Shown here: piece by piece, positions 1-64,000 of the stretch
Position numbering within the stretch: the stretch's first letter is position 1
How the letters are laid out: each line of letters starts with the position of its first letter
Origin: Selenomonadaceae bacterium
Lineage (GTDB): Bacteria; Bacillota; Negativicutes; Selenomonadales; Selenomonadaceae
Direction of reading: 5' to 3'
NCBI GenBank assembly: GCA_017549815.1
Contig: JAFYNH010000032.1
Coordinates: 1-64,000, forward strand
DNA length: 64,000 nucleotides
Made by a program: the position numbers and the translations under genes
Notes under the pieces: model-generated
The model's database searches: none
What the model was told of the DNA's origin: nothing
The model's input: the letters and a program-made list of their open reading frames with translations, nothing else

Positions 1-819
1 GCGCTTGTCAAAGTATTTTTATAAGTTGCAATCGAGCCGTTCAGTTCCCAATGAGCCGCCGTAGTCTGCGGAGTTGGCACGTCGGTCGCGAGAGATAAAG
101 TATATCCGTTGCTGACTGTAACATTATTTTGATTGAGAGCCGCCGCGCCAACCATTATTGTATTTTCGCTTAAAGAAATGCTGTCCAAAGATTTAACGCC
201 GTCAACTGTGATTAAATTTTCGCCGCCATTCTCCGTATTGTAAACGATTTGATTATTAACGACAGAATAACCCGCGCTTGTCGAAGTATTTTTATAAGTT
301 GCAATCGAGCCGTTCAGTTCCCAATGAGCCGCCGTAGTCTGCGGAGTTGGCGCGTCGGTCGCGAGAGATAAAATATATCCATTACTTACCGTGACATTCG
401 AGTTATTTAGAGCCGCCGCTCCGACTGTTATTGTATTTCCGCTTAAAGAAATGCTGTCCAAAGATTTAACGCCGTCAACTGTGATTAAGTCTTCGCCGCC
501 ATTCTCCGTATTGTAAACGATTTGATTATTAACGACAGAATAACCCGCGCTTGTCAAAGTATTTTTATAAGTTGCAATCGAGCCGTTCAGTTCCCAATGA
601 GCCGCCGTAGTCTGCGGAGTTGGCACGTCGGTCGCGAGAGATAAAATATATCCATTACTTACCGTGACATTCGAGTTATTTAGAGCCGCCGCTCCGACTG
701 TTATTGTATTTTCGCTTAAAGAAATGCCGTCGAGCGATTTAACGCCGCTGACTGTGATTATTGTATTACTTGACGTGCCGTAAGTGGCGGTTGTGCCGTT
801 GAGTTGCCAAGTTTTTTTC
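1..819 (-). repeat. 273-bp tandem repeats (91 aa) within the RTX-like gene
   Basis: The same phrase (GCGCTTGTC then AAGTATTTTTATAAG) recurs at about 1, 274 and 547, giving an exact 273-bp period, which is 91 codons. Units 1 and 2 are nearly identical; the third degenerates after about 780. Differences are few single-base changes (for example TCAAAG or TCGAAG), which points to recent duplication or gene conversion. Further units may lie beyond the left edge. Confidence 0.9.
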
Positions 820-1574
820 TCTTCGCCTGCAATGTTCACGCTTGCCAAACTCGCCGCGCCAACAAGAGAAATTTCTCCGTCATCGACAGTCACAATGATA
901 TTTTTGCCGCTCTTTGTTGTGGAATACGAGCCGCCGATTATTGAAAGAGTGTCATCGCCGTCAAAGCCGTAAACAATATCGTTTCCATCGCCTGACTTGT
1001 AAATTATCACATTGTCTTCCGAGCCATAGCTTAAACTGATTAAATCATTACCTGCGCCGGTGTTGATTGTGCAATAGTAGCCCTCATTGTTATAAACGGA
1101 ATCATTACCTGCGCCCGTGTTGATTGTACAATATTTGCTATGATTATAAACGGAATCCTTTCCTGCGCCGGTGTTTATTGTGCACCAGTCGCCAGAACTG
1201 TTATAAACTGTATCGGAGCCGTCGCAAGTATTGATTGTGCAATCGTCGCCCCAATAATTCTTAACTGAATCATTTCCTTCGCCCGTGTTGATTGTGCAAT
1301 TGTGTGTGTAATATCCATAGTAATAATCATTGCCGTCGCCCGTGTTGATTGTGCAATAGTCGCCATAGTTCCAAACGGAATCATTACCTTCGCCAGTGTA
1401 GATTGAAACGTAGTTTGCACTTGAATATCCATAATCTCCGTTATATATGTTATCAACAGTATCATCGCCGTTTCCGGTGCTAATCGTGACTTTGCCACCG
1501 TAATTTTTTATTGAATCAGCCGCGCTCGTGCCTGTGATAAGAGTTTCGTGCGTCGTGTTCTTAAAATTAGCCAT
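1..1574 (-). CDS. RTX-like repeat protein, 5' part (runs off the left edge)
   Basis: The reading frame opens at an ATG at 1574 (MANFKNTTHETLITGTSAAD), behind a strong GGAGGCGG ribosome binding site, and stays open to base 1, so the C-terminus is missing. The first ~170 residues are acidic Gly-Asn-Asp nonapeptide-like repeats (TINTGxGNDSVYN), typical of calcium-binding RTX proteins exported by type I secretion. From about residue 250 the protein changes to a 91-residue tandem unit (WELNGSIATYKNT, SAGYSVVNNQIVYNTENGG, LITVDGVKSLDSISLS) encoded by 273-bp DNA repeats. There is no Sec signal peptide and no HExxH motif in the visible part. Probably a secreted or surface repeat protein; the exact function is unknown. 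RTX character confidence is high. Confidence 0.85.
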   Translation of the reverse strand, partial: MANFKNTTHETLITGTSAADSIKNYGGKVTISTGNGDDTVDNIYNGDYGYSSANYVSIYTGEGNDSVWNYGDYCTINTGDGNDYYYGYYTHNCTINTGEGNDSVKNYWGDDCTINTCDGSDTVYNSSGDWCTINTGAGKDSVYNHSKYCTINTGAGNDSVYNNEGYYCTINTGAGNDLISLSYGSEDNVIIYKSGDGNDIVYGFDGDDTLSIIGGSYSTTKSGKNIIVTVDDGEISLVGAASLASVNIAGEEKKTWQLNGTTATYGTSSNTIITVSGVKSLDGISLSENTITVGAAALNNSNVTVSNGYILSLATDVPTPQTTAAHWELNGSIATYKNTLTSAGYSVVNNQIVYNTENGGEDLITVDGVKSLDSISLSGNTITVGAAALNNSNVTVSNGYILSLATDAPTPQTTAAHWELNGSIATYKNTSTSAGYSVVNNQIVYNTENGGENLITVDGVKSLDSISLSENTIMVGAAALNQNNVTVSNGYTLSLATDVPTPQTTAAHWELNGSIATYKNTLTS

Positions 1575-1647
1575 AAGACCGCCTCCATTTTTATTAATCA
1601 TAGTTCATTCAAGCTTAAAAACGAGTTTGAATGTAACTTTAAAGGAA

Positions 1648-1675
1648 ATTATATCACTAAAAGATATTTTAGCAA
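1648..1675 (-). promoter_or_regulatory. Promoter of the leftmost RTX-like gene
   Basis: On the minus strand a -35 TTGCTA (1675-1670) and a perfect -10 TATAAT (1653-1648) are 16 bp apart, about 75 bp upstream of the ATG at 1574. Seen in sequence; sigma-70-type use is inferred. Confidence 0.6.
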
Positions 1676-1727
1676 GTTTTTAGAGTAAAAATTTTTACGA
1701 GATGAATTTGGAGGCTTAAAATGCTTT

Positions 1728-1798
1728 TAAAAGTGATTTTGGAGCTGTGAAGATGATTTTGGAGCGTTAAAAGTGATTTTGGAATGTGATTTGGGAGG
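1728..1798. repeat. Imperfect ~20-bp tandem repeat in an intergenic gap
   Basis: Three degenerate copies of a unit containing GTGATTTTGGAGC lie back to back (AAGTGATTTTGGAGC, AGATGATTTTGGAGC, AAGTGATTTTGGAAT). No ORF or known site is associated. The 1575-2132 gap otherwise holds the RTX promoter, this repeat, a possible small RNA and the rnpB promoter. Confidence 0.5.
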
Positions 1799-1871
1799 GC
1801 AGAATACTGATTCTACATTGGTATAATTTATATGTTGTGGAAATGGCGTAGCAATGCGTGTTTGTCTGGGC

Positions 1872-1902
1872 AAAAAAAAAGACCCCCCTGTTTTGTGGGG
1901 GC
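1872..1902 (-). terminator. Orphan intrinsic terminator
   Basis: Read on the minus strand, CCCCCAC-loop-GGGGGG is followed by TCTTTTTTTTT. It points toward the leftmost RTX gene, but no annotated minus-strand gene lies upstream of it. Confidence 0.7.
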
Positions 1903-1950
1903 GAGTTAAGGTTTCAAATTACAGAATCCGCTATATTGGATTTTGTACAT
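1872..1950 (-). ncRNA. Possible small RNA on the minus strand
   Basis: A minus-strand intrinsic terminator (six-base C/G stem, then nine T, 1902-1872) has no minus-strand gene ahead of it. Upstream on the same strand TTGTGA (1985-1980) and TACAAT (1962-1957) are exactly 17 bp apart. Together they would define a transcript of about 75-80 nt starting near 1950. No family is recognised. The terminator is clear; the promoter and the RNA are inferred. Confidence 0.4.
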
Positions 1951-2096
1951 GTGATAATTGTAAACGCCTCTTTTTTGAATCACAAGTGTTTACGAAAGTT
2001 TTTTATCAAACTTTAATTTTAGGTAAAAAAATCTCCGCCGAGTTTGTCGACAAGGTTAAAAATTCTTCCAGACGTGTACTAAAAAAATTTCCTGCG

Positions 2097-2125
2097 TTGA
2101 CATGAAAAAAATATGGTGATAGAAT
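2097..2125 (+). promoter_or_regulatory. rnpB promoter
   Basis: A consensus TTGACA (2097-2102) and TAGAAT (2120-2125) are separated by exactly 17 bp. The predicted start near 2132 coincides with the first base of the P1 helix of RNase P RNA. Confidence 0.8.
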
Positions 2126-2132
2126 TTAATCC

Positions 2133-2544
2133 GTTGACAGGTAGGAGAGGCAATCGCGGTGGATTCGTCCAACGAGGAAAGTCCGGACTCCATAGAGCAG
2201 CGTGCCGGGTAACGCCCGGTGAGAGTAATCTTAAAGATAGTGTCACAGAAAAGAAAACCGCTTTACTAGGAGCTAGGGGCGAGGAATCAAGAACTAGTTC
2301 CTACCAGTTCCCAGTTCCTAAAAACTGGTTCCTAATAAAGTAAGGATGAAAAGGCAGGGTAAGAGCCTACCAGCAGTCGAGAAATCGGCTGGCTTGATAA
2401 ACCTCACGCGGAGCAAAACTAAATAGGAAAGGGTTGAGGTTGCTCGCTGACCTTTCGGGTAAGTTGCTAGATTTGGGCGGCAACGTTCAAGCAAGATAAA
2501 TGATTGCCATTATACAGAATCCGGCTTATTGACTGCCCGTCAAC
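2133..2544 (+). ncRNA. rnpB: RNase P RNA (class A), with an extended P12 helix
   Basis: This is the catalytic RNA of RNase P, which matures tRNA 5' ends. The conserved 5' core GAGGAAAGTCCGGACTCC, the internal GGATGAAAAGG and AGAGCCTACC segments and the 3' core AGATAAATGATTGCC with ACAGAATCCGGCTTA are all present and in order. The 5' GTTGAC (2133-2138) pairs with GTCAAC (2539-2544) as P1. Between CCGCTTTA and TAAAGTAAGG, where P12 lies, there is an insert of about 75 nt of TAGGAAC/GTTCCTA-type heptamer repeats (2267-2338) that can fold back on itself and lengthen P12. Ends are approximate by a few bases. Identity is near certain. Confidence 0.95.
2267..2338. repeat. Heptamer repeat cluster inside rnpB (P12)
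   Basis: Degenerate 7-bp units in both orientations (CTAGGAGCTAGGGG, then AACTAGTTCCTA, CAGTTCCCAGTTCCTA, AACTGGTTCCTA) occupy the variable P12 region. The same family occurs in at least seven other places in this window. Confidence 0.75.
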
Positions 2545-2559
2545 ACACTGCGAAATTAA

Positions 2560-2690
2560 AAACGTCGCTGTCGAGAAATTTCGCGGCGGCGTTTTAACTT
2601 GCTAAGGCGCGGCGATTAATTGAAAACTTTTTAATAATTTGCCGCGACAACTGTTTGTCCACTTTTTAAAAGTGGCGCGGCGGCGTTTTA
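2560..2690 (+). terminator. Hairpins downstream of rnpB, probable terminator region
   Basis: Two GC-rich inverted repeats follow rnpB. AAAACGTCGC pairs with GCGGCGTTTT at about 2559-2597 and ends in TTTTAA. A second palindromic stretch at 2637-2690 ends in GCGTTTTACC. The 2545-2783 gap holds no gene. Terminator function is inferred. Confidence 0.45.
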
Positions 2691-2783
2691 CCTTTTCAGA
2701 AAAATTTCCAAACCCTAATTCAGGCATTAATCACGTCCATAGATTATAATCTGATTAAAATTTTAGAAAGGAAGTGGCTGATT

Positions 2784-3449
2784 TTGAGGAGTTTTTTGCG
2801 AGCGTTAGTTATGGTGATGATTTTGCTGTCAGTCAGCGTTCCCACAAGTCAGGCGGCAACTTATCGAGTAGGAGATCAAGGCAAAGAAATTGCAGAGATT
2901 CAAGGCAAACTTGTTGTTTTAGGCTATGATGTCATGGCGGACGGTGCATTTGGTCCCGCAATGGCTGATGCTATCAAAGCATTTCAAAAGTCGCAAGGTA
3001 TGAAGGCTGACGGCTTAATTGGTCCGGCGACTTATTCGGCTCTTCTCGGAAAGGAAATGCCCGAAATTACTCACAGCTCCAACTACATTTCTCACAGAAT
3101 TATTGCAAATGCGATGGATTATCTTGGCGTCCCCTACGTTTTCGGCGGCACTAGTCCTTACGGCTTTGACTGTTCGGGCTATGTCCAATACGTCTTCGCC
3201 AATGCTGGGGTTTCGTTGCCGCGTACTGCCGACGTTCAATACGAAGTAGGAACTCCCATTTCTACGACTGAACTTGTTGCGGGCGATTTAGTTTTCTTTA
3301 GCACCTATACTTGGGGCGCGTCGCACGTCGGAATTTATCTCGGCGACAATAATTTTATCCACGCTAGCTCAAGTCGCGGCATTTCCGTTGATTCTTTGGG
3401 CAGTTCTTATTGGAGCTCGCACTATATTGGCGCACGCAGAATTTTATGA
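2784..3449 (+). CDS. Secreted NlpC/P60 peptidoglycan hydrolase with a PG-binding domain
   Basis: 221 aa. Probably a cell-wall D,L-endopeptidase acting outside the membrane. Residues 1-24 form a signal peptide (hydrophobic core MVMILLSVSVP, cleavage near SQA-A). Residues ~27-88 are a PG_binding_1 module (GDQGKEIAEIQGKL, DGAFGP, DGLIGP). Residues ~105-221 are the NlpC/P60 domain with catalytic Cys130 in FDCSGY, His181 in SHVGIYLG and His193 in FIHASS. It starts at TTG 2784, with AGAAAGGAAG upstream. A TATAAT at 2745-2750 may be the -10 element. It stands alone between rnpB and pncB and ends in a good terminator. The family call is secure; the exact bond cleaved is not known. Confidence 0.9.
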   Translation: MRSFLRALVMVMILLSVSVPTSQAATYRVGDQGKEIAEIQGKLVVLGYDVMADGAFGPAMADAIKAFQKSQGMKADGLIGPATYSALLGKEMPEITHSSNYISHRIIANAMDYLGVPYVFGGTSPYGFDCSGYVQYVFANAGVSLPRTADVQYEVGTPISTTELVAGDLVFFSTYTWGASHVGIYLGDNNFIHASSSRGISVDSLGSSYWSSHYIGARRIL

Positions 3450-3473
3450 GTCTGGAATGACTTTATCAAACAA

Positions 3474-3509
3474 AAAATGTCCTTCGGTAAGCCGGAGGCA
3501 TTTTTTTTG
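3474..3509 (+). terminator. Intrinsic terminator after the NlpC/P60 gene
   Basis: AATG-CCTTCGG pairs with CCGGAGG-CATT and is followed by eight T. Confidence 0.85.
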
Positions 3510-3510
3510 C

Positions 3511-3560
3511 TAGGAACTAGGAATTAGGAATTAGGAACTGGTTGTTAAGGGTTAAGGATT
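3511..3560. repeat. Heptamer repeat cluster
   Basis: Tandem 7-mers TAGGAAC TAGGAAT TAGGAAT begin right after the T-run of the terminator, then degenerate into GTTAAGGGTTAAGGATTAA. It lies in the leader of the next gene. Confidence 0.8.
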
Positions 3561-3646
3561 AAAAATCTTTTTTTGTGAAGGAAATTTGCAACGGCAACAG
3601 AAATAAACGGCGTTGAATTTTTATTGGCTTTTACGGAGGAATTTTT

Positions 3647-5107
3647 ATGTCGCAGTTTGACAAAAGAAATATCAGCATGATGATGGATTTTTACGAAATG
3701 ACAATGGCAAACGGTTATTTCGTGCAGGGCGGCGAAAATACTCGCGTTGCCTTTGATGTATTTTATCGCCGTAATCCCGATGCGGGCGGCTTTGCGATAT
3801 TTGCGGGGCTTGAACAGGTTATTGAGTACGTTGAGAATATGCAATTCAGCGCGAAAGATATTGATTATCTGCGCGGGCAAAAAATTTTCAGCGAGGAATT
3901 CTTGGATAGCCTGAAGGACTTTCATTTTCACGGCGATATTTACGCCTTCCCCGAAGGAACGATTATGTATCCGAATGAACCGTTTATGACGGTCGTAGCT
4001 GATTTAATCGACGCTCAACTTGTCGAGACGGCGATATTGGCGCAGATTAATCATCAATCGCTTATCGCAACAAAGGCGCGGCGGATTGTTCGGGCGGCAG
4101 AGGGTCGTTTTGTATCGGACTTTGGGGCGCGTCGTGCTCACAATATGGACGCGGCAACTTATGGAGCGCGAGCGGCATTTATCGGCGGCGTAAACGGCAC
4201 GGCGACTGTCAGCGCGGGGCAACTTTTTAATATTCCTGTCAACGGGACAATGGCGCACAGTTGGGTTATGTATTTCCGCAATGAATTCGAGGCTTTCAAG
4301 AAATATGCCGAAGTTTACCCCGATTCGACGACTTTATTGGTTGATACTTATGATGTCGTTCACAGCGGCATTCCCAATGCGATTCGCGTTGCCAAAGAAA
4401 TTTTAGAGCCGCAAGGAAAACGTCTGCGCGGCGTTCGGATTGATTCGGGCGATTTAGCTTATCTGTCTAAAAAAATTCGCAAAATGCTTGATGACGCGGA
4501 TTTAACTGATTGTAAAATTATCGCGTCGAACAGCCTTGACGAATTCACAATAACTTCTCTGATAAGTCAGGGCGCGGCGATTGATAGTTTTGGTGTCGGC
4601 GAACGTTTGATAACTGCGAAGTCCGAGCCTGTCTTTGGTGCGGTTTATAAGATTGTTGCTGTTGAAGAGGGCGGAAAATTTGTGCCGCGAATCAAAGTTA
4701 GTGAGAACGTCGAGAAAATCACTAATCCCGGCTTGAAGACTATTTACCGCATTTATAACGAGGACGGGCAAGCAGTCGCAGATTTAATCGCGTTGGTTGA
4801 TGAGACGGTTGACTTGACAAAGCCTTATCGCTACGTCGACCCTGTTAAGCCTTGGAAAAATCGTCGCTTTGAAAATTTCACGGCTAAAAAGTTGTCGCGG
4901 CTTTACGTTAAGGACGGGCGGCGCGTTGAAGAACTGCCGTCGCTCCATGAAATCAGTGATTATGTTAGACATCAGCTCGCGCAGGAAATTTGGCAGGAGG
5001 AACAACGTTTTGAAAATCCGCACCGCCACTATCTCGACATGACGCCAGACTATTACGATATGAAAATGAGTTTGCTCCATAAAACGCGCATAAATATGGA
5101 CGCTTAA
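3647..5107 (+). CDS. pncB: Nicotinate phosphoribosyltransferase
   Basis: 486 aa, the usual length for the Firmicute type. Cytoplasmic enzyme that makes nicotinate mononucleotide from nicotinate and PRPP (with ATP) in the NAD salvage pathway. The N-terminal DFYEMTMANGYF, the FGARRAHNMDAA segment and the RIDSGDLAYLSK and IIASNSLDEF phosphate-binding regions are typical. It starts at ATG 3647 behind ACGGAGGA. The next gene begins 14 bp after its stop and may be co-transcribed. No fusion or truncation is seen. Confidence 0.93.
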   Translation: MSQFDKRNISMMMDFYEMTMANGYFVQGGENTRVAFDVFYRRNPDAGGFAIFAGLEQVIEYVENMQFSAKDIDYLRGQKIFSEEFLDSLKDFHFHGDIYAFPEGTIMYPNEPFMTVVADLIDAQLVETAILAQINHQSLIATKARRIVRAAEGRFVSDFGARRAHNMDAATYGARAAFIGGVNGTATVSAGQLFNIPVNGTMAHSWVMYFRNEFEAFKKYAEVYPDSTTLLVDTYDVVHSGIPNAIRVAKEILEPQGKRLRGVRIDSGDLAYLSKKIRKMLDDADLTDCKIIASNSLDEFTITSLISQGAAIDSFGVGERLITAKSEPVFGAVYKIVAVEEGGKFVPRIKVSENVEKITNPGLKTIYRIYNEDGQAVADLIALVDETVDLTKPYRYVDPVKPWKNRRFENFTAKKLSRLYVKDGRRVEELPSLHEISDYVRHQLAQEIWQEEQRFENPHRHYLDMTPDYYDMKMSLLHKTRINMDA

Positions 5108-5121
5108 CGAGGTGAAAAATT

Positions 5122-6204
5122 TTGTCATCAAAAGTCGCTGTCGTCATTCCGATTTACAAAGAAGAAATTGATGAGCTTGAAAAAATTTCGCTCGCGCAGG
5201 TTAGGAAAGTTTTAGGACATTATCCGATTATATTCGTCGCGCCCGAAGGAAAAAATTTTTCGTACCTTGAACCGGGAGAAATGCTTATTCAATTTCACCC
5301 GCAGTATTTCCAAAATGTTAATACTTATAGCCTACTCTTGCTGTCGCCTTTCTTTTATGAACCGTTCTTAGCTTTCGATTATATTTTAATTTATCAGCTC
5401 GACGCCTTTGTTTTCTATGACGCGCTGGAGGATTTTTGTAGGCTTGGCTACGATTATATTGGCGCACCAGCTCCTGTTTCTTGGGGCAGTTCAATCGGTG
5501 AAAAAATTCCGCGTGTACTAAATGGCGGCTTTTGTCTTCGCAAAGTAGCGGCTTGTCATAAACTTTTGACGCGCCCCCCTTTTTCAATCCATAATATTTC
5601 GGAAGACAGTTTCTTTGCTTTTTACGGAAGAAAGGACGTTAATTTTAAGAGTGCGCCCGCCGAAGTCGCAAAATATTTTTCTATGGAACATTATCCCGAC
5701 CGTTGTGTAAAGCGATTGGGCTATGAGTTACCGTTTGGCTGTCACGGCTGGACAAAATTAAGCGCAGATTTCTACGTTGAACTTTTTGCGCGGCTCGGCT
5801 ATGATTTGCGTCCGTATCGTGCTCAAATGAGAAAAGAGGATTATGAAAAATTTCTGCCGCAATCTCTCGCAATAGTGGCGATGGAGCGTCTTATTCGGGA
5901 ACTTGATAAAAAAAATCTTGTACAATATCTGCCGATAAAACATTTTGCTTCTGTCCGCGTAATAAGAACGTTCGACGCTATGAAAATTTTGACACGACTT
6001 TTGACAGAAGAAAATTCTCTTGCCGATAAGATTTTTATTTATGATAAGAAGAATACACAAGCTTTGATTTGCGACGCTGAAAAAGAAAATCCGCCTCAGC
6101 TTGTAATCTGCGTGGATTATGATATTTCTGGCAAGAATATTGTTTCATTTCGTCAAGAATATCTTAAGGCTCAAGAAAAACTTTTCCACAGCTTAGGCAG
6201 ATAA
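5122..6204 (+). CDS. DUF5672-type protein, glycosyltransferase-like
   Basis: 360 aa. The N-terminal half resembles the DUF5672 family, which is usually found with glycosyltransferase genes: KVAVVIPIYKEEIDELE, a DYILIYQLDAFVF stretch, GYDYIGAPAPVSWGS and NGGFCLRKV. The C-terminal ~110 residues have no match that I recognise. There are no membrane segments, so it is probably cytoplasmic. The start is TTG 5122, preceded by GAGGTG; it follows pncB by 14 bp, which suggests a transcript unit more than a shared function. The donor and acceptor are unknown, and enzymatic activity is inferred from family resemblance only. Confidence 0.7.
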   Translation: MSSKVAVVIPIYKEEIDELEKISLAQVRKVLGHYPIIFVAPEGKNFSYLEPGEMLIQFHPQYFQNVNTYSLLLLSPFFYEPFLAFDYILIYQLDAFVFYDALEDFCRLGYDYIGAPAPVSWGSSIGEKIPRVLNGGFCLRKVAACHKLLTRPPFSIHNISEDSFFAFYGRKDVNFKSAPAEVAKYFSMEHYPDRCVKRLGYELPFGCHGWTKLSADFYVELFARLGYDLRPYRAQMRKEDYEKFLPQSLAIVAMERLIRELDKKNLVQYLPIKHFASVRVIRTFDAMKILTRLLTEENSLADKIFIYDKKNTQALICDAEKENPPQLVICVDYDISGKNIVSFRQEYLKAQEKLFHSLGR

Positions 6205-6225
6205 ATTTTGCGTAAAAAAAAATCA

Positions 6226-6259
6226 GCGACAGACTTTTTAGTGTCTGCCGCCTTTTTTT
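6226..6259. terminator. Bidirectional terminator between the DUF5672 gene and fruA
   Basis: GCGACAGAC pairs with GTCTGCCGC. It has a T-run on the plus side (6253-6259) and an A-run before it that serves the convergent fruA transcript. Confidence 0.8.
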
Positions 6260-6276
6260 ATTTAAAAACTATCTTA

Positions 6277-8205
6277 TCAATCTTGAGGTCTGGGCTTACG
6301 AATAAAGCCGAGAATCACGCAACCGACAATCGAGCCGATAATAATCGCCGCCAAGTAACCCAGCGGATTGCCGATAGTCGGGACGACGAAAATACCGCCG
6401 TGCGGAGCCATTAAGGTGCAGTCAAACATCATAACCAACGCGCCTGCAATAGCCGAACCGACCGCGCAGGCAGGAATAACATGGAGCGGGTCGCCCGCCG
6501 CAAAAGGTATCGCACCTTCAGTAATGAACGACAAACCCATTATGATATTGGTCGGAGCAGTTTTCTGTTCGTTTTTGGTGAACTTGCTCTTGAAGAACAT
6601 AGTCGAAAGCGCAATGGCAATCGGAGGAACCATACCGCCCGCCATAGCCGCCGCGATAACGTAATAGTTGCCGTCAGCCAAAAGTCCAACGCCCGTAACA
6701 TAAGCCGCCTTGTTGAGAGGACCGCCCATGTCGATAGCCATCATACCACCGATAACCGCGCCCATGACGAGTTTCGCGGAAGGATCCATGCCGCCGAGAG
6801 CATTCTTGAGAGCCTCGTTGACGCCCGCGACAGGAGGACCTATAACAAAGTTACAAATCAAGCCGATAATCAAAACGCCGAGCAACGGATAGAACAGAAT
6901 CGGCTTTGTACCTTCGAGCGAAGGCGGTAAAACGTTAAGAGCCTTTTTGAGCCAGTTGACTGCGAAACCTGCGATAAAGCCCGCAAGTAATGCGCCCAAG
7001 AAACCGGAGCCGTTGGAAGCACTCAATGCGCCGCCAACAAAGCCCGCCGCTAAACCGGGACGGTCGGCGATTGACATAGAAATAAATCCTGCGAGGACAG
7101 GCAACATAAATCCGAAGGACGCGCCACCTATGCCCATGAACGTTGCGGCGGCAGGAGTTATCGAACCGAATTTGCCGCGTTCTTCTGCAGGTAAGCTGTT
7201 CAAATCAACAGACGCGCCGTCAATCAAGAACGAAATCGCGATTAAGATACCGCCGCCGATAACGAACGGTAACATATGTGAAACGCCGTTCATTAAGTGC
7301 TTGTAAACTTGGCGACCGATACTTTCATTTTCAACGCCGCCGCCCGCGTCGCCAGCAGATTCGCCCGCTTTAGCGTGATAAATCGGAGCCTTTCCGCCGA
7401 GTGCTTTGTCAATGAGTTCGTCAGCCTTGTTGATACCGTCGGCAACTTTGGTAATGACAACGTGCTTGCCGTCAAAACGAGCCATTGCAACATTTTTATC
7501 CGCCGCAACGATAATGCCGTCCGCCTTAGCAATTTCTTCCGCCGTCAAAACGTTCTTCGCGCCGCCGGAGCCGTTAGTCTCAACCTTAATCGAAATGCCG
7601 CGTTTCTTGGCGTGTTGTTCCAAACTTTCTGCCGCCATAAAAGTATGCGCAATACCAGTCGGGCAAGCCGTGACTGCCAAAATTTGAATGTGGTCGCTTG
7701 CCTCTTTTGACAACTGAACGCTTGAGGAACTTTCGGGAGCTTGGAATTTGCCGTCCTCTTTGTCGTCGATAATCTTAAGGAATTCCTCTTTCGTAGTGGC
7801 TTTAATCAGAGCCTCTTTGAAATCGGGATCCATAACCATAGTAGCGAGCTTCGACAGAATCATTAAATGTTCGTCGTTGCCGCCGTCGGGAGCCGCAATC
7901 GCGAAGAATAATCTTGCGGGATTGCCGTCCATTGACTCGAAGTCAATACCGTCGGGGATAGTCATTGCGGCGAGACCCGGAGCCTTAACGCCCGAAGATT
8001 TCGCGTGTGGGGTCGCAATGCCGTCGCCGAGTCCTGTGGTGCCAGACGCCTCACGAGCAAAGACATCTTTTTTGTACTGTTCTTTGTTCTTGAGGTTGCC
8101 GCCCTTATCCATCAAGTCAACCAAGTGCGAAATCGCGTCCTTTTTGTCCTTGACGGAGGCACCGAGATCAATGCTCGCATTTTTGAGCAAATCTGTAACT
8201 CTCAT
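6277..8205 (-). CDS. fruA: PTS fructose transporter, EIIABC
   Basis: 642 aa, inner membrane. It imports fructose and phosphorylates it to fructose 1-phosphate. Domain order is EIIA (1-~150; phosphorylated His67 in GIATPHAKS), EIIB (~170-275; Cys181 in AVTACPTGIAHTF) and EIIC (~290-640; several membrane spans including MLPFVIGGGILIAISFL and AFAAGDP-like loops). The ATG follows TAAGGAG. It is the last gene of a minus-strand fructose cluster whose kinase gene fruK starts at 11133. Length and all catalytic residues are normal. Confidence 0.95.
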   Translation of the reverse strand: MRVTDLLKNASIDLGASVKDKKDAISHLVDLMDKGGNLKNKEQYKKDVFAREASGTTGLGDGIATPHAKSSGVKAPGLAAMTIPDGIDFESMDGNPARLFFAIAAPDGGNDEHLMILSKLATMVMDPDFKEALIKATTKEEFLKIIDDKEDGKFQAPESSSSVQLSKEASDHIQILAVTACPTGIAHTFMAAESLEQHAKKRGISIKVETNGSGGAKNVLTAEEIAKADGIIVAADKNVAMARFDGKHVVITKVADGINKADELIDKALGGKAPIYHAKAGESAGDAGGGVENESIGRQVYKHLMNGVSHMLPFVIGGGILIAISFLIDGASVDLNSLPAEERGKFGSITPAAATFMGIGGASFGFMLPVLAGFISMSIADRPGLAAGFVGGALSASNGSGFLGALLAGFIAGFAVNWLKKALNVLPPSLEGTKPILFYPLLGVLIIGLICNFVIGPPVAGVNEALKNALGGMDPSAKLVMGAVIGGMMAIDMGGPLNKAAYVTGVGLLADGNYYVIAAAMAGGMVPPIAIALSTMFFKSKFTKNEQKTAPTNIIMGLSFITEGAIPFAAGDPLHVIPACAVGSAIAGALVMMFDCTLMAPHGGIFVVPTIGNPLGYLAAIIIGSIVGCVILGFIRKPRPQD

Positions 8206-8278
8206 GGTGCACTTCTCCTTACTACTAAAAATGTATGAATGATTTCTAGCCGCCGCCTTAACTTCAACGACGACTTAT

Positions 8279-8307
8279 GTCAATCGGCATGAAAACCGAC
8301 TGTTGAC
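8279..8307. promoter_or_regulatory. Inverted repeat upstream of fruA, possible operator
   Basis: GTCAATCGG (8279-8287) and CCGACTGTTGAC (8296-8307) form an imperfect palindrome around an 8-bp AT-rich centre in the 216-bp gap ahead of fruA. The minus-strand reading contains a consensus-like TTGACA at 8283-8278. It could be a regulator site for the PTS gene or an RNA hairpin; no regulator gene lies in the window. Confidence 0.35.
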
Positions 8308-8421
8308 GTTATATAAATTTACTTAAAATCGGCTCGGAAAGTTTTCAATTTGAATTGTCATTGAAGACCGTGATGTTCACACCAGTTCTAGTTGCTCTTC
8401 GTTAAGATTAAAGCGGAATTC

Positions 8422-8812
8422 TTAATAATGAGCAGTACCCGCTCCATCGACTGTTATTCTTCCTACTTCAAAAAGATCAATTCCATACCATTCCCAAACA
8501 GTGCCATCTCTAGTAACAACTTTAAAATCCCAATATCGATCTGAATAACCATTGACTGCTATATCTCTGCTATTACCATGATAAATTGGAGAGTGAAGAA
8601 CATTTCTTCCAAAATCTCTGTGATTGCTTGGACTGAAACGCAACTCTGTGATTACTTTTCCAGAATTATTAACGAAAGTGAAATCTTGCCGCCCAGCAAG
8701 AGCCGAACTCTGTACCGCCGTGACGAGGAAAAATGCCAAAACGAAAATTCTAACGAACGTCGAGATATAACTACGTATTATGGAATGGGGGGGGGGTATT
8801 CGATTTAATCAT
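8422..8812 (-). CDS. Small exported protein, frame broken at a poly-C tract (phase-variation candidate)
   Basis: An ATG at 8812 follows an excellent AAGGAGG site, but a run of ten C (8796-8787) throws the frame into a TAG at 8773. With nine C the frame would join an N-terminal membrane signal (ISTFVRIFVLAFFLVTAVQS then SALA) and continue to 8422, giving 129 aa. The mature part (DFTFVNNSGKVITELRFSPS then DFGRNVLHSP) resembles the neighbouring 122-aa protein. As sequenced, only an internal TTG (8739) could start it. This could be slipped-strand phase variation or a sequencing error in the homopolymer. Exported location is inferred; function unknown. Confidence 0.6.
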
Positions 8813-8882
8813 ATTAATCAATCCTCCTTGATTGAAACCGAAAAACTTAATGCCGATTTCCGAGTCGACTTTAATTCATAAG

Positions 8883-9251
8883 TTAGCCGCGAGCGTTCAC
8901 GGAATATCTGCCGTATTCTATGCTCAATCGCCACACGTTAATCAAATTAACATCTTTCCAAGTGAGCGTCGAACCGTTCTCAAACTCAACTTTGATCTTG
9001 TAATTAGCGAAATCCGTATCGTAATTGATTGAACGTTTGTCGCCTTGATTCATTACGCCGCTACCGACTAAATCATTGCCCCAATCTTTTTTCTGCATGG
9101 GAACGAAGTACAGCGACATAATGGGTTGCCCTGTTTCATTTACGATTTCGAGAGGTTCGGTTATCCCAGCAAACGCCGAATTCTGCGCGGACATGATAAA
9201 CAACGCCGCTAACAGAAAAATTTTTAGTAAATGTTGTGTTAATTTAATCAT
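8883..9251 (-). CDS. Small exported protein, paralogue of its downstream neighbour
   Basis: 122 aa. Residues 1-28 are a clear signal peptide (KIFLLAALFIMSAQ then NSAFA). The mature ~94 residues have the pattern LEIVNETGQPIMSLYFVP, DWGNDLVG and a Trp-rich end. This is the same layout as the product of 8422-8812, so the two are probably old duplicates. Its ATG overlaps the stop of the EIIAB gene by four bases (ATGA), so translation is likely coupled to a PTS component. It is not obviously a sugar-binding protein. Function unknown. Confidence 0.75.
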   Translation of the reverse strand: MIKLTQHLLKIFLLAALFIMSAQNSAFAGITEPLEIVNETGQPIMSLYFVPMQKKDWGNDLVGSGVMNQGDKRSINYDTDFANYKIKVEFENGSTLTWKDVNLINVWRLSIEYGRYSVNARG

Positions 9252-10126
9252 GAGAAGATACTCTTAATCTTGTTGAAAAGTTTTTCGCCGAGCGTTTCGT
9301 CGTCCTCTGTGGCTTGGAAGGGCTGAGCTTGTCCCTCCTTAATGCGCTTAAAGAGTTGTTCGGGCTTGCGAATGCCAGTACCGACCGCCGTTTGAATCAT
9401 CAATTTGCCGTTGAATCTGGACAGCGGGACGCGCTTACTTGCCGCGACGATAACAACGTCGGCATTTTTAATTTCTTCGTCAGTCAATGCGTGATAGACA
9501 CCAGCCGCGCCGTGAACTTCAACGCGAATGCTTAAGCCCAATTTTTCGGCGCATTGCTTGAGAGCCTCGCGAGCCATAAATGACGAAGATATTCCCGTCG
9601 GACAAGCCGTGACTGCGATAATTTTTGTATTCGCGGAAACGTCAGGTTCGGGAGTCTCAGTGCGAGCGCGTTCAGCCTCTTTATCGTCGATAATCTTAAT
9701 GACTTCGGCGGGCGACTGCGCTTTTATCAAAGCCTCTTTAAAGTTATCGTCCATAAGCAAAACTGCAAGTCGACCCATATTTGTCATTGCGGTATCGTCA
9801 GCCTTTTCGGGAGCCGCGAATAACAGCAACAGCCGCGCAGGTTTGTTATCCATAGAATTGAAGTTGACGCCTTCGGGAACCGTGATTATCGAGATTGACG
9901 GCTTTTTAACGGAGCTATTCTGCGCGTGCGGAGTAGCAAGTCCGTTCGCCAAGCCCGTTGAGCCTTGAGCCTCGCGCTTTAATACGTCGCGTTTAACGAC
10001 AGATTTATCGCGAATTGTGCCCGCCGTCATCAGCAAATCGACAAGCATATCGATTGCCTCATTTTTATCGGTCGGGTGCACATTGAGCGCGATTGATTTT
10101 TTCGAGATATAATTTGTAATTTTCAC
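9248..10126 (-). CDS. PTS fructose EIIA-EIIB protein without EIIC
   Basis: 292 aa. The EIIA domain has His67 (GLATPHAQNS) and the EIIB domain Cys175 (AVTACPTGISSSF). The protein is closely similar to the first ~275 residues of the FruA encoded at 6277-8205, then ends after KLFNKIKSIFS with no membrane domain. Both phosphorylation sites are kept, so it may hand phosphate to another EIIC (perhaps that of FruA) or act as a regulatory phospho-relay; either role is inferred. It sits between fruK and two small exported genes, all on the minus strand. Confidence 0.85.
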   Translation of the reverse strand: MKITNYISKKSIALNVHPTDKNEAIDMLVDLLMTAGTIRDKSVVKRDVLKREAQGSTGLANGLATPHAQNSSVKKPSISIITVPEGVNFNSMDNKPARLLLLFAAPEKADDTAMTNMGRLAVLLMDDNFKEALIKAQSPAEVIKIIDDKEAERARTETPEPDVSANTKIIAVTACPTGISSSFMAREALKQCAEKLGLSIRVEVHGAAGVYHALTDEEIKNADVVIVAASKRVPLSRFNGKLMIQTAVGTGIRKPEQLFKRIKEGQAQPFQATEDDETLGEKLFNKIKSIFS

Positions 10127-10141
10127 TGGAAAAACCCCTTT

Positions 10142-10202
10142 TCAGTGGTAAGCGGTCAGTGGTCAGTGAAAAATTTAAACCACTAATCACTAACCACTAA
10201 TT
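10142..10202. repeat. Second-type heptamer repeat / hairpin between fruK and the EIIAB gene
   Basis: GCGGTCAGTGGTCAGTG is followed after an AT spacer by CCACTAATCACTAACCACTAA. The 7-bp periodic units (GGTCAGT and its complement ACTAACC or similar) can pair into a hairpin. The unit sequence differs from the TAGGRAY family but has the same 7-bp period. Confidence 0.6.
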
Positions 10203-10224
10203 ACGGATTTTTTTTTAGGGTGAA

Positions 10225-11133
10225 TTATTCGAGAGACTTCAACAGAGCCTCGACTTCGGGACGAGTCGCAAGATTTTCAGAGAACGCCGACGCTGAACCC
10301 GTGCAAAGTCCAACTTTAAATGCGCGTTCATAATCGCCGTTGCTTTCAATGAATCCTGCAACAAAGCCCGCAACCATTGAATCGCCCGCGCCAACCGAAT
10401 TGACGAGTTTGCCCTTCGGAGCTGGCGAGAAATAATCTTTGCCGTCTTCCGTAAGCAAAATTGCGCCGTCGCCCGCCATTGAAATTAAAACGTTACGTGC
10501 GCCTTTTTCCTGCAACTTTTTAGCGTATTCGATAATTTCTTCGTTCGTCTTGAGTTTAACGCCAAACATATCGCCGAGTTCGTGATTGTTAGGTTTAATC
10601 AGCCAAGGATTGAATTTCAAAACTTTAAGCAGAAGACCTTTTTCCGCGTCGACGACGAAACGAATCCCTTTGCCTTGAATGCGCGAAAGAGTTTGTTCGT
10701 ACATGTCATCGGGGAGCGTGTTCGGGATTGAGCCGGAAAGAATCAGCGTATCACCTTCGCCGAGCTTTTCGAGTTTTTGGAAGAGTTCTTCGCGTTTAGC
10801 CTCGCTGATTTTCGGACCTTGACCGTTAATTTCGGTTTCGACATCGGCTTTAACTTTAACGTTAATGCGGGAGAAACCTTCATCGAGTTTGACGAAGTCA
10901 TCAGCGGCGTTGAAGTCGCGGAGTTGGCGAACAATCTCATCGCCCGTAAAGCCCGCGAGGAATCCCGTAGCCGTCGACTTATGCCCCAAATTGCCGAGCA
11001 CAATCGAGACGTTGACGCCCTTGCCGCCGCCGAGCACTTGCTCATACGTCACGCGGTTAATCGCGCCCGTCGTGAGCTTGTCAAGGCGAATGATGTAGTC
11101 AATCGCCGGATTAAAAGTTACGGTGTAAATCAT
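10225..11133 (-). CDS. fruK: 1-phosphofructokinase
   Basis: 302 aa, the family's usual length. It phosphorylates fructose 1-phosphate, the product of FruA, to fructose 1,6-bisphosphate using ATP. PfkB-family signatures are present: the N-terminal MIYTVTFNPAIDYIIRLD, GGGKGVNVS near residue 40, IKPNNHEL and the C-terminal NSVGAGDSMVAGF with the catalytic Asp. The ATG follows AAGGGGGAAAC. It is the first gene of the fructose cluster and has a strong promoter. Confidence 0.95.
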   Translation of the reverse strand: MIYTVTFNPAIDYIIRLDKLTTGAINRVTYEQVLGGGKGVNVSIVLGNLGHKSTATGFLAGFTGDEIVRQLRDFNAADDFVKLDEGFSRINVKVKADVETEINGQGPKISEAKREELFQKLEKLGEGDTLILSGSIPNTLPDDMYEQTLSRIQGKGIRFVVDAEKGLLLKVLKFNPWLIKPNNHELGDMFGVKLKTNEEIIEYAKKLQEKGARNVLISMAGDGAILLTEDGKDYFSPAPKGKLVNSVGAGDSMVAGFVAGFIESNGDYERAFKVGLCTGSASAFSENLATRPEVEALLKSLE

Positions 11134-11179
11134 GATAAAGTTTCCCCCTTATAAAATTGATAGAAAATGTTCGCTTGTA

Positions 11180-11208
11180 ATTATACAACAGGCATAAATA
11201 GTTTTCAA
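11180..11208 (-). promoter_or_regulatory. fruK promoter
   Basis: Minus-strand TTGAAA (11208-11203) and TATAAT (11185-11180) are 17 bp apart, about 47 bp from the fruK ATG. It probably drives the whole fructose cluster. Confidence 0.75.
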
Positions 11209-11240
11209 GGCAACAGGTTTTCAGATAGAATATTTTTTAT

Positions 11241-11270
11241 AAAAAAGCCGCCAAAAATTTCTGACGGCTT
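11241..11270 (-). terminator. Terminator of the SPFH/zinc-ribbon gene
   Basis: On the minus strand AAGCCGTCA pairs with TTGGCGGCTT and is followed by a run of six T. It separates this gene from fruK. Confidence 0.8.
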
Positions 11271-11293
11271 CTTTAAATCACTTTTTAAAAATT

Positions 11294-12583
11294 TTATGGG
11301 CGAGGCTTACCGCATTCCGCGCAGAATCTGCCCTTATTAACGGCTCCGCATTCACATTTCCATTCATTGCTGACGGGTTTAGGCTTGCCGCACTCCGCGC
11401 AGAATTTTCCTTTATTAACAGCTCCGCATTCGCATTTCCATTCATTGACGACGGGTTTAGGTGCTCCACATTCTGCACAGAAATTGCCGCGATTTTCTTC
11501 GTGACCGCAAGCAGGACATTTCCACGTTGCAGGCTTTTGTTGTTGAGCTTGTTGAGCCGCCTGTTGTTGTTGCTGAGCCATTGCAAATAAATTGCCCGCG
11601 TTAATTCCGCCCGCTTGAGCCGCCATACCCATTCCCATAAAGCCCGTCATTGCGCCCGAAGAATTATTTGCCGCGCTTTGCATTGCATTAGCCTGCGCGG
11701 AAGTCAAAACTGCCGCCGCCATTGCAGGATTTCTTAATGCGCCGCTACGTTGCATTTCCTTAATCATTTGGGCATCTTCTTCGCTCGCGCTGACACTCGA
11801 CACGCCGAACGAGACAACTTTTAAGCCACGCAGTTCGCCCCATTTATGACTAAGGACTTGATTAAGCACGTCAGCAAGCTCCTGCGTATGAGCGGGCAGG
11901 GCACTGTAACGAATTCCCATTTCAGAAATTTTTGCAAAGGCGGGCTGAAGAGCCGTCATTAATTCAGTTTTCAACTGCGCGTCAATCTCCGAACGATTAT
12001 AAACGTCCTTAACGTTGCCGCAAACATTAGCGTAGAAAAGCATTGGATTGATAATCTTGTAGCTGTAGGAGCCGAAACATTTAATGGAAATATCAACGTC
12101 GAGTCCGATATTGTAATCGACAACGCGGAACGGAATCGGGCTGGGCGTGCCGTATTTGTTGCCGATAATTTCTTTGGTGTTGAAATAATAAATGCGCTCG
12201 TCGCGTCCGGTATCGCCGCCGAAAGTGAAACGGTCTCTTATGTTGAAGAAAATATCTTGAATGTTTTCGACGATAGTTTTGTTATTGTTGAAGATTGAAG
12301 GCTCAACGGATTTGTCGTAAACATATTCGCCGCTGTCCGCGCAGATGTCGATAACTTTGCCGTTCTGAACGACGATAACGCATTGTCCGTCGTTGACAGC
12401 GACTTTTGAGCCGTTCGTGATGATATTATCGTCGCCGTCATTGGAACTCCAACGGCTAGTTTTACGTCTGTGACCTTTGGAAACTAAAATTTCGGGCGTG
12501 AGACTGTCGCAATAAAAATATTCCTTCCACTGGTCGCCCAAAACGCCGCTTGCCGCCGCCAATGCCGCTTGAATAAATCCCAT
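11294..12583 (-). CDS. SPFH-domain protein with three C-terminal zinc ribbons (YdjI-like)
   Basis: 429 aa. Residues ~1-280 form an SPFH/band-7-type domain of the YdjI (virion core protein-like) family: FIQAALAAASGVLGDQWKEY, VNDGQCVIVVQNGKV and VVSFGVSSVSASEEDAQMI. A Gln/Ala-rich linker (QQQQQAAQQAQQQKP) leads to three zinc ribbons, WKCPACGHEENRGNFCAECG and two WKCECGAVNKG-FCAECG copies. The last two ribbons are near duplicates at the DNA level. Start ATG 12583 follows GGAGGG; an in-frame ATG at 12598 overlaps that site and is less likely. In Bacillus relatives such proteins act at membranes under envelope stress; that role is not shown here. Confidence 0.85.
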   Translation of the reverse strand: MGFIQAALAAASGVLGDQWKEYFYCDSLTPEILVSKGHRRKTSRWSSNDGDDNIITNGSKVAVNDGQCVIVVQNGKVIDICADSGEYVYDKSVEPSIFNNNKTIVENIQDIFFNIRDRFTFGGDTGRDERIYYFNTKEIIGNKYGTPSPIPFRVVDYNIGLDVDISIKCFGSYSYKIINPMLFYANVCGNVKDVYNRSEIDAQLKTELMTALQPAFAKISEMGIRYSALPAHTQELADVLNQVLSHKWGELRGLKVVSFGVSSVSASEEDAQMIKEMQRSGALRNPAMAAAVLTSAQANAMQSAANNSSGAMTGFMGMGMAAQAGGINAGNLFAMAQQQQQAAQQAQQQKPATWKCPACGHEENRGNFCAECGAPKPVVNEWKCECGAVNKGKFCAECGKPKPVSNEWKCECGAVNKGRFCAECGKPRP

Positions 12584-12611
12584 AAAGAATCCCTCCATAA
12601 AATTTTTAAAG

Positions 12612-12640
12612 ATTATACCACGCGATTAAAAATTTTTCCA
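12612..12640 (-). promoter_or_regulatory. Putative promoter of the SPFH gene
   Basis: TGGAAA (12640-12635) and TATAAT (12617-12612) are 17 bp apart on the minus strand, 29 bp from the ATG. The -10 is perfect; the -35 is weak. Confidence 0.5.
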
Positions 12641-12672
12641 AAAATATTCGGCGAAGAAATTCATGATAAATG

Positions 12673-12701
12673 TTGCCGCTTAAAATTTCTTGTGGTATAA
12701 T
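12673..12701 (+). promoter_or_regulatory. rpsB-tsf promoter
   Basis: TTGCCG (12673-12678), 17-bp spacer, TATAAT (12696-12701). This leaves a leader of about 140 nt before rpsB that includes a heptamer repeat cluster. Confidence 0.7.
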
Positions 12702-12749
12702 GCGGCGCGTTTAACAAAATCCACGCGGAATCGGAGCGTCGCCTGTGCG

Positions 12750-12789
12750 GACTAGGGACTAGGAGCTAGGAATTAGGGACTAGGGATTG
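12750..12789. repeat. Heptamer repeat cluster in the rpsB leader
   Basis: Five tandem units read TAGGGAC TAGGAGC TAGGAAT TAGGGAC TAGGGAT with exact 7-bp period, between promoter and ribosome binding site. Confidence 0.85.
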
Positions 12790-12844
12790 GTTCGTTTATC
12801 GGCGCGAAAATGTTCCGCGAATGTAAAACAGGAGGTATTTTCAA

Positions 12845-13564
12845 ATGGCAGTTATCTCTATGAAACAGCTTTTGGAAGCTGGCGTGCATTTCGGTCATCA
12901 AACTCGTCGTTGGAATCCGAAAATGGCGCGTTACATCTTCACCGAGCGCAACGGCATTTACATTATCGATTTGCAAAAAACCGTTCGCAAAGTCGACGAG
13001 GCTTATAACTTCGTCCGTACCGTTGCCGAAGAAGGCAAATCCGTTTTGTTCGTCGGCACCAAGAAACAGGCTCAAGAGGCAGTTAAGGAAGAGGCTATCC
13101 GCGCAGGTCAATTCTTCGTCAATGAACGTTGGCTCGGAGGTATGCTTACCAATTTCCAAACCATTCAAAAGCGTATTAATCGCCTTAAGGAATTGGAAGC
13201 TATGGAGCAGGACGGTACTTTTGAAGTCCTTACCAAAAAGGAAGTCATGCAACTCCGTCACGAAATGGCGCGTCTCGAAAAATATCTTGGCGGTATCAAA
13301 GAAATGAACAAATTGCCGGGCGCATTGTTCGTTGTTGACCCGCGCAAAGAACGTATTGCAGTAGCTGAGGCTCGCAAGCTCAATATCCCGATTGTCGCGA
13401 TTGTCGATACCAACTGCGACCCCGACGAAATTGACTACGTTATTCCCGGTAATGACGACGCGATTCGTGCTGTGAAACTTTTGACGGCGAAAATTGCTGA
13501 CGCTATGCTCGAAGGCAATCAAGGCGCAGAAAGTGCCGAAGCCGCCGAAGAGAACGAAGAATAA
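12845..13564 (+). CDS. rpsB: 30S ribosomal protein S2
   Basis: 239 aa. Structural protein of the small ribosomal subunit needed for S1 docking and initiation. The start [50 protein letters not shown] and the [17 protein letters not shown] region are diagnostic. ATG follows CAGGAGG. It is followed 18 bp later by tsf, the usual bacterial pair, and is transcribed from the promoter at 12673. The acidic tail ([11 protein letters not shown]) is normal. Confidence 0.98.
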
Positions 13565-13582
13565 TTTTGAGGTGAAAAATAA

Positions 13583-14452
13583 ATGGCTATAAGTGCTTCA
13601 ACTGTTAAGGAACTGCGCGAGAGAACTGGCGCGGGCATGATGGATTGCAAAAAAGCATTGACTGCGACCGATGGCGACATGCAAAAGGCGATTGACTGGC
13701 TCCGCGAAAAAGGCATTGCCAAAGCAGCTAAGAAATCCGGACGTACTGCCGCTGACGGAGCTGTTGCGGCTTATATTTCTAAAGACGGCAAAACGGGCGT
13801 CCTCCTCGAAGTCAACTGCGAAACCGACTTCACGGCGAACAATGAAAATTTCCGTGCGCTGGAGAAAAAAATTATCGAACTCATTGCCGAAGTTAAACCC
13901 GCCGACCTCGACGCTCTTAATAACAGCGTTATCGACGGCAAAAAAGTTTCCGACCTCGTCACCGAAGCAACTGCGACTATCGGCGAAAAAATTTCGATTC
14001 GTCGCTTTGTCACCTACGAAACCGAAGGTAAGCTCACGACTTATATTCACATGGGCGGCAAAATCGGCGTCCTCGTCGAAATGACGGGTGGCACTGACGA
14101 ACTCGGAAAAGATGTTGCTATGCAAATCGCGGCGGCTAATCCTTCCGCTGTCGACCGCGACGGCGTTGACGCCTCCGAACTCGAACACGAAAAAGAAATC
14201 CTTCGCAAACAAGCTCTCGAAGAAGGCAAGCCCGAAAAAATCGTTGAAAAAATGGTTCTCGGTCGCATTAACAAGTTCTATAAGGAAGTCTGCCTTGTCG
14301 AACAGATTTTTGTTAAGGACAACGAAAAGACCGTTAAAGATATTCTCGGCAAAGAAAAAGTTTTGAGATTCACCCGTTGGCAACTCGGCGAAGGCATCGA
14401 GAAAAAAGAAACCGACTTCGCGGCTGAAGTTGCGGCTCAAGCTGGCATTTAA
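13583..14452 (+). CDS. tsf: Elongation factor Ts
   Basis: 289 aa. Nucleotide exchange factor that regenerates EF-Tu-GTP. The N-terminal [26 protein letters not shown] and [11 protein letters not shown] motifs are typical. ATG follows TTGAGGTG. It ends the rpsB-tsf unit in a strong terminator. No anomalies. Confidence 0.98.
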
Positions 14453-14483
14453 AAATTTATAACGTTCATAAAAAATTTTATCG

Positions 14484-14512
14484 GCTCCTCAATGCGGGGA
14501 GCAATTTTTTTT
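14484..14512 (+). terminator. rpsB-tsf terminator
   Basis: GCTCCTC-AATGC-GGGGAGC followed by a T-rich run. Nearly the same hairpin follows the first RTX gene (16954-16979). Confidence 0.9.
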
Positions 14513-14560
14513 GTAACGTGCTATAATCATAAAGAAATTTTTCAAGAGGAGATGATTTTG

Positions 14561-16930
14561 ATGAGCAAACTTATCGTCGGTAAATCGGGCAAGGATATAC
14601 TCACTGTTATTGAAGATAAGACGCAAGTTTACGGCTTATCGGGCAATGATACCATTGAAAGCAATGGAAAAAATTCCGTAACGTTGCTGGGCGGTTCGGG
14701 CGATGACGTTTTAAATATGACGGGCGGCAACGGGATTCTGAACGGCGGGAACGGTGCGGATACCTTTAAGTTTAATTATTCTGCCGCGTCAAAAATTTCT
14801 GCAGTTATCGAAGACCTCGACCCAAATCAGGACAGCTTTATTATCAATTATAATGGCAACGCGCCGACATTGAATTATTTCGTTCAAAATGGCGACGTTT
14901 TGTTATACGACAGCGAAGGCTATCTGAATATCACGCTTAAAGGAACGCGGGAAGCTAATGACTATTACGACGAAGCTGGCAACGATAATATCTGGGAAGT
15001 TTTGCGCCTCGTTAATGAAGAACGCGAACAGCAAAACTTAAATCCGCTTGTGTTGTCGCAAGGTTTATGTGACGGCACGGCAATTCGTTCACGAGAAATT
15101 ATTAACACGTATGCACATACTCGCCCTGACGGCTCGGATTGCCGGTCTGTGCTGAAAAAATCTTATACTTATGTAGGCGAAAATATTTATTCCAGTCCTT
15201 CTTCACCAGAAGCCGCAATGGAAGGTTGGATGAATTCACCCGGACACAGATCCAATATTCTGAATTCCAATTATAAAAAACTTGGTGTCGGCTATACTTA
15301 TGACGCCTCGTCTCAATGGAAATATCATTGGGTACAAATGTTCGCGGGCGGTTTAGACGATAAAGAGACTGTAAGCACAGACAGCCTTTTGAACACGGCA
15401 ACAACTTTGCAAGCGTCAGGCTCCTTTGTTTCAAGCAACGGTTTGAAAAATATCTGCGCGGACGACACTTCAACCTTAAGCGGCGAGTCGATAAGTAACG
15501 ATTATTCGGACACGATAATTAACGGAACCGCTTACACCGACACCATAGAAAACTTTGCTGGGAATGTTACAATAGCGGGCGACGCGGGAAACGATTCAAT
15601 CTCCAATAAGCTGACTAAAGAATACAATTTTAATACATCGAAATGGGAAATTGTCCGAACACCAGACAACGTGACAATCAACGCTGGCGACGGTTATGAT
15701 ACTGTTGATAACGCTGGGCAAAATGTTTTCATTTCTGCGGGCGCAAATAATGACTTTGTGATTAACGGACGATATTGGGAATACGAACGCGGCGGCTCTC
15801 AAGTTTCAATCAGCGGCGACGCGGGAAACGATACAATTACAAGTCACGGTTCAAACTCTCTGCTTGACGGTGGCGCGGGTGACGATGTTATTTTCAACGG
15901 CTATCGTTATTACGAGTCTTGGAATTATTTTTACGATTTCGATGACGAAAATTATAAGGGCAACAACGTTACAATCAGCGGTGGCAAGGGCGACGATACA
16001 ATAAAAAATCTTGGCGACAACATTTTGATTGAATACCGCGCAGGCGACGGCAATGATTATATTGAGGGTTTCCGCGCAGATTCGACGTTAAGCATTTCGG
16101 GCGGCTTCTATTCCACGACGACAAGCGGTAATGATGTCTTAGTCAAAGTCGGTACCGATAAGATAGTTTTGAAGGACGCGGCAAGCTTGTCTAAATTGAA
16201 TATTGTCAACGGCACAGGCGGCGGCTCGACAACTCCCGCAACAACGCCGTCCTCTTCAACAACTTTAATCGTCACAAACTCAACTAAATCTCCCGTAACG
16301 GTCGGCTCGTCCGTCAAAATTATCAACGCCTCGAAACGCACTAAAGCCGTTAAAATTACAGGCAATGCTAAAGCCAATACAATCGTCGGCGGGAGCGGCA
16401 AGGACACACTTTATGGCGGCAAGGGTAATGATTCAATCGTCGGCAATGCTAGCAATGATAAACTTTACGGACAGAAAGGCAACGATACGCTTTACGGCGG
16501 CAAAGGGAATGATTCACTGTCGGGCTACAGCGGTAACGATAAACTTTACGGCGGCGATAATAATGATTCGATACTTGGCGGAAGTGGCAATGATTATCTA
16601 AGCGGCGGAAGTGGAGCCGATAAACTTTATGGCGGATCTGGTAAAGATACCCTTTGGGGCGGCAAAGGCAACGATAGTTTATGGGGTAATACGGGCGCGG
16701 ATAAATTTATTTATAACAAAGGCGACGGCAAGGATATAATTTATAGTTTCGATAACGACGACATGCTAAAAATCACGGGAGCTTTCTCCGCGTCTTACAG
16801 CAAGTCCAAGAAAGAAATTTACTTCAAGGTCGGCTCGACAAATAAGGCAATTACGTTAAAAAATTTCTCGGCGACAAGTTTCAACGTCAACGGCGACTCT
16901 TACAAAATTAGCGGCAAAACTCTTAAGTAA
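14561..16930 (+). CDS. RTX protein with an embedded CAP/SCP domain
   Basis: 789 aa from ATG 14561 (MSKLIVGKSGKDILTVIEDK) behind AAGAGGAG; upstream in-frame ATGs overlap that site. Residues ~20-80 hold RTX-like repeats. Residues ~145-262 are a CAP (SCP/PR-1) domain: LRLVNEEREQQNLNPL, the YAHTRPDG His and the VGENIYSS and SPGHRSNILNSNYKKLGVGY motifs. After ~330 come further GGxGNDxI calcium-binding repeats. The last ~190 residues are a cassette shared with the two following RTX proteins (TKSPVTVGS, GGKGNDSLWG, FKVGSTNKAITLKNF) and may carry the type I secretion signal. No Sec signal is present. Secretion is inferred; no type I transporter lies in the window. A TATAAT at 14522 may be its -10. 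Confidence 0.85.
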   Translation: MSKLIVGKSGKDILTVIEDKTQVYGLSGNDTIESNGKNSVTLLGGSGDDVLNMTGGNGILNGGNGADTFKFNYSAASKISAVIEDLDPNQDSFIINYNGNAPTLNYFVQNGDVLLYDSEGYLNITLKGTREANDYYDEAGNDNIWEVLRLVNEEREQQNLNPLVLSQGLCDGTAIRSREIINTYAHTRPDGSDCRSVLKKSYTYVGENIYSSPSSPEAAMEGWMNSPGHRSNILNSNYKKLGVGYTYDASSQWKYHWVQMFAGGLDDKETVSTDSLLNTATTLQASGSFVSSNGLKNICADDTSTLSGESISNDYSDTIINGTAYTDTIENFAGNVTIAGDAGNDSISNKLTKEYNFNTSKWEIVRTPDNVTINAGDGYDTVDNAGQNVFISAGANNDFVINGRYWEYERGGSQVSISGDAGNDTITSHGSNSLLDGGAGDDVIFNGYRYYESWNYFYDFDDENYKGNNVTISGGKGDDTIKNLGDNILIEYRAGDGNDYIEGFRADSTLSISGGFYSTTTSGNDVLVKVGTDKIVLKDAASLSKLNIVNGTGGGSTTPATTPSSSTTLIVTNSTKSPVTVGSSVKIINASKRTKAVKITGNAKANTIVGGSGKDTLYGGKGNDSIVGNASNDKLYGQKGNDTLYGGKGNDSLSGYSGNDKLYGGDNNDSILGGSGNDYLSGGSGADKLYGGSGKDTLWGGKGNDSLWGNTGADKFIYNKGDGKDIIYSFDNDDMLKITGAFSASYSKSKKEIYFKVGSTNKAITLKNFSATSFNVNGDSYKISGKTLK

Positions 16931-16953
16931 ATCTGCGCGGAAAAAATTCATCA

Positions 16954-16979
16954 GCTCTTCAATGCGAGGAGCTTTTTTA
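16954..16979 (+). terminator. Terminator of the CAP-RTX gene
   Basis: GCTCTTC-AATGC-GAGGAGC with a T-run. Confidence 0.85.
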
Positions 16980-17009
16980 TTTAAATTTGATTAAAAAGCC
17001 CGGTGATAC

Positions 17010-17038
17010 TTGAAAAGGCTTTTTGGCATTGATAAAAT
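17010..17038 (+). promoter_or_regulatory. Promoter of the second RTX gene
   Basis: TTGAAA (17010-17015), 17-bp spacer, TAAAAT (17033-17038), 39 bp before the ATG at 17077. Confidence 0.6.
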
Positions 17039-17076
17039 TGATAAAAATTTTTCCTTAAAAAGGAGGGAGCAGTAAC

Positions 17077-20000
17077 ATGAACAAAATTAACTTCGACCTT
17101 CAAAGATTTTCCGTTTACGGCACAGATTACAAGGAAACGCTTAACGCTAACGCCAATAACTCCTACGTCTACGCTTACGGCGGCGACGACTACATTTACA
17201 ACAGCAAATATAGCTACGTCACAATCAACGCGGGCACGGGCAACGATTCTGTCTACAGCACAAGCTTAACTTCCAATTCAATAATCGACGCGGGCGCAGG
17301 TAGCGATTCTATCAACAACTGGGGAAGTAAAGCCTCCATTCTAGGCGGAGCTGGTAATGATTCAATTTATAATTCCAGCTTGGCTTCCAATTCGACAATC
17401 GACGCAGGTTTTGATAATGATGTCGTGCGCAATATCTCTGACGGCTCAAAAATCTTTGGCAACGTCGGCAACGATTCACTCGTCAACTGGGGCAATAAAT
17501 CCACCATTTCGGGCGGTACGGGTAACGACACAATCGTAAATAATGCAAGCTCGACATCTTGGGGACAAAATAATTCCATAAGCGGCGGCGCAGGTAACGA
17601 CCGAATCAGCTTGAGCGGCAACGCCAAAGGTCTCACCGTCAACGGCGGCATGGGTTACGATACCATTTACGGCAATAGCTCCGGAAATAGCATTGTTTAT
17701 CAATTCGCGGCGGGCGACGGCAACGACGTAATTTATAACTACAAAAACGCCGATAAAATTTCTCTTGAAAGCGGAACTTACTACACGCGCTCGACCGTCG
17801 GCAGTAACGTCTTAATTCGTTTGGAAAGCGACGACGTAATAACTTTAAGCGGCGCAAAGGGTAAGACAATCAGCATAACAGGCGGCATTCAAGTCGGGAA
17901 CGTTGCTAAAAATACAGTCAATACTTATTCAAATGGTATCGTCTACGGCTCCTTTTACAGCGACACCATTAGCAATCAGGGCAACAGCGTCAAGATTCAA
18001 GCTCTTGCTGGCAATGACTCCATTTTAAATTACGGCACGGCTCCGAGCATCACGAGTGTTTCTTATGGCAAATACGTTTTAATTAACGCGGGCGACGGCA
18101 ATGATACCGTTTTAAACAGCGGCACAAATTCCACAATAAACGGCGGCAACGGCAATGACATTATCGACAATACGAGTTACGGCAAAATCGTTAAGATAAT
18201 GGGCGGCGCGGGTGATGATTCTATCGTAACCAGTGCTACCGCCACGATTTACGGCGGAACAGGCGCGGATACAATTAATAACGCTCTAGGCGCAAATTCT
18301 AAACTCGTCGGCGACGCCGGCAACGATTACATTACGACTTATAACGCCGACAAAGTTTCAATCGACGGCGGCGCGGATAATGACACGATAGAACTGCGCG
18401 GCTCGGCAAATAATTTAACCGTTAAGGGCAATACGGGCAACGATACAATTTTCGGCTCAACTCTCGGCGGCGGTATAACTTACCAATTCACGGCGGGCGA
18501 CGGCTACGATGTCATTTACAACTACAAGAATGCCGATAAAATTTCTCTGGCAAGCGGAGCTTATTACACGCGCTCGACGATTGGCAGTAGCGTCAAAATC
18601 AGCCTTAACAGCGGCGGCTCAATAACTTTAAGCGGCGCGAAGGACAAGACGATTAATGTTGTTGGCGGCACTCTCAGCGTTACTTCGGCGGGTGCTAAAA
18701 ATACCGTTAATTCTTCTGCCAACGCCACTGTCTACGGTACTAACTATAACGATACCATTAAGAACAACGGCAATGGCTCCAAAATTTTTGCATACGCTGG
18801 CAACGACTCCATTTATAGCTATGGCACAAAAGTTTCAATCAGCGCGGGAGCGGGTAATGATTCAGTCTATATCGGATACGCCGACTCGGCTTCAATCGAT
18901 ATGGGGCTTGATAACGATTTCATTCAAGGCAATAACAACCGCACAACCATTCAAGCGGGAGACGGTAACGATACCATTACGGGCAACCATTATAGCTCGA
19001 AACTTTTTGGCGGCTACGGCGACGACTTAATAAGCATAACAACTTACTCTTACGACACAATCGACGGCGGCGAAGGAGCTGATACCGTTTATTCGGCAGG
19101 CAATTTCCTTTCCGTCAATGGCGGCGCGGGCAACGATAAAATCAGTCTCAGCGGTTCCTACTTGACGGTCGCGGGCGGCTATGGCAACGATACTATTTAC
19201 GGCGACATTGCAAAATCTCATCTTTATCGCTACGGCACGAACGACGGCAACGACATTATTTATAATTGGAGTTCAAACGATACCTTAACTGTTACTGGCG
19301 GTCAAACTTCAAAAAGGGCTAGCGGCAACAATATCATTGTAAACATTTCAAACGGTGGCAAAATTACACTAGTCGGCGCGAAGGGCAAAACCGTCAACAT
19401 TAACGGCATTACAAATTCCGTCGTCGAAGAAGAAGTTACGCCACAAGACGTTATCAAAAAATTTATGTGGTCTCTCGATAACTCGACGCTTTCTTCCGCA
19501 ACGACTATGCTTGATAATGCTATTAAGTACGCGACTAATTCAAAGTACACGACTGTTCAAGATGCTGTTAATGCTATGGTCAGCGATTGCAAATCTTATT
19601 CCGGCAAGTGGGAATCTTTCCTTAAAGAGAAATGCGACATTGATTTAAACAACGACGACACTGGCGCAATTTCAGGTTATGATGCGGGCGGCTCTGCTAC
19701 AGAAAAAACTAAAAACTCCATTGTCAAAGAGACGGGCACCGTAAATAAAAATTTCAAGGGAAATAACTTCCAAGTCAACGGTTTGAACGTCTACCTTGCC
19801 AAAGAAAGCGGCGACAGCGTTCAGACTATTAATTACAATGATTCTTCGCTCGACAGTGACAAGCGTTATATTTGGCAAGCCCTTAAAGATTGGTGGTTGC
19901 CCGGCGCATTGAATCTTATCGAAGAATCTTACGGAAATAATTTCGGGTTCAGCAGTAATTCTTCTTCGACGATTAGTAATAATAGGCTTTACGTCGTCTT

Positions 20001-21639
20001 CTACAACGACCCATACGACTCTGCGCTTGCGAGCGTCGGACTTCTCAATAATTCTCAAGGTGTACAGATAAACAACAAGGGCGAAATCGTCGGAGCACTT
20101 AAACTTAGCATTAACATGAAGTATTATTCGGACATCATTATCGACAACGAGGACGGCAAGCGGAATAATTCAGAAAGTTTTTATCTCGACCGCGTTTTGG
20201 CGCACGAATTCACGCACGCCGTTATGGACGCCAATATCCGCTATGCGACGGGATATAGCGGTTTGCCGCAATTCATTAAGGACGGCATGAGCGAATTGAC
20301 GCACGGCATTGACGACGAACGCGAAAGCGACATCAAAGCCTACGCGGGAGATTCCACCGCTCTCAATAAAGCTCTGGACGTGAGCAAGCTTTACAGTCAT
20401 TATCCTGCTTATGCCGGCGGTTACATGTTCTTGCGCTACATTGCCAAGCAAGCCTCCAACGTTTCCGACGTTAAAGCCGATAAATCGCTTTATTCGTCAC
20501 GTTCGATTTTAAAGAATTTATCGACAAAAGGGCTTTCACAGGACGGCGCACTCCTCAAGGCGACGAGCACTTTCAAAGGCAGTACGATTTATCTTTCGGA
20601 CTACGCGGACAGCATTAACAACATTAATGCAACGGTGCTTAGCAATGCGATTGAGATTATGGGCAACGAGTCGGGCAACTCCATAAAGAGCGGCACGGGC
20701 GACGATAAAATTTACGGCAATGCAGGCGACGATACCATCTGGGGCGGCGCGGGTAGTGATAAAATTTATGGCGGCTCCGGTGATGATAATCTTTACGGCG
20801 ACGCGGGCGACGATTCGATTCATGGCGGCATGGGCAACAATACTTTGACGGGCGGCGACGGCAATGACATTTTCGCTTACGAAGGCGGCAACGACTTCAT
20901 TGCTGACTACACGGCGGGCGAAGATAAGATTCAGCTTTTGAGCGGCTCGATTGAAGAATCTTCTATCAGCGGCGATAATGTTATTCTTACGACCGAAGAC
21001 GGCTCAATAACAATTAATGGCGGCAAGGGTAAGGAACTTTCTATCATAGTCGGCGGCAAAGAGATAGCAACCGTTTACGGCGGCACTCCGACAACAACTT
21101 TCTTGGTTGATAATTTAATAAGTTCGCCTGTTAAAGCTGGTTCAACCGTTAAAAATATCGACGCCTCCTTACGGACTAAAGCTATTAAAATCACCGGCAA
21201 CGAACTTGACAATTCAATCGTCGGTGGCTCTGCAAAGGATACGCTTTACGGCGGAAGCGGCGCAGATTCAATCGTCGGCAACGCGGGAGCCGATAAGCTT
21301 TACGGGCAAGCGGACAATGACATTCTCACGGGCGGCAAAGGAAATGACTCGCTCTGGGGCGGCGCGGGTAATGATACCCTTTACGGTGACGACGGCGCGG
21401 ACAAATTTATTTATGCGAACGGCGACGGCAAGGATTTCATTTACGGCTTTGAAGATGATGACATGTTGAAGATAACAGGTAATTTCTCCACGTCTTACAG
21501 CAAGTTGAAAGGAGAGATTTATTTTAAGGTTGGCGACACGTCCAACGCTATTACGCTGAAAGACTTCACAGCGACAACTTTCAACATTAACGGCGACGCT
21601 TATAAAATCAGCGACAAAAAACTAGTCCCTAGTTCCTAA
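17077..21639 (+). CDS. Giant RTX protein with a HExxH metallopeptidase domain
   Basis: 1520 aa, ATG behind AGGAGGGAG. The N-terminus MNKINFDLQRFSVYG carries the FDLQRF motif also present on the third RTX protein. Residues ~15-780 are RTX-type repeats (GGxGNDTIYG, AGDGNDVIYNY). Residues ~790-1170 contain a peptidase-like domain: HEFTH at 1043-1047, followed by Glu1073 in DGMSELTHG, the spacing of a gluzincin-like zinc site. More RTX repeats and the shared C-terminal cassette follow. The final residues KKLVPSS and the stop codon are encoded by heptamer repeat DNA. Probably a type I-secreted calcium-dependent protease; the substrate is unknown and activity is inferred. Confidence 0.85.
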   Translation: MNKINFDLQRFSVYGTDYKETLNANANNSYVYAYGGDDYIYNSKYSYVTINAGTGNDSVYSTSLTSNSIIDAGAGSDSINNWGSKASILGGAGNDSIYNSSLASNSTIDAGFDNDVVRNISDGSKIFGNVGNDSLVNWGNKSTISGGTGNDTIVNNASSTSWGQNNSISGGAGNDRISLSGNAKGLTVNGGMGYDTIYGNSSGNSIVYQFAAGDGNDVIYNYKNADKISLESGTYYTRSTVGSNVLIRLESDDVITLSGAKGKTISITGGIQVGNVAKNTVNTYSNGIVYGSFYSDTISNQGNSVKIQALAGNDSILNYGTAPSITSVSYGKYVLINAGDGNDTVLNSGTNSTINGGNGNDIIDNTSYGKIVKIMGGAGDDSIVTSATATIYGGTGADTINNALGANSKLVGDAGNDYITTYNADKVSIDGGADNDTIELRGSANNLTVKGNTGNDTIFGSTLGGGITYQFTAGDGYDVIYNYKNADKISLASGAYYTRSTIGSSVKISLNSGGSITLSGAKDKTINVVGGTLSVTSAGAKNTVNSSANATVYGTNYNDTIKNNGNGSKIFAYAGNDSIYSYGTKVSISAGAGNDSVYIGYADSASIDMGLDNDFIQGNNNRTTIQAGDGNDTITGNHYSSKLFGGYGDDLISITTYSYDTIDGGEGADTVYSAGNFLSVNGGAGNDKISLSGSYLTVAGGYGNDTIYGDIAKSHLYRYGTNDGNDIIYNWSSNDTLTVTGGQTSKRASGNNIIVNISNGGKITLVGAKGKTVNINGITNSVVEEEVTPQDVIKKFMWSLDNSTLSSATTMLDNAIKYATNSKYTTVQDAVNAMVSDCKSYSGKWESFLKEKCDIDLNNDDTGAISGYDAGGSATEKTKNSIVKETGTVNKNFKGNNFQVNGLNVYLAKESGDSVQTINYNDSSLDSDKRYIWQALKDWWLPGALNLIEESYGNNFGFSSNSSSTISNNRLYVVFYNDPYDSALASVGLLNNSQGVQINNKGEIVGALKLSINMKYYSDIIIDNEDGKRNNSESFYLDRVLAHEFTHAVMDANIRYATGYSGLPQFIKDGMSELTHGIDDERESDIKAYAGDSTALNKALDVSKLYSHYPAYAGGYMFLRYIAKQASNVSDVKADKSLYSSRSILKNLSTKGLSQDGALLKATSTFKGSTIYLSDYADSINNINATVLSNAIEIMGNESGNSIKSGTGDDKIYGNAGDDTIWGGAGSDKIYGGSGDDNLYGDAGDDSIHGGMGNNTLTGGDGNDIFAYEGGNDFIADYTAGEDKIQLLSGSIEESSISGDNVILTTEDGSITINGGKGKELSIIVGGKEIATVYGGTPTTTFLVDNLISSPVKAGSTVKNIDASLRTKAIKITGNELDNSIVGGSAKDTLYGGSGADSIVGNAGADKLYGQADNDILTGGKGNDSLWGGAGNDTLYGDDGADKFIYANGDGKDFIYGFEDDDMLKITGNFSTSYSKLKGEIYFKVGDTSNAITLKDFTATTFNINGDAYKISDKKLVPSS

Positions 21640-21660
21640 CAACTAGTCCCTAGTCCCTAA
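21620..21660. repeat. Heptamer repeat cluster forming the 3' end of the RTX gene
   Basis: ACTAGTCCCTAGTTCCTAAC then AACTAGTCCCTAGTCCCTAA has a 7-bp period in the complement orientation. The TAA stop of the preceding gene lies inside it. Confidence 0.8.
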
Positions 21661-21663
21661 AAT

Positions 21664-21698
21664 AAAAGCTCTCAATATTTTTTGGGAGCTTTTTATTT
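21664..21698 (+). terminator. Terminator of the second RTX gene
   Basis: AAAGCTC pairs with GGAGCTTTT across an AT-rich loop and runs into T-rich DNA. Confidence 0.75.
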
Positions 21699-21726
21699 TT
21701 TTATAATCAATTTCTTATAAATCCTA

Positions 21727-21755
21727 TTGCATTTACTAAAAAACTTTTGTAAAAT
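21727..21755 (+). promoter_or_regulatory. Promoter of the third RTX gene
   Basis: TTGCAT (21727-21732), 17-bp spacer, TAAAAT (21750-21755). A TATAAT at 21781 lies too close to the start to serve as -10. Confidence 0.5.
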
Positions 21756-21806
21756 AATGCTGTCATCAAGTGAAATTTTCTATAATTTTTTAAGGAGACG
21801 ATGAAA

Positions 21807-24800
21807 ATGAACAGACTTGTATTTGACCTACAGAGGTTCGCGGTATATGGCTCATATGGAAACGATACATTAAATGTCAATGGTAGTAATTCTTATGTTT
21901 ATGGTTACAGCGGTAACGATTACATTTACAACAACAAATATAGCTACGTCAAAATCGACGCAGGAACTGGCAACGATTCCATTATTAATAACGGCTATAA
22001 CAAGTATGTCACAATCGACGGCGCAGAAGGTAACGATAATATTTCTACTGGCACGGTTGATTATATGTCGGTAAATGGTGGCATGGGTAATGATTCGATA
22101 AATATTTATTCAGCGTGGTACAGCACAGTCAATGCGGGTATGGGTAATGATACTGTAATTGTACCTTACAGAGCATGGCAAGATTCGATAAATGGTGATT
22201 TTGGTAATGATGAAATAAGTTTAGGTAGTGGCACAGGCGACGGCTATAATGGTAAAAATACAATAGTTGGCGGCTATGGTAACGACACTATCTGGGCAAA
22301 TCCAACGGCAACTGTCGGCAACTTTTATCAATTCACGGCGGGTGACGGTTATGATTGGATTTACAACTGGAATTACCTCGATACCATTTCACTTGGCGGC
22401 TATTACTCAAGCAACTATTATACACGCTCGACAGTGGGTTCAAGTGTCATTATCAGTTTAATAAGCGGCGGCGCAATGACATTGAACGGCGCAAGCGGTA
22501 AAACTATTAACATTGCCAACGGTATTCAGACTGTCATTGGCGGCAAATATATTTCAAACTCAAACTCAAACAGCCTTCTCAGTGGTACATCTTACAACGA
22601 TACCATTATTAATAACGGCTATAACAAGAACGTCACAATCGACGGCGCAGAAGGTAACGATAATATTTCTACTGGCACGGTTGATTATATGTCGGTAGAT
22701 GGTGGCATGGGTAATGATTCGATAAACATCCATTCAGCGTGGTACAGCACAATCAATGCGGGCATGGGTGACGATACTGTAGTTGTACCTTATAGAGCAT
22801 GGCAGGATTCGATAAATGGTGGTTTCGGTGATGATAAAATAAGTTTAGGTAGTGGCACAGGCGACGGCTATAATGGTAAAAATACAATAATTGGCGGCTA
22901 TGGTAACGACACTATCTGGGCAAATCCAACGGCAACTGTCGGCAACTTTTATCAGTTCACGGCGGGCGACGGTTACGATTGGATTTACAACTGGAATTAC
23001 CTCGATACCATTTCGCTCGGAGGCGATACTTATACACGCTCGACAGTAGGCTCAAGTGTAATTATCAGTTTGGTAAGCGGCGGCGCAATGACATTAAACG
23101 GCGCAAGCGGCAAAACCATTAACATTACAAACGGTATCCAAAGCGTTACGACAGGCGGCACATGGCTTAAAAATTCCGACTTAAACAGCTTGGTCAGCGG
23201 CACTTCTTTTGCCGATACCATTTACAATGAGGCGGGAGGCTCGACTCTGCGCGGCGATAACGGAAACGACTCCATTTATAGTAGCACGTTGTATACAGTA
23301 AAAAGTTCTTACGGCTATGTTACAATCGACGGCGGCAACGGTAACGATTCAATTTACAGCTTTGATCCGTATGTAAGCATAAATGGCGGCGAGGGCGCAG
23401 ATAAAATAAGCGTCTACAGCTCGGCTAATTACAAAGGAATAACGATAAATGGCGGCGCGGGTAATGATACTATTTATGGCAATAGTCTCAATGGCGGCGT
23501 TCTTTATCAGTACAACAACGGCGACGGCAACGATTTAATTTATGGCTTCACAGCGAACGATACTTTGAGCATCTCTGGTAGTTCCTACACAACTTCGACG
23601 AGCGGCAATGATGTTTTGGTTAAAATCGGTAGCAGTAGCACGATAACTTTGGACAGCGCAAAAGGTAAAAGCATCAACATTTATCCAAAAGACTCTCCCA
23701 CGCTAGGAAAGAATTTTTACAACACCACGTCCAATACGTCAATCACTGGCACAAGTTATGCCGACACAATCAAAAACAATCTTGCAGGCGGCGTAACAAT
23801 TAACGCGGGAGCAGGAAATGATTCAATTTACAATTACGCCAACAAAGTTACGGTAAACGGCGGCAACGGTAACGATTCTTTGACAGGCGGCTACTCCAAT
23901 TCAAAAATCAATGGCGACAACGACAACGATTTAATCAATCTCACGGGTTCTTATTGGTGGAATACAATAGACGGCGGAGCAGGGAATGATACCATAATCA
24001 CAGGCGGTTCGGCTCATTCCGTCAATGGAGGCGCGGGAGCAGATAAAATTAGTCTTAGCGGCGACAAATTAACCGTCAGCGGCGGCACGGGCAACGACAC
24101 TATCTACGGCTCCACTTCAGCTTCTCATCTATATCAATATAAAAAAGGCGACGGGAACGATATTATTTATAACTATGGCTCCAATGACTCGATAACAATC
24201 AGCGGCTCCACGTGGACGAGTTTGACGAGCGATAATAATATTCTGATTAAAGTCGCAAACAGCGGAACAATAACTTTAAACGGTGCCAAAGGTAAAACTC
24301 TAAATATTTATCCCGCCAAAAAACCCGACACAGATCCTACAGATCCTTCCGACGTTTCGCCACAAGACGTTATCAAAAAATTCATGAACTGCCTTGATAA
24401 AGCAAGTTATTCGGGAATCAGTGCTCTGAATCAAGCGGTCTCAGTCGCTTCGGGTGGATATTTCACCGACGTTTATTCAGCAATCAGACAAATGGTCGCC
24501 GATTGTCGTAAAACCAATAACGCAACTTCTTTCTTGAAAAATTATTGCGACATAGACTTAAGCAACCCGAAAACCGCCGACACTGGCGCGATTACTGGCA
24601 AAGAGGCGGGCGGATCCTCTGTTGATTTGACACCCGAAAAAATTGTTCCCGAAAGCGGCTATTTAGATACGAGCTTTAAAAAAACTTCCTTTAACACAGA
24701 CTATGGCGTAACCTTCTACCTCTCCAAAACCAGTTTAAGTGACGACGAATTTTATATTTGGCGAGCTCTCAAAACTTGGTGGGCTAATGCGGCTTTCAAG

Positions 24801-26483
24801 CTTATCGAAGATTCCTATGATTACAGTTTCACGGACTCTGATGCTTCGGTTAAAAATATCACCGTAGTTTTTGAAGAAGATTACAGTAGCAATGGCTATT
24901 TGGCTTACACTGGTTGGCCTAAGTATATAAACGGAATTTACACGCGAGTTTTGGGAATAAACAAAGCTTACTATAAAAACTTCGAGAGTACGGATGTCAA
25001 TGGCGAAAGTCCTAATGGACAAGGTTATCTTGACAGAACAGTTGCTCATGAATTGACGCACGCAATAATGATGTCGAAAGTCAGTAGTTTCAGCGACTTG
25101 CCGCAATTTATTACGGAAGGTACGGCGGAATTGGTGCATGGTATCGACGACTTTAGAGGCAACGTTATTTCTTCATTGGCGGGCAGTTCTTCTCTGTTAG
25201 AAAGTTCTTTGAGCTTAATTCCGGGCACAGGTGGAAGATATGAATACGCGAGCGGCTACATGTTCCTGCGCTATCTGGCAAAACAAGGTTCGGAACATTA
25301 TGGCAATTCGGGTAGCGCGGGTAATTTATCAATAATTAACGACGCAATGAATTCTGACTCCTTTACCGTGAAAGGCTCAACCTTAACGGTCGGAAAAGAT
25401 TTTTATAACGACGTGATTGATCTTACGTCCTATGCTTCAATCAAAAGTGTTGACGCGACAAATTTGGCAAAGGGCGTAATGATTGTCGGTAATAAAAAAT
25501 CGAATTCAATCGTAGCTGGCTCTGGCAACGATACTATAAGCGGCAACAACGGCAATGATACTCTGCGCGGTGGCGACGGCGATGAAATTATTTTCGGCAA
25601 CGCTGGTAATGATTTTCTCAAAGGTGAAACGGGTAATGATACGCTCTACGGTGGCGACGGCAATGATACTTTGACGGGAGGCGACGGCGCGGATATTTTC
25701 GTTCACACCGCAGATAACGATTGCATTACCGATTACAAAGCGGGCGTGGATAAGATTAAATTCGTTAAAGAAAATGCTTCCGTGACTTCCTCTTCCGTCA
25801 GCGGCGATAATGTCATTTTGACAATAAGCGGTACGGATTTAATCACCATCAAAGGCGTCAAGAATCAAGAAATCACGTTCATAAATTATAACGGTAAAGA
25901 GACGACGTCAGTTTATGGCGGCGGCTCGACAACCTCGACGCTTTTAACCGTCACCAACTCAACTAAATCACCCGTAACGGTCGGCTCCGCAATTAGAACG
26001 ATTGATGCTTCGATGCGCACGAAGGCTGTCCAGATTACGGGCAACAGTCTTGCCAATACGATTGAGGGCGGCTCTGGTAAGGATTTGCTTTACGGCGGCA
26101 AAGGTGATGATTCAATCGTCGGCAACGCGGGAGCCGATAAACTCTACGGACAAGCGGGCGATGACATTCTGCGCGGCGGAAAGGGTAATGATTCGCTCTG
26201 GGGCGGAACGGGCAATGATACTCTTTACGGTGATGACGGCGCGGATAAATTTATCTATGCCAAAGGCGACGGCAACGATGTCATTTATAATTTTGCTAAC
26301 GACGACATGTTGAAAATCACTGGCACTTTCTTCACGTCTTACAGCAAGTCCAAGAAAGAAATTTATTTCAAGGTCGGCTCGACTTCAAATGCCATTACGC
26401 TAAGAGATTTTGGCTCGACTTCAACGTTTAATATTAACGGTACAAAATATAAACTCGGAGGTTCAAAGCTCATTAAGAAATAA
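21807..26483 (+). CDS. Giant RTX protein with a HExxH metallopeptidase domain (paralogue)
   Basis: 1558 aa from ATG 21807, nine bases after AAGGAG; the in-frame ATG at 21801 is three bases from that site and less likely. N-terminus MNRLVFDLQRFAVYG matches its neighbour. Residues ~15-830 are RTX-like repeats including a ~180-residue internal duplication. The peptidase-like domain has HELTH at 1081-1085 and Glu1108 in EGTAELVHG. Further nonapeptides and the shared C-terminal cassette complete it. It parallels the protein at 17077-21639 over its whole length, so the pair arose by duplication. Secreted protease role inferred. Confidence 0.85.
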   Translation: MNRLVFDLQRFAVYGSYGNDTLNVNGSNSYVYGYSGNDYIYNNKYSYVKIDAGTGNDSIINNGYNKYVTIDGAEGNDNISTGTVDYMSVNGGMGNDSINIYSAWYSTVNAGMGNDTVIVPYRAWQDSINGDFGNDEISLGSGTGDGYNGKNTIVGGYGNDTIWANPTATVGNFYQFTAGDGYDWIYNWNYLDTISLGGYYSSNYYTRSTVGSSVIISLISGGAMTLNGASGKTINIANGIQTVIGGKYISNSNSNSLLSGTSYNDTIINNGYNKNVTIDGAEGNDNISTGTVDYMSVDGGMGNDSINIHSAWYSTINAGMGDDTVVVPYRAWQDSINGGFGDDKISLGSGTGDGYNGKNTIIGGYGNDTIWANPTATVGNFYQFTAGDGYDWIYNWNYLDTISLGGDTYTRSTVGSSVIISLVSGGAMTLNGASGKTINITNGIQSVTTGGTWLKNSDLNSLVSGTSFADTIYNEAGGSTLRGDNGNDSIYSSTLYTVKSSYGYVTIDGGNGNDSIYSFDPYVSINGGEGADKISVYSSANYKGITINGGAGNDTIYGNSLNGGVLYQYNNGDGNDLIYGFTANDTLSISGSSYTTSTSGNDVLVKIGSSSTITLDSAKGKSINIYPKDSPTLGKNFYNTTSNTSITGTSYADTIKNNLAGGVTINAGAGNDSIYNYANKVTVNGGNGNDSLTGGYSNSKINGDNDNDLINLTGSYWWNTIDGGAGNDTIITGGSAHSVNGGAGADKISLSGDKLTVSGGTGNDTIYGSTSASHLYQYKKGDGNDIIYNYGSNDSITISGSTWTSLTSDNNILIKVANSGTITLNGAKGKTLNIYPAKKPDTDPTDPSDVSPQDVIKKFMNCLDKASYSGISALNQAVSVASGGYFTDVYSAIRQMVADCRKTNNATSFLKNYCDIDLSNPKTADTGAITGKEAGGSSVDLTPEKIVPESGYLDTSFKKTSFNTDYGVTFYLSKTSLSDDEFYIWRALKTWWANAAFKLIEDSYDYSFTDSDASVKNITVVFEEDYSSNGYLAYTGWPKYINGIYTRVLGINKAYYKNFESTDVNGESPNGQGYLDRTVAHELTHAIMMSKVSSFSDLPQFITEGTAELVHGIDDFRGNVISSLAGSSSLLESSLSLIPGTGGRYEYASGYMFLRYLAKQGSEHYGNSGSAGNLSIINDAMNSDSFTVKGSTLTVGKDFYNDVIDLTSYASIKSVDATNLAKGVMIVGNKKSNSIVAGSGNDTISGNNGNDTLRGGDGDEIIFGNAGNDFLKGETGNDTLYGGDGNDTLTGGDGADIFVHTADNDCITDYKAGVDKIKFVKENASVTSSSVSGDNVILTISGTDLITIKGVKNQEITFINYNGKETTSVYGGGSTTSTLLTVTNSTKSPVTVGSAIRTIDASMRTKAVQITGNSLANTIEGGSGKDLLYGGKGDDSIVGNAGADKLYGQAGDDILRGGKGNDSLWGGTGNDTLYGDDGADKFIYAKGDGNDVIYNFANDDMLKITGTFFTSYSKSKKEIYFKVGSTSNAITLRDFGSTSTFNINGTKYKLGGSKLIKK
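21976..23137 (+). repeat. ~540-bp internal direct duplication in the third RTX gene
   Basis: Segments 21976-22522 and 22600-23137 match almost base for base with a 624-bp offset over most of their length (both contain GGCGCAGAAGGTAACGATAA). The main difference is a short deletion in the second copy near GGAGGCGATACTTATAC. Confidence 0.85.
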
Positions 26484-26502
26484 AATTAAAATCTGCGCGG
26501 AC

Positions 26503-26547
26503 AAAAAAGAGAGCTACCCGAAGTTTTAGTAGCTCTCGATTTTTTTT
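26503..26547. terminator. Bidirectional terminator between RTX island and larC
   Basis: GAGAGCTAC pairs with GTAGCTCTC; A-run on the left and T-run on the right serve the two convergent transcripts. Confidence 0.85.
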
Positions 26548-27784
26548 ACCCTAAACGCGACTCTTGCTTAGTCAAAGCCTCTTGCCAGACAGCTTTAAGC
26601 GGCACGGAATTTTTTTCGGCAAGGCGGCGACAGTCTTCATATTCGGGTGTTATCGAAACGATTTTGCCGTCATACGCGCTGACTTTGCATTGAACTTCAC
26701 CAAAACTCGTTTCAACCTTTGCAACCTTGCGAACAGCCTCGACTCGCCGCGCAATGTCAATCACTCGCAAACCTATCGTCGTTGTCTCCTCGAAAATAAT
26801 TTTTATGCAAATTTCTTTATGCTCCTTGTCGACCAAAACGCTCAACATCTGCGCGGGACGATTTTTTTTCATGAAAATGGAAGTCGTCCACACGTCAAGC
26901 GCACCTGCGTTAAAAAGTCGTTCGTAAAGCCAGCCGTAAATTTGCGGATTCATGTCGTCAATATTCGCCTCAAGCTTGACTAAATGCCTTTCCGTCTGCC
27001 CGCTGAATTCGCCAAGATAAATCCTTAAAACGTTGGCAATATCTAAGTCCCAAGTGCCCGCGCCATAGCCAATTTTCTCTGAAGAAAAATCTTCGGGCAA
27101 ATCCGCGCTGTATTCGGCAAGAGCTTTAACAATCGCCGCACCCGTTGGAGTCGTCAACTCTTTCTCCGCGCCGAAACAATAAGTTTTAAAGCCCTGTAAA
27201 AGCTCGGCAGTCGCAGGCGCAGGAACGGGCATTAAACCATGAGCACATTTAATAAAGCCGCTCCCTGTGTTGATTCGCGAGACGAAAATTTTCTCGACGT
27301 CCAAATAATCAAGGCAAATGACACTGCCAACAATGTCGATAATCGAATCCGTCGCGCCAACTTCGTGAAAAGTAACTTCATCGGCGGGACGTTGATGAAC
27401 TTTGCCTTCAGCCGACGCAATCACTCCGAAAATCGTCAACGCACGAGTTTTAACGGTCTCGCTTAGCTCCGACGCCTCAATAATTTTTTTTATATCAGTA
27501 AAAGTTCTGTGGCTGTGATTTCTAATATGTTCATAGCGGTGCAGATGTCTGATGTTCGGGTGGTCAAGTTCTGAATCAAAAGTTTTCGGGAGCTTAACGT
27601 CAACATAAGCCGCGCCGATTCCATTCTTGTTGACGTTGGAAATTTCAAGTTTAAAATCACCCGGCAGATTCAACTTGTCAAGCTCGCCGCGCAGATATTT
27701 TTCGGGCACGCCCAGTTGAAGACACGCCCCCAAAAACATATTGCCGCTTATGCCCGCCGCGCAGTCCAAATATAAAGCCTTCAC
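26546..27784 (-). CDS. larC: LarC-type nickel insertion protein (nickel pincer cofactor synthesis)
   Basis: 412 aa from GTG 27784 (KALYLDCAAGISGNMFLGA), behind AGAAGGG; the frame extends 20 codons further upstream without a better start. LarC inserts nickel into the pyridinium dithiocarboxylate nucleotide to finish the nickel-pincer cofactor of lactate racemase-type enzymes. The N-terminal motif, a His-rich stretch (HPNIRHLHRYEHIRNHSHR) and VTFHEVGATDSIIDIVG are diagnostic. It is encoded in one frame, unlike the frameshifted larC of some lactobacilli. larB, larE and larA are not in the window. It lies 81 bp after the cysteine desulfurase gene. Confidence 0.92.
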   Translation of the reverse strand: MKALYLDCAAGISGNMFLGACLQLGVPEKYLRGELDKLNLPGDFKLEISNVNKNGIGAAYVDVKLPKTFDSELDHPNIRHLHRYEHIRNHSHRTFTDIKKIIEASELSETVKTRALTIFGVIASAEGKVHQRPADEVTFHEVGATDSIIDIVGSVICLDYLDVEKIFVSRINTGSGFIKCAHGLMPVPAPATAELLQGFKTYCFGAEKELTTPTGAAIVKALAEYSADLPEDFSSEKIGYGAGTWDLDIANVLRIYLGEFSGQTERHLVKLEANIDDMNPQIYGWLYERLFNAGALDVWTTSIFMKKNRPAQMLSVLVDKEHKEICIKIIFEETTTIGLRVIDIARRVEAVRKVAKVETSFGEVQCKVSAYDGKIVSITPEYEDCRRLAEKNSVPLKAVWQEALTKQESRLG

Positions 27785-27865
27785 AAAATCCCTTCTATCC
27801 GTCAATTTTTTGCGCAGTTTAGCAAATCCGCCCTTGCTTGTCAAAATTGAAGTCCAGTCTAAGAA

Positions 27866-29017
27866 TCAACGCGGCATTAAAATTTCCAGCAAGTTCTTTC
27901 CGATAATTTCTGCGTCATCATAGGAATTTTCTTTGCCAAAAGTTATTCGGATTGTTCCGCGAATGTAATCCTTTGGAACGGCTAAAGCTTTAAGGACGTG
28001 AGAAATTTTCACTTGCCGAGAATTGCAAGCCGAGCCGGTCGATACACAAATATTTTTCAAATCAAGGCGGTGTAAGAGAGTTTCGCCGTCGTAATTTTTA
28101 AATGACAAACTCAAATGACCGGGTAAACGAATTTCGCCGCCGTTCAAAATAAAATCAACGTTATTATTTCTCAATCTGTCGAGTAAAATCTTTGCGCAAG
28201 CTGAAATTTTTTCCGAGTTCCTTTCCATATCGCGACAATTTTTTTCGAGTGCAAAAGCCATTGCCGCAATCGCAGGAACATTTTCAGTCCCCGCACGCCG
28301 TGAAAATTCTTGTGTGCCACCGTCAAGATAGGGCAAGAGTTTCAGTCCTTCGCGAATGTAAAGAAATCCGGTACCCTTTGGAGCGTTGAATTTGTGCGCG
28401 GAGGCGGAGAGCATATCCGCTCCCAAAAGTTTTACGTCAACGGGAATATGTCCGACGGCTTGAACCGCGTCAGTATGAAAAATTTTTCCTGCCGTGTGTG
28501 CAATTTCTGCGAGAGATTTAATCGGTTGAATTGTGCCGACTTCGTTATTTGCGAGCATGACGGAAATAATTTTTGTCTGCGGTAAAATTTTTTCGTGCAG
28601 GTCGTCGGGATTGACCGTACCGAACTTATTGACAGGTAATTTCGTCACCGAACAGCCGAGTCGTTCCAATGCCGCGCAGGAATTCAGAATTGCCTTGTGC
28701 TCAACGGCTGAAGTGATTATGTTCGGACGTTCGTTCAAATTTGCAAGTACAGAAGATTTTATCGCCCAGTTGTCACTTTCCGTGCCACCCGACGTAAAAA
28801 AAATTTCCTGCGGCTCGGCGTTAATGCAGGCGGCAATTTTTTCACGCGATTCTTTCAGAATTTTTTTTAACGGACGCGAGAGCTTGTAAGCCGATGAAGG
28901 ATTTGCAAAAAAATTTTTCTGCAAGTCAATCATCAATTCCAAAGCGTCCTCATCAAGTTTAGTCGTCGCCGAGTTATCGGCATAAATAATTTCACTCGAA
29001 GAGCTTGCAACCGTCAT
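27866..29017 (-). CDS. Cysteine desulfurase (NifS/IscS family)
   Basis: 383 aa from ATG 29017, behind TTGAGG. PLP enzyme that removes sulfur from cysteine and passes it as persulfide. Lys209 in SASAHKFNAPKG binds PLP; Cys331 in VSTGSACNS is the persulfide-bearing residue; TSGGTESDN and HTDAVQAVG are conserved. The gene overlaps the end of the upstream 68-aa gene and so is translationally coupled to it. It lies downstream of the BREX operon, whose BrxP has a PP-loop/PAPS-reductase fold, so it could supply sulfur to it. General Fe-S or tRNA thiolation is an equally open role. Confidence 0.92.
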   Translation of the reverse strand: MTVASSSSEIIYADNSATTKLDEDALELMIDLQKNFFANPSSAYKLSRPLKKILKESREKIAACINAEPQEIFFTSGGTESDNWAIKSSVLANLNERPNIITSAVEHKAILNSCAALERLGCSVTKLPVNKFGTVNPDDLHEKILPQTKIISVMLANNEVGTIQPIKSLAEIAHTAGKIFHTDAVQAVGHIPVDVKLLGADMLSASAHKFNAPKGTGFLYIREGLKLLPYLDGGTQEFSRRAGTENVPAIAAMAFALEKNCRDMERNSEKISACAKILLDRLRNNNVDFILNGGEIRLPGHLSLSFKNYDGETLLHRLDLKNICVSTGSACNSRQVKISHVLKALAVPKDYIRGTIRITFGKENSYDDAEIIGKNLLEILMPR

Positions 29018-29198
29018 TCTTGAAGTCCTCAATCTTATCTAAAATGTCTTGCGGCTCGACTTCCAGAAAATTCGCCAAGCAATTAAGGCAATAAAAATTC
29101 TTGCTTTTCATGCCCAAGAGTTTTTTGTTAATGCCGATTTCATTTTTGCTCAAAGGACGTTTCCCGCAAGCAATGCACTCAAAAAATTTTTTAGCCAA
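28992..29198 (-). CDS. Small Cys-rich (zinc-ribbon-like) protein next to the cysteine desulfurase
   Basis: 68 aa, TTG start directly after the brxL stop (TAGTTG), with GAGGT nine bases upstream. Two Cys pairs (ECIACGKRPL and YCLNCLANFLE) look like a treble-clef or zinc ribbon; the acidic C-terminal helix ends EDFKNDGCKLFE. It overlaps the cysteine desulfurase gene by about 26 bp. Similar small proteins beside nifS-like genes are known to me in Firmicutes, but I cannot name a function. It may be a scaffold or sulfur-acceptor partner; that is speculation. Confidence 0.75.
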   Translation of the reverse strand: MAKKFFECIACGKRPLSKNEIGINKKLLGMKSKNFYCLNCLANFLEVEPQDILDKIEDFKNDGCKLFE

Positions 29199-30638
29199 CT
29201 AAATTACCTCGAACTTCGGAATTTCCTTGCCGGCATACTCAATATCCAGCAAGGCAAGTTGTTTTCTAATCGTCGCCCGCATTTGACAGGCACGCTCAAG
29301 ACAGTAACGACTGAAAAGTTTTTTGTCGACTTCTTCAGCGCGTCTGACATTCGGGAAAAATAATTTCAAATACGCCGTTGCAATTCGTTTAATCGCGGCA
29401 GTATCTCGCGTGTCGGCTTTTTCGGGAACCTTAACCAAGTTGTCAACGATTGCCCGATAACTGACATCTTCGCGCAGTTCATGGAGGATTGAACAAAAAT
29501 ATTCGGAGTTCAAAGCCCAGCCGCAAATTTTCATATCGTCATTCATGCGCGGGATATTCCAGCCCTTAATAAAGCCGTGAAAGCGTTCAATCAGCGCGGA
29601 CTCATGAAAGACTGTCGGCAATTCCTCGAACATATTCGCCGCGCCGTCCATATCCATTGCAGATTTTGAAATGTTGCCGCTGAGAATAACTCCCGCGTCG
29701 GCGTTGTTTGAGTGGTTGCCGACCGTGTAAACTCCATTCTCCAAAAAACCTTTCAACGCGGCGCGCATTTCGTCTGTATCCTTAAAAGAAATCGTCTGCA
29801 CTTCGTCGAGTGTCACAAAATCGTTGTAAGCAACAAGCCCCTCTTGACGTTTCTGCATATCGTAAAACATTTTGGCGCGACTCATGATTCCGCCGCTCGA
29901 CAGCCAACCGAAACGACTGATTCGCCCGAAAACGTAAGATTTGCCCGTTCCCTTAGGCGCAAGCTCAATAAAATTCAATCGCTTTTCAACGAAAGGCAAG
30001 AGCCGTGTGAGCATTGTCAATTTTTCTTCTTCGCGCTCGTAGCCTGCTGCATTGTAGTCAATCGCGCCTAAAAGAATTTGCAACCACTCATCGAACGAAA
30101 AATTTTTCCTTGCGTCCTTGTAAAAATCCAAGTTGATTTTGTACGGACAAAAATTTTTGAACTTTAATAAACGAATTTTGCCGGGCACTTTAGGACGCGA
30201 ATCATAATCGGGCGGTCGGTAGCCGAGCTGAATCATTCCCCAAACTTCGCGCCCGCCGACGAGTTCATCTTTGTAAAGGTACCAAACATTTTCGTCAATC
30301 ATCGTTTCCTTAGCCGTGAGTCCGAAATCCGGCAGAGAAAATGACGCCGTGCCGTTCGCTACGTCAATTTCAATGGAAACCTTCGCCAGCAGTTTGACAT
30401 GTTCGTTATCCATGACAATACGGCTTTTAATCGCTTTCCAATCGTCCTTTTTGGGAATAAATTTCTTTACGAAATCCGTCAGTTCATCTGCGTCAAATTT
30501 TCCGTCCGCATCTTCAAAGCGTCGCAAAAGCCAATCGCGCATAAACGACGGCAGACTCAACGCAGAAAAAAAATTGCTGTTCTTCAAATCTTTATAAACG
30601 ACCATGTCGGAGAAAATTTTTTTTAATCTGTTTTCCAT
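29199..30638 (-). CDS. brxL: BREX protein BrxL (AAA+ ATPase, short form)
   Basis: 479 aa from ATG 30638, behind TTGGAG. BrxL is a DNA-binding AAA+ ring ATPase of BREX phage defence. Conserved N-terminal features (IFSDMVVYKD, LPSFMRDWLL), Walker A APKGTGKS (227-234) and Walker B FVTLDEV (274-280) are clear, as is the SGNIS and ERFHGFIKGW sensor region. It stops about 200 residues short of the ~680-aa type I BREX proteins, so the C-terminal Lon-protease-like domain is absent. It is the last BREX gene of the operon, 12 bp after the pglZ stop. Confidence 0.9.
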   Translation of the reverse strand: MENRLKKIFSDMVVYKDLKNSNFFSALSLPSFMRDWLLRRFEDADGKFDADELTDFVKKFIPKKDDWKAIKSRIVMDNEHVKLLAKVSIEIDVANGTASFSLPDFGLTAKETMIDENVWYLYKDELVGGREVWGMIQLGYRPPDYDSRPKVPGKIRLLKFKNFCPYKINLDFYKDARKNFSFDEWLQILLGAIDYNAAGYEREEEKLTMLTRLLPFVEKRLNFIELAPKGTGKSYVFGRISRFGWLSSGGIMSRAKMFYDMQKRQEGLVAYNDFVTLDEVQTISFKDTDEMRAALKGFLENGVYTVGNHSNNADAGVILSGNISKSAMDMDGAANMFEELPTVFHESALIERFHGFIKGWNIPRMNDDMKICGWALNSEYFCSILHELREDVSYRAIVDNLVKVPEKADTRDTAAIKRIATAYLKLFFPNVRRAEEVDKKLFSRYCLERACQMRATIRKQLALLDIEYAGKEIPKFEVI

Positions 30639-30650
30639 TGCTCGCTCCAA

Positions 30651-32543
30651 TCAATCCAAAAGAAAATCGAAAGCGTCATCTGTTTTTTGCAACGCAGGAA
30701 TTTTAACCTCATTGTTCGCCGTCTGCAAAGAAAATTCAATAATGGGCACCAAAATTTCTTCAAGTGTCGCGCCGCCGTGAACTTCGACTGAGGATAATCG
30801 CCCGCCCGCAAATCTGTCGTAATTCGCCAAAACCCAAAAGCCGTTTTCTTCAATCGCGCAATCCGGTTTTTCATCGAATTCATTTATCGGACAACAACGC
30901 CCCGAATGTTCGCCGACGGATTTCAGCTTGAATTTATTTTCGTGCCCGTACATAACGGCGAGGCGGCTTGCTCCATGATCCGAAGTCAAAATAATTTTTT
31001 CGACGCGGTGATTTGCCAAAGTCTTTTTTATTTCGTCAAGCACGTCATTAATTATCCTAAGTTCGTCGTCAATATAAATCGGCGCAGAACATTTGCCGTT
31101 CGCGTCAAATTTCTCCGTTGAATGTTTTAAATCGTCCAACTGCTGATTCTTATCAAATTTATCGCCCGACCAATCATCGTAGAAATTTTTGTTTTGAAAA
31201 GTCAGCGTCGGTAAATCTGCGCGGGCAATCTGAATCTGCGCGGAAAGTCCTAGTTGCGTTGCCTTTGTCTTTATGTAGCCCAAAAACTCAACGCCGAGCG
31301 CGTCTAACCAATAAAGCTTTGCATTTTTATCTGCGTTGTCCAAGATTTTTTGCCGCGTCTCAAATTTGTTGTACGGTCTGCCGAGTGCGATTTCATGAAC
31401 ATGCTTTTTAAAATTTTCGTCGTCGACGTTGCAGAGTTTAATCTTTTTGTAACGCCGAAAATAAATCGTAATCTCCTCGTCCCCGAAGTCGTAATCCGTC
31501 AAGTAATCATTCATAGCCGAATAATTCTTCTTGAAAACGGACGGGATTGCATTTCTGCCCTGTATAAACTCAATCATTGCGCGACGCTCCTCGCCCGTGT
31601 TATCCGTCAAATATTTTACGGCGTCGGGGAAATTTTTCAGTCGCTCAAGATATTCGTCAAGATATTGCGTCGAAATATTTTTGACTGCGGCTTTTCGCAA
31701 CGAATAAAATTCCTCAAAAATTTTTTCGTCTTCAATGTCGAGCAGAGCAAAAAATAAATTCTTACGATACTCTTCATAAGTCGCCGAATGTTCAAAAGCA
31801 TATTTCAAATACGGATTGAAAATTTTATTCTTAAAGCCCGCCGCAAAACTGCGCCAATGTTCGGGCGGATACCCTTCACAATTATTATCAAAAAAATATT
31901 CCCGCCATTGTTCCTCGTTTAGCGCGTCAGGCGAAACTTTAAAGTGCGGCTCCTCATTTTTAATCGCGTCGTAAAAAGTATTTATTTCTTTAACATTTCT
32001 GAGCGGCAAATTTGATTGCACAGTCAAATTATTTTTCCCACCCTCCGCAAGTTTGAGAAGCTCGGAAAAATTTTTGGCGTCCGTCGAAACATTAACGTCA
32101 AAACCGTATTTCACGACAGAAAAATTCTCCTTGCCGCCAGCTTTGCAAATATGATTCGTGCGAAATTTAAAATCTTCGTCGGCGAGACGCTCAAGCAAAT
32201 TCGTAATGCCTCGACAGACGAAGATAATTTTCCGATTAAAATTTTCGTCCTGCAGTCTTCGCAAAATATTTTCTTGCCCCGTAAAGTAAATGTATTCGCC
32301 CAAGCCGAAACACAGTACATTGTTTCCAAATGTTTTCAATTTCTCAACGAGCCTGTCGGTATCTGGAAGAAAATCGCCCGCACAAAAATCCGAGACGTAA
32401 ATTTTCTCGAAGTCGCCGAAAATTCTTTTTAGTTCCGCGCAGATTTTCACGTCGTCCGAAATAACAAAATACGGGCGCATAGTGTCCCGTTTCAAGTAGA
32501 TGCGAATTCTTTTTACGACCTCTTCAACGTTCAAAATCTCCAA
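30651..32543 (-). CDS. pglZ: BREX protein PglZ (alkaline-phosphatase-like)
   Basis: 630 aa. Core BREX component. The C-terminal half has the PglZ-type phosphatase-fold signatures YWLDALGVEFLGYI, ILTSDHGASRLAV and SSVEVHGGATLEEILVPI, where Asp and His residues would bind metal. The N-terminal third is a divergent domain with GLGEYIYFTGQEN. TTG start one base after the brxC stop, with AGGGAG upstream, so translation is probably coupled to brxC. It is shorter than many type I PglZ proteins (~830-900 aa) and consistent with type 4. Confidence 0.9.
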   Translation of the reverse strand: MEILNVEEVVKRIRIYLKRDTMRPYFVISDDVKICAELKRIFGDFEKIYVSDFCAGDFLPDTDRLVEKLKTFGNNVLCFGLGEYIYFTGQENILRRLQDENFNRKIIFVCRGITNLLERLADEDFKFRTNHICKAGGKENFSVVKYGFDVNVSTDAKNFSELLKLAEGGKNNLTVQSNLPLRNVKEINTFYDAIKNEEPHFKVSPDALNEEQWREYFFDNNCEGYPPEHWRSFAAGFKNKIFNPYLKYAFEHSATYEEYRKNLFFALLDIEDEKIFEEFYSLRKAAVKNISTQYLDEYLERLKNFPDAVKYLTDNTGEERRAMIEFIQGRNAIPSVFKKNYSAMNDYLTDYDFGDEEITIYFRRYKKIKLCNVDDENFKKHVHEIALGRPYNKFETRQKILDNADKNAKLYWLDALGVEFLGYIKTKATQLGLSAQIQIARADLPTLTFQNKNFYDDWSGDKFDKNQQLDDLKHSTEKFDANGKCSAPIYIDDELRIINDVLDEIKKTLANHRVEKIILTSDHGASRLAVMYGHENKFKLKSVGEHSGRCCPINEFDEKPDCAIEENGFWVLANYDRFAGGRLSSVEVHGGATLEEILVPIIEFSLQTANNEVKIPALQKTDDAFDFLLD

Positions 32544-32544
32544 T

Positions 32545-35500
32545 TTAAGACTCCCTTAAAAGTTTCAAACCGACTTCATAATTTTTATCAACCAATTCAA
32601 TCAGAAGTTTTTTCGCGTCGCCGTCCGACATTTGCATAACCCGCGCCGTCACTTTGTCATAAGCCCCGCCGCTGTAATATTTATTTTTCGCAAACTCCTT
32701 TACAATCTCATTAATACGAACGTTGGAATACCATTGATAAGCGTCGCCCTTAAATTTTGATTCCAATTCGTTGCGGACTTCGTCGTTGTCGTCCAATATG
32801 CTACGTTGTTCGCCGATAATTTCTCTGCGGAAAGCCTCTTCAATCTTCCGCTTATCCTTCAACGCGGCGAAATACGACGGACGTTTTTCAAGATAATCAA
32901 TCGCGAGCCGTACATCTTTTTCGTCGGGCTGATTCGCCATGACGGTACTAAAAACTTTTCGGGCGTTATCCTGTTCCGACTGCGGCACCATTGCCAAAAT
33001 CGGCGTGCGATGAATTTTCGACCATTCACGCGGCGAATTATTTCCAGCAATATTTTTCCACAAAGTCAAAAGTTCATTCTTCAGCTGTTTGCCCTTTATT
33101 TTCTTTGCATAATCATCAACATTTTTATGATAGCGTCCCTGTGAATCAGTGAACGAAGTATTTGGCAGATAGCTATGGAGTTCTTTAATCTCTTCGTCGT
33201 TCAAGTCGTTTAGCTGATAAGAATATTTGTCGCGCAAAATTTTCAGTGGCTCATTCATTGCGTCGCGAATAATCTCTGCGTTATCTATAAGTTGGCATAA
33301 AAAAAATTCCCTTTTGCTTTGAGAAATTTCATTGCGCTGAAACATTTCCTTTAAGACCGCGAAGAAATCTTTCAGCGTGGGATAATAATCTGTGATTACG
33401 TCGGCAGGGATTTTCAGATTGAATCGGCAATAATCCGCCCAACTTTTCACGCAGGCACTTAGCGATTTTCCGTTAATGCCAAAGTTACGGCTCTCAACGA
33501 CAATCTTGTAATCGACGACCAATTTTTTTAAATCGTCCGTTGCGGTTTCCTTATCGCGTAACCAAATTCCGTCGCCCGACGTTATTCGCCGTTGACATTC
33601 CGCAACAGGATTTTCTATACCGATTTGTTTAGCCAACTCAAAAATTATCCCGTCCTCAAAATTTTTAACGAAGTCGCTAAAAATTTCGCGTCCTTTTTGA
33701 GCCGTGAAAAAATTTTTTAAGTCATGAAAAGCCGCGGGATTATTCAATAAAAATTGCCCTGCGCGTTCCGCCAATGCCGAGACACTGACGGCTTGTTTGG
33801 AATTGGCTATTTCGGTAAGGAGGTATAAAAAATCTTTGTACTTATCTTCCGCCGCGTCCGCATAGCACCAAAACGGATAACCCAAATTTATCAACTTCAA
33901 GCGGAGTTTCTGCGCACTCTGTTCAACGGATATATCTTCCGTCACGTTGAAAATTTCAGACGCAAATAACATGAACTGCCGCTGATTCTGCGACATTATC
34001 TCAAGATATTTCGAGTGATAATTTTTGACGGGATTAAATACTTGCTTGATACTTTCGCCGATATATTCCGCTAACTTCTGAACGTTCATTGCGCCGCCCA
34101 AATTTCCGTCGATACCCGCGCTGAATCGGTAAGGGTCGCCAGCGTATTCCTTCAATAAAAAGCCAGTCAAGAAAGCATAAATATTCAGCGGCATAAATCC
34201 GCGCTTAATCAAGTAATCAATAATATCGTCAAAGGAAATGTGCGTATTTTTTTCAAGCTCACGTTTAATCAATGCGTCGACTTCGATTTTCAAGCGCGAA
34301 ATACTCAAGTCGGGATAAACTTCCCAATACTTTCCTGACATTTGCCACGCGTCGCCCAAAACAATTTTAATCGAGTTCATCTTGAGCATAGAATATTCTT
34401 CCTGCTTTATTCCTGCCTCAGAAAGTTTTTTCAAAGGGGAGGTTTGAAAAAGTGTGTCGGTGATATTGGCGTCATCAAAAGAATACGGATAAATTTGCCG
34501 CACATTATCTTTAAGCTTATCTTTAACTTGGTCGGCACTCTGGCAGGAAATGCCCTTGCGTTCGTCATTATAATTTTTAGTCGCGGGATAATAAACAAAG
34601 GAGCCGTTCGCGAAAGAATTATGCCATTCCTTCAAGCAATCGGCGGCATTATCTTTCATTTTGTCGGCAAGCCCGTTATCTTTGCCGCGCCAATACTTTT
34701 CGTTCGCGGAATTCTCAACCCAGCGCGTGAAAACTTCGCGATTTATCAAATTCGACGAGGCGTCAATAAAAACCAATTTATGATAGCGTTCATTGTCAAT
34801 CGCGTCGCCGATAAGATTATAAATTTTATTTTGTTCGTCTTCGTTGCGGGCAAAGCAGACAACCGCCTTGATGTGATAATCTTCCTTTTCATTCGTGATT
34901 TTCTTAATTGTCGAAGTTAAATTGTCCGCCGCGACAGAATACAAAATGTAACGGAATTTTTGCGCCGCCGACAGATTTATCGTTTCAATAAGCTTGGCGG
35001 TGGGGATAAGAAGGTCGGCAGTCCTTACGGTTTCGGTGATAGATTTTTTCAGACGTTCAATCTCCGCGAAGTCGCCGTTTAAAGCCATTGCCGCAAAAGT
35101 CGTAACCTTGCCCGGTTTCCTGAACAAAATATCTTTGCGTACTAAATCATTTGCGATAGCTACGGCGCGTCCGTTTTCCATGTCAGCGACGCCAGTAAAT
35201 GCAAGCTCCAAATTTTCTTCCGTCGGTCTGAAAATATCAACTCCGCCGCGTGATTCTTGATCTATGGCTTGGAATAATAAAATTGTCTTCAAAACAATTT
35301 GCTCGTCGAGATTTAAAGTATCTTTATTCAGCGCGTAAGAATCGAGAATTGCGCGAATCGACGGCTTTAAATTCATGCGTCCGACGTTTCCGCCGTGTTC
35401 GTCTGTGCCGCTCTCGTAAAAAAAGTTCCACAGATAATCTATCGTCAAAAGGTCGCCGTCTTCGGGAGCTTTCGTCGCGATAAATTCTTGGAAGGCTTTG

Positions 35501-36747
35501 ATATTTGGGTCAGTATTCTTTATGAAATTAAAAATACTCCGTTGATTTGAGGCGAAATAAGACGCGAGATTTTTCAAGAGAATTGCGGTCATTGGGTGAA
35601 TCGGCAAAATATCGGTTAGAATTTTTTCGTTGCGAATTTTTGCGAAGTTCATAACGATTTTGCGCGGCTTTTCGGTACGTGTCCTGAGCGCGGAAGAAAT
35701 ACATTCCCATTCATTTTTGGCTACGTCCTTAACTTTCAGCGCGTGCCCGATAAGTTCAAGGGCAATGTTGTCGGGCATAGTGATATTCATATGGGTAAAT
35801 CTATCGCTGACAATGCGAAAAGCTTGTTCGCTTTCTCCGGCGAGGCTGTTTGATTCGTGGGTAGCTATGATAAGGTAAAACGGCGCGATATTCGACAATT
35901 CTGCGAGCCGTTGAAATTCGTCAAGATTATTACGGTTGTTGCCAAAGAACTTGGAAAACTCGTCCCAAAATAAAATTATCGCCTTCAAATCATTTTCCGC
36001 GATAACTTCAGAAATCCACTCGGTTAATTCTTTCATGTTGATATTGAAAGCGAGGATACCTTCCCGCTCGCCGAGTCTTAAAATTTCTTCGACTAGTTGA
36101 GAGACTTCCGCTTGAGGATTTTTCAGACGCTCGATAATTTCTTCCGCGCTCCTGTTCGCCAAAGACGCGCTCATTCTGTATTCTGATTTTTGAATTTTGG
36201 CGCGGAACATTTCCAGATTTGCTTTGTCCGATTCAAGCCAGTTTGCGATTTTCCCGCGCAGAGTTTTTGCGCCGTCGAATTTGCAACCGTTTTTTCTAAG
36301 GGCACCGCTCAAGCTCTCGAAGACTGCGAAAATCAATTTCTGCGTCGAAGTAATATCGCCCGTTGCATAGCGGACAGCTGTAATGATTTTTCCGTTGCGT
36401 ATTGCTCTAAGACGTTCGCGCAGATCTATTTCGCCGCGCAGGTTGTCATACTCATCAAAATAGGCGTCGAATTCATTTTCGGGGCACGACAAAAGATTTT
36501 GCATCATCCAAAGAATCCGCGATTTGCCCGTCCCGTAAGAACCTTCAAGCCAAAGACTTTTTTTATCCGAACGTGACAATGCCCGCTCTGTCAACTTCAA
36601 CAACGCTACAATATCTTTATGCGGGAAGGTGTGTTGCCATTTATTTTTCGGGTCTTTAATGGAGCTTTCGTTGATTTCGGGATAATAGCCCTCGTCTATT
36701 ACGAAATACTCAAAATATTTATTTGGTTCGTATGCCAACGCCGTCAC
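32545..36747 (-). CDS. brxC: BREX protein BrxC/PglY (large P-loop ATPase)
   Basis: 1400 aa, typical of the family. N-terminal FVIDEGYYPEINES then Walker A GSYGTGKS (69-76) and a Walker B-like IILFWDEFSKFF. BrxC is an essential ATPase of the BREX complex. The frame opens at GTG 36747 (GTG ACG GCG TTG). The eleven bases just upstream and overlapping the start belong to the inverted end of an inserted element, and no Shine-Dalgarno sequence precedes the GTG now; a good one (AAGGGGGTGAAG) lies beyond the insert at 37065-37054. The protein appears complete, but expression may be altered. Confidence 0.92.
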   Translation of the reverse strand: MTALAYEPNKYFEYFVIDEGYYPEINESSIKDPKNKWQHTFPHKDIVALLKLTERALSRSDKKSLWLEGSYGTGKSRILWMMQNLLSCPENEFDAYFDEYDNLRGEIDLRERLRAIRNGKIITAVRYATGDITSTQKLIFAVFESLSGALRKNGCKFDGAKTLRGKIANWLESDKANLEMFRAKIQKSEYRMSASLANRSAEEIIERLKNPQAEVSQLVEEILRLGEREGILAFNINMKELTEWISEVIAENDLKAIILFWDEFSKFFGNNRNNLDEFQRLAELSNIAPFYLIIATHESNSLAGESEQAFRIVSDRFTHMNITMPDNIALELIGHALKVKDVAKNEWECISSALRTRTEKPRKIVMNFAKIRNEKILTDILPIHPMTAILLKNLASYFASNQRSIFNFIKNTDPNIKAFQEFIATKAPEDGDLLTIDYLWNFFYESGTDEHGGNVGRMNLKPSIRAILDSYALNKDTLNLDEQIVLKTILLFQAIDQESRGGVDIFRPTEENLELAFTGVADMENGRAVAIANDLVRKDILFRKPGKVTTFAAMALNGDFAEIERLKKSITETVRTADLLIPTAKLIETINLSAAQKFRYILYSVAADNLTSTIKKITNEKEDYHIKAVVCFARNEDEQNKIYNLIGDAIDNERYHKLVFIDASSNLINREVFTRWVENSANEKYWRGKDNGLADKMKDNAADCLKEWHNSFANGSFVYYPATKNYNDERKGISCQSADQVKDKLKDNVRQIYPYSFDDANITDTLFQTSPLKKLSEAGIKQEEYSMLKMNSIKIVLGDAWQMSGKYWEVYPDLSISRLKIEVDALIKRELEKNTHISFDDIIDYLIKRGFMPLNIYAFLTGFLLKEYAGDPYRFSAGIDGNLGGAMNVQKLAEYIGESIKQVFNPVKNYHSKYLEIMSQNQRQFMLFASEIFNVTEDISVEQSAQKLRLKLINLGYPFWCYADAAEDKYKDFLYLLTEIANSKQAVSVSALAERAGQFLLNNPAAFHDLKNFFTAQKGREIFSDFVKNFEDGIIFELAKQIGIENPVAECQRRITSGDGIWLRDKETATDDLKKLVVDYKIVVESRNFGINGKSLSACVKSWADYCRFNLKIPADVITDYYPTLKDFFAVLKEMFQRNEISQSKREFFLCQLIDNAEIIRDAMNEPLKILRDKYSYQLNDLNDEEIKELHSYLPNTSFTDSQGRYHKNVDDYAKKIKGKQLKNELLTLWKNIAGNNSPREWSKIHRTPILAMVPQSEQDNARKVFSTVMANQPDEKDVRLAIDYLEKRPSYFAALKDKRKIEEAFRREIIGEQRSILDDNDEVRNELESKFKGDAYQWYSNVRINEIVKEFAKNKYYSGGAYDKVTARVMQMSDGDAKKLLIELVDKNYEVGLKLLRES

Positions 36748-37053
36748 CGTTACTGAGAACTTATAAAAAGTTATAAACTCTTATGTCCCATTCCTGCTTC
36801 AACGCGTCCGCTTTTGCCGTAGCTACTTACGTTTGGTATGACGCTCCACAGGCTTAAATTCCCCGCTAACGTACGGGTACATATACAGGTTTCCGTGAAA
36901 GTGGAACTTCCTGCATTAGTCTTTACTGCGCTCGGAGTTTTACGGTGACAACGTTCACGAGTCACCAACCGCCTAACCCAACTTTTCAAAGAACTGTCGG
37001 GATTATAACGCAAATAAATTCGTTAGGCAACATAAAAATTTTTCAGTAACGGT
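36746..37053. mobile_element. ~308-bp inserted element with inverted ends between brxP and brxC
   Basis: ACCGTTACTGA (36746-36756) and its perfect complement TCAGTAACGGT (37043-37053) bound the segment; the match extends to 15 of 17 bp. Inside is an 80-codon open frame (37013-36771, minus) that has no domain I recognise; its EAGMGHKSL end is reminiscent of the tails of IS200/IS605 tnpB genes, so this could be a transposon remnant or MITE. It lies exactly between the original brxC ribosome site and its start codon. A 2-bp CG target duplication is possible but not certain. Confidence 0.7.
37002..37030 (-). promoter_or_regulatory. Outward promoter carried by the insert, facing brxC
   Basis: On the minus strand TTGCCT (37030-37025) and a perfect TATAAT (37007-37002) are 17 bp apart and point into brxC-pglZ-brxL. 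Seen in sequence; activity is inferred. Confidence 0.6.
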
Positions 37054-37065
37054 CTTCACCCCCTT
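37054..37065 (-). promoter_or_regulatory. Displaced ribosome binding site of brxC
   Basis: AAGGGGGTGAAG abuts the right end of the insert. If the insert is removed, it would lie about 8-9 bases ahead of the brxC GTG, ideal spacing. Confidence 0.65.
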
Positions 37066-37123
37066 ATAATTTTGATAAACTTTTGAGACTTGTTATAAGT
37101 TATCTTTATCTGTTAGAAGCCTC

Positions 37124-39409
37124 TTAACGGTTAAACAAATTCAAAACGTCCTGCGAAGTTTTTTCCGCGATAAGCGAAATTTTTTCAAGGTCGTGCGTAA
37201 AAGTTGCGTTGAGGAATTCGGGATAATTTGCTGACAAGCCGTTAAGGAATTGTTGCATACCCTCGCGGTCGATACCGAAAATTTTTGACGGACTCACGCC
37301 CGCAGAATCCGAATCGCTCATCAAGCGCGTTAAATTTAATTGATACCAGCCGTCAGTAGCCTCCGCGAATTTGTACAGCGAATAAAGAATAACTCGCCCG
37401 TCTTCAACCTTTGCATTTGTGCGTTTCAAGGTTGCAAGGTTGCGCCCGTCGCTCGTCGTCGTTCCGAAGTTTAATTCAGTACCAAGCGGCGTCTCGCATA
37501 ATCGCTTGAAGGCTTTGACTATCGACTTTGAATCTTTAACGGAAACTTCAATTGCTTGTAATTTTTCTTCGACAACAGCGCGGTCTTTTCCTTCATTGAT
37601 AGGCAAATTTTCTACATACCAGCGAATTTGCGGATTGTTATAAACGAGATTGACGAGAATCAAGCCCCATGCTGTCGCCGTGTTCCAACCGATTTTCTTA
37701 ACAAGTTCGGTAAATTCCGTTGACATTTTATCTTTCCTGTCGACAAGTTCAGCATCAAAAAGAAACCTTTTGAATTGTACATTTTGCATTGAGCCAAGAG
37801 TATTTTTTTTCAAAAATGAATTGGGATTGGCAAAAAAATCTTTAAGCCACTCAGTTTTTGGCGCGTGGTCTGAAAATGTGTTTAATTTCTTATCGTTCAA
37901 CTTACCGCCTCCTCCTATAGATAATTTTGTAGAATTAAAAAGCAGACAACCCGAATCAATATCATGACATTGCAGGCAGTGGACGCATTTTTTCTTGTCA
38001 ATGTGCAAGCCGTCATTAAAAGAAATTGCTCCATGACTGCAATTTGATTCGCAAACTCCGCAACCGATACACGTCGCCGCCTTATGAAAAACGGATTTAA
38101 AATTTTTCAGCTCCGTTGTTCCGCAGTAATCGGCTTTAACTTTTGCAGTGACGATTTTATTTTCAGAATCGGTTTGAATTTCATAACGAAAAGTAGGTTC
38201 GCCGATAGTCTTAATCCACTCTTGCCAATCGGTTTTGGGATTAGTAACGGTGATATAAAAATAATCGTCCTTAACTTCCTCGCTGTAATTCGTCAGAGGA
38301 CTTTTTAAGTCTCTACCGTTTTTCCGATTAACCCAGCCGCCGTTCGATATATATGAATCAATATCTTCATCCGTGACATTTTCGGCTATGTAACCAATAA
38401 ATTTCTTTAATTCGTTCGGATAAGCGTTATTACGAAAAAAAACTGCTCTGCCGCTACTCATTGGGCAAAGCAAACAACCTGCGCGGGAATTGCCCTTTTT
38501 GTAGCAGTCGTTAATCGGTAAGCCATGCATAAAGATATACAGCCAGACTTCCGCCGAGCCCCATTCCAGAATTGAGTTATGGGAATATTGTCCGCGTTGT
38601 TTCTGCCCTACATTTTCAATATCGTATTCCGAACGCTTGAAACTTTCTTGAGCGCGAACACCGATAAAGTCCGCTCCGACAAAATCGGGTTTACCAAGAA
38701 TTTCGCGAATCTTCAAAGTTTGCGGCGCGGCTTTATGAACACTGCAACACCAACGCAAAACGCTTGAAGGAGCACCGAAAAGTTTCCAACTCTCTTCGGG
38801 CAAAAACTTCGACGCGGCGCGATAAAAGCCGATACCTTCTGCGGCGCATTGTTTTTCAACCACATCAACGATTTTATATGTATCTGGGAATTCCATATGC
38901 GTATCGCCGAAGACAACGATAAAAGACGACTTGGGCAAGGCGTGCTTAACCAAATCCAGCAAGACGACAGAATCTTTGCCGCCGCTGAACGCTACATGAA
39001 AACAATCCAGTCGCTTTTGATGACTTTTCCAATAACGATAAATGCGCTTGATAGTCTCCTGCCGCAGATTTTCCATTAGCTCGAAATTTTTTTCGGACAT
39101 TTTCTTTAAGTCGACGGGCAGAAGCGTTTCACCTTGCGGCAAGCCGTCTTCCTCAACAAATTCAAGTTGCGGCTTTTCATAAAGAGAGCCGCCTTTGACG
39201 ACGGCAATTTTTTTCCCGTGATAAAAATAATTTCCAGCCTCTGCCCAAAGGTAGGGAACAGCATTTTGATTTTCGTAATGCCAGCGGCTGTTGAAGCCCA
39301 AAATATTCATTTCTTCGGCGTAAATCGGACGCGGCTCCTTAGACATTAGAGCCTCTGTATCCGTTAATAAAATTCCGCCGGTTTCTTCATCGAATTCATA
39401 TTTATACAT
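37124..39409 (-). CDS. brxP: BrxP: PAPS-reductase-like, ferredoxin and DUF4007 fusion (BREX type 4)
   Basis: 761 aa. PP-loop SGGKDS at 142-147. CC at 221-222 and CxxC at 312-315 give the CC-X~90-CxxC [4Fe-4S] pattern of APS reductase and DndC. A two-cluster ferredoxin insert follows (C447, C450, C453, C457; C475, C478, C481, C488), then a DUF4007 C-terminal domain (~510-740; TFSDHAPKTEW, AWGLILVNLVYNNPQIRWYV). A PAPS-reductase gene marks BREX type 4. By analogy with DndC it may activate or transfer sulfur to DNA or another target; the reaction is unproven. It lies 17 bp after the 462-aa gene. Confidence 0.9.
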   Translation of the reverse strand: MYKYEFDEETGGILLTDTEALMSKEPRPIYAEEMNILGFNSRWHYENQNAVPYLWAEAGNYFYHGKKIAVVKGGSLYEKPQLEFVEEDGLPQGETLLPVDLKKMSEKNFELMENLRQETIKRIYRYWKSHQKRLDCFHVAFSGGKDSVVLLDLVKHALPKSSFIVVFGDTHMEFPDTYKIVDVVEKQCAAEGIGFYRAASKFLPEESWKLFGAPSSVLRWCCSVHKAAPQTLKIREILGKPDFVGADFIGVRAQESFKRSEYDIENVGQKQRGQYSHNSILEWGSAEVWLYIFMHGLPINDCYKKGNSRAGCLLCPMSSGRAVFFRNNAYPNELKKFIGYIAENVTDEDIDSYISNGGWVNRKNGRDLKSPLTNYSEEVKDDYFYITVTNPKTDWQEWIKTIGEPTFRYEIQTDSENKIVTAKVKADYCGTTELKNFKSVFHKAATCIGCGVCESNCSHGAISFNDGLHIDKKKCVHCLQCHDIDSGCLLFNSTKLSIGGGGKLNDKKLNTFSDHAPKTEWLKDFFANPNSFLKKNTLGSMQNVQFKRFLFDAELVDRKDKMSTEFTELVKKIGWNTATAWGLILVNLVYNNPQIRWYVENLPINEGKDRAVVEEKLQAIEVSVKDSKSIVKAFKRLCETPLGTELNFGTTTSDGRNLATLKRTNAKVEDGRVILYSLYKFAEATDGWYQLNLTRLMSDSDSAGVSPSKIFGIDREGMQQFLNGLSANYPEFLNATFTHDLEKISLIAEKTSQDVLNLFNR

Positions 39410-39426
39410 AACGGCGGCTTAATTCT

Positions 39427-40815
39427 TCACTTGTTCAAAATTTCCTGCGCATGTGAAATAATTCTCACCGTTGTTTTTTCAAGACGTTTTGCTCTGAATC
39501 CTTGATTGATTAAAAAACTTTCGACGGCAGATTTTTCAAGCGGAATTTTTTCTTGAAGGACTGCCCGCGCTTGAACGTCAAGATAATCTTCAAACTTCAT
39601 CGACTTGGGATAAATCGCGCCGATATTTGCGTTGTTGGCGGCTGAAGTGTCGAATGAATATTTTTGGCTGAACCTCCTCAAGAAACTTTCAAGCAAGAAC
39701 AAATTCCACGAATAGCCCGCGACAGGCGGAAAACCCGTAAAACTTGTGACGCCGCGCAGAGGAATAATTTTCCCTTGCACAAATGACGTTAAAGCCTCGT
39801 CGACTCCTGCAACGTCAAAGCTTATCAGCGAATCTTCGACGAACAAATCTTTCTCAACGCGAATCATCATTTCATGTGCCACCGACAATGAAACGGTTGC
39901 ATATTTTTTTGAAAATCCTAAGCTTTCAGCAAAGGCAAAAAGTTTTTCAACGGACAATTCCTTATACTCCGAAATAAATTCTCGTAGGCTTTGCGTCGAA
40001 TCGGAAGTATTTCTTTTGGCTACGTCACCTTTCCTGAAAAGTTTCATACCGCGTTTGGTAAATTCAGCAGAGAAAAATTTTTCATAGATAACGTTGCGCA
40101 AATCTTTTTCGGCGATTTCGGGGTTGAGATCAAAGTTTGAAGACAAGTCATAATCCTCAGCAGTGGCGTAGCCGTTTGATTCAATTTGTAGAGTTATTTG
40201 TCGCTTAACTGATTGAATTTCTTCCGCATCGAATTGGACTTTGGAAACGGGAATATATTTGCCTGTATTTGTCCGCAGAAATTTTTCTATGTCTGAGAGC
40301 ACCGCCAAAATTTTTTCCGACGGCACGTAAGGCAATTTTTCTTGTAAATCTTCGAGCGATAAAGATTTTCCCGCCGCCATAAAAATTCCCGAAACTTCAT
40401 AGTCAAGGCGAATTCCTCTGTTAGTCGAGCAAAACTCGGCAAAGCAAAAATAAGTATTCGTCACACGCAAAATTTTTCTTAAAATTTCGGGCGAAAAAAT
40501 ATGCAACGGCGTAAAAAAGTCCGAATACTTTTTGTAAACGGCGGAATAGTAAACGATTGAATTTATCCTTAAAATGTCGTCGAAAAGGCTTTTAATCTCC
40601 GCCTCGTCGTTTTCAGAAATAAAATAATATCGCCCGCCGTCTTCAATTCCGTTTGAGTAAATAACATTTGAAATAAATTCTCGCGAAATATTTTCATTGC
40701 CATAACTTGCCGAGTAAATTCGCAAAACTTTACTCACGTCAATGAAGTCGTCGCGTATCCCGTTAATAAAATTGTTCCTTATGATTTCGATAATTTTTTT
40801 TACAACATATTGCAT
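39427..40815 (-). CDS. Unknown protein, first gene of the BREX type 4 operon
   Basis: 462 aa; ATG behind AAGGGGGATAG. Not recognised. It is mostly alpha-helical with short segments that look like repeated winged-helix units (SREFISNVIYSNGIEDGGRY, SLEDLQEKLPYVPSEKILA, SLREFISEYKELSVEKLFAF); there are no membrane segments and no obvious catalytic motif. Position and tight spacing (17 bp) to brxP suggest it belongs to the defence system, as a regulator, DNA-binding adaptor or modification partner. It follows the pckA terminator by ~20 bp with no clear promoter. Confidence 0.75.
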   Translation of the reverse strand: MQYVVKKIIEIIRNNFINGIRDDFIDVSKVLRIYSASYGNENISREFISNVIYSNGIEDGGRYYFISENDEAEIKSLFDDILRINSIVYYSAVYKKYSDFFTPLHIFSPEILRKILRVTNTYFCFAEFCSTNRGIRLDYEVSGIFMAAGKSLSLEDLQEKLPYVPSEKILAVLSDIEKFLRTNTGKYIPVSKVQFDAEEIQSVKRQITLQIESNGYATAEDYDLSSNFDLNPEIAEKDLRNVIYEKFFSAEFTKRGMKLFRKGDVAKRNTSDSTQSLREFISEYKELSVEKLFAFAESLGFSKKYATVSLSVAHEMMIRVEKDLFVEDSLISFDVAGVDEALTSFVQGKIIPLRGVTSFTGFPPVAGYSWNLFLLESFLRRFSQKYSFDTSAANNANIGAIYPKSMKFEDYLDVQARAVLQEKIPLEKSAVESFLINQGFRAKRLEKTTVRIISHAQEILNK

Positions 40816-40835
40816 TGTCTATCCCCCTTAAAGCG

Positions 40836-40875
40836 AAGAAAATAACCCCGCCCTCCGCAGAGAACAGGGTTATTC
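40836..40875 (-). terminator. pckA terminator, just ahead of the BREX operon
   Basis: AATAACCC pairs with GGGTTATT (minus-strand order), with GC-rich loop and TTTTC after. The BREX lead gene starts ~20 bp beyond, so leakage could drive it. Confidence 0.65.
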
Positions 40876-40896
40876 TTTGTTCAATGTGTTAAAAAA

Positions 40897-42519
40897 TTAT
40901 TTGTCGATATGAGGACCAGCCGCAACAAGTGCTTTGCCAGCCGCGTTGTATTCGTATTTTTTGAAGTTCTTGATGAAACGACTTGCCAAATCTTCAGCCT
41001 TTTTATCCCATTCGGTCGGGTCGGCGTAGGTGTTGCGCGGGTCGAGAATATTTGTCGCGACGCCTTCGAGTTCGGTCGGAACTTCGAGGTCGAAAATAGC
41101 AATTTTCTTTGTCGGAGCGTTTTTAATCGCGCCGCCCAAAATTGCGTCGATAATGCCGCGTGTATCTTTAATCGAAATACGTTTGCCAGTGCCATTCCAG
41201 CCCGTGTTGACAAGGTAAGCTTTCGCGCCGCTCTTTTCCATACGCTTAACGAGTTCTTCAGCGTATTTGGTCGGGTGGAGTTCAAGGAACGCTTGACCGA
41301 AGCACGCGCTGAAAGTCGGAGTCGGCTCAGTGATTCCGCGCTCAGTGCCCGCCAATTTAGCAGTGAAGCCGCTAAGGAAATAATATTTGCACTGTTCGGA
41401 AGTCAGAATCGAGACAGGCGGCAATACGCCAAATGCGTCCGCGCTAAGGAAGATAACCGACTGCGCGGCGGGACCATGACTGTCGGGACGTACGATATTT
41501 TTAATGTGATAAATCGGATAGCTGACGCGGGTATTTTCCGTAACGGATTTATCAGCGAAGTCAATTTTGCCGTTTTTGTCGACAGTGACGTTTTCAAGGA
41601 GTGCGTCGCGGCGAATCGCATTGTAAATATCAGGCTCGGATTCTTTGTCGAGGTTGATAACTTTCGCGTAGCAACCGCCCTCAAAGTTGAAGACGCCCGT
41701 ATCGTCCCAGCCGTGTTCGTCGTCGCCGATAAGAAGTCTCTTCGGGTCGGTCGAAAGCGTCGTTTTGCCCGTGCCGCTAAGTCCAAAGAAAATCGCGGTG
41801 TTCTCGCCGTTCATATCGGTATTAGCAGAGCAATGCATTGCGGCGATACCTTTCAGCGGCAGGAAATAGTTCATCATGCTGAAAAGACCTTTTTTCATTT
41901 CGCCGCCGTACCACGTGTTGAGAATAACTTGTTCTTTGGTGGTAATGTTAAAGACGGTTGCGGTTTCGGAATTCAAGCCGAGTTCTTTCCAGTTGGTGAC
42001 TTTAGCTTTGGACGCATTATAAACGACAAAGTCGGGTTCTTGGTCAAACTCTTCCTGATTCTTCGGGCGAATGAACATATTAGTTACGAAATGTGCTTGC
42101 CATGCGACTTCAACGATAAAACGAATTTTCATACGGGTATCTTTATGAGTGCCGCAAAAGCCGTCGACGACAAAAAGGCGTTTGTTGGAAAGTTCTTCCT
42201 GCGCCAATTTTTTGAGAGCGTTCCAAGTCTCGACCGAGCACTTTTTATTATCGTTCTTGTATTCTTCTGTCGTCCACCAGATTTCGCCCGGCGCGCCTTC
42301 CTTAGTCGTGTCGTCGTAAACGATGAATTTGTCCTTCGGCGAACGTCCGGTGTAAATACCCGTCATAACGTTAATCGCGCCGAGTTCCGTCTCTTGTCCG
42401 ACATCGTAGCCAGTCAGTCCCGGCTTTGTTTCTTCGTTGAATAAGACTTCGTAGCTGGGATTGTAAATAACTTCTTTGACACCAGTAATGCCGTACTTCG
42501 TGAGATCCATCATTGGCAT
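40897..42519 (-). CDS. pckA: Phosphoenolpyruvate carboxykinase (ATP)
   Basis: 540 aa from ATG 42519 ([13 protein letters not shown]) behind TGGAGGTAG; the frame extends 39 codons upstream through the promoter, so that part is not coding. Interconverts oxaloacetate and PEP; in anaerobes often runs toward oxaloacetate for succinate fermentation. Signature motifs are [20 protein letters not shown] (P-loop), [11 protein letters not shown] and the [10 protein letters not shown] region. Length is standard. Confidence 0.97.
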
Positions 42520-42558
42520 AAAATCTACCTCCAGAAATATTTTTTTATTGCATTGCCG

Positions 42559-42587
42559 ATAATAAACTTTTGCGCGGCAGTTGTCAA
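42559..42587 (-). promoter_or_regulatory. pckA promoter
   Basis: Perfect TTGACA (42587-42582), 17-bp spacer, TATTAT (42564-42559), 40 bp from the pckA start. Confidence 0.8.
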
Positions 42588-42673
42588 TTAAAAAGCCCGC
42601 GCAGATTTTTTGCAGGCTTAAAATTTTCATAATCATACTTTCAAATTCTTCGTTCTAATGACGGATTTTTTTA

Positions 42674-42701
42674 TTGAAAGTCTTGCGATTAATGCTATAA
42701 T
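42674..42701 (+). promoter_or_regulatory. Promoter of the YjiH-family gene
   Basis: TTGAAA (42674-42679), 16-bp spacer, TATAAT (42696-42701). A heptamer cluster follows in the leader. Confidence 0.65.
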
Positions 42702-42716
42702 AATTCGGCTTTTTAT

Positions 42717-42758
42717 ATTAGGAAACAGGAATTAGGAATCAGGAATTAGTTCCTAAAG
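42717..42758. repeat. Heptamer repeat cluster in the leader of the YjiH-family gene
   Basis: TTAGGAAACAGGAATTAGGA then ATCAGGAATTAGTTCCTAAA: 7-bp units, the last inverted, lying between promoter and ribosome binding site. Confidence 0.75.
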
Positions 42759-42768
42759 GGGGATTGAA

Positions 42769-44139
42769 ATGGAAAACAAAAAACAAGGTTCAATGGCGGG
42801 CTTTTTAGTTCCGTCAATCATCGGAATAATTTTGTTCATGATACCCGTACAATATGACGGGAGTTGGACAATCGTCGTTAAAATCGTCGCGGATATGATA
42901 AGCAACGCGATTGGCGATTATCTGCCCGCTTTATGCGTGTGTATAGTGACTTTATCGGCGATTCTCGGCGTCATTTTCTTGGGCAAGCCGAATTTCATCG
43001 CCACTTATCCGATTGTCGCCAATACTTTTTCGACGACGGCGATTTGGGTTGTAATCAGAATCTGTGGCGCGATTTTTATCTGGCTGACTTATCTGGGCGT
43101 CGGCGCGGAAGACGAAGACAGCGTAATAGGCTTGATAACGAGCGGCGATAACGGCGGCTTCGTGCTTCATGATTTACTTACTGTCCTTGTGGTAATTTTT
43201 CTTTTGGCGGGCTTGCTGTTGCCATTGCTGTTGGATTTCGGACTGCTTGAATTTATCGGCGCAATGCTTACAAAAATTATGCGTCCGCTATTCACAATAC
43301 CGGGTCGCGCCGCCGTCGACTGTATAACGTCATGGATTGGCGACGGTACATTGGGCGTCATGCTCACCGCGAATCAGTATGAAGGCGGCTATTATTCAAA
43401 GCGCGAGGCGGCTATTATCTCGACGACTTTCTCCGCAGTCTCGATAACATTTTCAATCGTGGTGCTCGCGCAGGTTGATTTAATGGAATATTTCGGGCTG
43501 TACTATCTTTTAATCTGCGCGATTGGTATTGTCTGCGCGTTAATCCTTCCGAGAATCCCGCCGCTTAGCTTAAAAAAGGACGAATATTTAGTTCCCGGTA
43601 AGGCAATGGGTGAATCGCTCCCCGAAGGTTACACGACTTCATTTCAATATGGAATTGCTTTGGCAAGAGAGCGCGTCGGCGAACATCGCGGCTTTGAACA
43701 ATTTATGGAAGGCGCGTTTAAAAATGCGGCGGGTATGTGGTTCGGAGTTTTGCCGGTCGTCATGTGCATAGGAACTTTGGCATTGGTCTTGGCGAATCAC
43801 ACAACAATTTTTGACACGCTGGGCTTGCCGTTTCTGCCGCTTTTGCAACTTTTAGACGTGCCGCAAGCTACGGAAGTATCAAAGACAATGATAGTTGGCT
43901 TTACGGACATGTTTACGCCGTCAGTACTCGCGGCGGGCACGATAACAAGCCCTATGGCAAAATTTATCGTCGCGGTTATCTCAGTCACGCAGTTAATTTA
44001 TCTGTCGGAAGTCGGCGGCTTGATTCTCGGCTCAAAAATCCCCGTCAATCTCCCCGAACTTTTTATCCTCTTCCTTGAGCGGACAATTATCAGCTTATTA
44101 ATCGCGGCTCCCGTCTCTCACATGTTCTTTACAACTTGA
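42769..44139 (+). CDS. YjiH family membrane protein (nucleoside-recognition domain)
   Basis: 456 aa, about 10-11 membrane segments (FLVPSIIGIILFMIPV, AICLIYYL-type runs). The central region FTIPGRAAVDCITSWIGDG and the late FTDMFTPSVLAAG segment are those of the YjiH/nucleoside-recognition (GATE) family. Transport substrate is not known. ATG follows AAAGGGGG. It has its own promoter and terminator and stands alone. Confidence 0.85.
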   Translation: MENKKQGSMAGFLVPSIIGIILFMIPVQYDGSWTIVVKIVADMISNAIGDYLPALCVCIVTLSAILGVIFLGKPNFIATYPIVANTFSTTAIWVVIRICGAIFIWLTYLGVGAEDEDSVIGLITSGDNGGFVLHDLLTVLVVIFLLAGLLLPLLLDFGLLEFIGAMLTKIMRPLFTIPGRAAVDCITSWIGDGTLGVMLTANQYEGGYYSKREAAIISTTFSAVSITFSIVVLAQVDLMEYFGLYYLLICAIGIVCALILPRIPPLSLKKDEYLVPGKAMGESLPEGYTTSFQYGIALARERVGEHRGFEQFMEGAFKNAAGMWFGVLPVVMCIGTLALVLANHTTIFDTLGLPFLPLLQLLDVPQATEVSKTMIVGFTDMFTPSVLAAGTITSPMAKFIVAVISVTQLIYLSEVGGLILGSKIPVNLPELFILFLERTIISLLIAAPVSHMFFTT

Positions 44140-44153
44140 AAACTTTTAGGAAT

Positions 44154-44192
44154 AAAAAAAACCCGTCGGCTAATCGGCGGGTAATTTTTTTA
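44154..44192. terminator. Bidirectional terminator between the YjiH and TPR genes
   Basis: ACCCGTCGGC pairs with GTCGGCGGGT-type sequence around CTAAT, with A-run left and T-run right. Confidence 0.85.
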
Positions 44193-44235
44193 AATTAAAA
44201 AGATTATTTCCTTCTACAATTATCCATTTGTGATT

Positions 44236-45075
44236 TTAATTTCTGTATCCTAATTCCCTATATTTTGTGAAGTAAAATTGCGATTTTTCATTGTCTCCGA
44301 GCTCCCTATAAATGATTCCAAGAAGTTCATAACCTTTTAAAAAATTTGGGTCTAGTTCAATAGCTTTTTTAGCATCAGAAAGAGCTTTATTTAAATCTCC
44401 AAGAATCCCATAAGCGGCGGCACGAGTACTATGTAACATAGCATAATTAGGATTTAACTTAATAGAGTAGTCAAAATCTTGAATGGATTTATCGATTTGG
44501 TTTAAATTTAAATAAGCAAGTCCGCGATTGAAGTATACCTCAAAATCATCAGGCTTGATTTGAAGAGCTTTATTATAGTTAGATATTGCTAATTCCAATT
44601 GTTTTAAGTTCCTATAAGAATTTCCACGATGTTTATAAGTAAAATAATCATTCGGATCAAGTTCGATTGCTTTATTAAAGAATATAATAGCCTTTTCATA
44701 TTGTCTTAGCTCATTAAAAGCATCTCCTAGACCAACATAAGCCATACTATTTGTTGGATTAAGCTGAATTGCCATACTGAAATCAAAAAATGCCTTTTCA
44801 TATTGTTTTAATTTCCCATAAATGACTCCACGAAGTAGATAAGACATATAGTTATTAGGATTGAGCTCAATAGCTTTACTTAAATCTTGAATTGCCGGTT
44901 CGTATTGCTCTAACTCAGCATAAGCGACACCACGATTGTTGTAAGCAATAGAGTCATTTGGATTTTTATTAATTTGCTCTGTGTATTTTTGAACGTCTCC
45001 ATAAGCATCGGCATTAACAACACTGGTAGAGACAACAAGCAAAGCAATAATAACTATATAAAAAGTTTTAATCAT
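44236..45075 (-). CDS. Exported TPR-repeat protein
   Basis: 279 aa; ATG behind ACGGAGG. Residues 1-23 form a signal peptide (FYIVIIALLVVSTSVV, cleavage near NADA). The rest is seven consecutive 34-residue tetratricopeptide units (AYNNRGVAYAELEQYEPAIQ, DLSKAIELNPNN), a protein-protein scaffold. It follows two other small exported genes on the same strand, which may be co-transcribed. AT-rich relative to neighbours. Partner unknown. Confidence 0.85.
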   Translation of the reverse strand: MIKTFYIVIIALLVVSTSVVNADAYGDVQKYTEQINKNPNDSIAYNNRGVAYAELEQYEPAIQDLSKAIELNPNNYMSYLLRGVIYGKLKQYEKAFFDFSMAIQLNPTNSMAYVGLGDAFNELRQYEKAIIFFNKAIELDPNDYFTYKHRGNSYRNLKQLELAISNYNKALQIKPDDFEVYFNRGLAYLNLNQIDKSIQDFDYSIKLNPNYAMLHSTRAAAYGILGDLNKALSDAKKAIELDPNFLKGYELLGIIYRELGDNEKSQFYFTKYRELGYRN

Positions 45076-45097
45076 GATTACAACCTCCGTAATTTTA

Positions 45098-45643
45098 TTA
45101 TTTCAAGTTCAAAGTTTTAGATATATTCTTGCACAAAATTCGGAACGCACCACGATTTGCGCGACGTTCGTTATAAGGTGAAATATTTTCACTCTCCTCT
45201 TCAAAAAGCTTCAAAGTTTCACCCTCATGATTCATTATGACAACGCGAGATCGAAGGTGAGTACTATTAATATAACTTTTAGTATAAACACCAAAAATAA
45301 ATACGCCGCCATTGTCCACAATTTCCGCATTTGCCTCTTTGAACACGACAAAAACTATCTTATCAAGATTTGTCCTGCTGATAAAATCGGAAAGAATTTC
45401 TTTACCTATTCGCTGGTCATTCTCTTCAAGATTCATATTCCAGCAATATTGACTCCAATAACCCTGTAGTTTTTTAGAAACGATATAATCACTGCTTAAA
45501 TTTTTGGTCGCGATTTCCAAAAACTCATCGGTCGTAAATTTAGACGGCGCAATAAATAAAACGTATGTCTTTTCAGTAGCAAAGCAAGACGAGCACGACA
45601 GGAAAACTGCACTAATTATAAAAATCGGCAAAAATTTTTTCAT
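45098..45643 (-). CDS. Exported protein of unknown function
   Basis: 181 aa from ATG 45643 (MKKFLPIFIISAVFLS) behind AGGTG. The N-terminus has CSSC followed by FATEK, so it could be a lipoprotein (LSCSSC) or an ordinary secreted protein cleaved at CFA. The mature part has TYVLFIAPSKFTTDEFLEIA and DKIVFVVFKEANAEI. No family is recognised. Lies between a TPR gene and a third small exported gene. Confidence 0.7.
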   Translation of the reverse strand: MKKFLPIFIISAVFLSCSSCFATEKTYVLFIAPSKFTTDEFLEIATKNLSSDYIVSKKLQGYWSQYCWNMNLEENDQRIGKEILSDFISRTNLDKIVFVVFKEANAEIVDNGGVFIFGVYTKSYINSTHLRSRVVIMNHEGETLKLFEEESENISPYNERRANRGAFRILCKNISKTLNLK

Positions 45644-45661
45644 AGTAATCACCTGCTAAGA

Positions 45662-46066
45662 TTATGAGTAAGAAAGACCTTTCACGACGCAAATTTCAAT
45701 CTCGTATTCGTAAGCATCAACATAAACATGAGCAGGCTCCGATTCAAAACGATACTTAGGAACATCTGATCTGCCAGTATGAACGAGTGACCAATATTTT
45801 GCTCTGCCGGTCGGTGCAAGTTCACTTTCGACGACTTGAAAATTATCATACGTCAACATTTGAACATACTTTGCAGCATAAATTGACCCGTAGCCGTCCC
45901 GGCAAGCGTAATGGTAATAACAATAATTGCCTGTTATATAAGCGTCATCCAGTATTAAATTTAGAGCAAGTCTGTGAAGGCTTGGAACATCGCTTGCAAA
46001 GGCAGATTGTGAATTCGCAACTGTAAATATCATTAATGTAAACAAAGCGAGATAAAATTTTTTCAT
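45662..46066 (-). CDS. Small exported protein of unknown function
   Basis: 134 aa from ATG 46066 (MKKFYLALFTLMIFTVANSQ) behind AAAGGATG. Signal peptide ends near SAFA. The mature 110 residues are Tyr-rich (GNYCYYHYACRDGYGSIYAA). No family is recognised. First of three consecutive minus-strand genes for exported proteins, with only 18-22 bp between them. Confidence 0.7.
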   Translation of the reverse strand: MKKFYLALFTLMIFTVANSQSAFASDVPSLHRLALNLILDDAYITGNYCYYHYACRDGYGSIYAAKYVQMLTYDNFQVVESELAPTGRAKYWSLVHTGRSDVPKYRFESEPAHVYVDAYEYEIEICVVKGLSYS

Positions 46067-46216
46067 ACATCTCATCCTTTCTTAAATTAAAAGAACTTAG
46101 CGAATGTAAAATATCGTAAGCATTATAAAAAAAAAACGATTGTCAAGCGAAAATTTTAAGGTTTAGAAGAATTTTTAAGATTAGCGAAGGCGTTTACAGC
46201 AGATGCTAACTTTGAG

Positions 46217-46260
46217 TGTAAAAAGAAATCCTCCGACATTAGCCGAAGGATTTCTTTTTA
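46217..46260 (-). terminator. mqnA terminator
   Basis: AAAGAAATCCT-CGG stem with a 7-nt loop; the stop codon of mqnA is part of the stem, and T-runs lie on both sides. Confidence 0.85.
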
Positions 46261-47079
46261 ATCTTTGACGTTAGCGAATTGCAAAGCGAAATCTTTATGA
46301 ATCAGATTTAAATTAGCGGCTTTGTGATAGTAAAGTTTCAAAGCCTCTAAAGCCTCCGCCGTCAAGTCCCACTTAATGACGTTGCCCAAATATTTATTGA
46401 GTTGTTCAAAGCTGAAAGGCTTGGTCGGCAACACAGAGTTTATCGCGTCGGCTTTATGTTCAATGCCGAATTCAAAGGCGCGAATTATTTTTTCATAGGT
46501 CGATTGCAACGGCTCGTTAAAATTTTTTCTGACAGCCCAAAGCCCGTAAACCATTTGCCGTCCCGTGAGTTTATGCCACTCCTTGCCCAAATCATACACA
46601 TAAAAATTTTTCGGGCGATTAAGATAAATATAAAGCGCATCATCACCGATTAAAAGCGCAGCGGTTGCGTCGTCGTCAATAGGATTTTCAACTTTAACGG
46701 CTCGTGTCTCGTAATTCGGAGCGGCGTCGTAACCTTCATGCAAAATAATCTTAAGCAGACATTGAGCGGTTGCCGACTTCGACGTTAAAATAATTTTATC
46801 ATCGCGCAGATTTTCAATCGGCTTGCGCGAAATCAAAATAATACTCGTAACGTCTTCATCTGCGCGGACGCAAATTTCAGGCAGAATCAAAAGGTTATCG
46901 CTTTGTTTAGCGTATTCAATCGAAGAAATATTGCTTAGGTCGATTCGTCCCGCCTCAAGTTCGCCGTTTAAGAAAGTCGGGACGCCGTAAAAGATTTTCA
47001 AGTCCTGCGCGGTGTGTTGATAGCCGTAATTCAGCGGCAAGACGTTCAAAAAATTTATATGCCCGATTCTCGGACTCAT
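46258..47079 (-). CDS. mqnA: Chorismate dehydratase (futalosine menaquinone pathway)
   Basis: 273 aa. Converts chorismate to 3-enolpyruvylbenzoate, the first step of the futalosine route to menaquinone. Motifs RIGHINFLNVLPLNYG, GVPTFLNGELEAGRIDLSN and LIGDDALYIYL are typical. ATG behind AAGGAAGTG. It lies 12 bp after guaA on the same strand and is probably co-transcribed. The presence of mqnA indicates anaerobic respiration with menaquinone; no other mqn gene is in the window. Confidence 0.93.
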   Translation of the reverse strand: MSPRIGHINFLNVLPLNYGYQHTAQDLKIFYGVPTFLNGELEAGRIDLSNISSIEYAKQSDNLLILPEICVRADEDVTSIILISRKPIENLRDDKIILTSKSATAQCLLKIILHEGYDAAPNYETRAVKVENPIDDDATAALLIGDDALYIYLNRPKNFYVYDLGKEWHKLTGRQMVYGLWAVRKNFNEPLQSTYEKIIRAFEFGIEHKADAINSVLPTKPFSFEQLNKYLGNVIKWDLTAEALEALKLYYHKAANLNLIHKDFALQFANVKD

Positions 47080-47091
47080 CTGAACACTTCC

Positions 47092-48615
47092 TTATTCAAA
47101 TTCAATCGTGGCGGGCGGCTTGCTCGTGCAATCGTAAAGCACGCGATTAACGCCTTTAACCTCGTTGACAATGCGATTAGCGACGACGTTTAAGACTTCA
47201 AAAGGAATTTGAGCCGCCTCAGCCGTCATGAAATCGCTGGTAAGCACTGCGCGGAGAGCAATCGCAAAATCATAAGTTCGTCCGTCGCCCATTACTCCGA
47301 CCGAACGCATATTAGTCAACGCCGCAAAGTATTGCGATAAATTTTTTATGCCCGCTTTGGCAATTTCTTCGCGATAAATGGCGTCGGCGTCTTGAACTAT
47401 TTTAACTTTTTCAGCCGTCACTTCGCCGATAATCCGAATTCCCAAGCCCGGTCCCGGAAACGGTTGACGACTTACAATATTTTCCGGCAAGCCCAATTCG
47501 CGCCCCGCTTGACGAACTTCATCTTTGAACAGCAAACGCAACGGCTCCACAATCTCCTTGAAGTCTACGAAATCGGGCAAGCCGCCAACGTTATGATGAG
47601 ATTTAATCACGGCAGATTTGCCAAGCCCGCTCTCGATAACGTCGGGATAAATCGTGCCTTGAACCAGATAATCAACCGCGCCGATTTTTTTGCTGACTTC
47701 CTCAAACACGCGGATAAATTCTTCGCCGATAATTTTGCGCTTGCGTTCCGGCTCGACGACGCCTTTTAATTTGCTTAAAAATCTTTCGCCCGCGTCGACC
47801 TTGATAAAATTCAAATCAAACTTGCCGAAGACTTCTTCAACCTCAGCCGCCTCGTTCTTGCGAAGGAGTCCATGATCCACGAATACGCAAGTCAGATTTT
47901 TGCCGACCGCCTTACTAAGCAGACAAGCCGCAACGCTCGAATCAACGCCGCCGCTTAAAGCACATAAAACTTTGCCGTCGCCGATTTTATTTTTGAGGTT
48001 GTTAATCGTGTCGACTACGAACGAAGACATTTTCCAATCGCGCTTGCAACCGCATATGTCCACGAAGTTTGAAAAAATCTTCATTCCCTCGACCGTATGA
48101 ACAACTTCGGGGTGAAATTGCACGGCATAAAAATTCTTGGCGGGATTTTCCATTGCGGCAATCGGACAATCTTTAGTCTCGGCAGTCACACTAAAATTAT
48201 TGGGCGCGGTAAAAATTCTGTCGGTATGGCTCATCCAAGCAATCGATTTCTTTTCGACGCCCTTAAAAAGTTTCGACTCGCCCAAAGTTTCAATCTCGGT
48301 CTTGCCGTATTCGCTGACCCGCGCAGGTTTAACTTCGCCGCCCAAAATCTTCGCCATTGCCTGTGCGCCGTAACAAATCCCCATTACGGGAATATTCATA
48401 TCGAAAATCTCAATCGGCGGCAGGAGCGAATCTTTTTCGTAAACGCTTTGAGGTCCGCCCGTCAAAATTATTCCGACAGGATTAAGCGCACGAATTTTCT
48501 CAATGCTAAGTGCCGTATGAACTTCGCAATAAACATTATTCTCGCGAACGCGCCGAGCTATCAGCTGATTGTATTGCCCGCCGAAATCCAATACCAATAT
48601 CATTTCCCTTGCCAA
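47092..48615 (-). CDS. guaA: GMP synthase (glutamine-hydrolysing)
   Basis: 507 aa from TTG 48615 ([20 protein letters not shown]), eight bases after GGGAG; ATG 48603 is the alternative, but its AAGGG would be too close. Makes GMP from XMP. Class I amidotransferase domain with Cys in [12 protein letters not shown] and His/Glu in AVQFHPEV; the ATP-pyrophosphatase domain has [12 protein letters not shown]; the dimerisation end is [12 protein letters not shown]. Length is standard. Confidence 0.96.
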
Positions 48616-48651
48616 TCGAATCACTCCCAAAATTTTTTCTACCATTATAAC

Positions 48652-48687
48652 CAAAAAAAAAGCTCGTGCAAATTTCTATGCACAAGC
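48652..48687 (-). terminator. metK terminator
   Basis: GCTTGTGCA pairs with TTGCACGAGC, followed by nine T on the minus strand. Confidence 0.9.
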
Positions 48688-48704
48688 CCGAAAAATTTTT
48701 TATC

Positions 48705-49892
48705 TCAAAGTCCTGCCGCTTTTCTCAGAATGTCGGCTTTATCTGTACGTTCCCAAGTAAAATCTGCGTCCGTCCTGCCGAAATGCCCGTATGCCGAAGT
48801 CGCTTTGTAAATCGGGCGGCGCAAGTCAAGCATTTTAATAATTCCTGCGGGGCGCAAGTCAAAATTCTCTTTAACAAGTTTCTCGATAAGCTCTTCATCA
48901 ACTTTAGCCGTTCCGAAACTCTCAACGCGAACCGATACCGGATAAGCCACGCCTATTGCATATGCAAGCTGAATCTCGCATTCGTCGGCAAGCCCTGCCG
49001 CTACGATATTTTTAGCAACGTAACGAGCCGCATAAGCCGCGCTCCTGTCAACTTTTGTCGGGTCTTTACCGCTGAAAGCTCCGCCGCCGTGACGCGCCCA
49101 ACCGCCATAAGTATCGACGATAATTTTTCTGCCCGTCAAGCCGCTGTCGCCTTGAGGTCCTCCGATAACAAATTTACCTGTCGGATTAACAAAAAATTTC
49201 GTCTCGGCAGTCAAAAGTTCCGCAGGTACTACGGGCTTAATGACATATTCAATCATGTCCTTTTTAATCTGCTCAAGTGTAACGTCGGGATTGTGTTGAG
49301 TCGAAATAACAATCGTCTCGACTGCAACGGGCTTGCGTCCTTCATAAGCAATCGTGACTTGAGTTTTGCCGTCGGGGCGAAGGTAATTTACTTCCTTAGT
49401 GACTTTACGAACTTCGGCAAGACGACGCGCCAATTTATGCGCCAAAGAAATAGGCAACGGCATATATTCGAGCGTTTCATTGGTCGCATAGCCAAACATC
49501 ATGCCTTGATCTCCCGCGCCGATTGCGTCTTCAATCGCCATATCGCCTTCGCGAGCCTCAATCGATTTGTTGACGCCTTGCGCAATGTCAGGCGATTGTT
49601 CGTCAAGAGAAATCAGCACGCCAACAGTATCCGCGTCGAAACCATAAGCCGAATCGGTATAGCCAATATCGCGAATCGCCGTCCGAATTATTTTGGCAAT
49701 GTCAACGTAACAAGTCGTAGAAATTTCGCCGACAACATGAGCTTGCCCCGTCGTTACCAATGTTTCACAGGCGACGCGCCCCATAGGGTCTTGCTCCAAA
49801 ATAGCGTCCAATATGCTGTCCGAAATTCTGTCCGCAACCTTGTCGGGATGCCCCTCCGTCACGGATTCTGATGTAAATAACATTCTGCGCAT
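48705..49892 (-). CDS. metK: S-adenosylmethionine synthase
   Basis: 395 aa. Makes SAM from methionine and [55 protein letters not shown] and [19 protein letters not shown] are diagnostic. ATG behind GCGAGGT. It follows the ArsB/NhaD-type permease by 25 bp. No SAM riboswitch can fit in that short gap. Confidence 0.98.
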
Positions 49893-49917
49893 TTTTATAC
49901 CTCGCTTTTAAAAATTT

Positions 49918-51201
49918 TTATAGATAACGTAAATAAACATAGGCGGTTGAAATAATTATCGAGAGAATCATCAGCGGGAACGCGACTTTCATAAAGCCGA
50001 TAAACGAAATCGCCCGCCCGCGTTGAGCCGCCATTGACGCAACAACAACATTTGCACTCGCGCCAATAAGTGTTCCGTTGCCGCCGAGACACGCGCCTAA
50101 CGCCAAGCTCCACCAAAGCGGGTCGAGATTCGTTAAGCCCATTTGTCCCATATCCTTAATCAGCGGAATCATCGTCGCCACGAACGGAATATTGTCGATA
50201 AATGCCGACGCTATCGCGCTCATCCAAATTATAACTATCGCGGTAAATGTGAGGTCGCCTTTAGTAATTTCCATTGCCTCTTCCGCCAACATTTTTATTA
50301 CGCCCGTCTCAACCAACGCGCCGACCAAAATAAACAGCCCGCCAAAAAAGAATATCGCAAGCCATTCAACTTTACTTAACATTTTGGCAATCATTTCTTC
50401 GTTGTGCGGGAACGTCACCAACAGCAATAAACTTGCGCCCGTCAGAGCCGCCGTCGCCGATTCAAGTCCTAACATTCCATGACACGCGAACAAACTAATC
50501 GTTATCGCCAAAACGCATAAGCATTTTTTCAGCAAAAGGAAATCGGTAATTTGTTCCTTTTCGTTGAGGCGCATAACCTTATCTTGAAGTTCGGGCTTGG
50601 TGTGCAAGTCGTTTTTGTAAATCACCATCATAATCGCAACGGTTACAACGAAAATTAAAACCGAAATCGCCGTCATGTTCATTACGAAATCGCCAAAGCT
50701 TAAGCCGACTGCCGAGCCAATCATAATGTTAGGTGGGTCGCCGATAAGCGTCGCGGTGCCGCCGATATTCGAGCTGATAATTTGCGCCATAAGGAAAGGC
50801 TTAACGTCGCATTTCAACTGCGCGGCGATATTGAAAGTTATCGGCACGGTTAAAAGGACGGTCGTCACGTTATCGAGCAATGCGGAACAAACGGCGGTTA
50901 ATACGCTAAGCGCAACCAGCAATTTAACAGGGTGCGCTTTAACTTTTTTAGCCGACCAAATCGCAAGGAAGTTAAAAAGTCCTGTTTCGCTCGTGATATT
51001 TACGATAATCATCATACCCATTAAAAGCCCGATTGTGTTGAAGTCGATATGGTGAACTGCGGTTTCTTGGTCGATAATTCCGATTAAAATCATCAGCATT
51101 GCGCCGAAAAGTCCGACAACTGTTCGGTGGATTTTCTCGGAAATTATTAGCGCGTAAGCTAAGACAAAAATTCCTATAGCCACCCACGTCATTGTTTCCA
51201 T
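49918..51201 (-). CDS. ArsB/NhaD-type (SLC13-like) ion transporter
   Basis: 427 aa, about 11 membrane helices. The two family hallmark loops are NIGGTATLIGDPPNIMIGSA and CLGGNGTLIGASANVVVASM, with DNVTTVLLTVPIT and DNIPFVATMIP. The substrate could be an anion, Na+/H+ exchange or dicarboxylate; it cannot be assigned from sequence. ATG behind AAGGAGAA. Upstream of metK on the same strand. Confidence 0.88.
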   Translation of the reverse strand: METMTWVAIGIFVLAYALIISEKIHRTVVGLFGAMLMILIGIIDQETAVHHIDFNTIGLLMGMMIIVNITSETGLFNFLAIWSAKKVKAHPVKLLVALSVLTAVCSALLDNVTTVLLTVPITFNIAAQLKCDVKPFLMAQIISSNIGGTATLIGDPPNIMIGSAVGLSFGDFVMNMTAISVLIFVVTVAIMMVIYKNDLHTKPELQDKVMRLNEKEQITDFLLLKKCLCVLAITISLFACHGMLGLESATAALTGASLLLLVTFPHNEEMIAKMLSKVEWLAIFFFGGLFILVGALVETGVIKMLAEEAMEITKGDLTFTAIVIIWMSAIASAFIDNIPFVATMIPLIKDMGQMGLTNLDPLWWSLALGACLGGNGTLIGASANVVVASMAAQRGRAISFIGFMKVAFPLMILSIIISTAYVYLRYL

Positions 51202-51216
51202 TGATTCTTATTCTCC

Positions 51217-51534
51217 TTAGAAAAGTTTTTTATCAGTGACGGTTAAAGTAATTTTTTCGCCGTCGCGTTTGATTTTGAAGTTGTAACTTTTGATGCCCGC
51301 ATTGGACAGTTCGATTTTCAGCGCGAGTAATTCTCTGCCGAGTTTATCTGTAAGTTCGGGCGTGAAACCTGCCTTAGCAAGCGGTGCGGGAGGAGCTTCG
51401 GCTTCGGCAACTGCGCGGAGTTTTTCAGCTTTTTTAGCGGCGGTTAAAAGTTGCTGTTCGATAGTTTCTTCCTCGACGTAATTTTTAACCATGTCTTTAT
51501 CCGTCAAGCCGCGTGGAATTTTCGGCACATTCAT
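51217..51534 (-). CDS. Conserved hypothetical protein
   Basis: 105 aa from ATG 51534 (MNVPKIPRGLTDKDMVKNYV) behind AAGGGGGTT. Charged, helical in the middle (AAKKAEKLRAVAEAEA), with a C-terminal KIKRDGEKITLTVTDKK beta part. No signal or membrane segment. Not recognised. The ribosome binding site overlaps the end of a heptamer repeat cluster at the glnS 3' end. Confidence 0.65.
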   Translation of the reverse strand: MNVPKIPRGLTDKDMVKNYVEEETIEQQLLTAAKKAEKLRAVAEAEAPPAPLAKAGFTPELTDKLGRELLALKIELSNAGIKSYNFKIKRDGEKITLTVTDKKLF

Positions 51535-51537
51535 AAC

Positions 51538-51573
51538 CCCCTTATCCCTAATCACTAGCTCCTGACCCCTTAA
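51538..51573. repeat. Heptamer repeat cluster overlapping the glnS 3' end
   Basis: On the minus strand GTTAAGGGGTCAGGAGCTAG then TGATTAGGGATAAGGGGG: 7-bp-spaced units encode the last residues GSGASD and the TAG stop of glnS. Confidence 0.6.
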
Positions 51574-53212
51574 CCTTTGCCCAAGTATCTTTCAAGCCGA
51601 CGACGCGATTGAAAACCAACTTATCGGGCGTAGTATCTGGGTCGACGACGAAATATCCCATCCGCAAAAATTGATAATGACTTCCTGCGGCTGTCCAACG
51701 AACGCTCGGTTCAATCAAAGCCCGCTTGACAATCAGCGAATTCGGATTGAGCGCGGCGATAAAATCTTCGGGCAAATTTCCCTGTGCGTCGGTCGTCAAA
51801 AGATAATCGTACAGGCGAACTTCGGCGGGCAAGGCAAATTTCGCGCTCACCCAATGAATCGTGCCTTTAATCTTACGTCCTGCAGTCGCACCGCCCGATT
51901 TTGAAGTCGGGTCGATTGTGCAACGCAATTCGACGATTTCGCCCGCAGAATTCTTGATAACTTCTTCGCATTTGATAATGTAAGCGTGTTTAAGTCTGAC
52001 TTCGCCGCCGGGTTTGAGGCGGAAAAACTTTTTAGGTGCGTCCTCCATAAAATCTTCGCGCTCAATAAAAATTTCTCTGGTAAAAGGCACAAAGCGATTG
52101 CCGCCGCGCTTAGGGTGATTCTCCGCAGTTAAATACTCAACGGAATTTTCTTCAACGTTAGTTAAAACGACTTTCAGCGGGTCAAGAACTGCCATAACTC
52201 TATCGGCGTTTTCGTTCAAATCTTCGCGGACGCAATGCTCCAACATTGAAATATCGACGACGCTGTTACTTTTGGCGACGCCTATTCTTTCGCAAAAATC
52301 TTTAATCGCCGCTGGAGTAAAACCACGCCGCCTTAAACCGCAAAGTGTCGGCATACGCGGATCGTCCCAGCCACGAACGTAATTTTCTTCGACGAGCTGA
52401 CGAAGTTTCCGCTTGCTAGTAATTGTGTTCGTCAAGTCAAGGCGGGCAAATTCAATCTGACGCGGGCGCGTGTTCGGGTCGAAGTCAAGAGAGTCAAGTA
52501 GCCAGTCATAAAACGGGCGATGGTCTTCAAATTCCAACGTGCAAACCGAGTGAGTAATATTTTCAATCGCATCTTCAAGAGGGTGGGCGAAATCGTACAT
52601 TGGATAAATCAGCCAATCGTCGCCGGTGTGATGATGTGTCGTCCGCGTGATTCGGTAAATGACAGGGTCGCGCATGTTTATATTCGGGCTTGCCATATCG
52701 ATTTTCGCCCGCAGAACTTTGGAGCCGTCGGGGAACTCGCCCGCCTTCATGCGAGTAAATAAATCCAAATTTTCTTCGACGCTCCGATTGCGGTAGGGAC
52801 TTTCCTTGCCCGCCTCCGTCAACGTGCCGCGATAAGCCCGAATTTCCTCCGCTGTTAAATCGTCGACATAAGCCAAGCCGCGCTTAATAAGTTCGACTGC
52901 ATAATCATAAAGCTTGCCGAAATAATCCGACGCAAAAAATTTTCTGTCGCCCCAATCAAAGCCGAGCCATTTAATATCCTCTTGAATCGAATCGACAAAC
53001 TCAACGTCTTCCTTAGTCGGGTTGGTGTCGTCGAAACGCAAATTACAAAGCCCGCCGTTATGGAGTGCAAGCCCGAAGTTCAAGCAAACAGACTTCGCGT
53101 GACCAATATGCAAATAGCCGTTAGGTTCGGGCGGAAAGCGCGTATGAATTCCGTCGGAGTACTTGCCTGCCTTCAAATCGTTTTCAATTTCCTGCTGTAC
53201 AAAGTTTGTCAT
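51548..53212 (-). CDS. glnS: Glutaminyl-tRNA synthetase
   Basis: 554 aa. Charges tRNA-Gln directly. HIGH motif in [20 protein letters not shown] equivalent in [12 protein letters not shown]; the C-terminal anticodon-binding beta barrel follows. ATG behind AAGGAGTTT. Most Firmicutes make Gln-tRNA through GatCAB, so a GlnRS gene suggests old transfer or a lineage trait. The last few codons are made of heptamer repeat DNA, so the natural C-terminus may have been altered. Confidence 0.96.
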
Positions 53213-53241
53213 GTCAAAACTCCTTTAAAATTTTAAATGCC

Positions 53242-53607
53242 CTACTTAAACGCCGCAACGACTAAACCGCCGACCGCCGCCGCTATTGCTCCAAACCCCA
53301 ACATTGTTTGAACAAAATTATTATGAATCTGATTCGACAGCGTTTTGAAATTGTCATCGATTTTTTTATCCATTGCGTCGAACTTGTCATAAAATCGCTT
53401 GTTCATCTCGTGCATTTCGGCATCGTGTTTAGCTTGTATTGCGTCCTGCCTGTCCCACAAGCGGCGCATGTCTTCGCGTTGTTGACGAATTTCTTCCAAC
53501 ATCATGTTAAACTTAGTATCAAAATTACTCAAAGCTTTATCCAACCGTGCATTCTGTAAATCGATTTGGTTTTGAAGTTGTTGGTTGATTTTTTCCTGCT
53601 CCGTCAT
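53242..53607 (-). CDS. Coiled-coil protein with a C-terminal membrane segment (copy 1)
   Basis: 121 aa from ATG 53607 behind GGGAGGTG. A long Gln/Asp/Arg-rich coiled coil (QQLQNQIDLQNARLDKALSN, IRQQREDMRRLWDRQDA) ends in one hydrophobic helix (MLGFGAIAAAVGGLVVAAFK). Nearly identical to the next gene except for an extra ~7 residues (FDAMDKK). Looks like a tail-anchored membrane protein resembling DUF1640-like or phage-type coiled coils; function not known. Confidence 0.75.
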   Translation of the reverse strand: MTEQEKINQQLQNQIDLQNARLDKALSNFDTKFNMMLEEIRQQREDMRRLWDRQDAIQAKHDAEMHEMNKRFYDKFDAMDKKIDDNFKTLSNQIHNNFVQTMLGFGAIAAAVGGLVVAAFK

Positions 53608-53653
53608 TTTAGACACCTCCCGACAAATACATCTTATCGAGCCGCGAATTTAT

Positions 53654-53998
53654 CTACTTAAAAGCCGCAATCACAATTCCGCCGACTGCCGCAGCTATTG
53701 CTCCAAAGCCCAACATTGTCTGAACAAAATTATTGTGAATCTGATTCGACAGCGTTTTAAAGTTTTCGTCAATCTTGTTATAAAATCGCTCGTTCATCTC
53801 GTGCATTTCGGCATCGTGTTTAGCTTGCATTGCGTCTTGCCTTTCCCATAAGCGGCGCATATCTTCGCGTTGTTGCCGAATCTCTTCCATCATCATGTTA
53901 AACTTAGTATCAAAGTTACTCAAAGCTTTATCCAACCGTGCATTTTGTGAATCGATTTGGTTTTGAAGTTGTTGGTTGATTTTTTCCTGCTCCGTCAT
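53654..53998 (-). CDS. Coiled-coil protein with a C-terminal membrane segment (copy 2)
   Basis: 114 aa from ATG 53998 behind AAGGAGG; the frame extends 12 codons upstream without a better start. About 90% identical to the gene at 53242-53607 at DNA and protein level, so a recent tandem duplication. Same coiled coil and C-terminal helix (AAVGGIVIAAFK). Function unknown. Confidence 0.75.
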   Translation of the reverse strand: MTEQEKINQQLQNQIDSQNARLDKALSNFDTKFNMMMEEIRQQREDMRRLWERQDAMQAKHDAEMHEMNERFYNKIDENFKTLSNQIHNNFVQTMLGFGAIAAAVGGIVIAAFK

Positions 53999-54011
53999 TT
54001 TAAAAACCTCC

Positions 54012-54797
54012 TTACGTTTTAAGTTTTTCCGCAACGTGAAGTTTCAAACGGCGAACACCATCAGCGATTTTTTCGTCCATAGGCAAGTTGGAAACGATTT
54101 TCTCAATGTAGCCGCGCTCAACGATTTTACGCATTGTCCACGAAAAATTTATATCGTAAAGCCACATGAGCCGAACAATTTTTCTGTCGCCGTTCGTCCG
54201 AATTTTTCTGTAATCGGCTTGCTCGCCCGTAACAAAATTTTCTACAAAGTCAGGACTTATATCCGCAACCAATTTGCCCGTCGACTTAATAAAGTTCGGC
54301 ATTTTATCAACTTCCGACTGCGCAAGGAAAGGTTCCAATACCCGATAAATATCTAACTTGTCAGCGTCGCGAATTATCTTGGCAAATAAAATTTTCCGTT
54401 CATCATCGGTCGGCGCGACGGTTTTTTTATTGTGGTTCTGAATTGCAAACCTCAAAATTTCATAATCCTGCGCGGACAACTCCTTAAAAAATTCCAGCTC
54501 GTCAATGACTTTTAAGGCAAGGTCGGCGTGGTCTTCGGAGTCGGCGTCGTTGAAAGTTTTATAAATGCTATACTGCCGAAAGCGTCCCACGTCGTGAAAC
54601 AATCCGATAATCTCCGCAAGTTCCGCGTCGTGCGTCGACAGCTTTAAAAATTTCGCAAGCTCCACACAATTTGCCGTCACGTAACCTGTATGCTTTTCCT
54701 TAATCAAAATTCCCTGCTGAACTTCCGCGTCGTCCGAATAAAAACTTTTCATGTAACGCGCCATCCACTCGTGCATTCGAGTGAGCAATTCCCGCAT
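54012..54797 (-). CDS. HD-domain phosphohydrolase
   Basis: 261 aa. Metal-dependent phosphohydrolase fold: HTGYVTANCVELAKFL (first His), LFHDVGRFRQY (HD pair), FAIQNHN, and IIRDADKLDIYRVL (late Asp). Substrate unknown (nucleotide or phosphoester). ATG follows GAGGGGATTG. The coiled-coil gene starts 13 bp after its stop, so co-transcription is likely. Confidence 0.85.
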   Translation of the reverse strand: MRELLTRMHEWMARYMKSFYSDDAEVQQGILIKEKHTGYVTANCVELAKFLKLSTHDAELAEIIGLFHDVGRFRQYSIYKTFNDADSEDHADLALKVIDELEFFKELSAQDYEILRFAIQNHNKKTVAPTDDERKILFAKIIRDADKLDIYRVLEPFLAQSEVDKMPNFIKSTGKLVADISPDFVENFVTGEQADYRKIRTNGDRKIVRLMWLYDINFSWTMRKIVERGYIEKIVSNLPMDEKIADGVRRLKLHVAEKLKT

Positions 54798-54875
54798 TCA
54801 ATCCCCTCCAAACTGAAATCATATAGAATTATATAACCAATTTAAGCTTTGCGCAATTTATTATCGGTAAATTTA

Positions 54876-54905
54876 TTGACGCGGGCAGATTGCCTGTGTT
54901 AATAT
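54876..54905 (+). promoter_or_regulatory. Flavodoxin promoter
   Basis: TTGACG (54876-54881), 18-bp spacer, TAATAT (54900-54905), 42 bp before the flavodoxin ATG. Confidence 0.6.
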
Positions 54906-54947
54906 TGGCGCGTTTTTAGAGTCAAAAATTTTTGGAGGCGATTTTTA

Positions 54948-55376
54948 ATGAGTAAAATTGCGGTCGTGTTCTGGAGCGGCACCGGCAATACTGAGGAAAT
55001 GGCTAATGCCGTAGCCGAAGGCGCAAAAGAAGCCGGCGCGGACGTTGAGATTTTCCAAGTCGACGACTTCAGCGCAACTGACATGGCTGATTATAACGGC
55101 TTTTTATTCGGTTGCCCCGCAATGGGCGATGAGGTTTTGGAAGAAGATTCTTTCGAGCCTTTCTTCACCGAAGCAGAGGCGAAACTTAACGGCGTACCAG
55201 TCGGCTTGTTTGGCAGTTACGGCTGGGGCGGCGGCATTTGGATGGAAAATTGGAGCGAGCGTACTAAAGAGGCGGGCGCGAAATTTGTCGGCAGTGTTAT
55301 TGCTGAAAATGCCCCCGACGATACCGCCCTTGAAGATTGCCGCAAACTCGGCGAGGATTTGGCTAAGGCTGTGTAA
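54948..55376 (+). CDS. Flavodoxin
   Basis: 142 aa. FMN-binding electron carrier. Phosphate loop SGTGNTEEMA near residue 10, FGCPAMGDEVLEE (50s loop) and FGSYGWGGGIWM (90s loop) are typical of short-chain clostridial-type flavodoxins. ATG behind TGGAGGCG. It has its own promoter and terminator. Confidence 0.95.
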   Translation: MSKIAVVFWSGTGNTEEMANAVAEGAKEAGADVEIFQVDDFSATDMADYNGFLFGCPAMGDEVLEEDSFEPFFTEAEAKLNGVPVGLFGSYGWGGGIWMENWSERTKEAGAKFVGSVIAENAPDDTALEDCRKLGEDLAKAV

Positions 55377-55395
55377 ATAATTTTTCAGTGAAATA

Positions 55396-55431
55396 AAAAT
55401 CCCCTTCCTCGTCGGAGGGGGAAATTTTTTT
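55396..55431 (+). terminator. Flavodoxin terminator
   Basis: TCCCCTTCC pairs with GGAGGGGGA, followed by seven T. Confidence 0.9.
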
Positions 55432-55433
55432 AG

Positions 55434-55519
55434 GGCAGGAATTAGTTGTTTAGTTGTTAGGAACTAGTTTTTAGGAACTGGTAGTAAATAGTTCCTAGTT
55501 CCTCAATCCTAGTTCCTAG
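55434..55519. repeat. Heptamer repeat cluster, both orientations
   Basis: AGGAATTAGTTGTTTAGTTG and TTAGGAACTAG units, then AGTTCCTAGTTCCT and CCTAGTTCCTAG. The two orientations can pair into a long hairpin between the flavodoxin terminator and the GNAT gene stop. Confidence 0.85.
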
Positions 55520-56083
55520 TCATATTGACCATTCGTCACTTCCAACCGACCAATGCATTCCGTTTGCCGTCGACCAACGATGTAAATGATATTCGCGGTC
55601 GAGAATTCCCAGCACAATTAGATTTTCCCAGTCGCCGTCGTTCAAAATAATTTCGCGCAGAACGCCTTCGCGGACAAAGCCCAAACTTTCATAGAGTCGG
55701 AGCGCAATGTAGTTATAATCTTTGCAGTCAATCCAAATGCGATGAAACCTTTTAACTTCAAACGTCCACTTCATTAAAAGTTTGAGAGCCTCGCGCCCGT
55801 AGCCAACGCCTTTTTTATCAATGATGACGTGCGTAAATTCCGCGCAGGGCGTATCCAATTCGCGGAGCATAAAGTAGCCGACGGCTTGCCCGCTATCAAT
55901 TTCCTCAACGATAATATCCATTTTGTCCGCGCAGGTGAAAATTTTGCGGTGATAATCTTCGTCAAACGGCACAATGAATTTCAAATTTTCGGGCGCGTAT
56001 TGCAACGTCATAATGTAATTTAAATCGTCGAGGGTGGCGCGTCTTAGTTTCAAGCGGCGTCCTTCGATTAAAACTTCTTTCAT
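55520..56083 (-). CDS. GNAT-family N-acetyltransferase (RimJ/RimL-like)
   Basis: 187 aa. Probably acetylates a small molecule or protein N-terminus with acetyl-CoA. Motif A KGVGYGREALKLLMKWTFEV, motif B YNYIALRLYESLGFVREGVL, and N-terminal RRLKLRRATLDDL typical of this subgroup. ATG follows a GAGT-type site. Both ends abut heptamer clusters. Substrate unknown. Confidence 0.88.
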   Translation of the reverse strand: MKEVLIEGRRLKLRRATLDDLNYIMTLQYAPENLKFIVPFDEDYHRKIFTCADKMDIIVEEIDSGQAVGYFMLRELDTPCAEFTHVIIDKKGVGYGREALKLLMKWTFEVKRFHRIWIDCKDYNYIALRLYESLGFVREGVLREIILNDGDWENLIVLGILDREYHLHRWSTANGMHWSVGSDEWSI

Positions 56084-56094
56084 GTAATCAACTC

Positions 56095-56250
56095 CTTAGT
56101 TAGGAACTAGGAGCGAGTTTTTAGGAACTAGTAAAAATCAGTTACTAAATCTTGGCTCCCAATAAAAATATAACAAATTTTAGGAACTAGGAAAATAGAA
56201 ATTAGGGACTAGCAGTAATTAGTTCCTAGTTCCTCAATCCTAGCCCCTAC
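56095..56250. repeat. Long heptamer repeat cluster upstream of the mscS-like gene
   Basis: Repeated TTAGGAACTAGGAGC, TTAGGAACTAG, AATTAGGGACTAG and inverted TAGTTCCTAGTTCCT, TCCTAGCCCCTA over ~155 bp, the longest cluster in the window. No gene within it. Confidence 0.85.
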
Positions 56251-56267
56251 AAAACGAGGTGTCTTGT

Positions 56268-57368
56268 TTGGACTATTTACAAAATATCGACTGGTTGGCT
56301 TTGGGACAAAAGCTAATCATTCCCGCGTGTATCTTAGTATTTTCGTTTACCGTCGGCGTCGTACTCGATAGAATGTTGACGCAGAAACTTGAACGAAAAG
56401 TTAAGGCAAGCGAATCAGAAATAATAGGAATTTTCTTCCGAGCAATGCGCGGCGTGCCAATTTATCTGTGCGTCGTTATCGGTCTTTATTGGACTGTCAC
56501 GACTTCTAACTTGCCGCCGGGTCTCGAAAGAATTTTCTCCTACATTTTATTCGCAATGATTGTGTTTTCAATAACGCGAGTTTGTGAGCGGACATTATCG
56601 GGCTTTATTCGCCTTAAATTTTCCGGCTCAAGCGACATGACGCAATCAACTTTGCTCGATACAATTTTCCGCGTCGCCATTTACGCTTCGGGCGCATTGA
56701 TTATCCTCGATTACTTCAACATTTCCATAGCTCCGATTATGGCGGCAATGGGTGTTGGTGGTATGGCGGTTGCCTTTGGTGTTCGCGAAACTTTGGAAAA
56801 TATTTTTTCGGGCTTACAATTAATCGTCTCGAAACAACTGCGCGTCAACGACTACATTAAACTTTCGACAGGCGATGAAGGACGTATAACCGATATTAAC
56901 TGGCGATATATAACGGTCATGCCGCCCAATGAAGGCAGCGTCGTTGTTATCCCGAATAAAATTATTGCCAATGCCGTATCGACGAATTATTCTCAGCCTC
57001 GCGATGATATTATCGTCGTCGTGCCAATCGGCGTTTCCTATGACAGCGATTTAGATTTGGTTGAGCGCGTGACTGTCGAAGTTGCTCGCGACTTGATGAT
57101 TAAAGTCGACGGCTACGAACCGCAATTTGATTCTGAAGGCGTTGACAGAAATAATCTCGCACCAGTCGTTCGTTTCCAATGTTTTAACGATTCGTCGATT
57201 GATTTTAATGCGGTTATGCACGTTCAAGTTTTTACCAATCAATATCTCCTTAAGCACGAATTCATTAAGGCGATTACCAAGCGTTATCGCGAAGAGGGCA
57301 TTAATATTCCGTTCCCGATTCGCACGCTCGATTTGCCTGAGGATAAAAAAATTGAGTTGAGGAAGTGA
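56268..57368 (+). CDS. MscS-family mechanosensitive channel
   Basis: 366 aa from TTG 56268, seven bases after GAGGTG (an in-frame GTG at 56259 overlaps that site). Four N-terminal membrane helices, then the pore/TM3-like AAMGVGGMAVAFGVRETLEN and the beta domain with GDEGRITDINWRYITV and VVIPNKIIAN. Protects against hypo-osmotic shock. The small gene that follows begins within 7 bp. Confidence 0.92.
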   Translation: MDYLQNIDWLALGQKLIIPACILVFSFTVGVVLDRMLTQKLERKVKASESEIIGIFFRAMRGVPIYLCVVIGLYWTVTTSNLPPGLERIFSYILFAMIVFSITRVCERTLSGFIRLKFSGSSDMTQSTLLDTIFRVAIYASGALIILDYFNISIAPIMAAMGVGGMAVAFGVRETLENIFSGLQLIVSKQLRVNDYIKLSTGDEGRITDINWRYITVMPPNEGSVVVIPNKIIANAVSTNYSQPRDDIIVVVPIGVSYDSDLDLVERVTVEVARDLMIKVDGYEPQFDSEGVDRNNLAPVVRFQCFNDSSIDFNAVMHVQVFTNQYLLKHEFIKAITKRYREEGINIPFPIRTLDLPEDKKIELRK

Positions 57369-57374
57369 TTGCTT

Positions 57375-57899
57375 ATGGTTGTTGACGGCGTGAAGATTAA
57401 TTTCGTGGGCATTGACGACTACACACGCGAAGAGGCGGCGAATTATCTGGCTTATGTCAAAGAGCGGACTTCGATTCCCGTTAAAATCATTAACGTCAAG
57501 GCTTGCGAAGATGGTTTGGTCGATGTCAGCTACACTGCGCGGGGCGAAAAGTTTGAGCGCATTAGAAGGATTACCGGTTAAAGGATAGCCGCCCGTCAAT
57601 GAGCCGAATGAAATTGACGGTGAACAGCGCGGTAAAAATCTGGAAACTCTCTTTGAGACAATCAGAGGCGAAGGCATAAGCCAGCCGCAGAGCATAGCGA
57701 TTGAAATAATATCGCCACGAGACCGCGCCGCGCACGGCAAAAAGCGCGAAAAGATATGCCGAACTGCAGGGCGACTTGCAGAAGTCGAGATAAAAAGCTC
57801 GGCGATAACAATTTGTATCTCGTAGGCACAACCGACCGTTGGAATGACGCCAAAAAATCAGAGGAACACGACAGAGTTAAACACAACATCTTTGAATGA
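57375..57899 (+). pseudogene. Small conserved gene split by an insertion
   Basis: ATG 57375 (GAGGAAG upstream) opens a frame ending KFERIRRITG then TAA at 57579. The missing continuation, YLVGTTDRWNDAKKSEEHD then RVKHNIFE and a stop, lies at 57816-57899. Joined, the protein would be about 95 aa and matches a short conserved Firmicute protein often annotated as anaerobic ribonucleotide reductase-like (start VDGVKINFVGIDDYTREEAA). The 237 bp between contain stops in the host frame, so the gene is broken or makes a truncated 68-aa protein. The N-terminal part may still fold. Confidence 0.8.
57579..57815. mobile_element. 237-bp insertion inside the small conserved gene
   Basis: Bounded by ITG and YLVG of the interrupted protein; exact edges uncertain by a few bases. 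Length is a multiple of three, but the host frame hits TAA at once. A second frame is open for about 75 codons. The left end has a perfect hairpin CCGTCAAT/ATTGACGG (57592-57622 region) and the right part GCCGA/TCGGC. No transposase. Looks like a MITE or palindromic element; no second copy is seen here. Confidence 0.6.
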
Positions 57900-57923
57900 A
57901 TCACTATTCCTTAAAAAAATTAA

Positions 57924-57952
57924 CCTCCGCGCAGATTGCGGAGGATTTTTTT
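57924..57952. terminator. Terminator between the split gene and the GGDEF gene
   Basis: CCTCCGC-GCAGATT-GCGGAGG with a T-run on the right and A-rich DNA on the left; serves both convergent units. Confidence 0.85.
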
Positions 57953-57959
57953 ATCATTT

Positions 57960-59567
57960 TTAGTCTTCGTCGTTCTCTTCTTCCTGATTAAATAGCTCGC
58001 AATAATAGCCGTTCTTGCCGCTGTTCTTGACGTGATAAACCGCCTTGTCCGCCGACGCAAATAAACTGTCATAATCGCGCCCGTTCTGAGGAGCTATCGC
58101 AATGCCTATGCTCGCCGTGACAATATGCCCTTTGCCTTCAACCATCAGATTAAAAGCAATCTGTTTAATCTGTTCCGCCTTGCGAATCACAACGTCCATA
58201 TTCGGCAAGCTGTCAACGATAACAACAAATTCGTCGCCGCCAAATCGCCCTATGCAATCGTTCGGACGGAAAATTTTCTTCAAGCCCCTTGCAAATTCTA
58301 TCAAAACTTTGTCGCCGAATTGATGCCCCAATAAATCATTGACTTCCTTAAAATGGTCGAGGTCGATTATATAAAACGCCATGAAAATATTTGAAGCCCC
58401 ATTTTCATTGAAAGTCTTGAGTTTCATCTTGCAAAGATTTTCCATTGTCTTTTTATTGAAAAGCTCCGTCAACTTATCAAGCTCCGACTCCAACTGATAG
58501 GCGTCGCGGTCGGACTTCATCTTATTAAAAGCATCCGCCATTTTGCCGAGTTCGTCGTCACGTTTAACTTCAAGCTTGCCAATGTCCCCTTTACCGCTGA
58601 CAATATCATCAACTACATTGGACATTTCGATAATCGGTTTCGCAACACGCCCAGCCAATAAATAAGCTACAAGCGTTCCGATAAGCAACAGAATCAATCC
58701 GAAAATAATCGCCTTAGCCGCGTTGTCGTAAGCTTGCTCCAAAATGTAATGATAAGGGCGAATCGTAATAATCATCCAGCCCGTATCCACATTTCGCGAA
58801 TAAGTTACCAGCGAATCTAAACCGTTGACTTCAAGCGGAATAACGCCGCTACTGTTATAAATCCTGTCGAGAATAAATTTGTAGCTGTTATCAGTGGCGT
58901 ATTCGCTACCGAAGTCGGGAATGTTATCGGAATTGGCGATAATCTTGCCTGTACGATCCATAACGACAAGCGAAAATTCTTCGTCGTCAAAGGATTGAAC
59001 AAATTCTTGAAATGCCTCAAGGTCAAAATTCCTCTGAACCATACCGACGGGCTTTTTATCCGCATTGAAAACCGGCACTTCCATTACGATAATCATTTTG
59101 CCCGTTGACATACTGGAGATAATATCCGAGACGTAGCTCCTGCCCTTCATAGCCTCGTGGAAATGCTGACGTTTGCTCAAGTTTACGAGGGCAGATTCGT
59201 CCGTGCGAATTAATTGTTGTCCGTCGCCGCCCGTCACCGCCATTAAATTTTCATCGCTAAAAATGCCGTTCGTGTCGTACAAGATTTTCTTAATGCGTTC
59301 CTTTTTATCTTCGGTGGGAGCTTGGACGTATTCAATTATTTCTGGATTCAAAGCTAGCGAGCGGAGCACCTGTTGATTTACTTCAATCAGCGAGGATAAA
59401 TGTTCGGAAAGGAGCGAATTTCTAAGCAGGCTATTTTGCTTGCCGGAAGTCTCCAATTCGGAAACGGTATTATACACGCCAGCAATTACCAAAACTATAA
59501 ATGGGATTGCGCCCATTAAAATAAACAAGGAAAAAATTTTTGCTTTTAGACCTTTGCTAAATTCCAT
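57960..59567 (-). CDS. Membrane diguanylate cyclase (Cache-HAMP-GGDEF)
   Basis: 535 aa from ATG 59567. N-terminal membrane helix (IFSLFILMGAIPFIVLVIAG), extracytoplasmic dCache-type sensor (~40-275), second helix (AIIFGLILLLIGTLVAYLLA), HAMP (VAKPIIEMSNVVDDIVSGKG) and a GGDEF domain with intact GRFGGDEFVVIVD. RPND lies five residues before GGDEF, the product-inhibition I-site. It makes c-di-GMP in response to an external signal. It starts 17 bp after the tadC stop at the end of the Tad operon, so it may control pilus-related attachment. Confidence 0.93.
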   Translation of the reverse strand: MEFSKGLKAKIFSLFILMGAIPFIVLVIAGVYNTVSELETSGKQNSLLRNSLLSEHLSSLIEVNQQVLRSLALNPEIIEYVQAPTEDKKERIKKILYDTNGIFSDENLMAVTGGDGQQLIRTDESALVNLSKRQHFHEAMKGRSYVSDIISSMSTGKMIIVMEVPVFNADKKPVGMVQRNFDLEAFQEFVQSFDDEEFSLVVMDRTGKIIANSDNIPDFGSEYATDNSYKFILDRIYNSSGVIPLEVNGLDSLVTYSRNVDTGWMIITIRPYHYILEQAYDNAAKAIIFGLILLLIGTLVAYLLAGRVAKPIIEMSNVVDDIVSGKGDIGKLEVKRDDELGKMADAFNKMKSDRDAYQLESELDKLTELFNKKTMENLCKMKLKTFNENGASNIFMAFYIIDLDHFKEVNDLLGHQFGDKVLIEFARGLKKIFRPNDCIGRFGGDEFVVIVDSLPNMDVVIRKAEQIKQIAFNLMVEGKGHIVTASIGIAIAPQNGRDYDSLFASADKAVYHVKNSGKNGYYCELFNQEEENDED

Positions 59568-59583
59568 AATGTCATCCAAATTA

Positions 59584-60576
59584 TTATCTGTTACTCATAT
59601 TTTGCATAAGCGTATACATTGCGGGGAAAAGCAACACCACGAACATTGACGGGAAGATAAATAAAATCATCGGGAAAAGAATTTTGACGGGAGCCTTTAA
59701 CGCCTCCGACTTTACCCATTGCCTATGACGGTCGCGCATGTTGTCGGCTTGTGTTTTTAATGTTCGCGTCATACTCGTTCCTAATTTTTCTGCCTGTATT
59801 ACCGAAGTCGTGAACAGATAAATTTCTTCCAAGTCGCAACGTTTAGCCAAAGTCGTCAAGGCGTATTGGTGCGTCATGCCTAAAGAAACGTCTTGTTGCA
59901 TTCGGTTGAATTCGTCGATAAGAGGACCTTTCATACGCTTTACCATTTTAGATACTGCGCCGTCGAAGGATAAGCCCGCTTGGACGCTCACGCAGAGTAT
60001 ATCCAAAAATTCGGGCAGTTGCTTACGAATAGTCTTTTGACGTTCGCGAATTTTAGCGTTGAGTACGGCAAACGGAATGCCTGCGCCAATAAATACGCCT
60101 AAGGTGATAGCCAAAAATCTCTGTGCGTGATTAAGTCCCGGGTGGTGTTGTACAAAGAATAACGAACCTACCGCAAATACTGCAAGCGAAAAACACCAGC
60201 CAGCTATCAAGTGTATCGCTTCCCAAGAGCCAGTTTTACCTGCGCGGAAAATTTTATCTTCGATTTGTTCTTTAATAGCTTCAGGCGCGAGTTTTTGAAC
60301 ATATCCGCTTAAAAATTTTATGAACGGTCGAACTATACGGTCGTAAAGAGACTCTCGCTGTTGTTCGATTGGCTGAATATCGTTATTTAAGGGCATTAAG
60401 ATTGACGTTGTATTTTTTTTCTTCTTAGGATTTTTTAAACGTTCCTCTTCCGAATGGTCAATCATCTGATTTAATCTTTTACGAAGTTGAGCCTCCGGCG
60501 TTTGTTTCAAGCGCAAAAGCAGGACGAGAAAAACAAACCAAGCAAACGAACTGATTGCCGCTACCGTTAAAGCCAT
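59584..60576 (-). CDS. tadC: Tad pilus platform protein TadC
   Basis: 330 aa, type II secretion F domain with three or four helices (WFVFLVLLLRL, AGWCFSLAVFAVG, PMILFIFPSMFVVLLFP). LPEFLDILCVSVQAGLSFDG and QQDVSLGMTHQYALTTLAKR are typical. The ATG overlaps the cpaF stop by one base (TAATG). Works with TadB and the CpaF motor to assemble Flp pili. Confidence 0.9.
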   Translation of the reverse strand: MALTVAAISSFAWFVFLVLLLRLKQTPEAQLRKRLNQMIDHSEEERLKNPKKKKNTTSILMPLNNDIQPIEQQRESLYDRIVRPFIKFLSGYVQKLAPEAIKEQIEDKIFRAGKTGSWEAIHLIAGWCFSLAVFAVGSLFFVQHHPGLNHAQRFLAITLGVFIGAGIPFAVLNAKIRERQKTIRKQLPEFLDILCVSVQAGLSFDGAVSKMVKRMKGPLIDEFNRMQQDVSLGMTHQYALTTLAKRCDLEEIYLFTTSVIQAEKLGTSMTRTLKTQADNMRDRHRQWVKSEALKAPVKILFPMILFIFPSMFVVLLFPAMYTLMQNMSNR

Positions 60577-62132
60577 TAAAAATCACCCCGATTTGAAAAG
60601 AAGGTAACTGGCAAGTCGATACCGTTCATTTGGAATTTATCCATAAATTTCGGTGCAAGTCCCATGCTTTCAAAATGCCCGACGGATTTTCCCGTTTCGT
60701 CGATATAGTCTTGGACGTATTTAAATAAATCTTGAAGGATAATCGTATCGCCTTCCATGCCCTGTACTTCCGTTATGTGCGTGATTTTCCTGCTACCGTC
60801 GCGAATTCTGGACTGCTGAATAATCAAGTCAAGCGCGGAGGAAACTTGCGTTCGGACTGCGCGGACGGGTAATTCCATACCTGCCATTAAAACCATTGTT
60901 TCAAGACGGCTTAAAACGTCGCGTGGCGTGTTAGCGTGGGCGGTTGTCAAGGAACCGTCGTGACCAGTATTCATAGCTTGGAGCATGTCGAGAGCCTCGC
61001 CCGCACGAACCTCACCGACGATAATTCTGTCGGGGCGCATACGCAAGGCATTTTTAACCAAATCGCGGATAGTTATCGCGCCGTGTCCTTCCAAGTTAGC
61101 GGGACGACTTTCAAGCGTGACGACGTGTTCTTGTTGCAGTCTCAATTCGGCAGCGTCCTCAATCGTAACGATTCTGTCGGTTTCTGGGATAAACGACGAG
61201 AGGATATTGAGCGTAGTAGTTTTACCAGAACCCGTGCCGCCGCTTACCAAAACATTCAATCGCGCTTGGACGCAAGCCTCAAGGAAAGTCGCCATATCTT
61301 TATTGAGCGTGCCAAATTTTATCAAATCGTTTATGGACAAAGCTTTTTTGGAGAACTTACGAATTGTGACGGCAGGACCGACTAACGACAACGGCGGGAT
61401 AATTATATTGACGCGGGAACCGTCGGCAAGGCGGGCGTCAACCAGCGGCGAAGATTCATCAACGCGACGACCGAGCGGCGTCAAAATTCTTTCAATGATA
61501 CTCATCAAGTGGTTATTGTCGTAAAAGTGAATATCGGTAAGTTTGAGTTTGCCCTTTTGTTCGATAAAAATTTGGTGTGGGCCATTAACCATGATTTCGG
61601 TAATGAGATCGTTTTGAAGGAGTGGCTCCAAAGGTCCCAGTCCGAGCAATTCATTGCTTATATCGTCAACGAGTTGCATTCTTTCGCCGCGTGACAAGGT
61701 GTAGGCATTTTCCGCCATTTCGCGGTTTGCATAAATAGTGATGATATTTTTTATTTGTTCGCGAGCCTCTTCGCCGCGCACCAAAGTTGCTTGTTCTTCG
61801 GCGGTCATTTCGTCGACAATGCGGCGGTGGACGGCGAGTTTTAATTCCTGCATTATATCGACTCTGGAGGCTACGGCGCGTCTGCCTACAAATGCCGACG
61901 CCTCAACTTGTGCTTCGCGTTCTTGTTTAATTTGTTTTTCGGTGTAAGAGTGTTTCGTCAAAGCCTCATGTTGCATTACGTTTATTTCTGGCTTTGAGAA
62001 TTTAGGCGGTTCTGGAGTTTTAGTAATTGGCGAAGGAGCCGGCGGCGGTGTTGGTTGTGGCGTCGGCGGTGGTGTTTTTTCTTGATGAGTTATTCCACCT
62101 AATCTTTCGAGCAATGAGAGCGGTCTTGGCAT
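60576..62132 (-). CDS. cpaF: Tad pilus assembly ATPase (CpaF/TadA)
   Basis: 518 aa from ATG 62132 (MPRPLSLLERLGG) behind GAGGAG. A Pro-rich N-terminal linker precedes a type II/IV secretion ATPase domain: Walker A VSGGTGSGKTTTLN, IVTIEDAAELRLQ, Walker B-like RIIVGEVRAGEALDMLQAMN and TGHDGSLTTAHAN. Cytoplasmic motor for Flp pilus assembly. Sits between tadE and tadC. Confidence 0.95.
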   Translation of the reverse strand: MPRPLSLLERLGGITHQEKTPPPTPQPTPPPAPSPITKTPEPPKFSKPEINVMQHEALTKHSYTEKQIKQEREAQVEASAFVGRRAVASRVDIMQELKLAVHRRIVDEMTAEEQATLVRGEEAREQIKNIITIYANREMAENAYTLSRGERMQLVDDISNELLGLGPLEPLLQNDLITEIMVNGPHQIFIEQKGKLKLTDIHFYDNNHLMSIIERILTPLGRRVDESSPLVDARLADGSRVNIIIPPLSLVGPAVTIRKFSKKALSINDLIKFGTLNKDMATFLEACVQARLNVLVSGGTGSGKTTTLNILSSFIPETDRIVTIEDAAELRLQQEHVVTLESRPANLEGHGAITIRDLVKNALRMRPDRIIVGEVRAGEALDMLQAMNTGHDGSLTTAHANTPRDVLSRLETMVLMAGMELPVRAVRTQVSSALDLIIQQSRIRDGSRKITHITEVQGMEGDTIILQDLFKYVQDYIDETGKSVGHFESMGLAPKFMDKFQMNGIDLPVTFFSNRGDF

Positions 62133-62160
62133 TGGAAATTTCACTCCTCTATGATTTATT

Positions 62161-62523
62161 TTAAGTCGTGCTTTCAAGCCTCATCGTATAAACTATGGCG
62201 AATTCTTCGGGCATTATGAGAAAAGAATCGCCTCTTTTAAAATTGACTTTGACAGTTACATCTTCTTCGTCGGTGGTAACGTTAATCGACACTTTATAGA
62301 TGCCGGCGTCGTCTGTATAGCCATTGTATCTTTCTACGACATCTTTTCTTTCCTCGCTCGTATTAGCCAAAGAAACTTCGCGGGCGATAGTGCGCGCTTG
62401 ATTGTTGAAGTTCAGATAATCCATGAACATTATTCCGCCGTAAATCATGCCGAAAACTAGCATAAAAACAATCGGTGCCATGAGCGCGAATTCTACTGCG
62501 GATTGACCTCTTTGTCTTATCAT
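62161..62523 (-). CDS. tadE: TadE-like pseudopilin
   Basis: 120 aa. N-terminal RQRGQSAVEFALMAPIVFML, with a G-Q/S cleavage region and the E+5-type Glu before a hydrophobic helix, is the TadE-like signature; the remaining ~75 residues are extracytoplasmic. Processed by a prepilin peptidase (not in this window). No strong ribosome site is visible; heptamer repeats lie directly upstream. Confidence 0.88.
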   Translation of the reverse strand: MIRQRGQSAVEFALMAPIVFMLVFGMIYGGIMFMDYLNFNNQARTIAREVSLANTSEERKDVVERYNGYTDDAGIYKVSINVTTDEEDVTVKVNFKRGDSFLIMPEEFAIVYTMRLESTT

Positions 62524-62547
62524 AAGAATCGGCGCGGCGTTTTATCA

Positions 62548-62692
62548 ATTAGGAATGCGTAATTAAGGGGTAAGGGAAAAGGTGTCGGGGTTAAAGGGTT
62601 TTTCCCTGAACCCTAAATTCTGACCCCTAAATCCTTAACCCTAGTTCCTAGTTCCTAGACCCCAGTCCCTAATTCCTAATTGCTTTTCCGCA
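62548..62692. repeat. Heptamer repeat cluster between flp and tadE
   Basis: TTAGGAATGCGTAATTAAGG and GGGTAAGGG-like units, then inverted CCCTAAATTCTGACCCCTAA, CCCTAGTTCCTAGTTCCTAG and CAGTCCCTAATTCCTAATTG. About 145 bp, 7-bp period, in a 360-bp gap with no gene. Confidence 0.85.
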
Positions 62693-62772
62693 CCACTCAC
62701 CTCTTTTCTGATTGAAATCATACCAAGATATTGTAAAAGAAAATTTCAGCGTTTACAAGCCTTTTGACAAAG

Positions 62773-62802
62773 AAAAAAGCCCCCAAAACAATTCGGAAGC
62801 TA
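62773..62802 (-). terminator. Putative terminator after flp
   Basis: On the minus strand AGCTTCC pairs imperfectly with GGGGGCT before TTTTTT. It would separate pilin transcripts from downstream tadE. Confidence 0.55.
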
Positions 62803-62883
62803 TTGAAATGAATTTGCGGTTAGATTAACCTGTCTTTCTGATTCTCGTCGATTGACAAGCGCAAGCCAAATTAGGCGTTGCTT

Positions 62884-63099
62884 TTACTTACCAATAGAAG
62901 TGGCTGCCTCGTTAGCACCTTCAATCATAGTGCTTGCATTTTCAAATGCGCTACCGATAGCTCCGCCGAGACCGTCGTCGCTGAGAACAAAAATAGCAAT
63001 CGCCGCAACAAAAGCGATGATGAGTGCATACTCAACCATGCCCTGTCCCTTTTCAGAGGACTTAATTTTTTGGATTAATGCATTAATGTACTGTAACAA
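62884..63099 (-). CDS. flp: Flp/Fap-type pilin
   Basis: 71 aa from TTG 63099, six bases after GGAGGAG; an in-frame ATG at 63114 overlaps that site and would add five residues. Flp leader KSSEKG then QGMVEYALIIAFVAAIAIFV: cleavage after Gly puts Glu at +5 and Tyr at +6, as in Flp pilins. Major subunit of the Tad pilus. It sits between tadB and tadE. Confidence 0.92.
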   Translation of the reverse strand: MLQYINALIQKIKSSEKGQGMVEYALIIAFVAAIAIFVLSDDGLGGAIGSAFENASTMIEGANEAATSIGK

Positions 63100-63190
63100 G
63101 AGAATCTCCTCCATCCTTAGATTTAAAAAATAATTTATTCCCTTGACAACTTAACCTGTCACGTTAGTTGGTTCAAAGCTAGTTTAAAGA

Positions 63191-64000
63191 TTAAACTTCA
63201 ATGTCAACAATCTTTTGGATTAAGACAAAACCGATAATTTCCATAGCGACCGCGAAAAGCACGGCATAACGCCCCGCTTCCTCCGTAACGAAGACTTGCA
63301 TTTGATCATGATTGAACATCCAGCAAAAGATCGCCATGAAAATTGGCAAGGCGACTAACACCCATGCGGAAAATCTTCCTTGCGCCGTCAGAGCGTTGAT
63401 TTCGCGTTTCATGCGAATACGCTCATTGATTGTTTCGCTGATTGTGTCAAGGATTTGGGCAAGGTTCCCGCCGACTTCGCGCTGAATTAAAACCGCCGTA
63501 ACAACTAGGTCAAAGTCAGCACTGCCAACGCGCCTGTTCATCTGCTCAAGTGCGCCTTCCAAAGATACGCCCATCGTAATATCTGTCATGACGCGCTCGA
63601 ATTCGGTACTTATCGGCGGCTCCATTTCCTTCGCGACTACGTCCATAGCTTGTTGGAAACTGTAGCCAGCTCGCAAAGCATTTGCAACGGTCGTTAAGCA
63701 ATCGCCGAGTTGTTCGGTAAAAGCCGTGCGCCGCCGACTTATCTTTATGGAAATCGCGCTCCACATTATTAAAGGAACCATAACACCTATTACTGGAGCA
63801 ATGAATATATTCATCGTTATTACATAGACTAGAAAAGTTGTGATAAGCGCGGTACCTATCGAAACAACAGCGTACTCTGCCCCGTAAAGCGGAATGCCTG
63901 CCTGCCTTAGTTTGAAATCCAAACTCCTAGAGGCTTCCCAAGCTGAAAAGGGTCGCGCCAGTAGTTTAATTAATTTGTAGAGACGCTGTATCAGAGGTTC
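63191..64000 (-). CDS. tadB: Tad pilus platform protein TadB, 5' end beyond window
   Basis: The frame is open from base 64000 (IQRLYKLIKLLARPFSAWEA) to the stop at 63191, so the N-terminus is cut. Type II secretion F domain: LGDCLTTVANALRAGYSFQQ, ITMGVSLEGALEQMNRRVGS, REVGGNLAQILDTISETI, with two terminal membrane helices. A TTG at 63922 is not needed as start. First visible gene of the Tad operon. Confidence 0.9.
   Translation of the reverse strand, partial: EPLIQRLYKLIKLLARPFSAWEASRSLDFKLRQAGIPLYGAEYAVVSIGTALITTFLVYVITMNIFIAPVIGVMVPLIMWSAISIKISRRRTAFTEQLGDCLTTVANALRAGYSFQQAMDVVAKEMEPPISTEFERVMTDITMGVSLEGALEQMNRRVGSADFDLVVTAVLIQREVGGNLAQILDTISETINERIRMKREINALTAQGRFSAWVLVALPIFMAIFCWMFNHDQMQVFVTEEAGRYAVLFAVAMEIIGFVLIQKIVDIEV

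Follow-up and report, generated by a model that had tools for sequence, protein, structure and literature searches.

A type-4 BREX island of a rumen Selenomonadaceae bacterium, its unnamed and fast-evolving first gene, and relatives that lack the sulfur genes

We describe, from a rumen bacterium, a complete genomic island with a presumed role in phage defence; the system type is already known, and the locus is a near-textbook BREX system of type 4. We consider it likely that the island was acquired horizontally, is essentially complete, marks DNA with sulfur and employs the product of its first gene, here called X, as a recognition or sensing subunit. What appears to be new is the unnamed, conserved X, together with maintained derivatives of the system from which the sulfur genes are missing; the type-4 mark itself is known from the literature. 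The window, that is, the whole 64-kb stretch of DNA that was analysed, lies on contig C22 of a draft genome 2.77 Mb in size, the closest named relatives of which are rumen Selenomonadaceae, including Quinella. L-numbers below denote individual loci and G-numbers denote genomes.

Seven minus-strand genes, running from position 40815 down to 27866 in the order X, brxP, brxC, pglZ, brxL, zinc finger and desulfurase, make up the island (Table 1). Its limits are drawn by natural empty sites: in five relatives (L147, L150, L151, L154 and L173) pckA directly adjoins larC and the BREX genes are absent, and the match of the window to these sites stops where the pckA terminator ends, at about 40839, and restarts at about 27796, just before larC. 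These breaks in similarity delimit the inserted segment, with X as its first gene and the desulfurase as its last, and it is because of the empty sites that X, the zinc finger and the desulfurase can be counted as parts of the inserted unit. A hairpin similar to the pckA terminator is also present in the empty sites, and no tRNA was found in the 64-kb window or at the island ends. Among 189 genomes of the family, those that encode a full or near-full BrxP include many from the same genus and others from several further genera. Outside the island, the window also holds three consecutive plus-strand genes (14492-26483; 812, 1520 and 1560 aa) that encode calcium-binding repeats of the RTX type, in the first case together with a CAP domain, and its G+C content falls locally to 35% at 44001-46000, over TPR-repeat and unnamed genes.

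Table 1. Position of the island, its genes and associated elements in the window.
Feature	Coordinates	Strand	Remarks
Inserted island	27797..40838	-	about 13,042 bp; flanked by the pckA terminator and by larC
Terminator-like pckA hairpin	40839..40876	-	left insertion border; stem of 17 pairs followed by a T tail
X, 462 aa, first gene, unnamed family	39427..40815	-	predicted winged-helix array
brxP, 761 aa	37124..39409	-	PADLOC BrxP 1.4e-236, residues 1-759
IS200/IS605-type element, internally deleted, 376 bp	36748..37123	-	brxP-brxC junction
brxC, 1400 aa, AAA+ ATPase	32545..36747	-	PADLOC BrxC 1.1e-241, full length
pglZ, type-4 form, 630 aa	30651..32543	-	NF033445 BREX_PglZ_4 3.1e-103, 346.7 bits, cut-off 140
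brxL, short form, 483 aa	29199..30650	-	TIGR02688 5.6e-125, 417.5 bits, cut-off 329.3
Zinc-finger gene, 68 aa, CxxC...CxxC	28992..29198	-	starts directly after the brxL stop, overlaps the desulfurase start
Cysteine desulfurase, DndA/SspA-like, about 383 aa from ATG, last island gene	27866..29017	-	PADLOC DndA 9e-124, SspA 1.8e-122

An earlier note on this DNA had recognized brxP, brxC, pglZ and brxL by their motifs, and their place, order and strand are borne out by strong PADLOC and NCBIfam matches. Every motif that it quoted is there (SGGKDS with CC/CxxC, GSYGTGKS, SDHGASRLAV and APKGTGKS), and the profile search that it proposed returned matches for BrxC, PglZ, BrxL and the PAPS reductase, with no Pfam match reported for DUF4007. 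BrxP is full-length, with SGGKDS, CCSVHK and CLLCP intact, and combines a PAPS-reductase/PP-loop sulfurtransferase domain (PF01507), a 4Fe-4S region (Fer4) and a putatively SspB/DUF4007-like C-terminal part; the latter matches PDLC02511, and a free-standing homologue of it in L055 matches SspB weakly (E 4e-4). The Walker A motif of BrxC and the SDHG motif of PglZ are likewise intact, and comparison of start sites with relatives suggests that the original brxC start may be a TTG 9 nt further in. BrxL aligns to PDB 8emc over residues 8-457 of 679 and is missing the C-terminal Lon part of this solved 679-aa protein. As the note had also stated, the window holds no PglX: none was seen among the scanned window proteins, and the PglX model NF033452 gave nothing above its cut-off in the draft genome (500 bits; best 30.7) and nothing on the contig of the window. 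Of 14 control genomes, one gave a score above the cut-off of this model. The search of the whole draft genome rules out a linked PglX methylase of the kind that serves methylation in BREX types 1 and 3. The note's assignment to type 4, in which a PAPS reductase replaces the methylase, is upheld by the BrxP match, the BREX_PglZ_4 score above its cut-off and the absence of PglX.

Other statements of the note need revision. It regarded the type-4 mark as not settled, which is out of date, as the literature treats type 4 as a DNA phosphorothioation system: PMC12839542 (Rakesh & Krishnan 2026) describes it as phosphorothioation-based, PMC11931770 counts brxPCZL as one of three known families for phosphorothioate synthesis, and both are our sources for the report of DNA phosphorothioation by BREX type 4 in Yuan et al. 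(Nat Commun 2026;17:1717). The description of a compact four-gene locus was wrong, since the unit comprises seven genes, two of which are tied to sulfur supply and one of which is unnamed; the interval given for it, 29199-40815, does contain the four core genes, but takes in X without mention and misses the zinc finger and the desulfurase. The parts of the island are consistent with phosphorothioation, namely the PP-loop motif SGGKDS, the conserved cysteines and the 4Fe-4S region of BrxP and the linked desulfurase, and the host DNA is very probably marked with sulfur, as phosphorothioates, instead of being methylated. According to PMC12839542, a zinc finger and a cysteine desulfurase occur near type-4 loci, with the desulfurase in 56% and the PAPS reductase in 89% of type-4 taxa. 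We found homologues of the zinc finger in more than 25 other loci, mostly immediately behind brxL, and desulfurases at least 53% identical to that of the island in 26 of 66 genomes of the genus; nearly all of the 26 also possess type-4 BREX genes, in many cases on one contig with the desulfurase; a paralogue at 43-46% identity is a separate gene. Because the enzyme reaches only 286.5 bits against the curated DndA model TIGR03235 (cut-off 480) and also misses the NifS cut-off of NCBIfam, we call it DndA/SspA-like, though its best PADLOC name is DndA.

The first gene of the island represents a family that had no match in Pfam, PADLOC or NCBIfam and is not among the type-4 components described in the available part of PMC12839542. 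In 14 of 16 loci found by the BrxP search and possessing enough upstream sequence, brxP is immediately preceded by a member of the X family on the same strand and within about 75 bp; one of the 14 is shortened to 268 aa (L041) and one belongs to a Synergistaceae genome (27% identity). Of the other two loci, L038 has X at the far side of its cassette and on the opposite strand, and L042 (genome G107) has it on another contig, beside brxL. A distant second type-4 lineage of the genus, with BrxP about 34-36% identical, also carries an X-family member upstream of brxP. Where complete enough, these proteins are 343-1148 aa long and match a broadened X profile at 1e-43 to 1e-65, L088 being the only second-lineage member that the profile contained; more distant X proteins in L084-L086 match at 1e-13 to 1e-17. 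In a sample of the phylum X was present in seven of 14 loci, including L132 by a weak match and L125 with an intervening gene. X is thus a frequent, non-universal part of type 4, and its absence from about half of the phylum loci and from an archaeal plasmid suggests that it is dispensable for some type-4 systems. That plasmid (L122; pNP174 of Methanosphaera, a rumen archaeon; 174 kb) has no X upstream of its BrxP and carries the type-4 BREX genes followed by a DUF262 gene; a search of plasmids for X gave no match. The family is also not confined to BREX, as proteins of 682 aa occur outside it among metabolic or envelope genes (L067:12932-14980 and L068:2637-4685). Two family members, one of 1320 aa at L062:3733-7695 and one of 824 aa at L066:7881-10355, bear a DUF4357 domain at the C-terminus.

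Within the island, X is the fastest-evolving protein, with a mean identity of 57% versus 69.5% for PglZ, 75.4% for BrxP, 75.5% for BrxC, 76% for the desulfurase and 90% for BrxL. In AlphaFold2 models, X consists of small units that resemble winged helices and follow one another in a row (whole protein: pLDDT 80.7, pTM 0.49; residues 268-462: pLDDT 92.5, pTM 0.88). For residues 135-191 the best match to a winged helix has a Z of 8.3 over 56 residues, the C-terminal part gave no Z above 6.9, and a fold search with the whole protein returned nothing significant (best E 5e-3, then 1.6e-2), for which reason the winged-helix nature is supported for parts of X only. Kinship with UFL1, SelB, RPC5 or the AbiEi antitoxin was considered and rejected, as these matches look like a shared winged-helix arrangement, and a search of the PDB with the X profile gave nothing beyond engrailed-homeodomain designs, none of them better than E 0.03. 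X proteins of lineage B carry helix domains of the RNA_pol_A_CTD and Sigma70_r4 types, and two of them weakly match positions 783-970 of the PglW profile (E 0.002 and 0.007), a region that, according to PMC12839542, consists of an alpha-CTD-like domain and, after it, three winged helices.

The association of X with one half of the system is seen in five loci that keep X, BrxC and PglZ (L051, L052, L055, L056 and L059). Even at E 0.01 they gave no match for BrxL, the desulfurase, the zinc finger or the PAPS-reductase domain, the sole exception being a spurious zinc-finger alignment of 34 residues in L059. Of BrxP, L055 and L056 retain the C-terminal part alone. These modules form two groups, with BrxC about 65-79% versus 41-42% identical to that of the window, and PglZ keeps its SDHG motif in them. 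In the four modules tested, one pair per group (L052/L056 and L055/L059), the absence of internal stops and a dN/dS of 0.11-0.24 indicate that they are maintained by purifying selection; brxC of the L051 module is broken. A BrxP locus is present elsewhere in three of the module genomes (G063, G074 and G111) and none was seen in G105 and G109, both of which are incomplete. No methylase that might serve as a replacement modification enzyme was found among the scanned proteins near three of the modules, whose neighbors are metabolic, transport, kinase-TPR and sensor genes. Because X, brxC and pglZ are kept together where the sulfur genes are gone, we assign X to the BrxC-PglZ half of the system. 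It is conceivable, and we offer it as a tentative proposal only, that X represents an unnamed, fast-evolving BREX type-4 family with tandem winged helices and a variable alpha-CTD- or sigma-like N-terminus and, at the same time, that X-BrxC-PglZ, seen in at least two lineages of the genus, constitutes a BREX-derived defence free of sulfur genes and brxL that needs no mark of its own or borrows that of another locus. Given the 89% figure for the PAPS reductase in PMC12839542, some of these loci may already be within its counts. A large protein with protein-kinase, NB-ARC-like and TPR regions, together with a partner of 501-555 aa, repeatedly adjoins BREX loci or the modules (L052:6879-10487, L056:3953-7591 and L038:2907-6599), and PADLOC reports PD-T4-6-like kinase domains in L052 and L056.

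We propose the following course of action for the island. The cysteine desulfurase, with the zinc-finger protein, would supply sulfur. BrxP, using the PP-loop/4Fe-4S part together with the putatively DNA-binding, SspB/DUF4007-like tail, would introduce phosphorothioates at particular sites of the host DNA with the assistance of the BrxC ATPase. A complex of BrxC and PglZ would recognize unmarked phage DNA, whereupon PglZ might block or nick it and BrxL would act on DNA; nuclease activity of PglZ and DNA binding by BrxC are described in the literature on type-1 BREX. As judged from sequence and predicted structure, X is most likely a subunit of the BrxC-PglZ half, in which its tandem winged helices would serve recognition of DNA or sensing of phage.

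Several other explanations of the island and of X deserve consideration. That the zinc finger and the desulfurase are housekeeping neighbors that belong with larC, not with BREX, is very improbable: NifS-like enzymes do serve many pathways, the desulfurase does not reach the curated thresholds of the NCBIfam models for DndA and NifS, and some type-4 loci are without one, but among 30 larC loci of the genus a desulfurase adjoins larC only in that of the window, and in relatives with other flanks the pair still follows brxL. The empty sites, which have no desulfurase, rule it out as a gene of the larC region. The integrity of this particular copy raises a separate concern, as the brxP-brxC junction holds a mobile-element remnant, because of which the copy is not the cleanest model of the system. 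The gap was considered as a hidden gene and this was rejected, since its 80-aa ORF has no family match and the gap represents a repeated IS200/IS605-type end; the right end of about 135 bp has several further copies in the genome, 86-94% identical, and in L072 and L074 such ends lie directly behind full-length ORFs of 389-390 aa with a TnpB-like C-terminus. In relatives the junction is short, with a GGAG-like stretch just upstream of the brxC start, and here the element separates this stretch from the start codon, so that translation or expression of brxC may be reduced. Silencing by the insertion, with brxC translation or transcription blocked and the locus a decaying relic, is nevertheless quite improbable, in view of the reading frames, all seven of which are open, and an in-frame GTG at the element border; the element also contains a promoter-like TTGCCT-17-TATAAT, such matches being no commoner than in shuffled sequence. 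We infer that the present copy is active.

The remaining alternatives concern the role of X. It seems unlikely that X is merely a transcriptional regulator of the operon, an idea suggested by its position as first gene, its winged-helix units, the sigma-like and alpha-CTD-like helices added in lineage B and the lack of another obvious regulator in the island except the zinc finger. With 374-1320 aa, X proteins exceed the usual size of a repressor, the gene stays beside BrxC-PglZ where the remaining genes are absent and lies at the opposite end of the cassette on the other strand in L038, and the order of alpha-CTD-like and winged-helix parts resembles a portion of PglW, a BREX defence protein according to PMC12839542. 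We likewise hold it unlikely that X, instead of sensing phage DNA, determines jointly with the BrxP tail which sites are phosphorothioated. Such a role would accord with the winged-helix units and with the fast evolution of X and of BrxP residues 301-420 and 481-660, yet X persists in modules without sulfur chemistry, in which there is hence nothing to target for marking. A recognition or sensing subunit of the BrxC-PglZ half is the reading of X that we prefer. Self/non-self discrimination in type 4 rests on the sulfur mark, and X, being conserved, fast-evolving, DNA-binding-like and retained with the BrxC-PglZ core where the sulfur genes are missing, is a concrete candidate for the reader of its absence. 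The sulfur-free modules may allow the restriction half to be studied apart from the marking half, and the natural empty sites define a clean seven-gene unit for cloning.

In comparison with known systems, the island agrees with BREX type 4 (brxPCZL) in its four core genes in canonical order, in a BrxP with a fused, putatively SspB/DUF4007-like part and in the zinc finger and cysteine desulfurase that PMC12839542 reports near type-4 loci; it differs in the X gene upstream of brxP, which the available part of that source does not describe, in a short PglZ (630 aa versus 741-749 for the models) and in the IS remnant between brxP and brxC. With SspABCD it shares an SspA-like desulfurase and the correspondence of BrxC to SspC, of BrxP to SspD and of the BrxP tail to SspB, whereas it possesses PglZ and BrxL and no restriction gene of the SspE or SspFGH type was seen in the island. 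The X proteins of lineage B recall PglW of type-2 BREX in that they possess helix-turn-helix and alpha-CTD-like domains, and two of these proteins weakly match the profile of that PglW region, but no nuclease or kinase domain was found in X and the likeness is weak, and was not seen for the X of the window. Finally, X is akin to BrxA of type-1 BREX in being a multi-HTH, DNA-binding-like protein of a BREX operon, though the reported type-4 counterpart of BrxA is DUF4007, the putative equivalent of which is here fused to BrxP, and X comes in addition to it.
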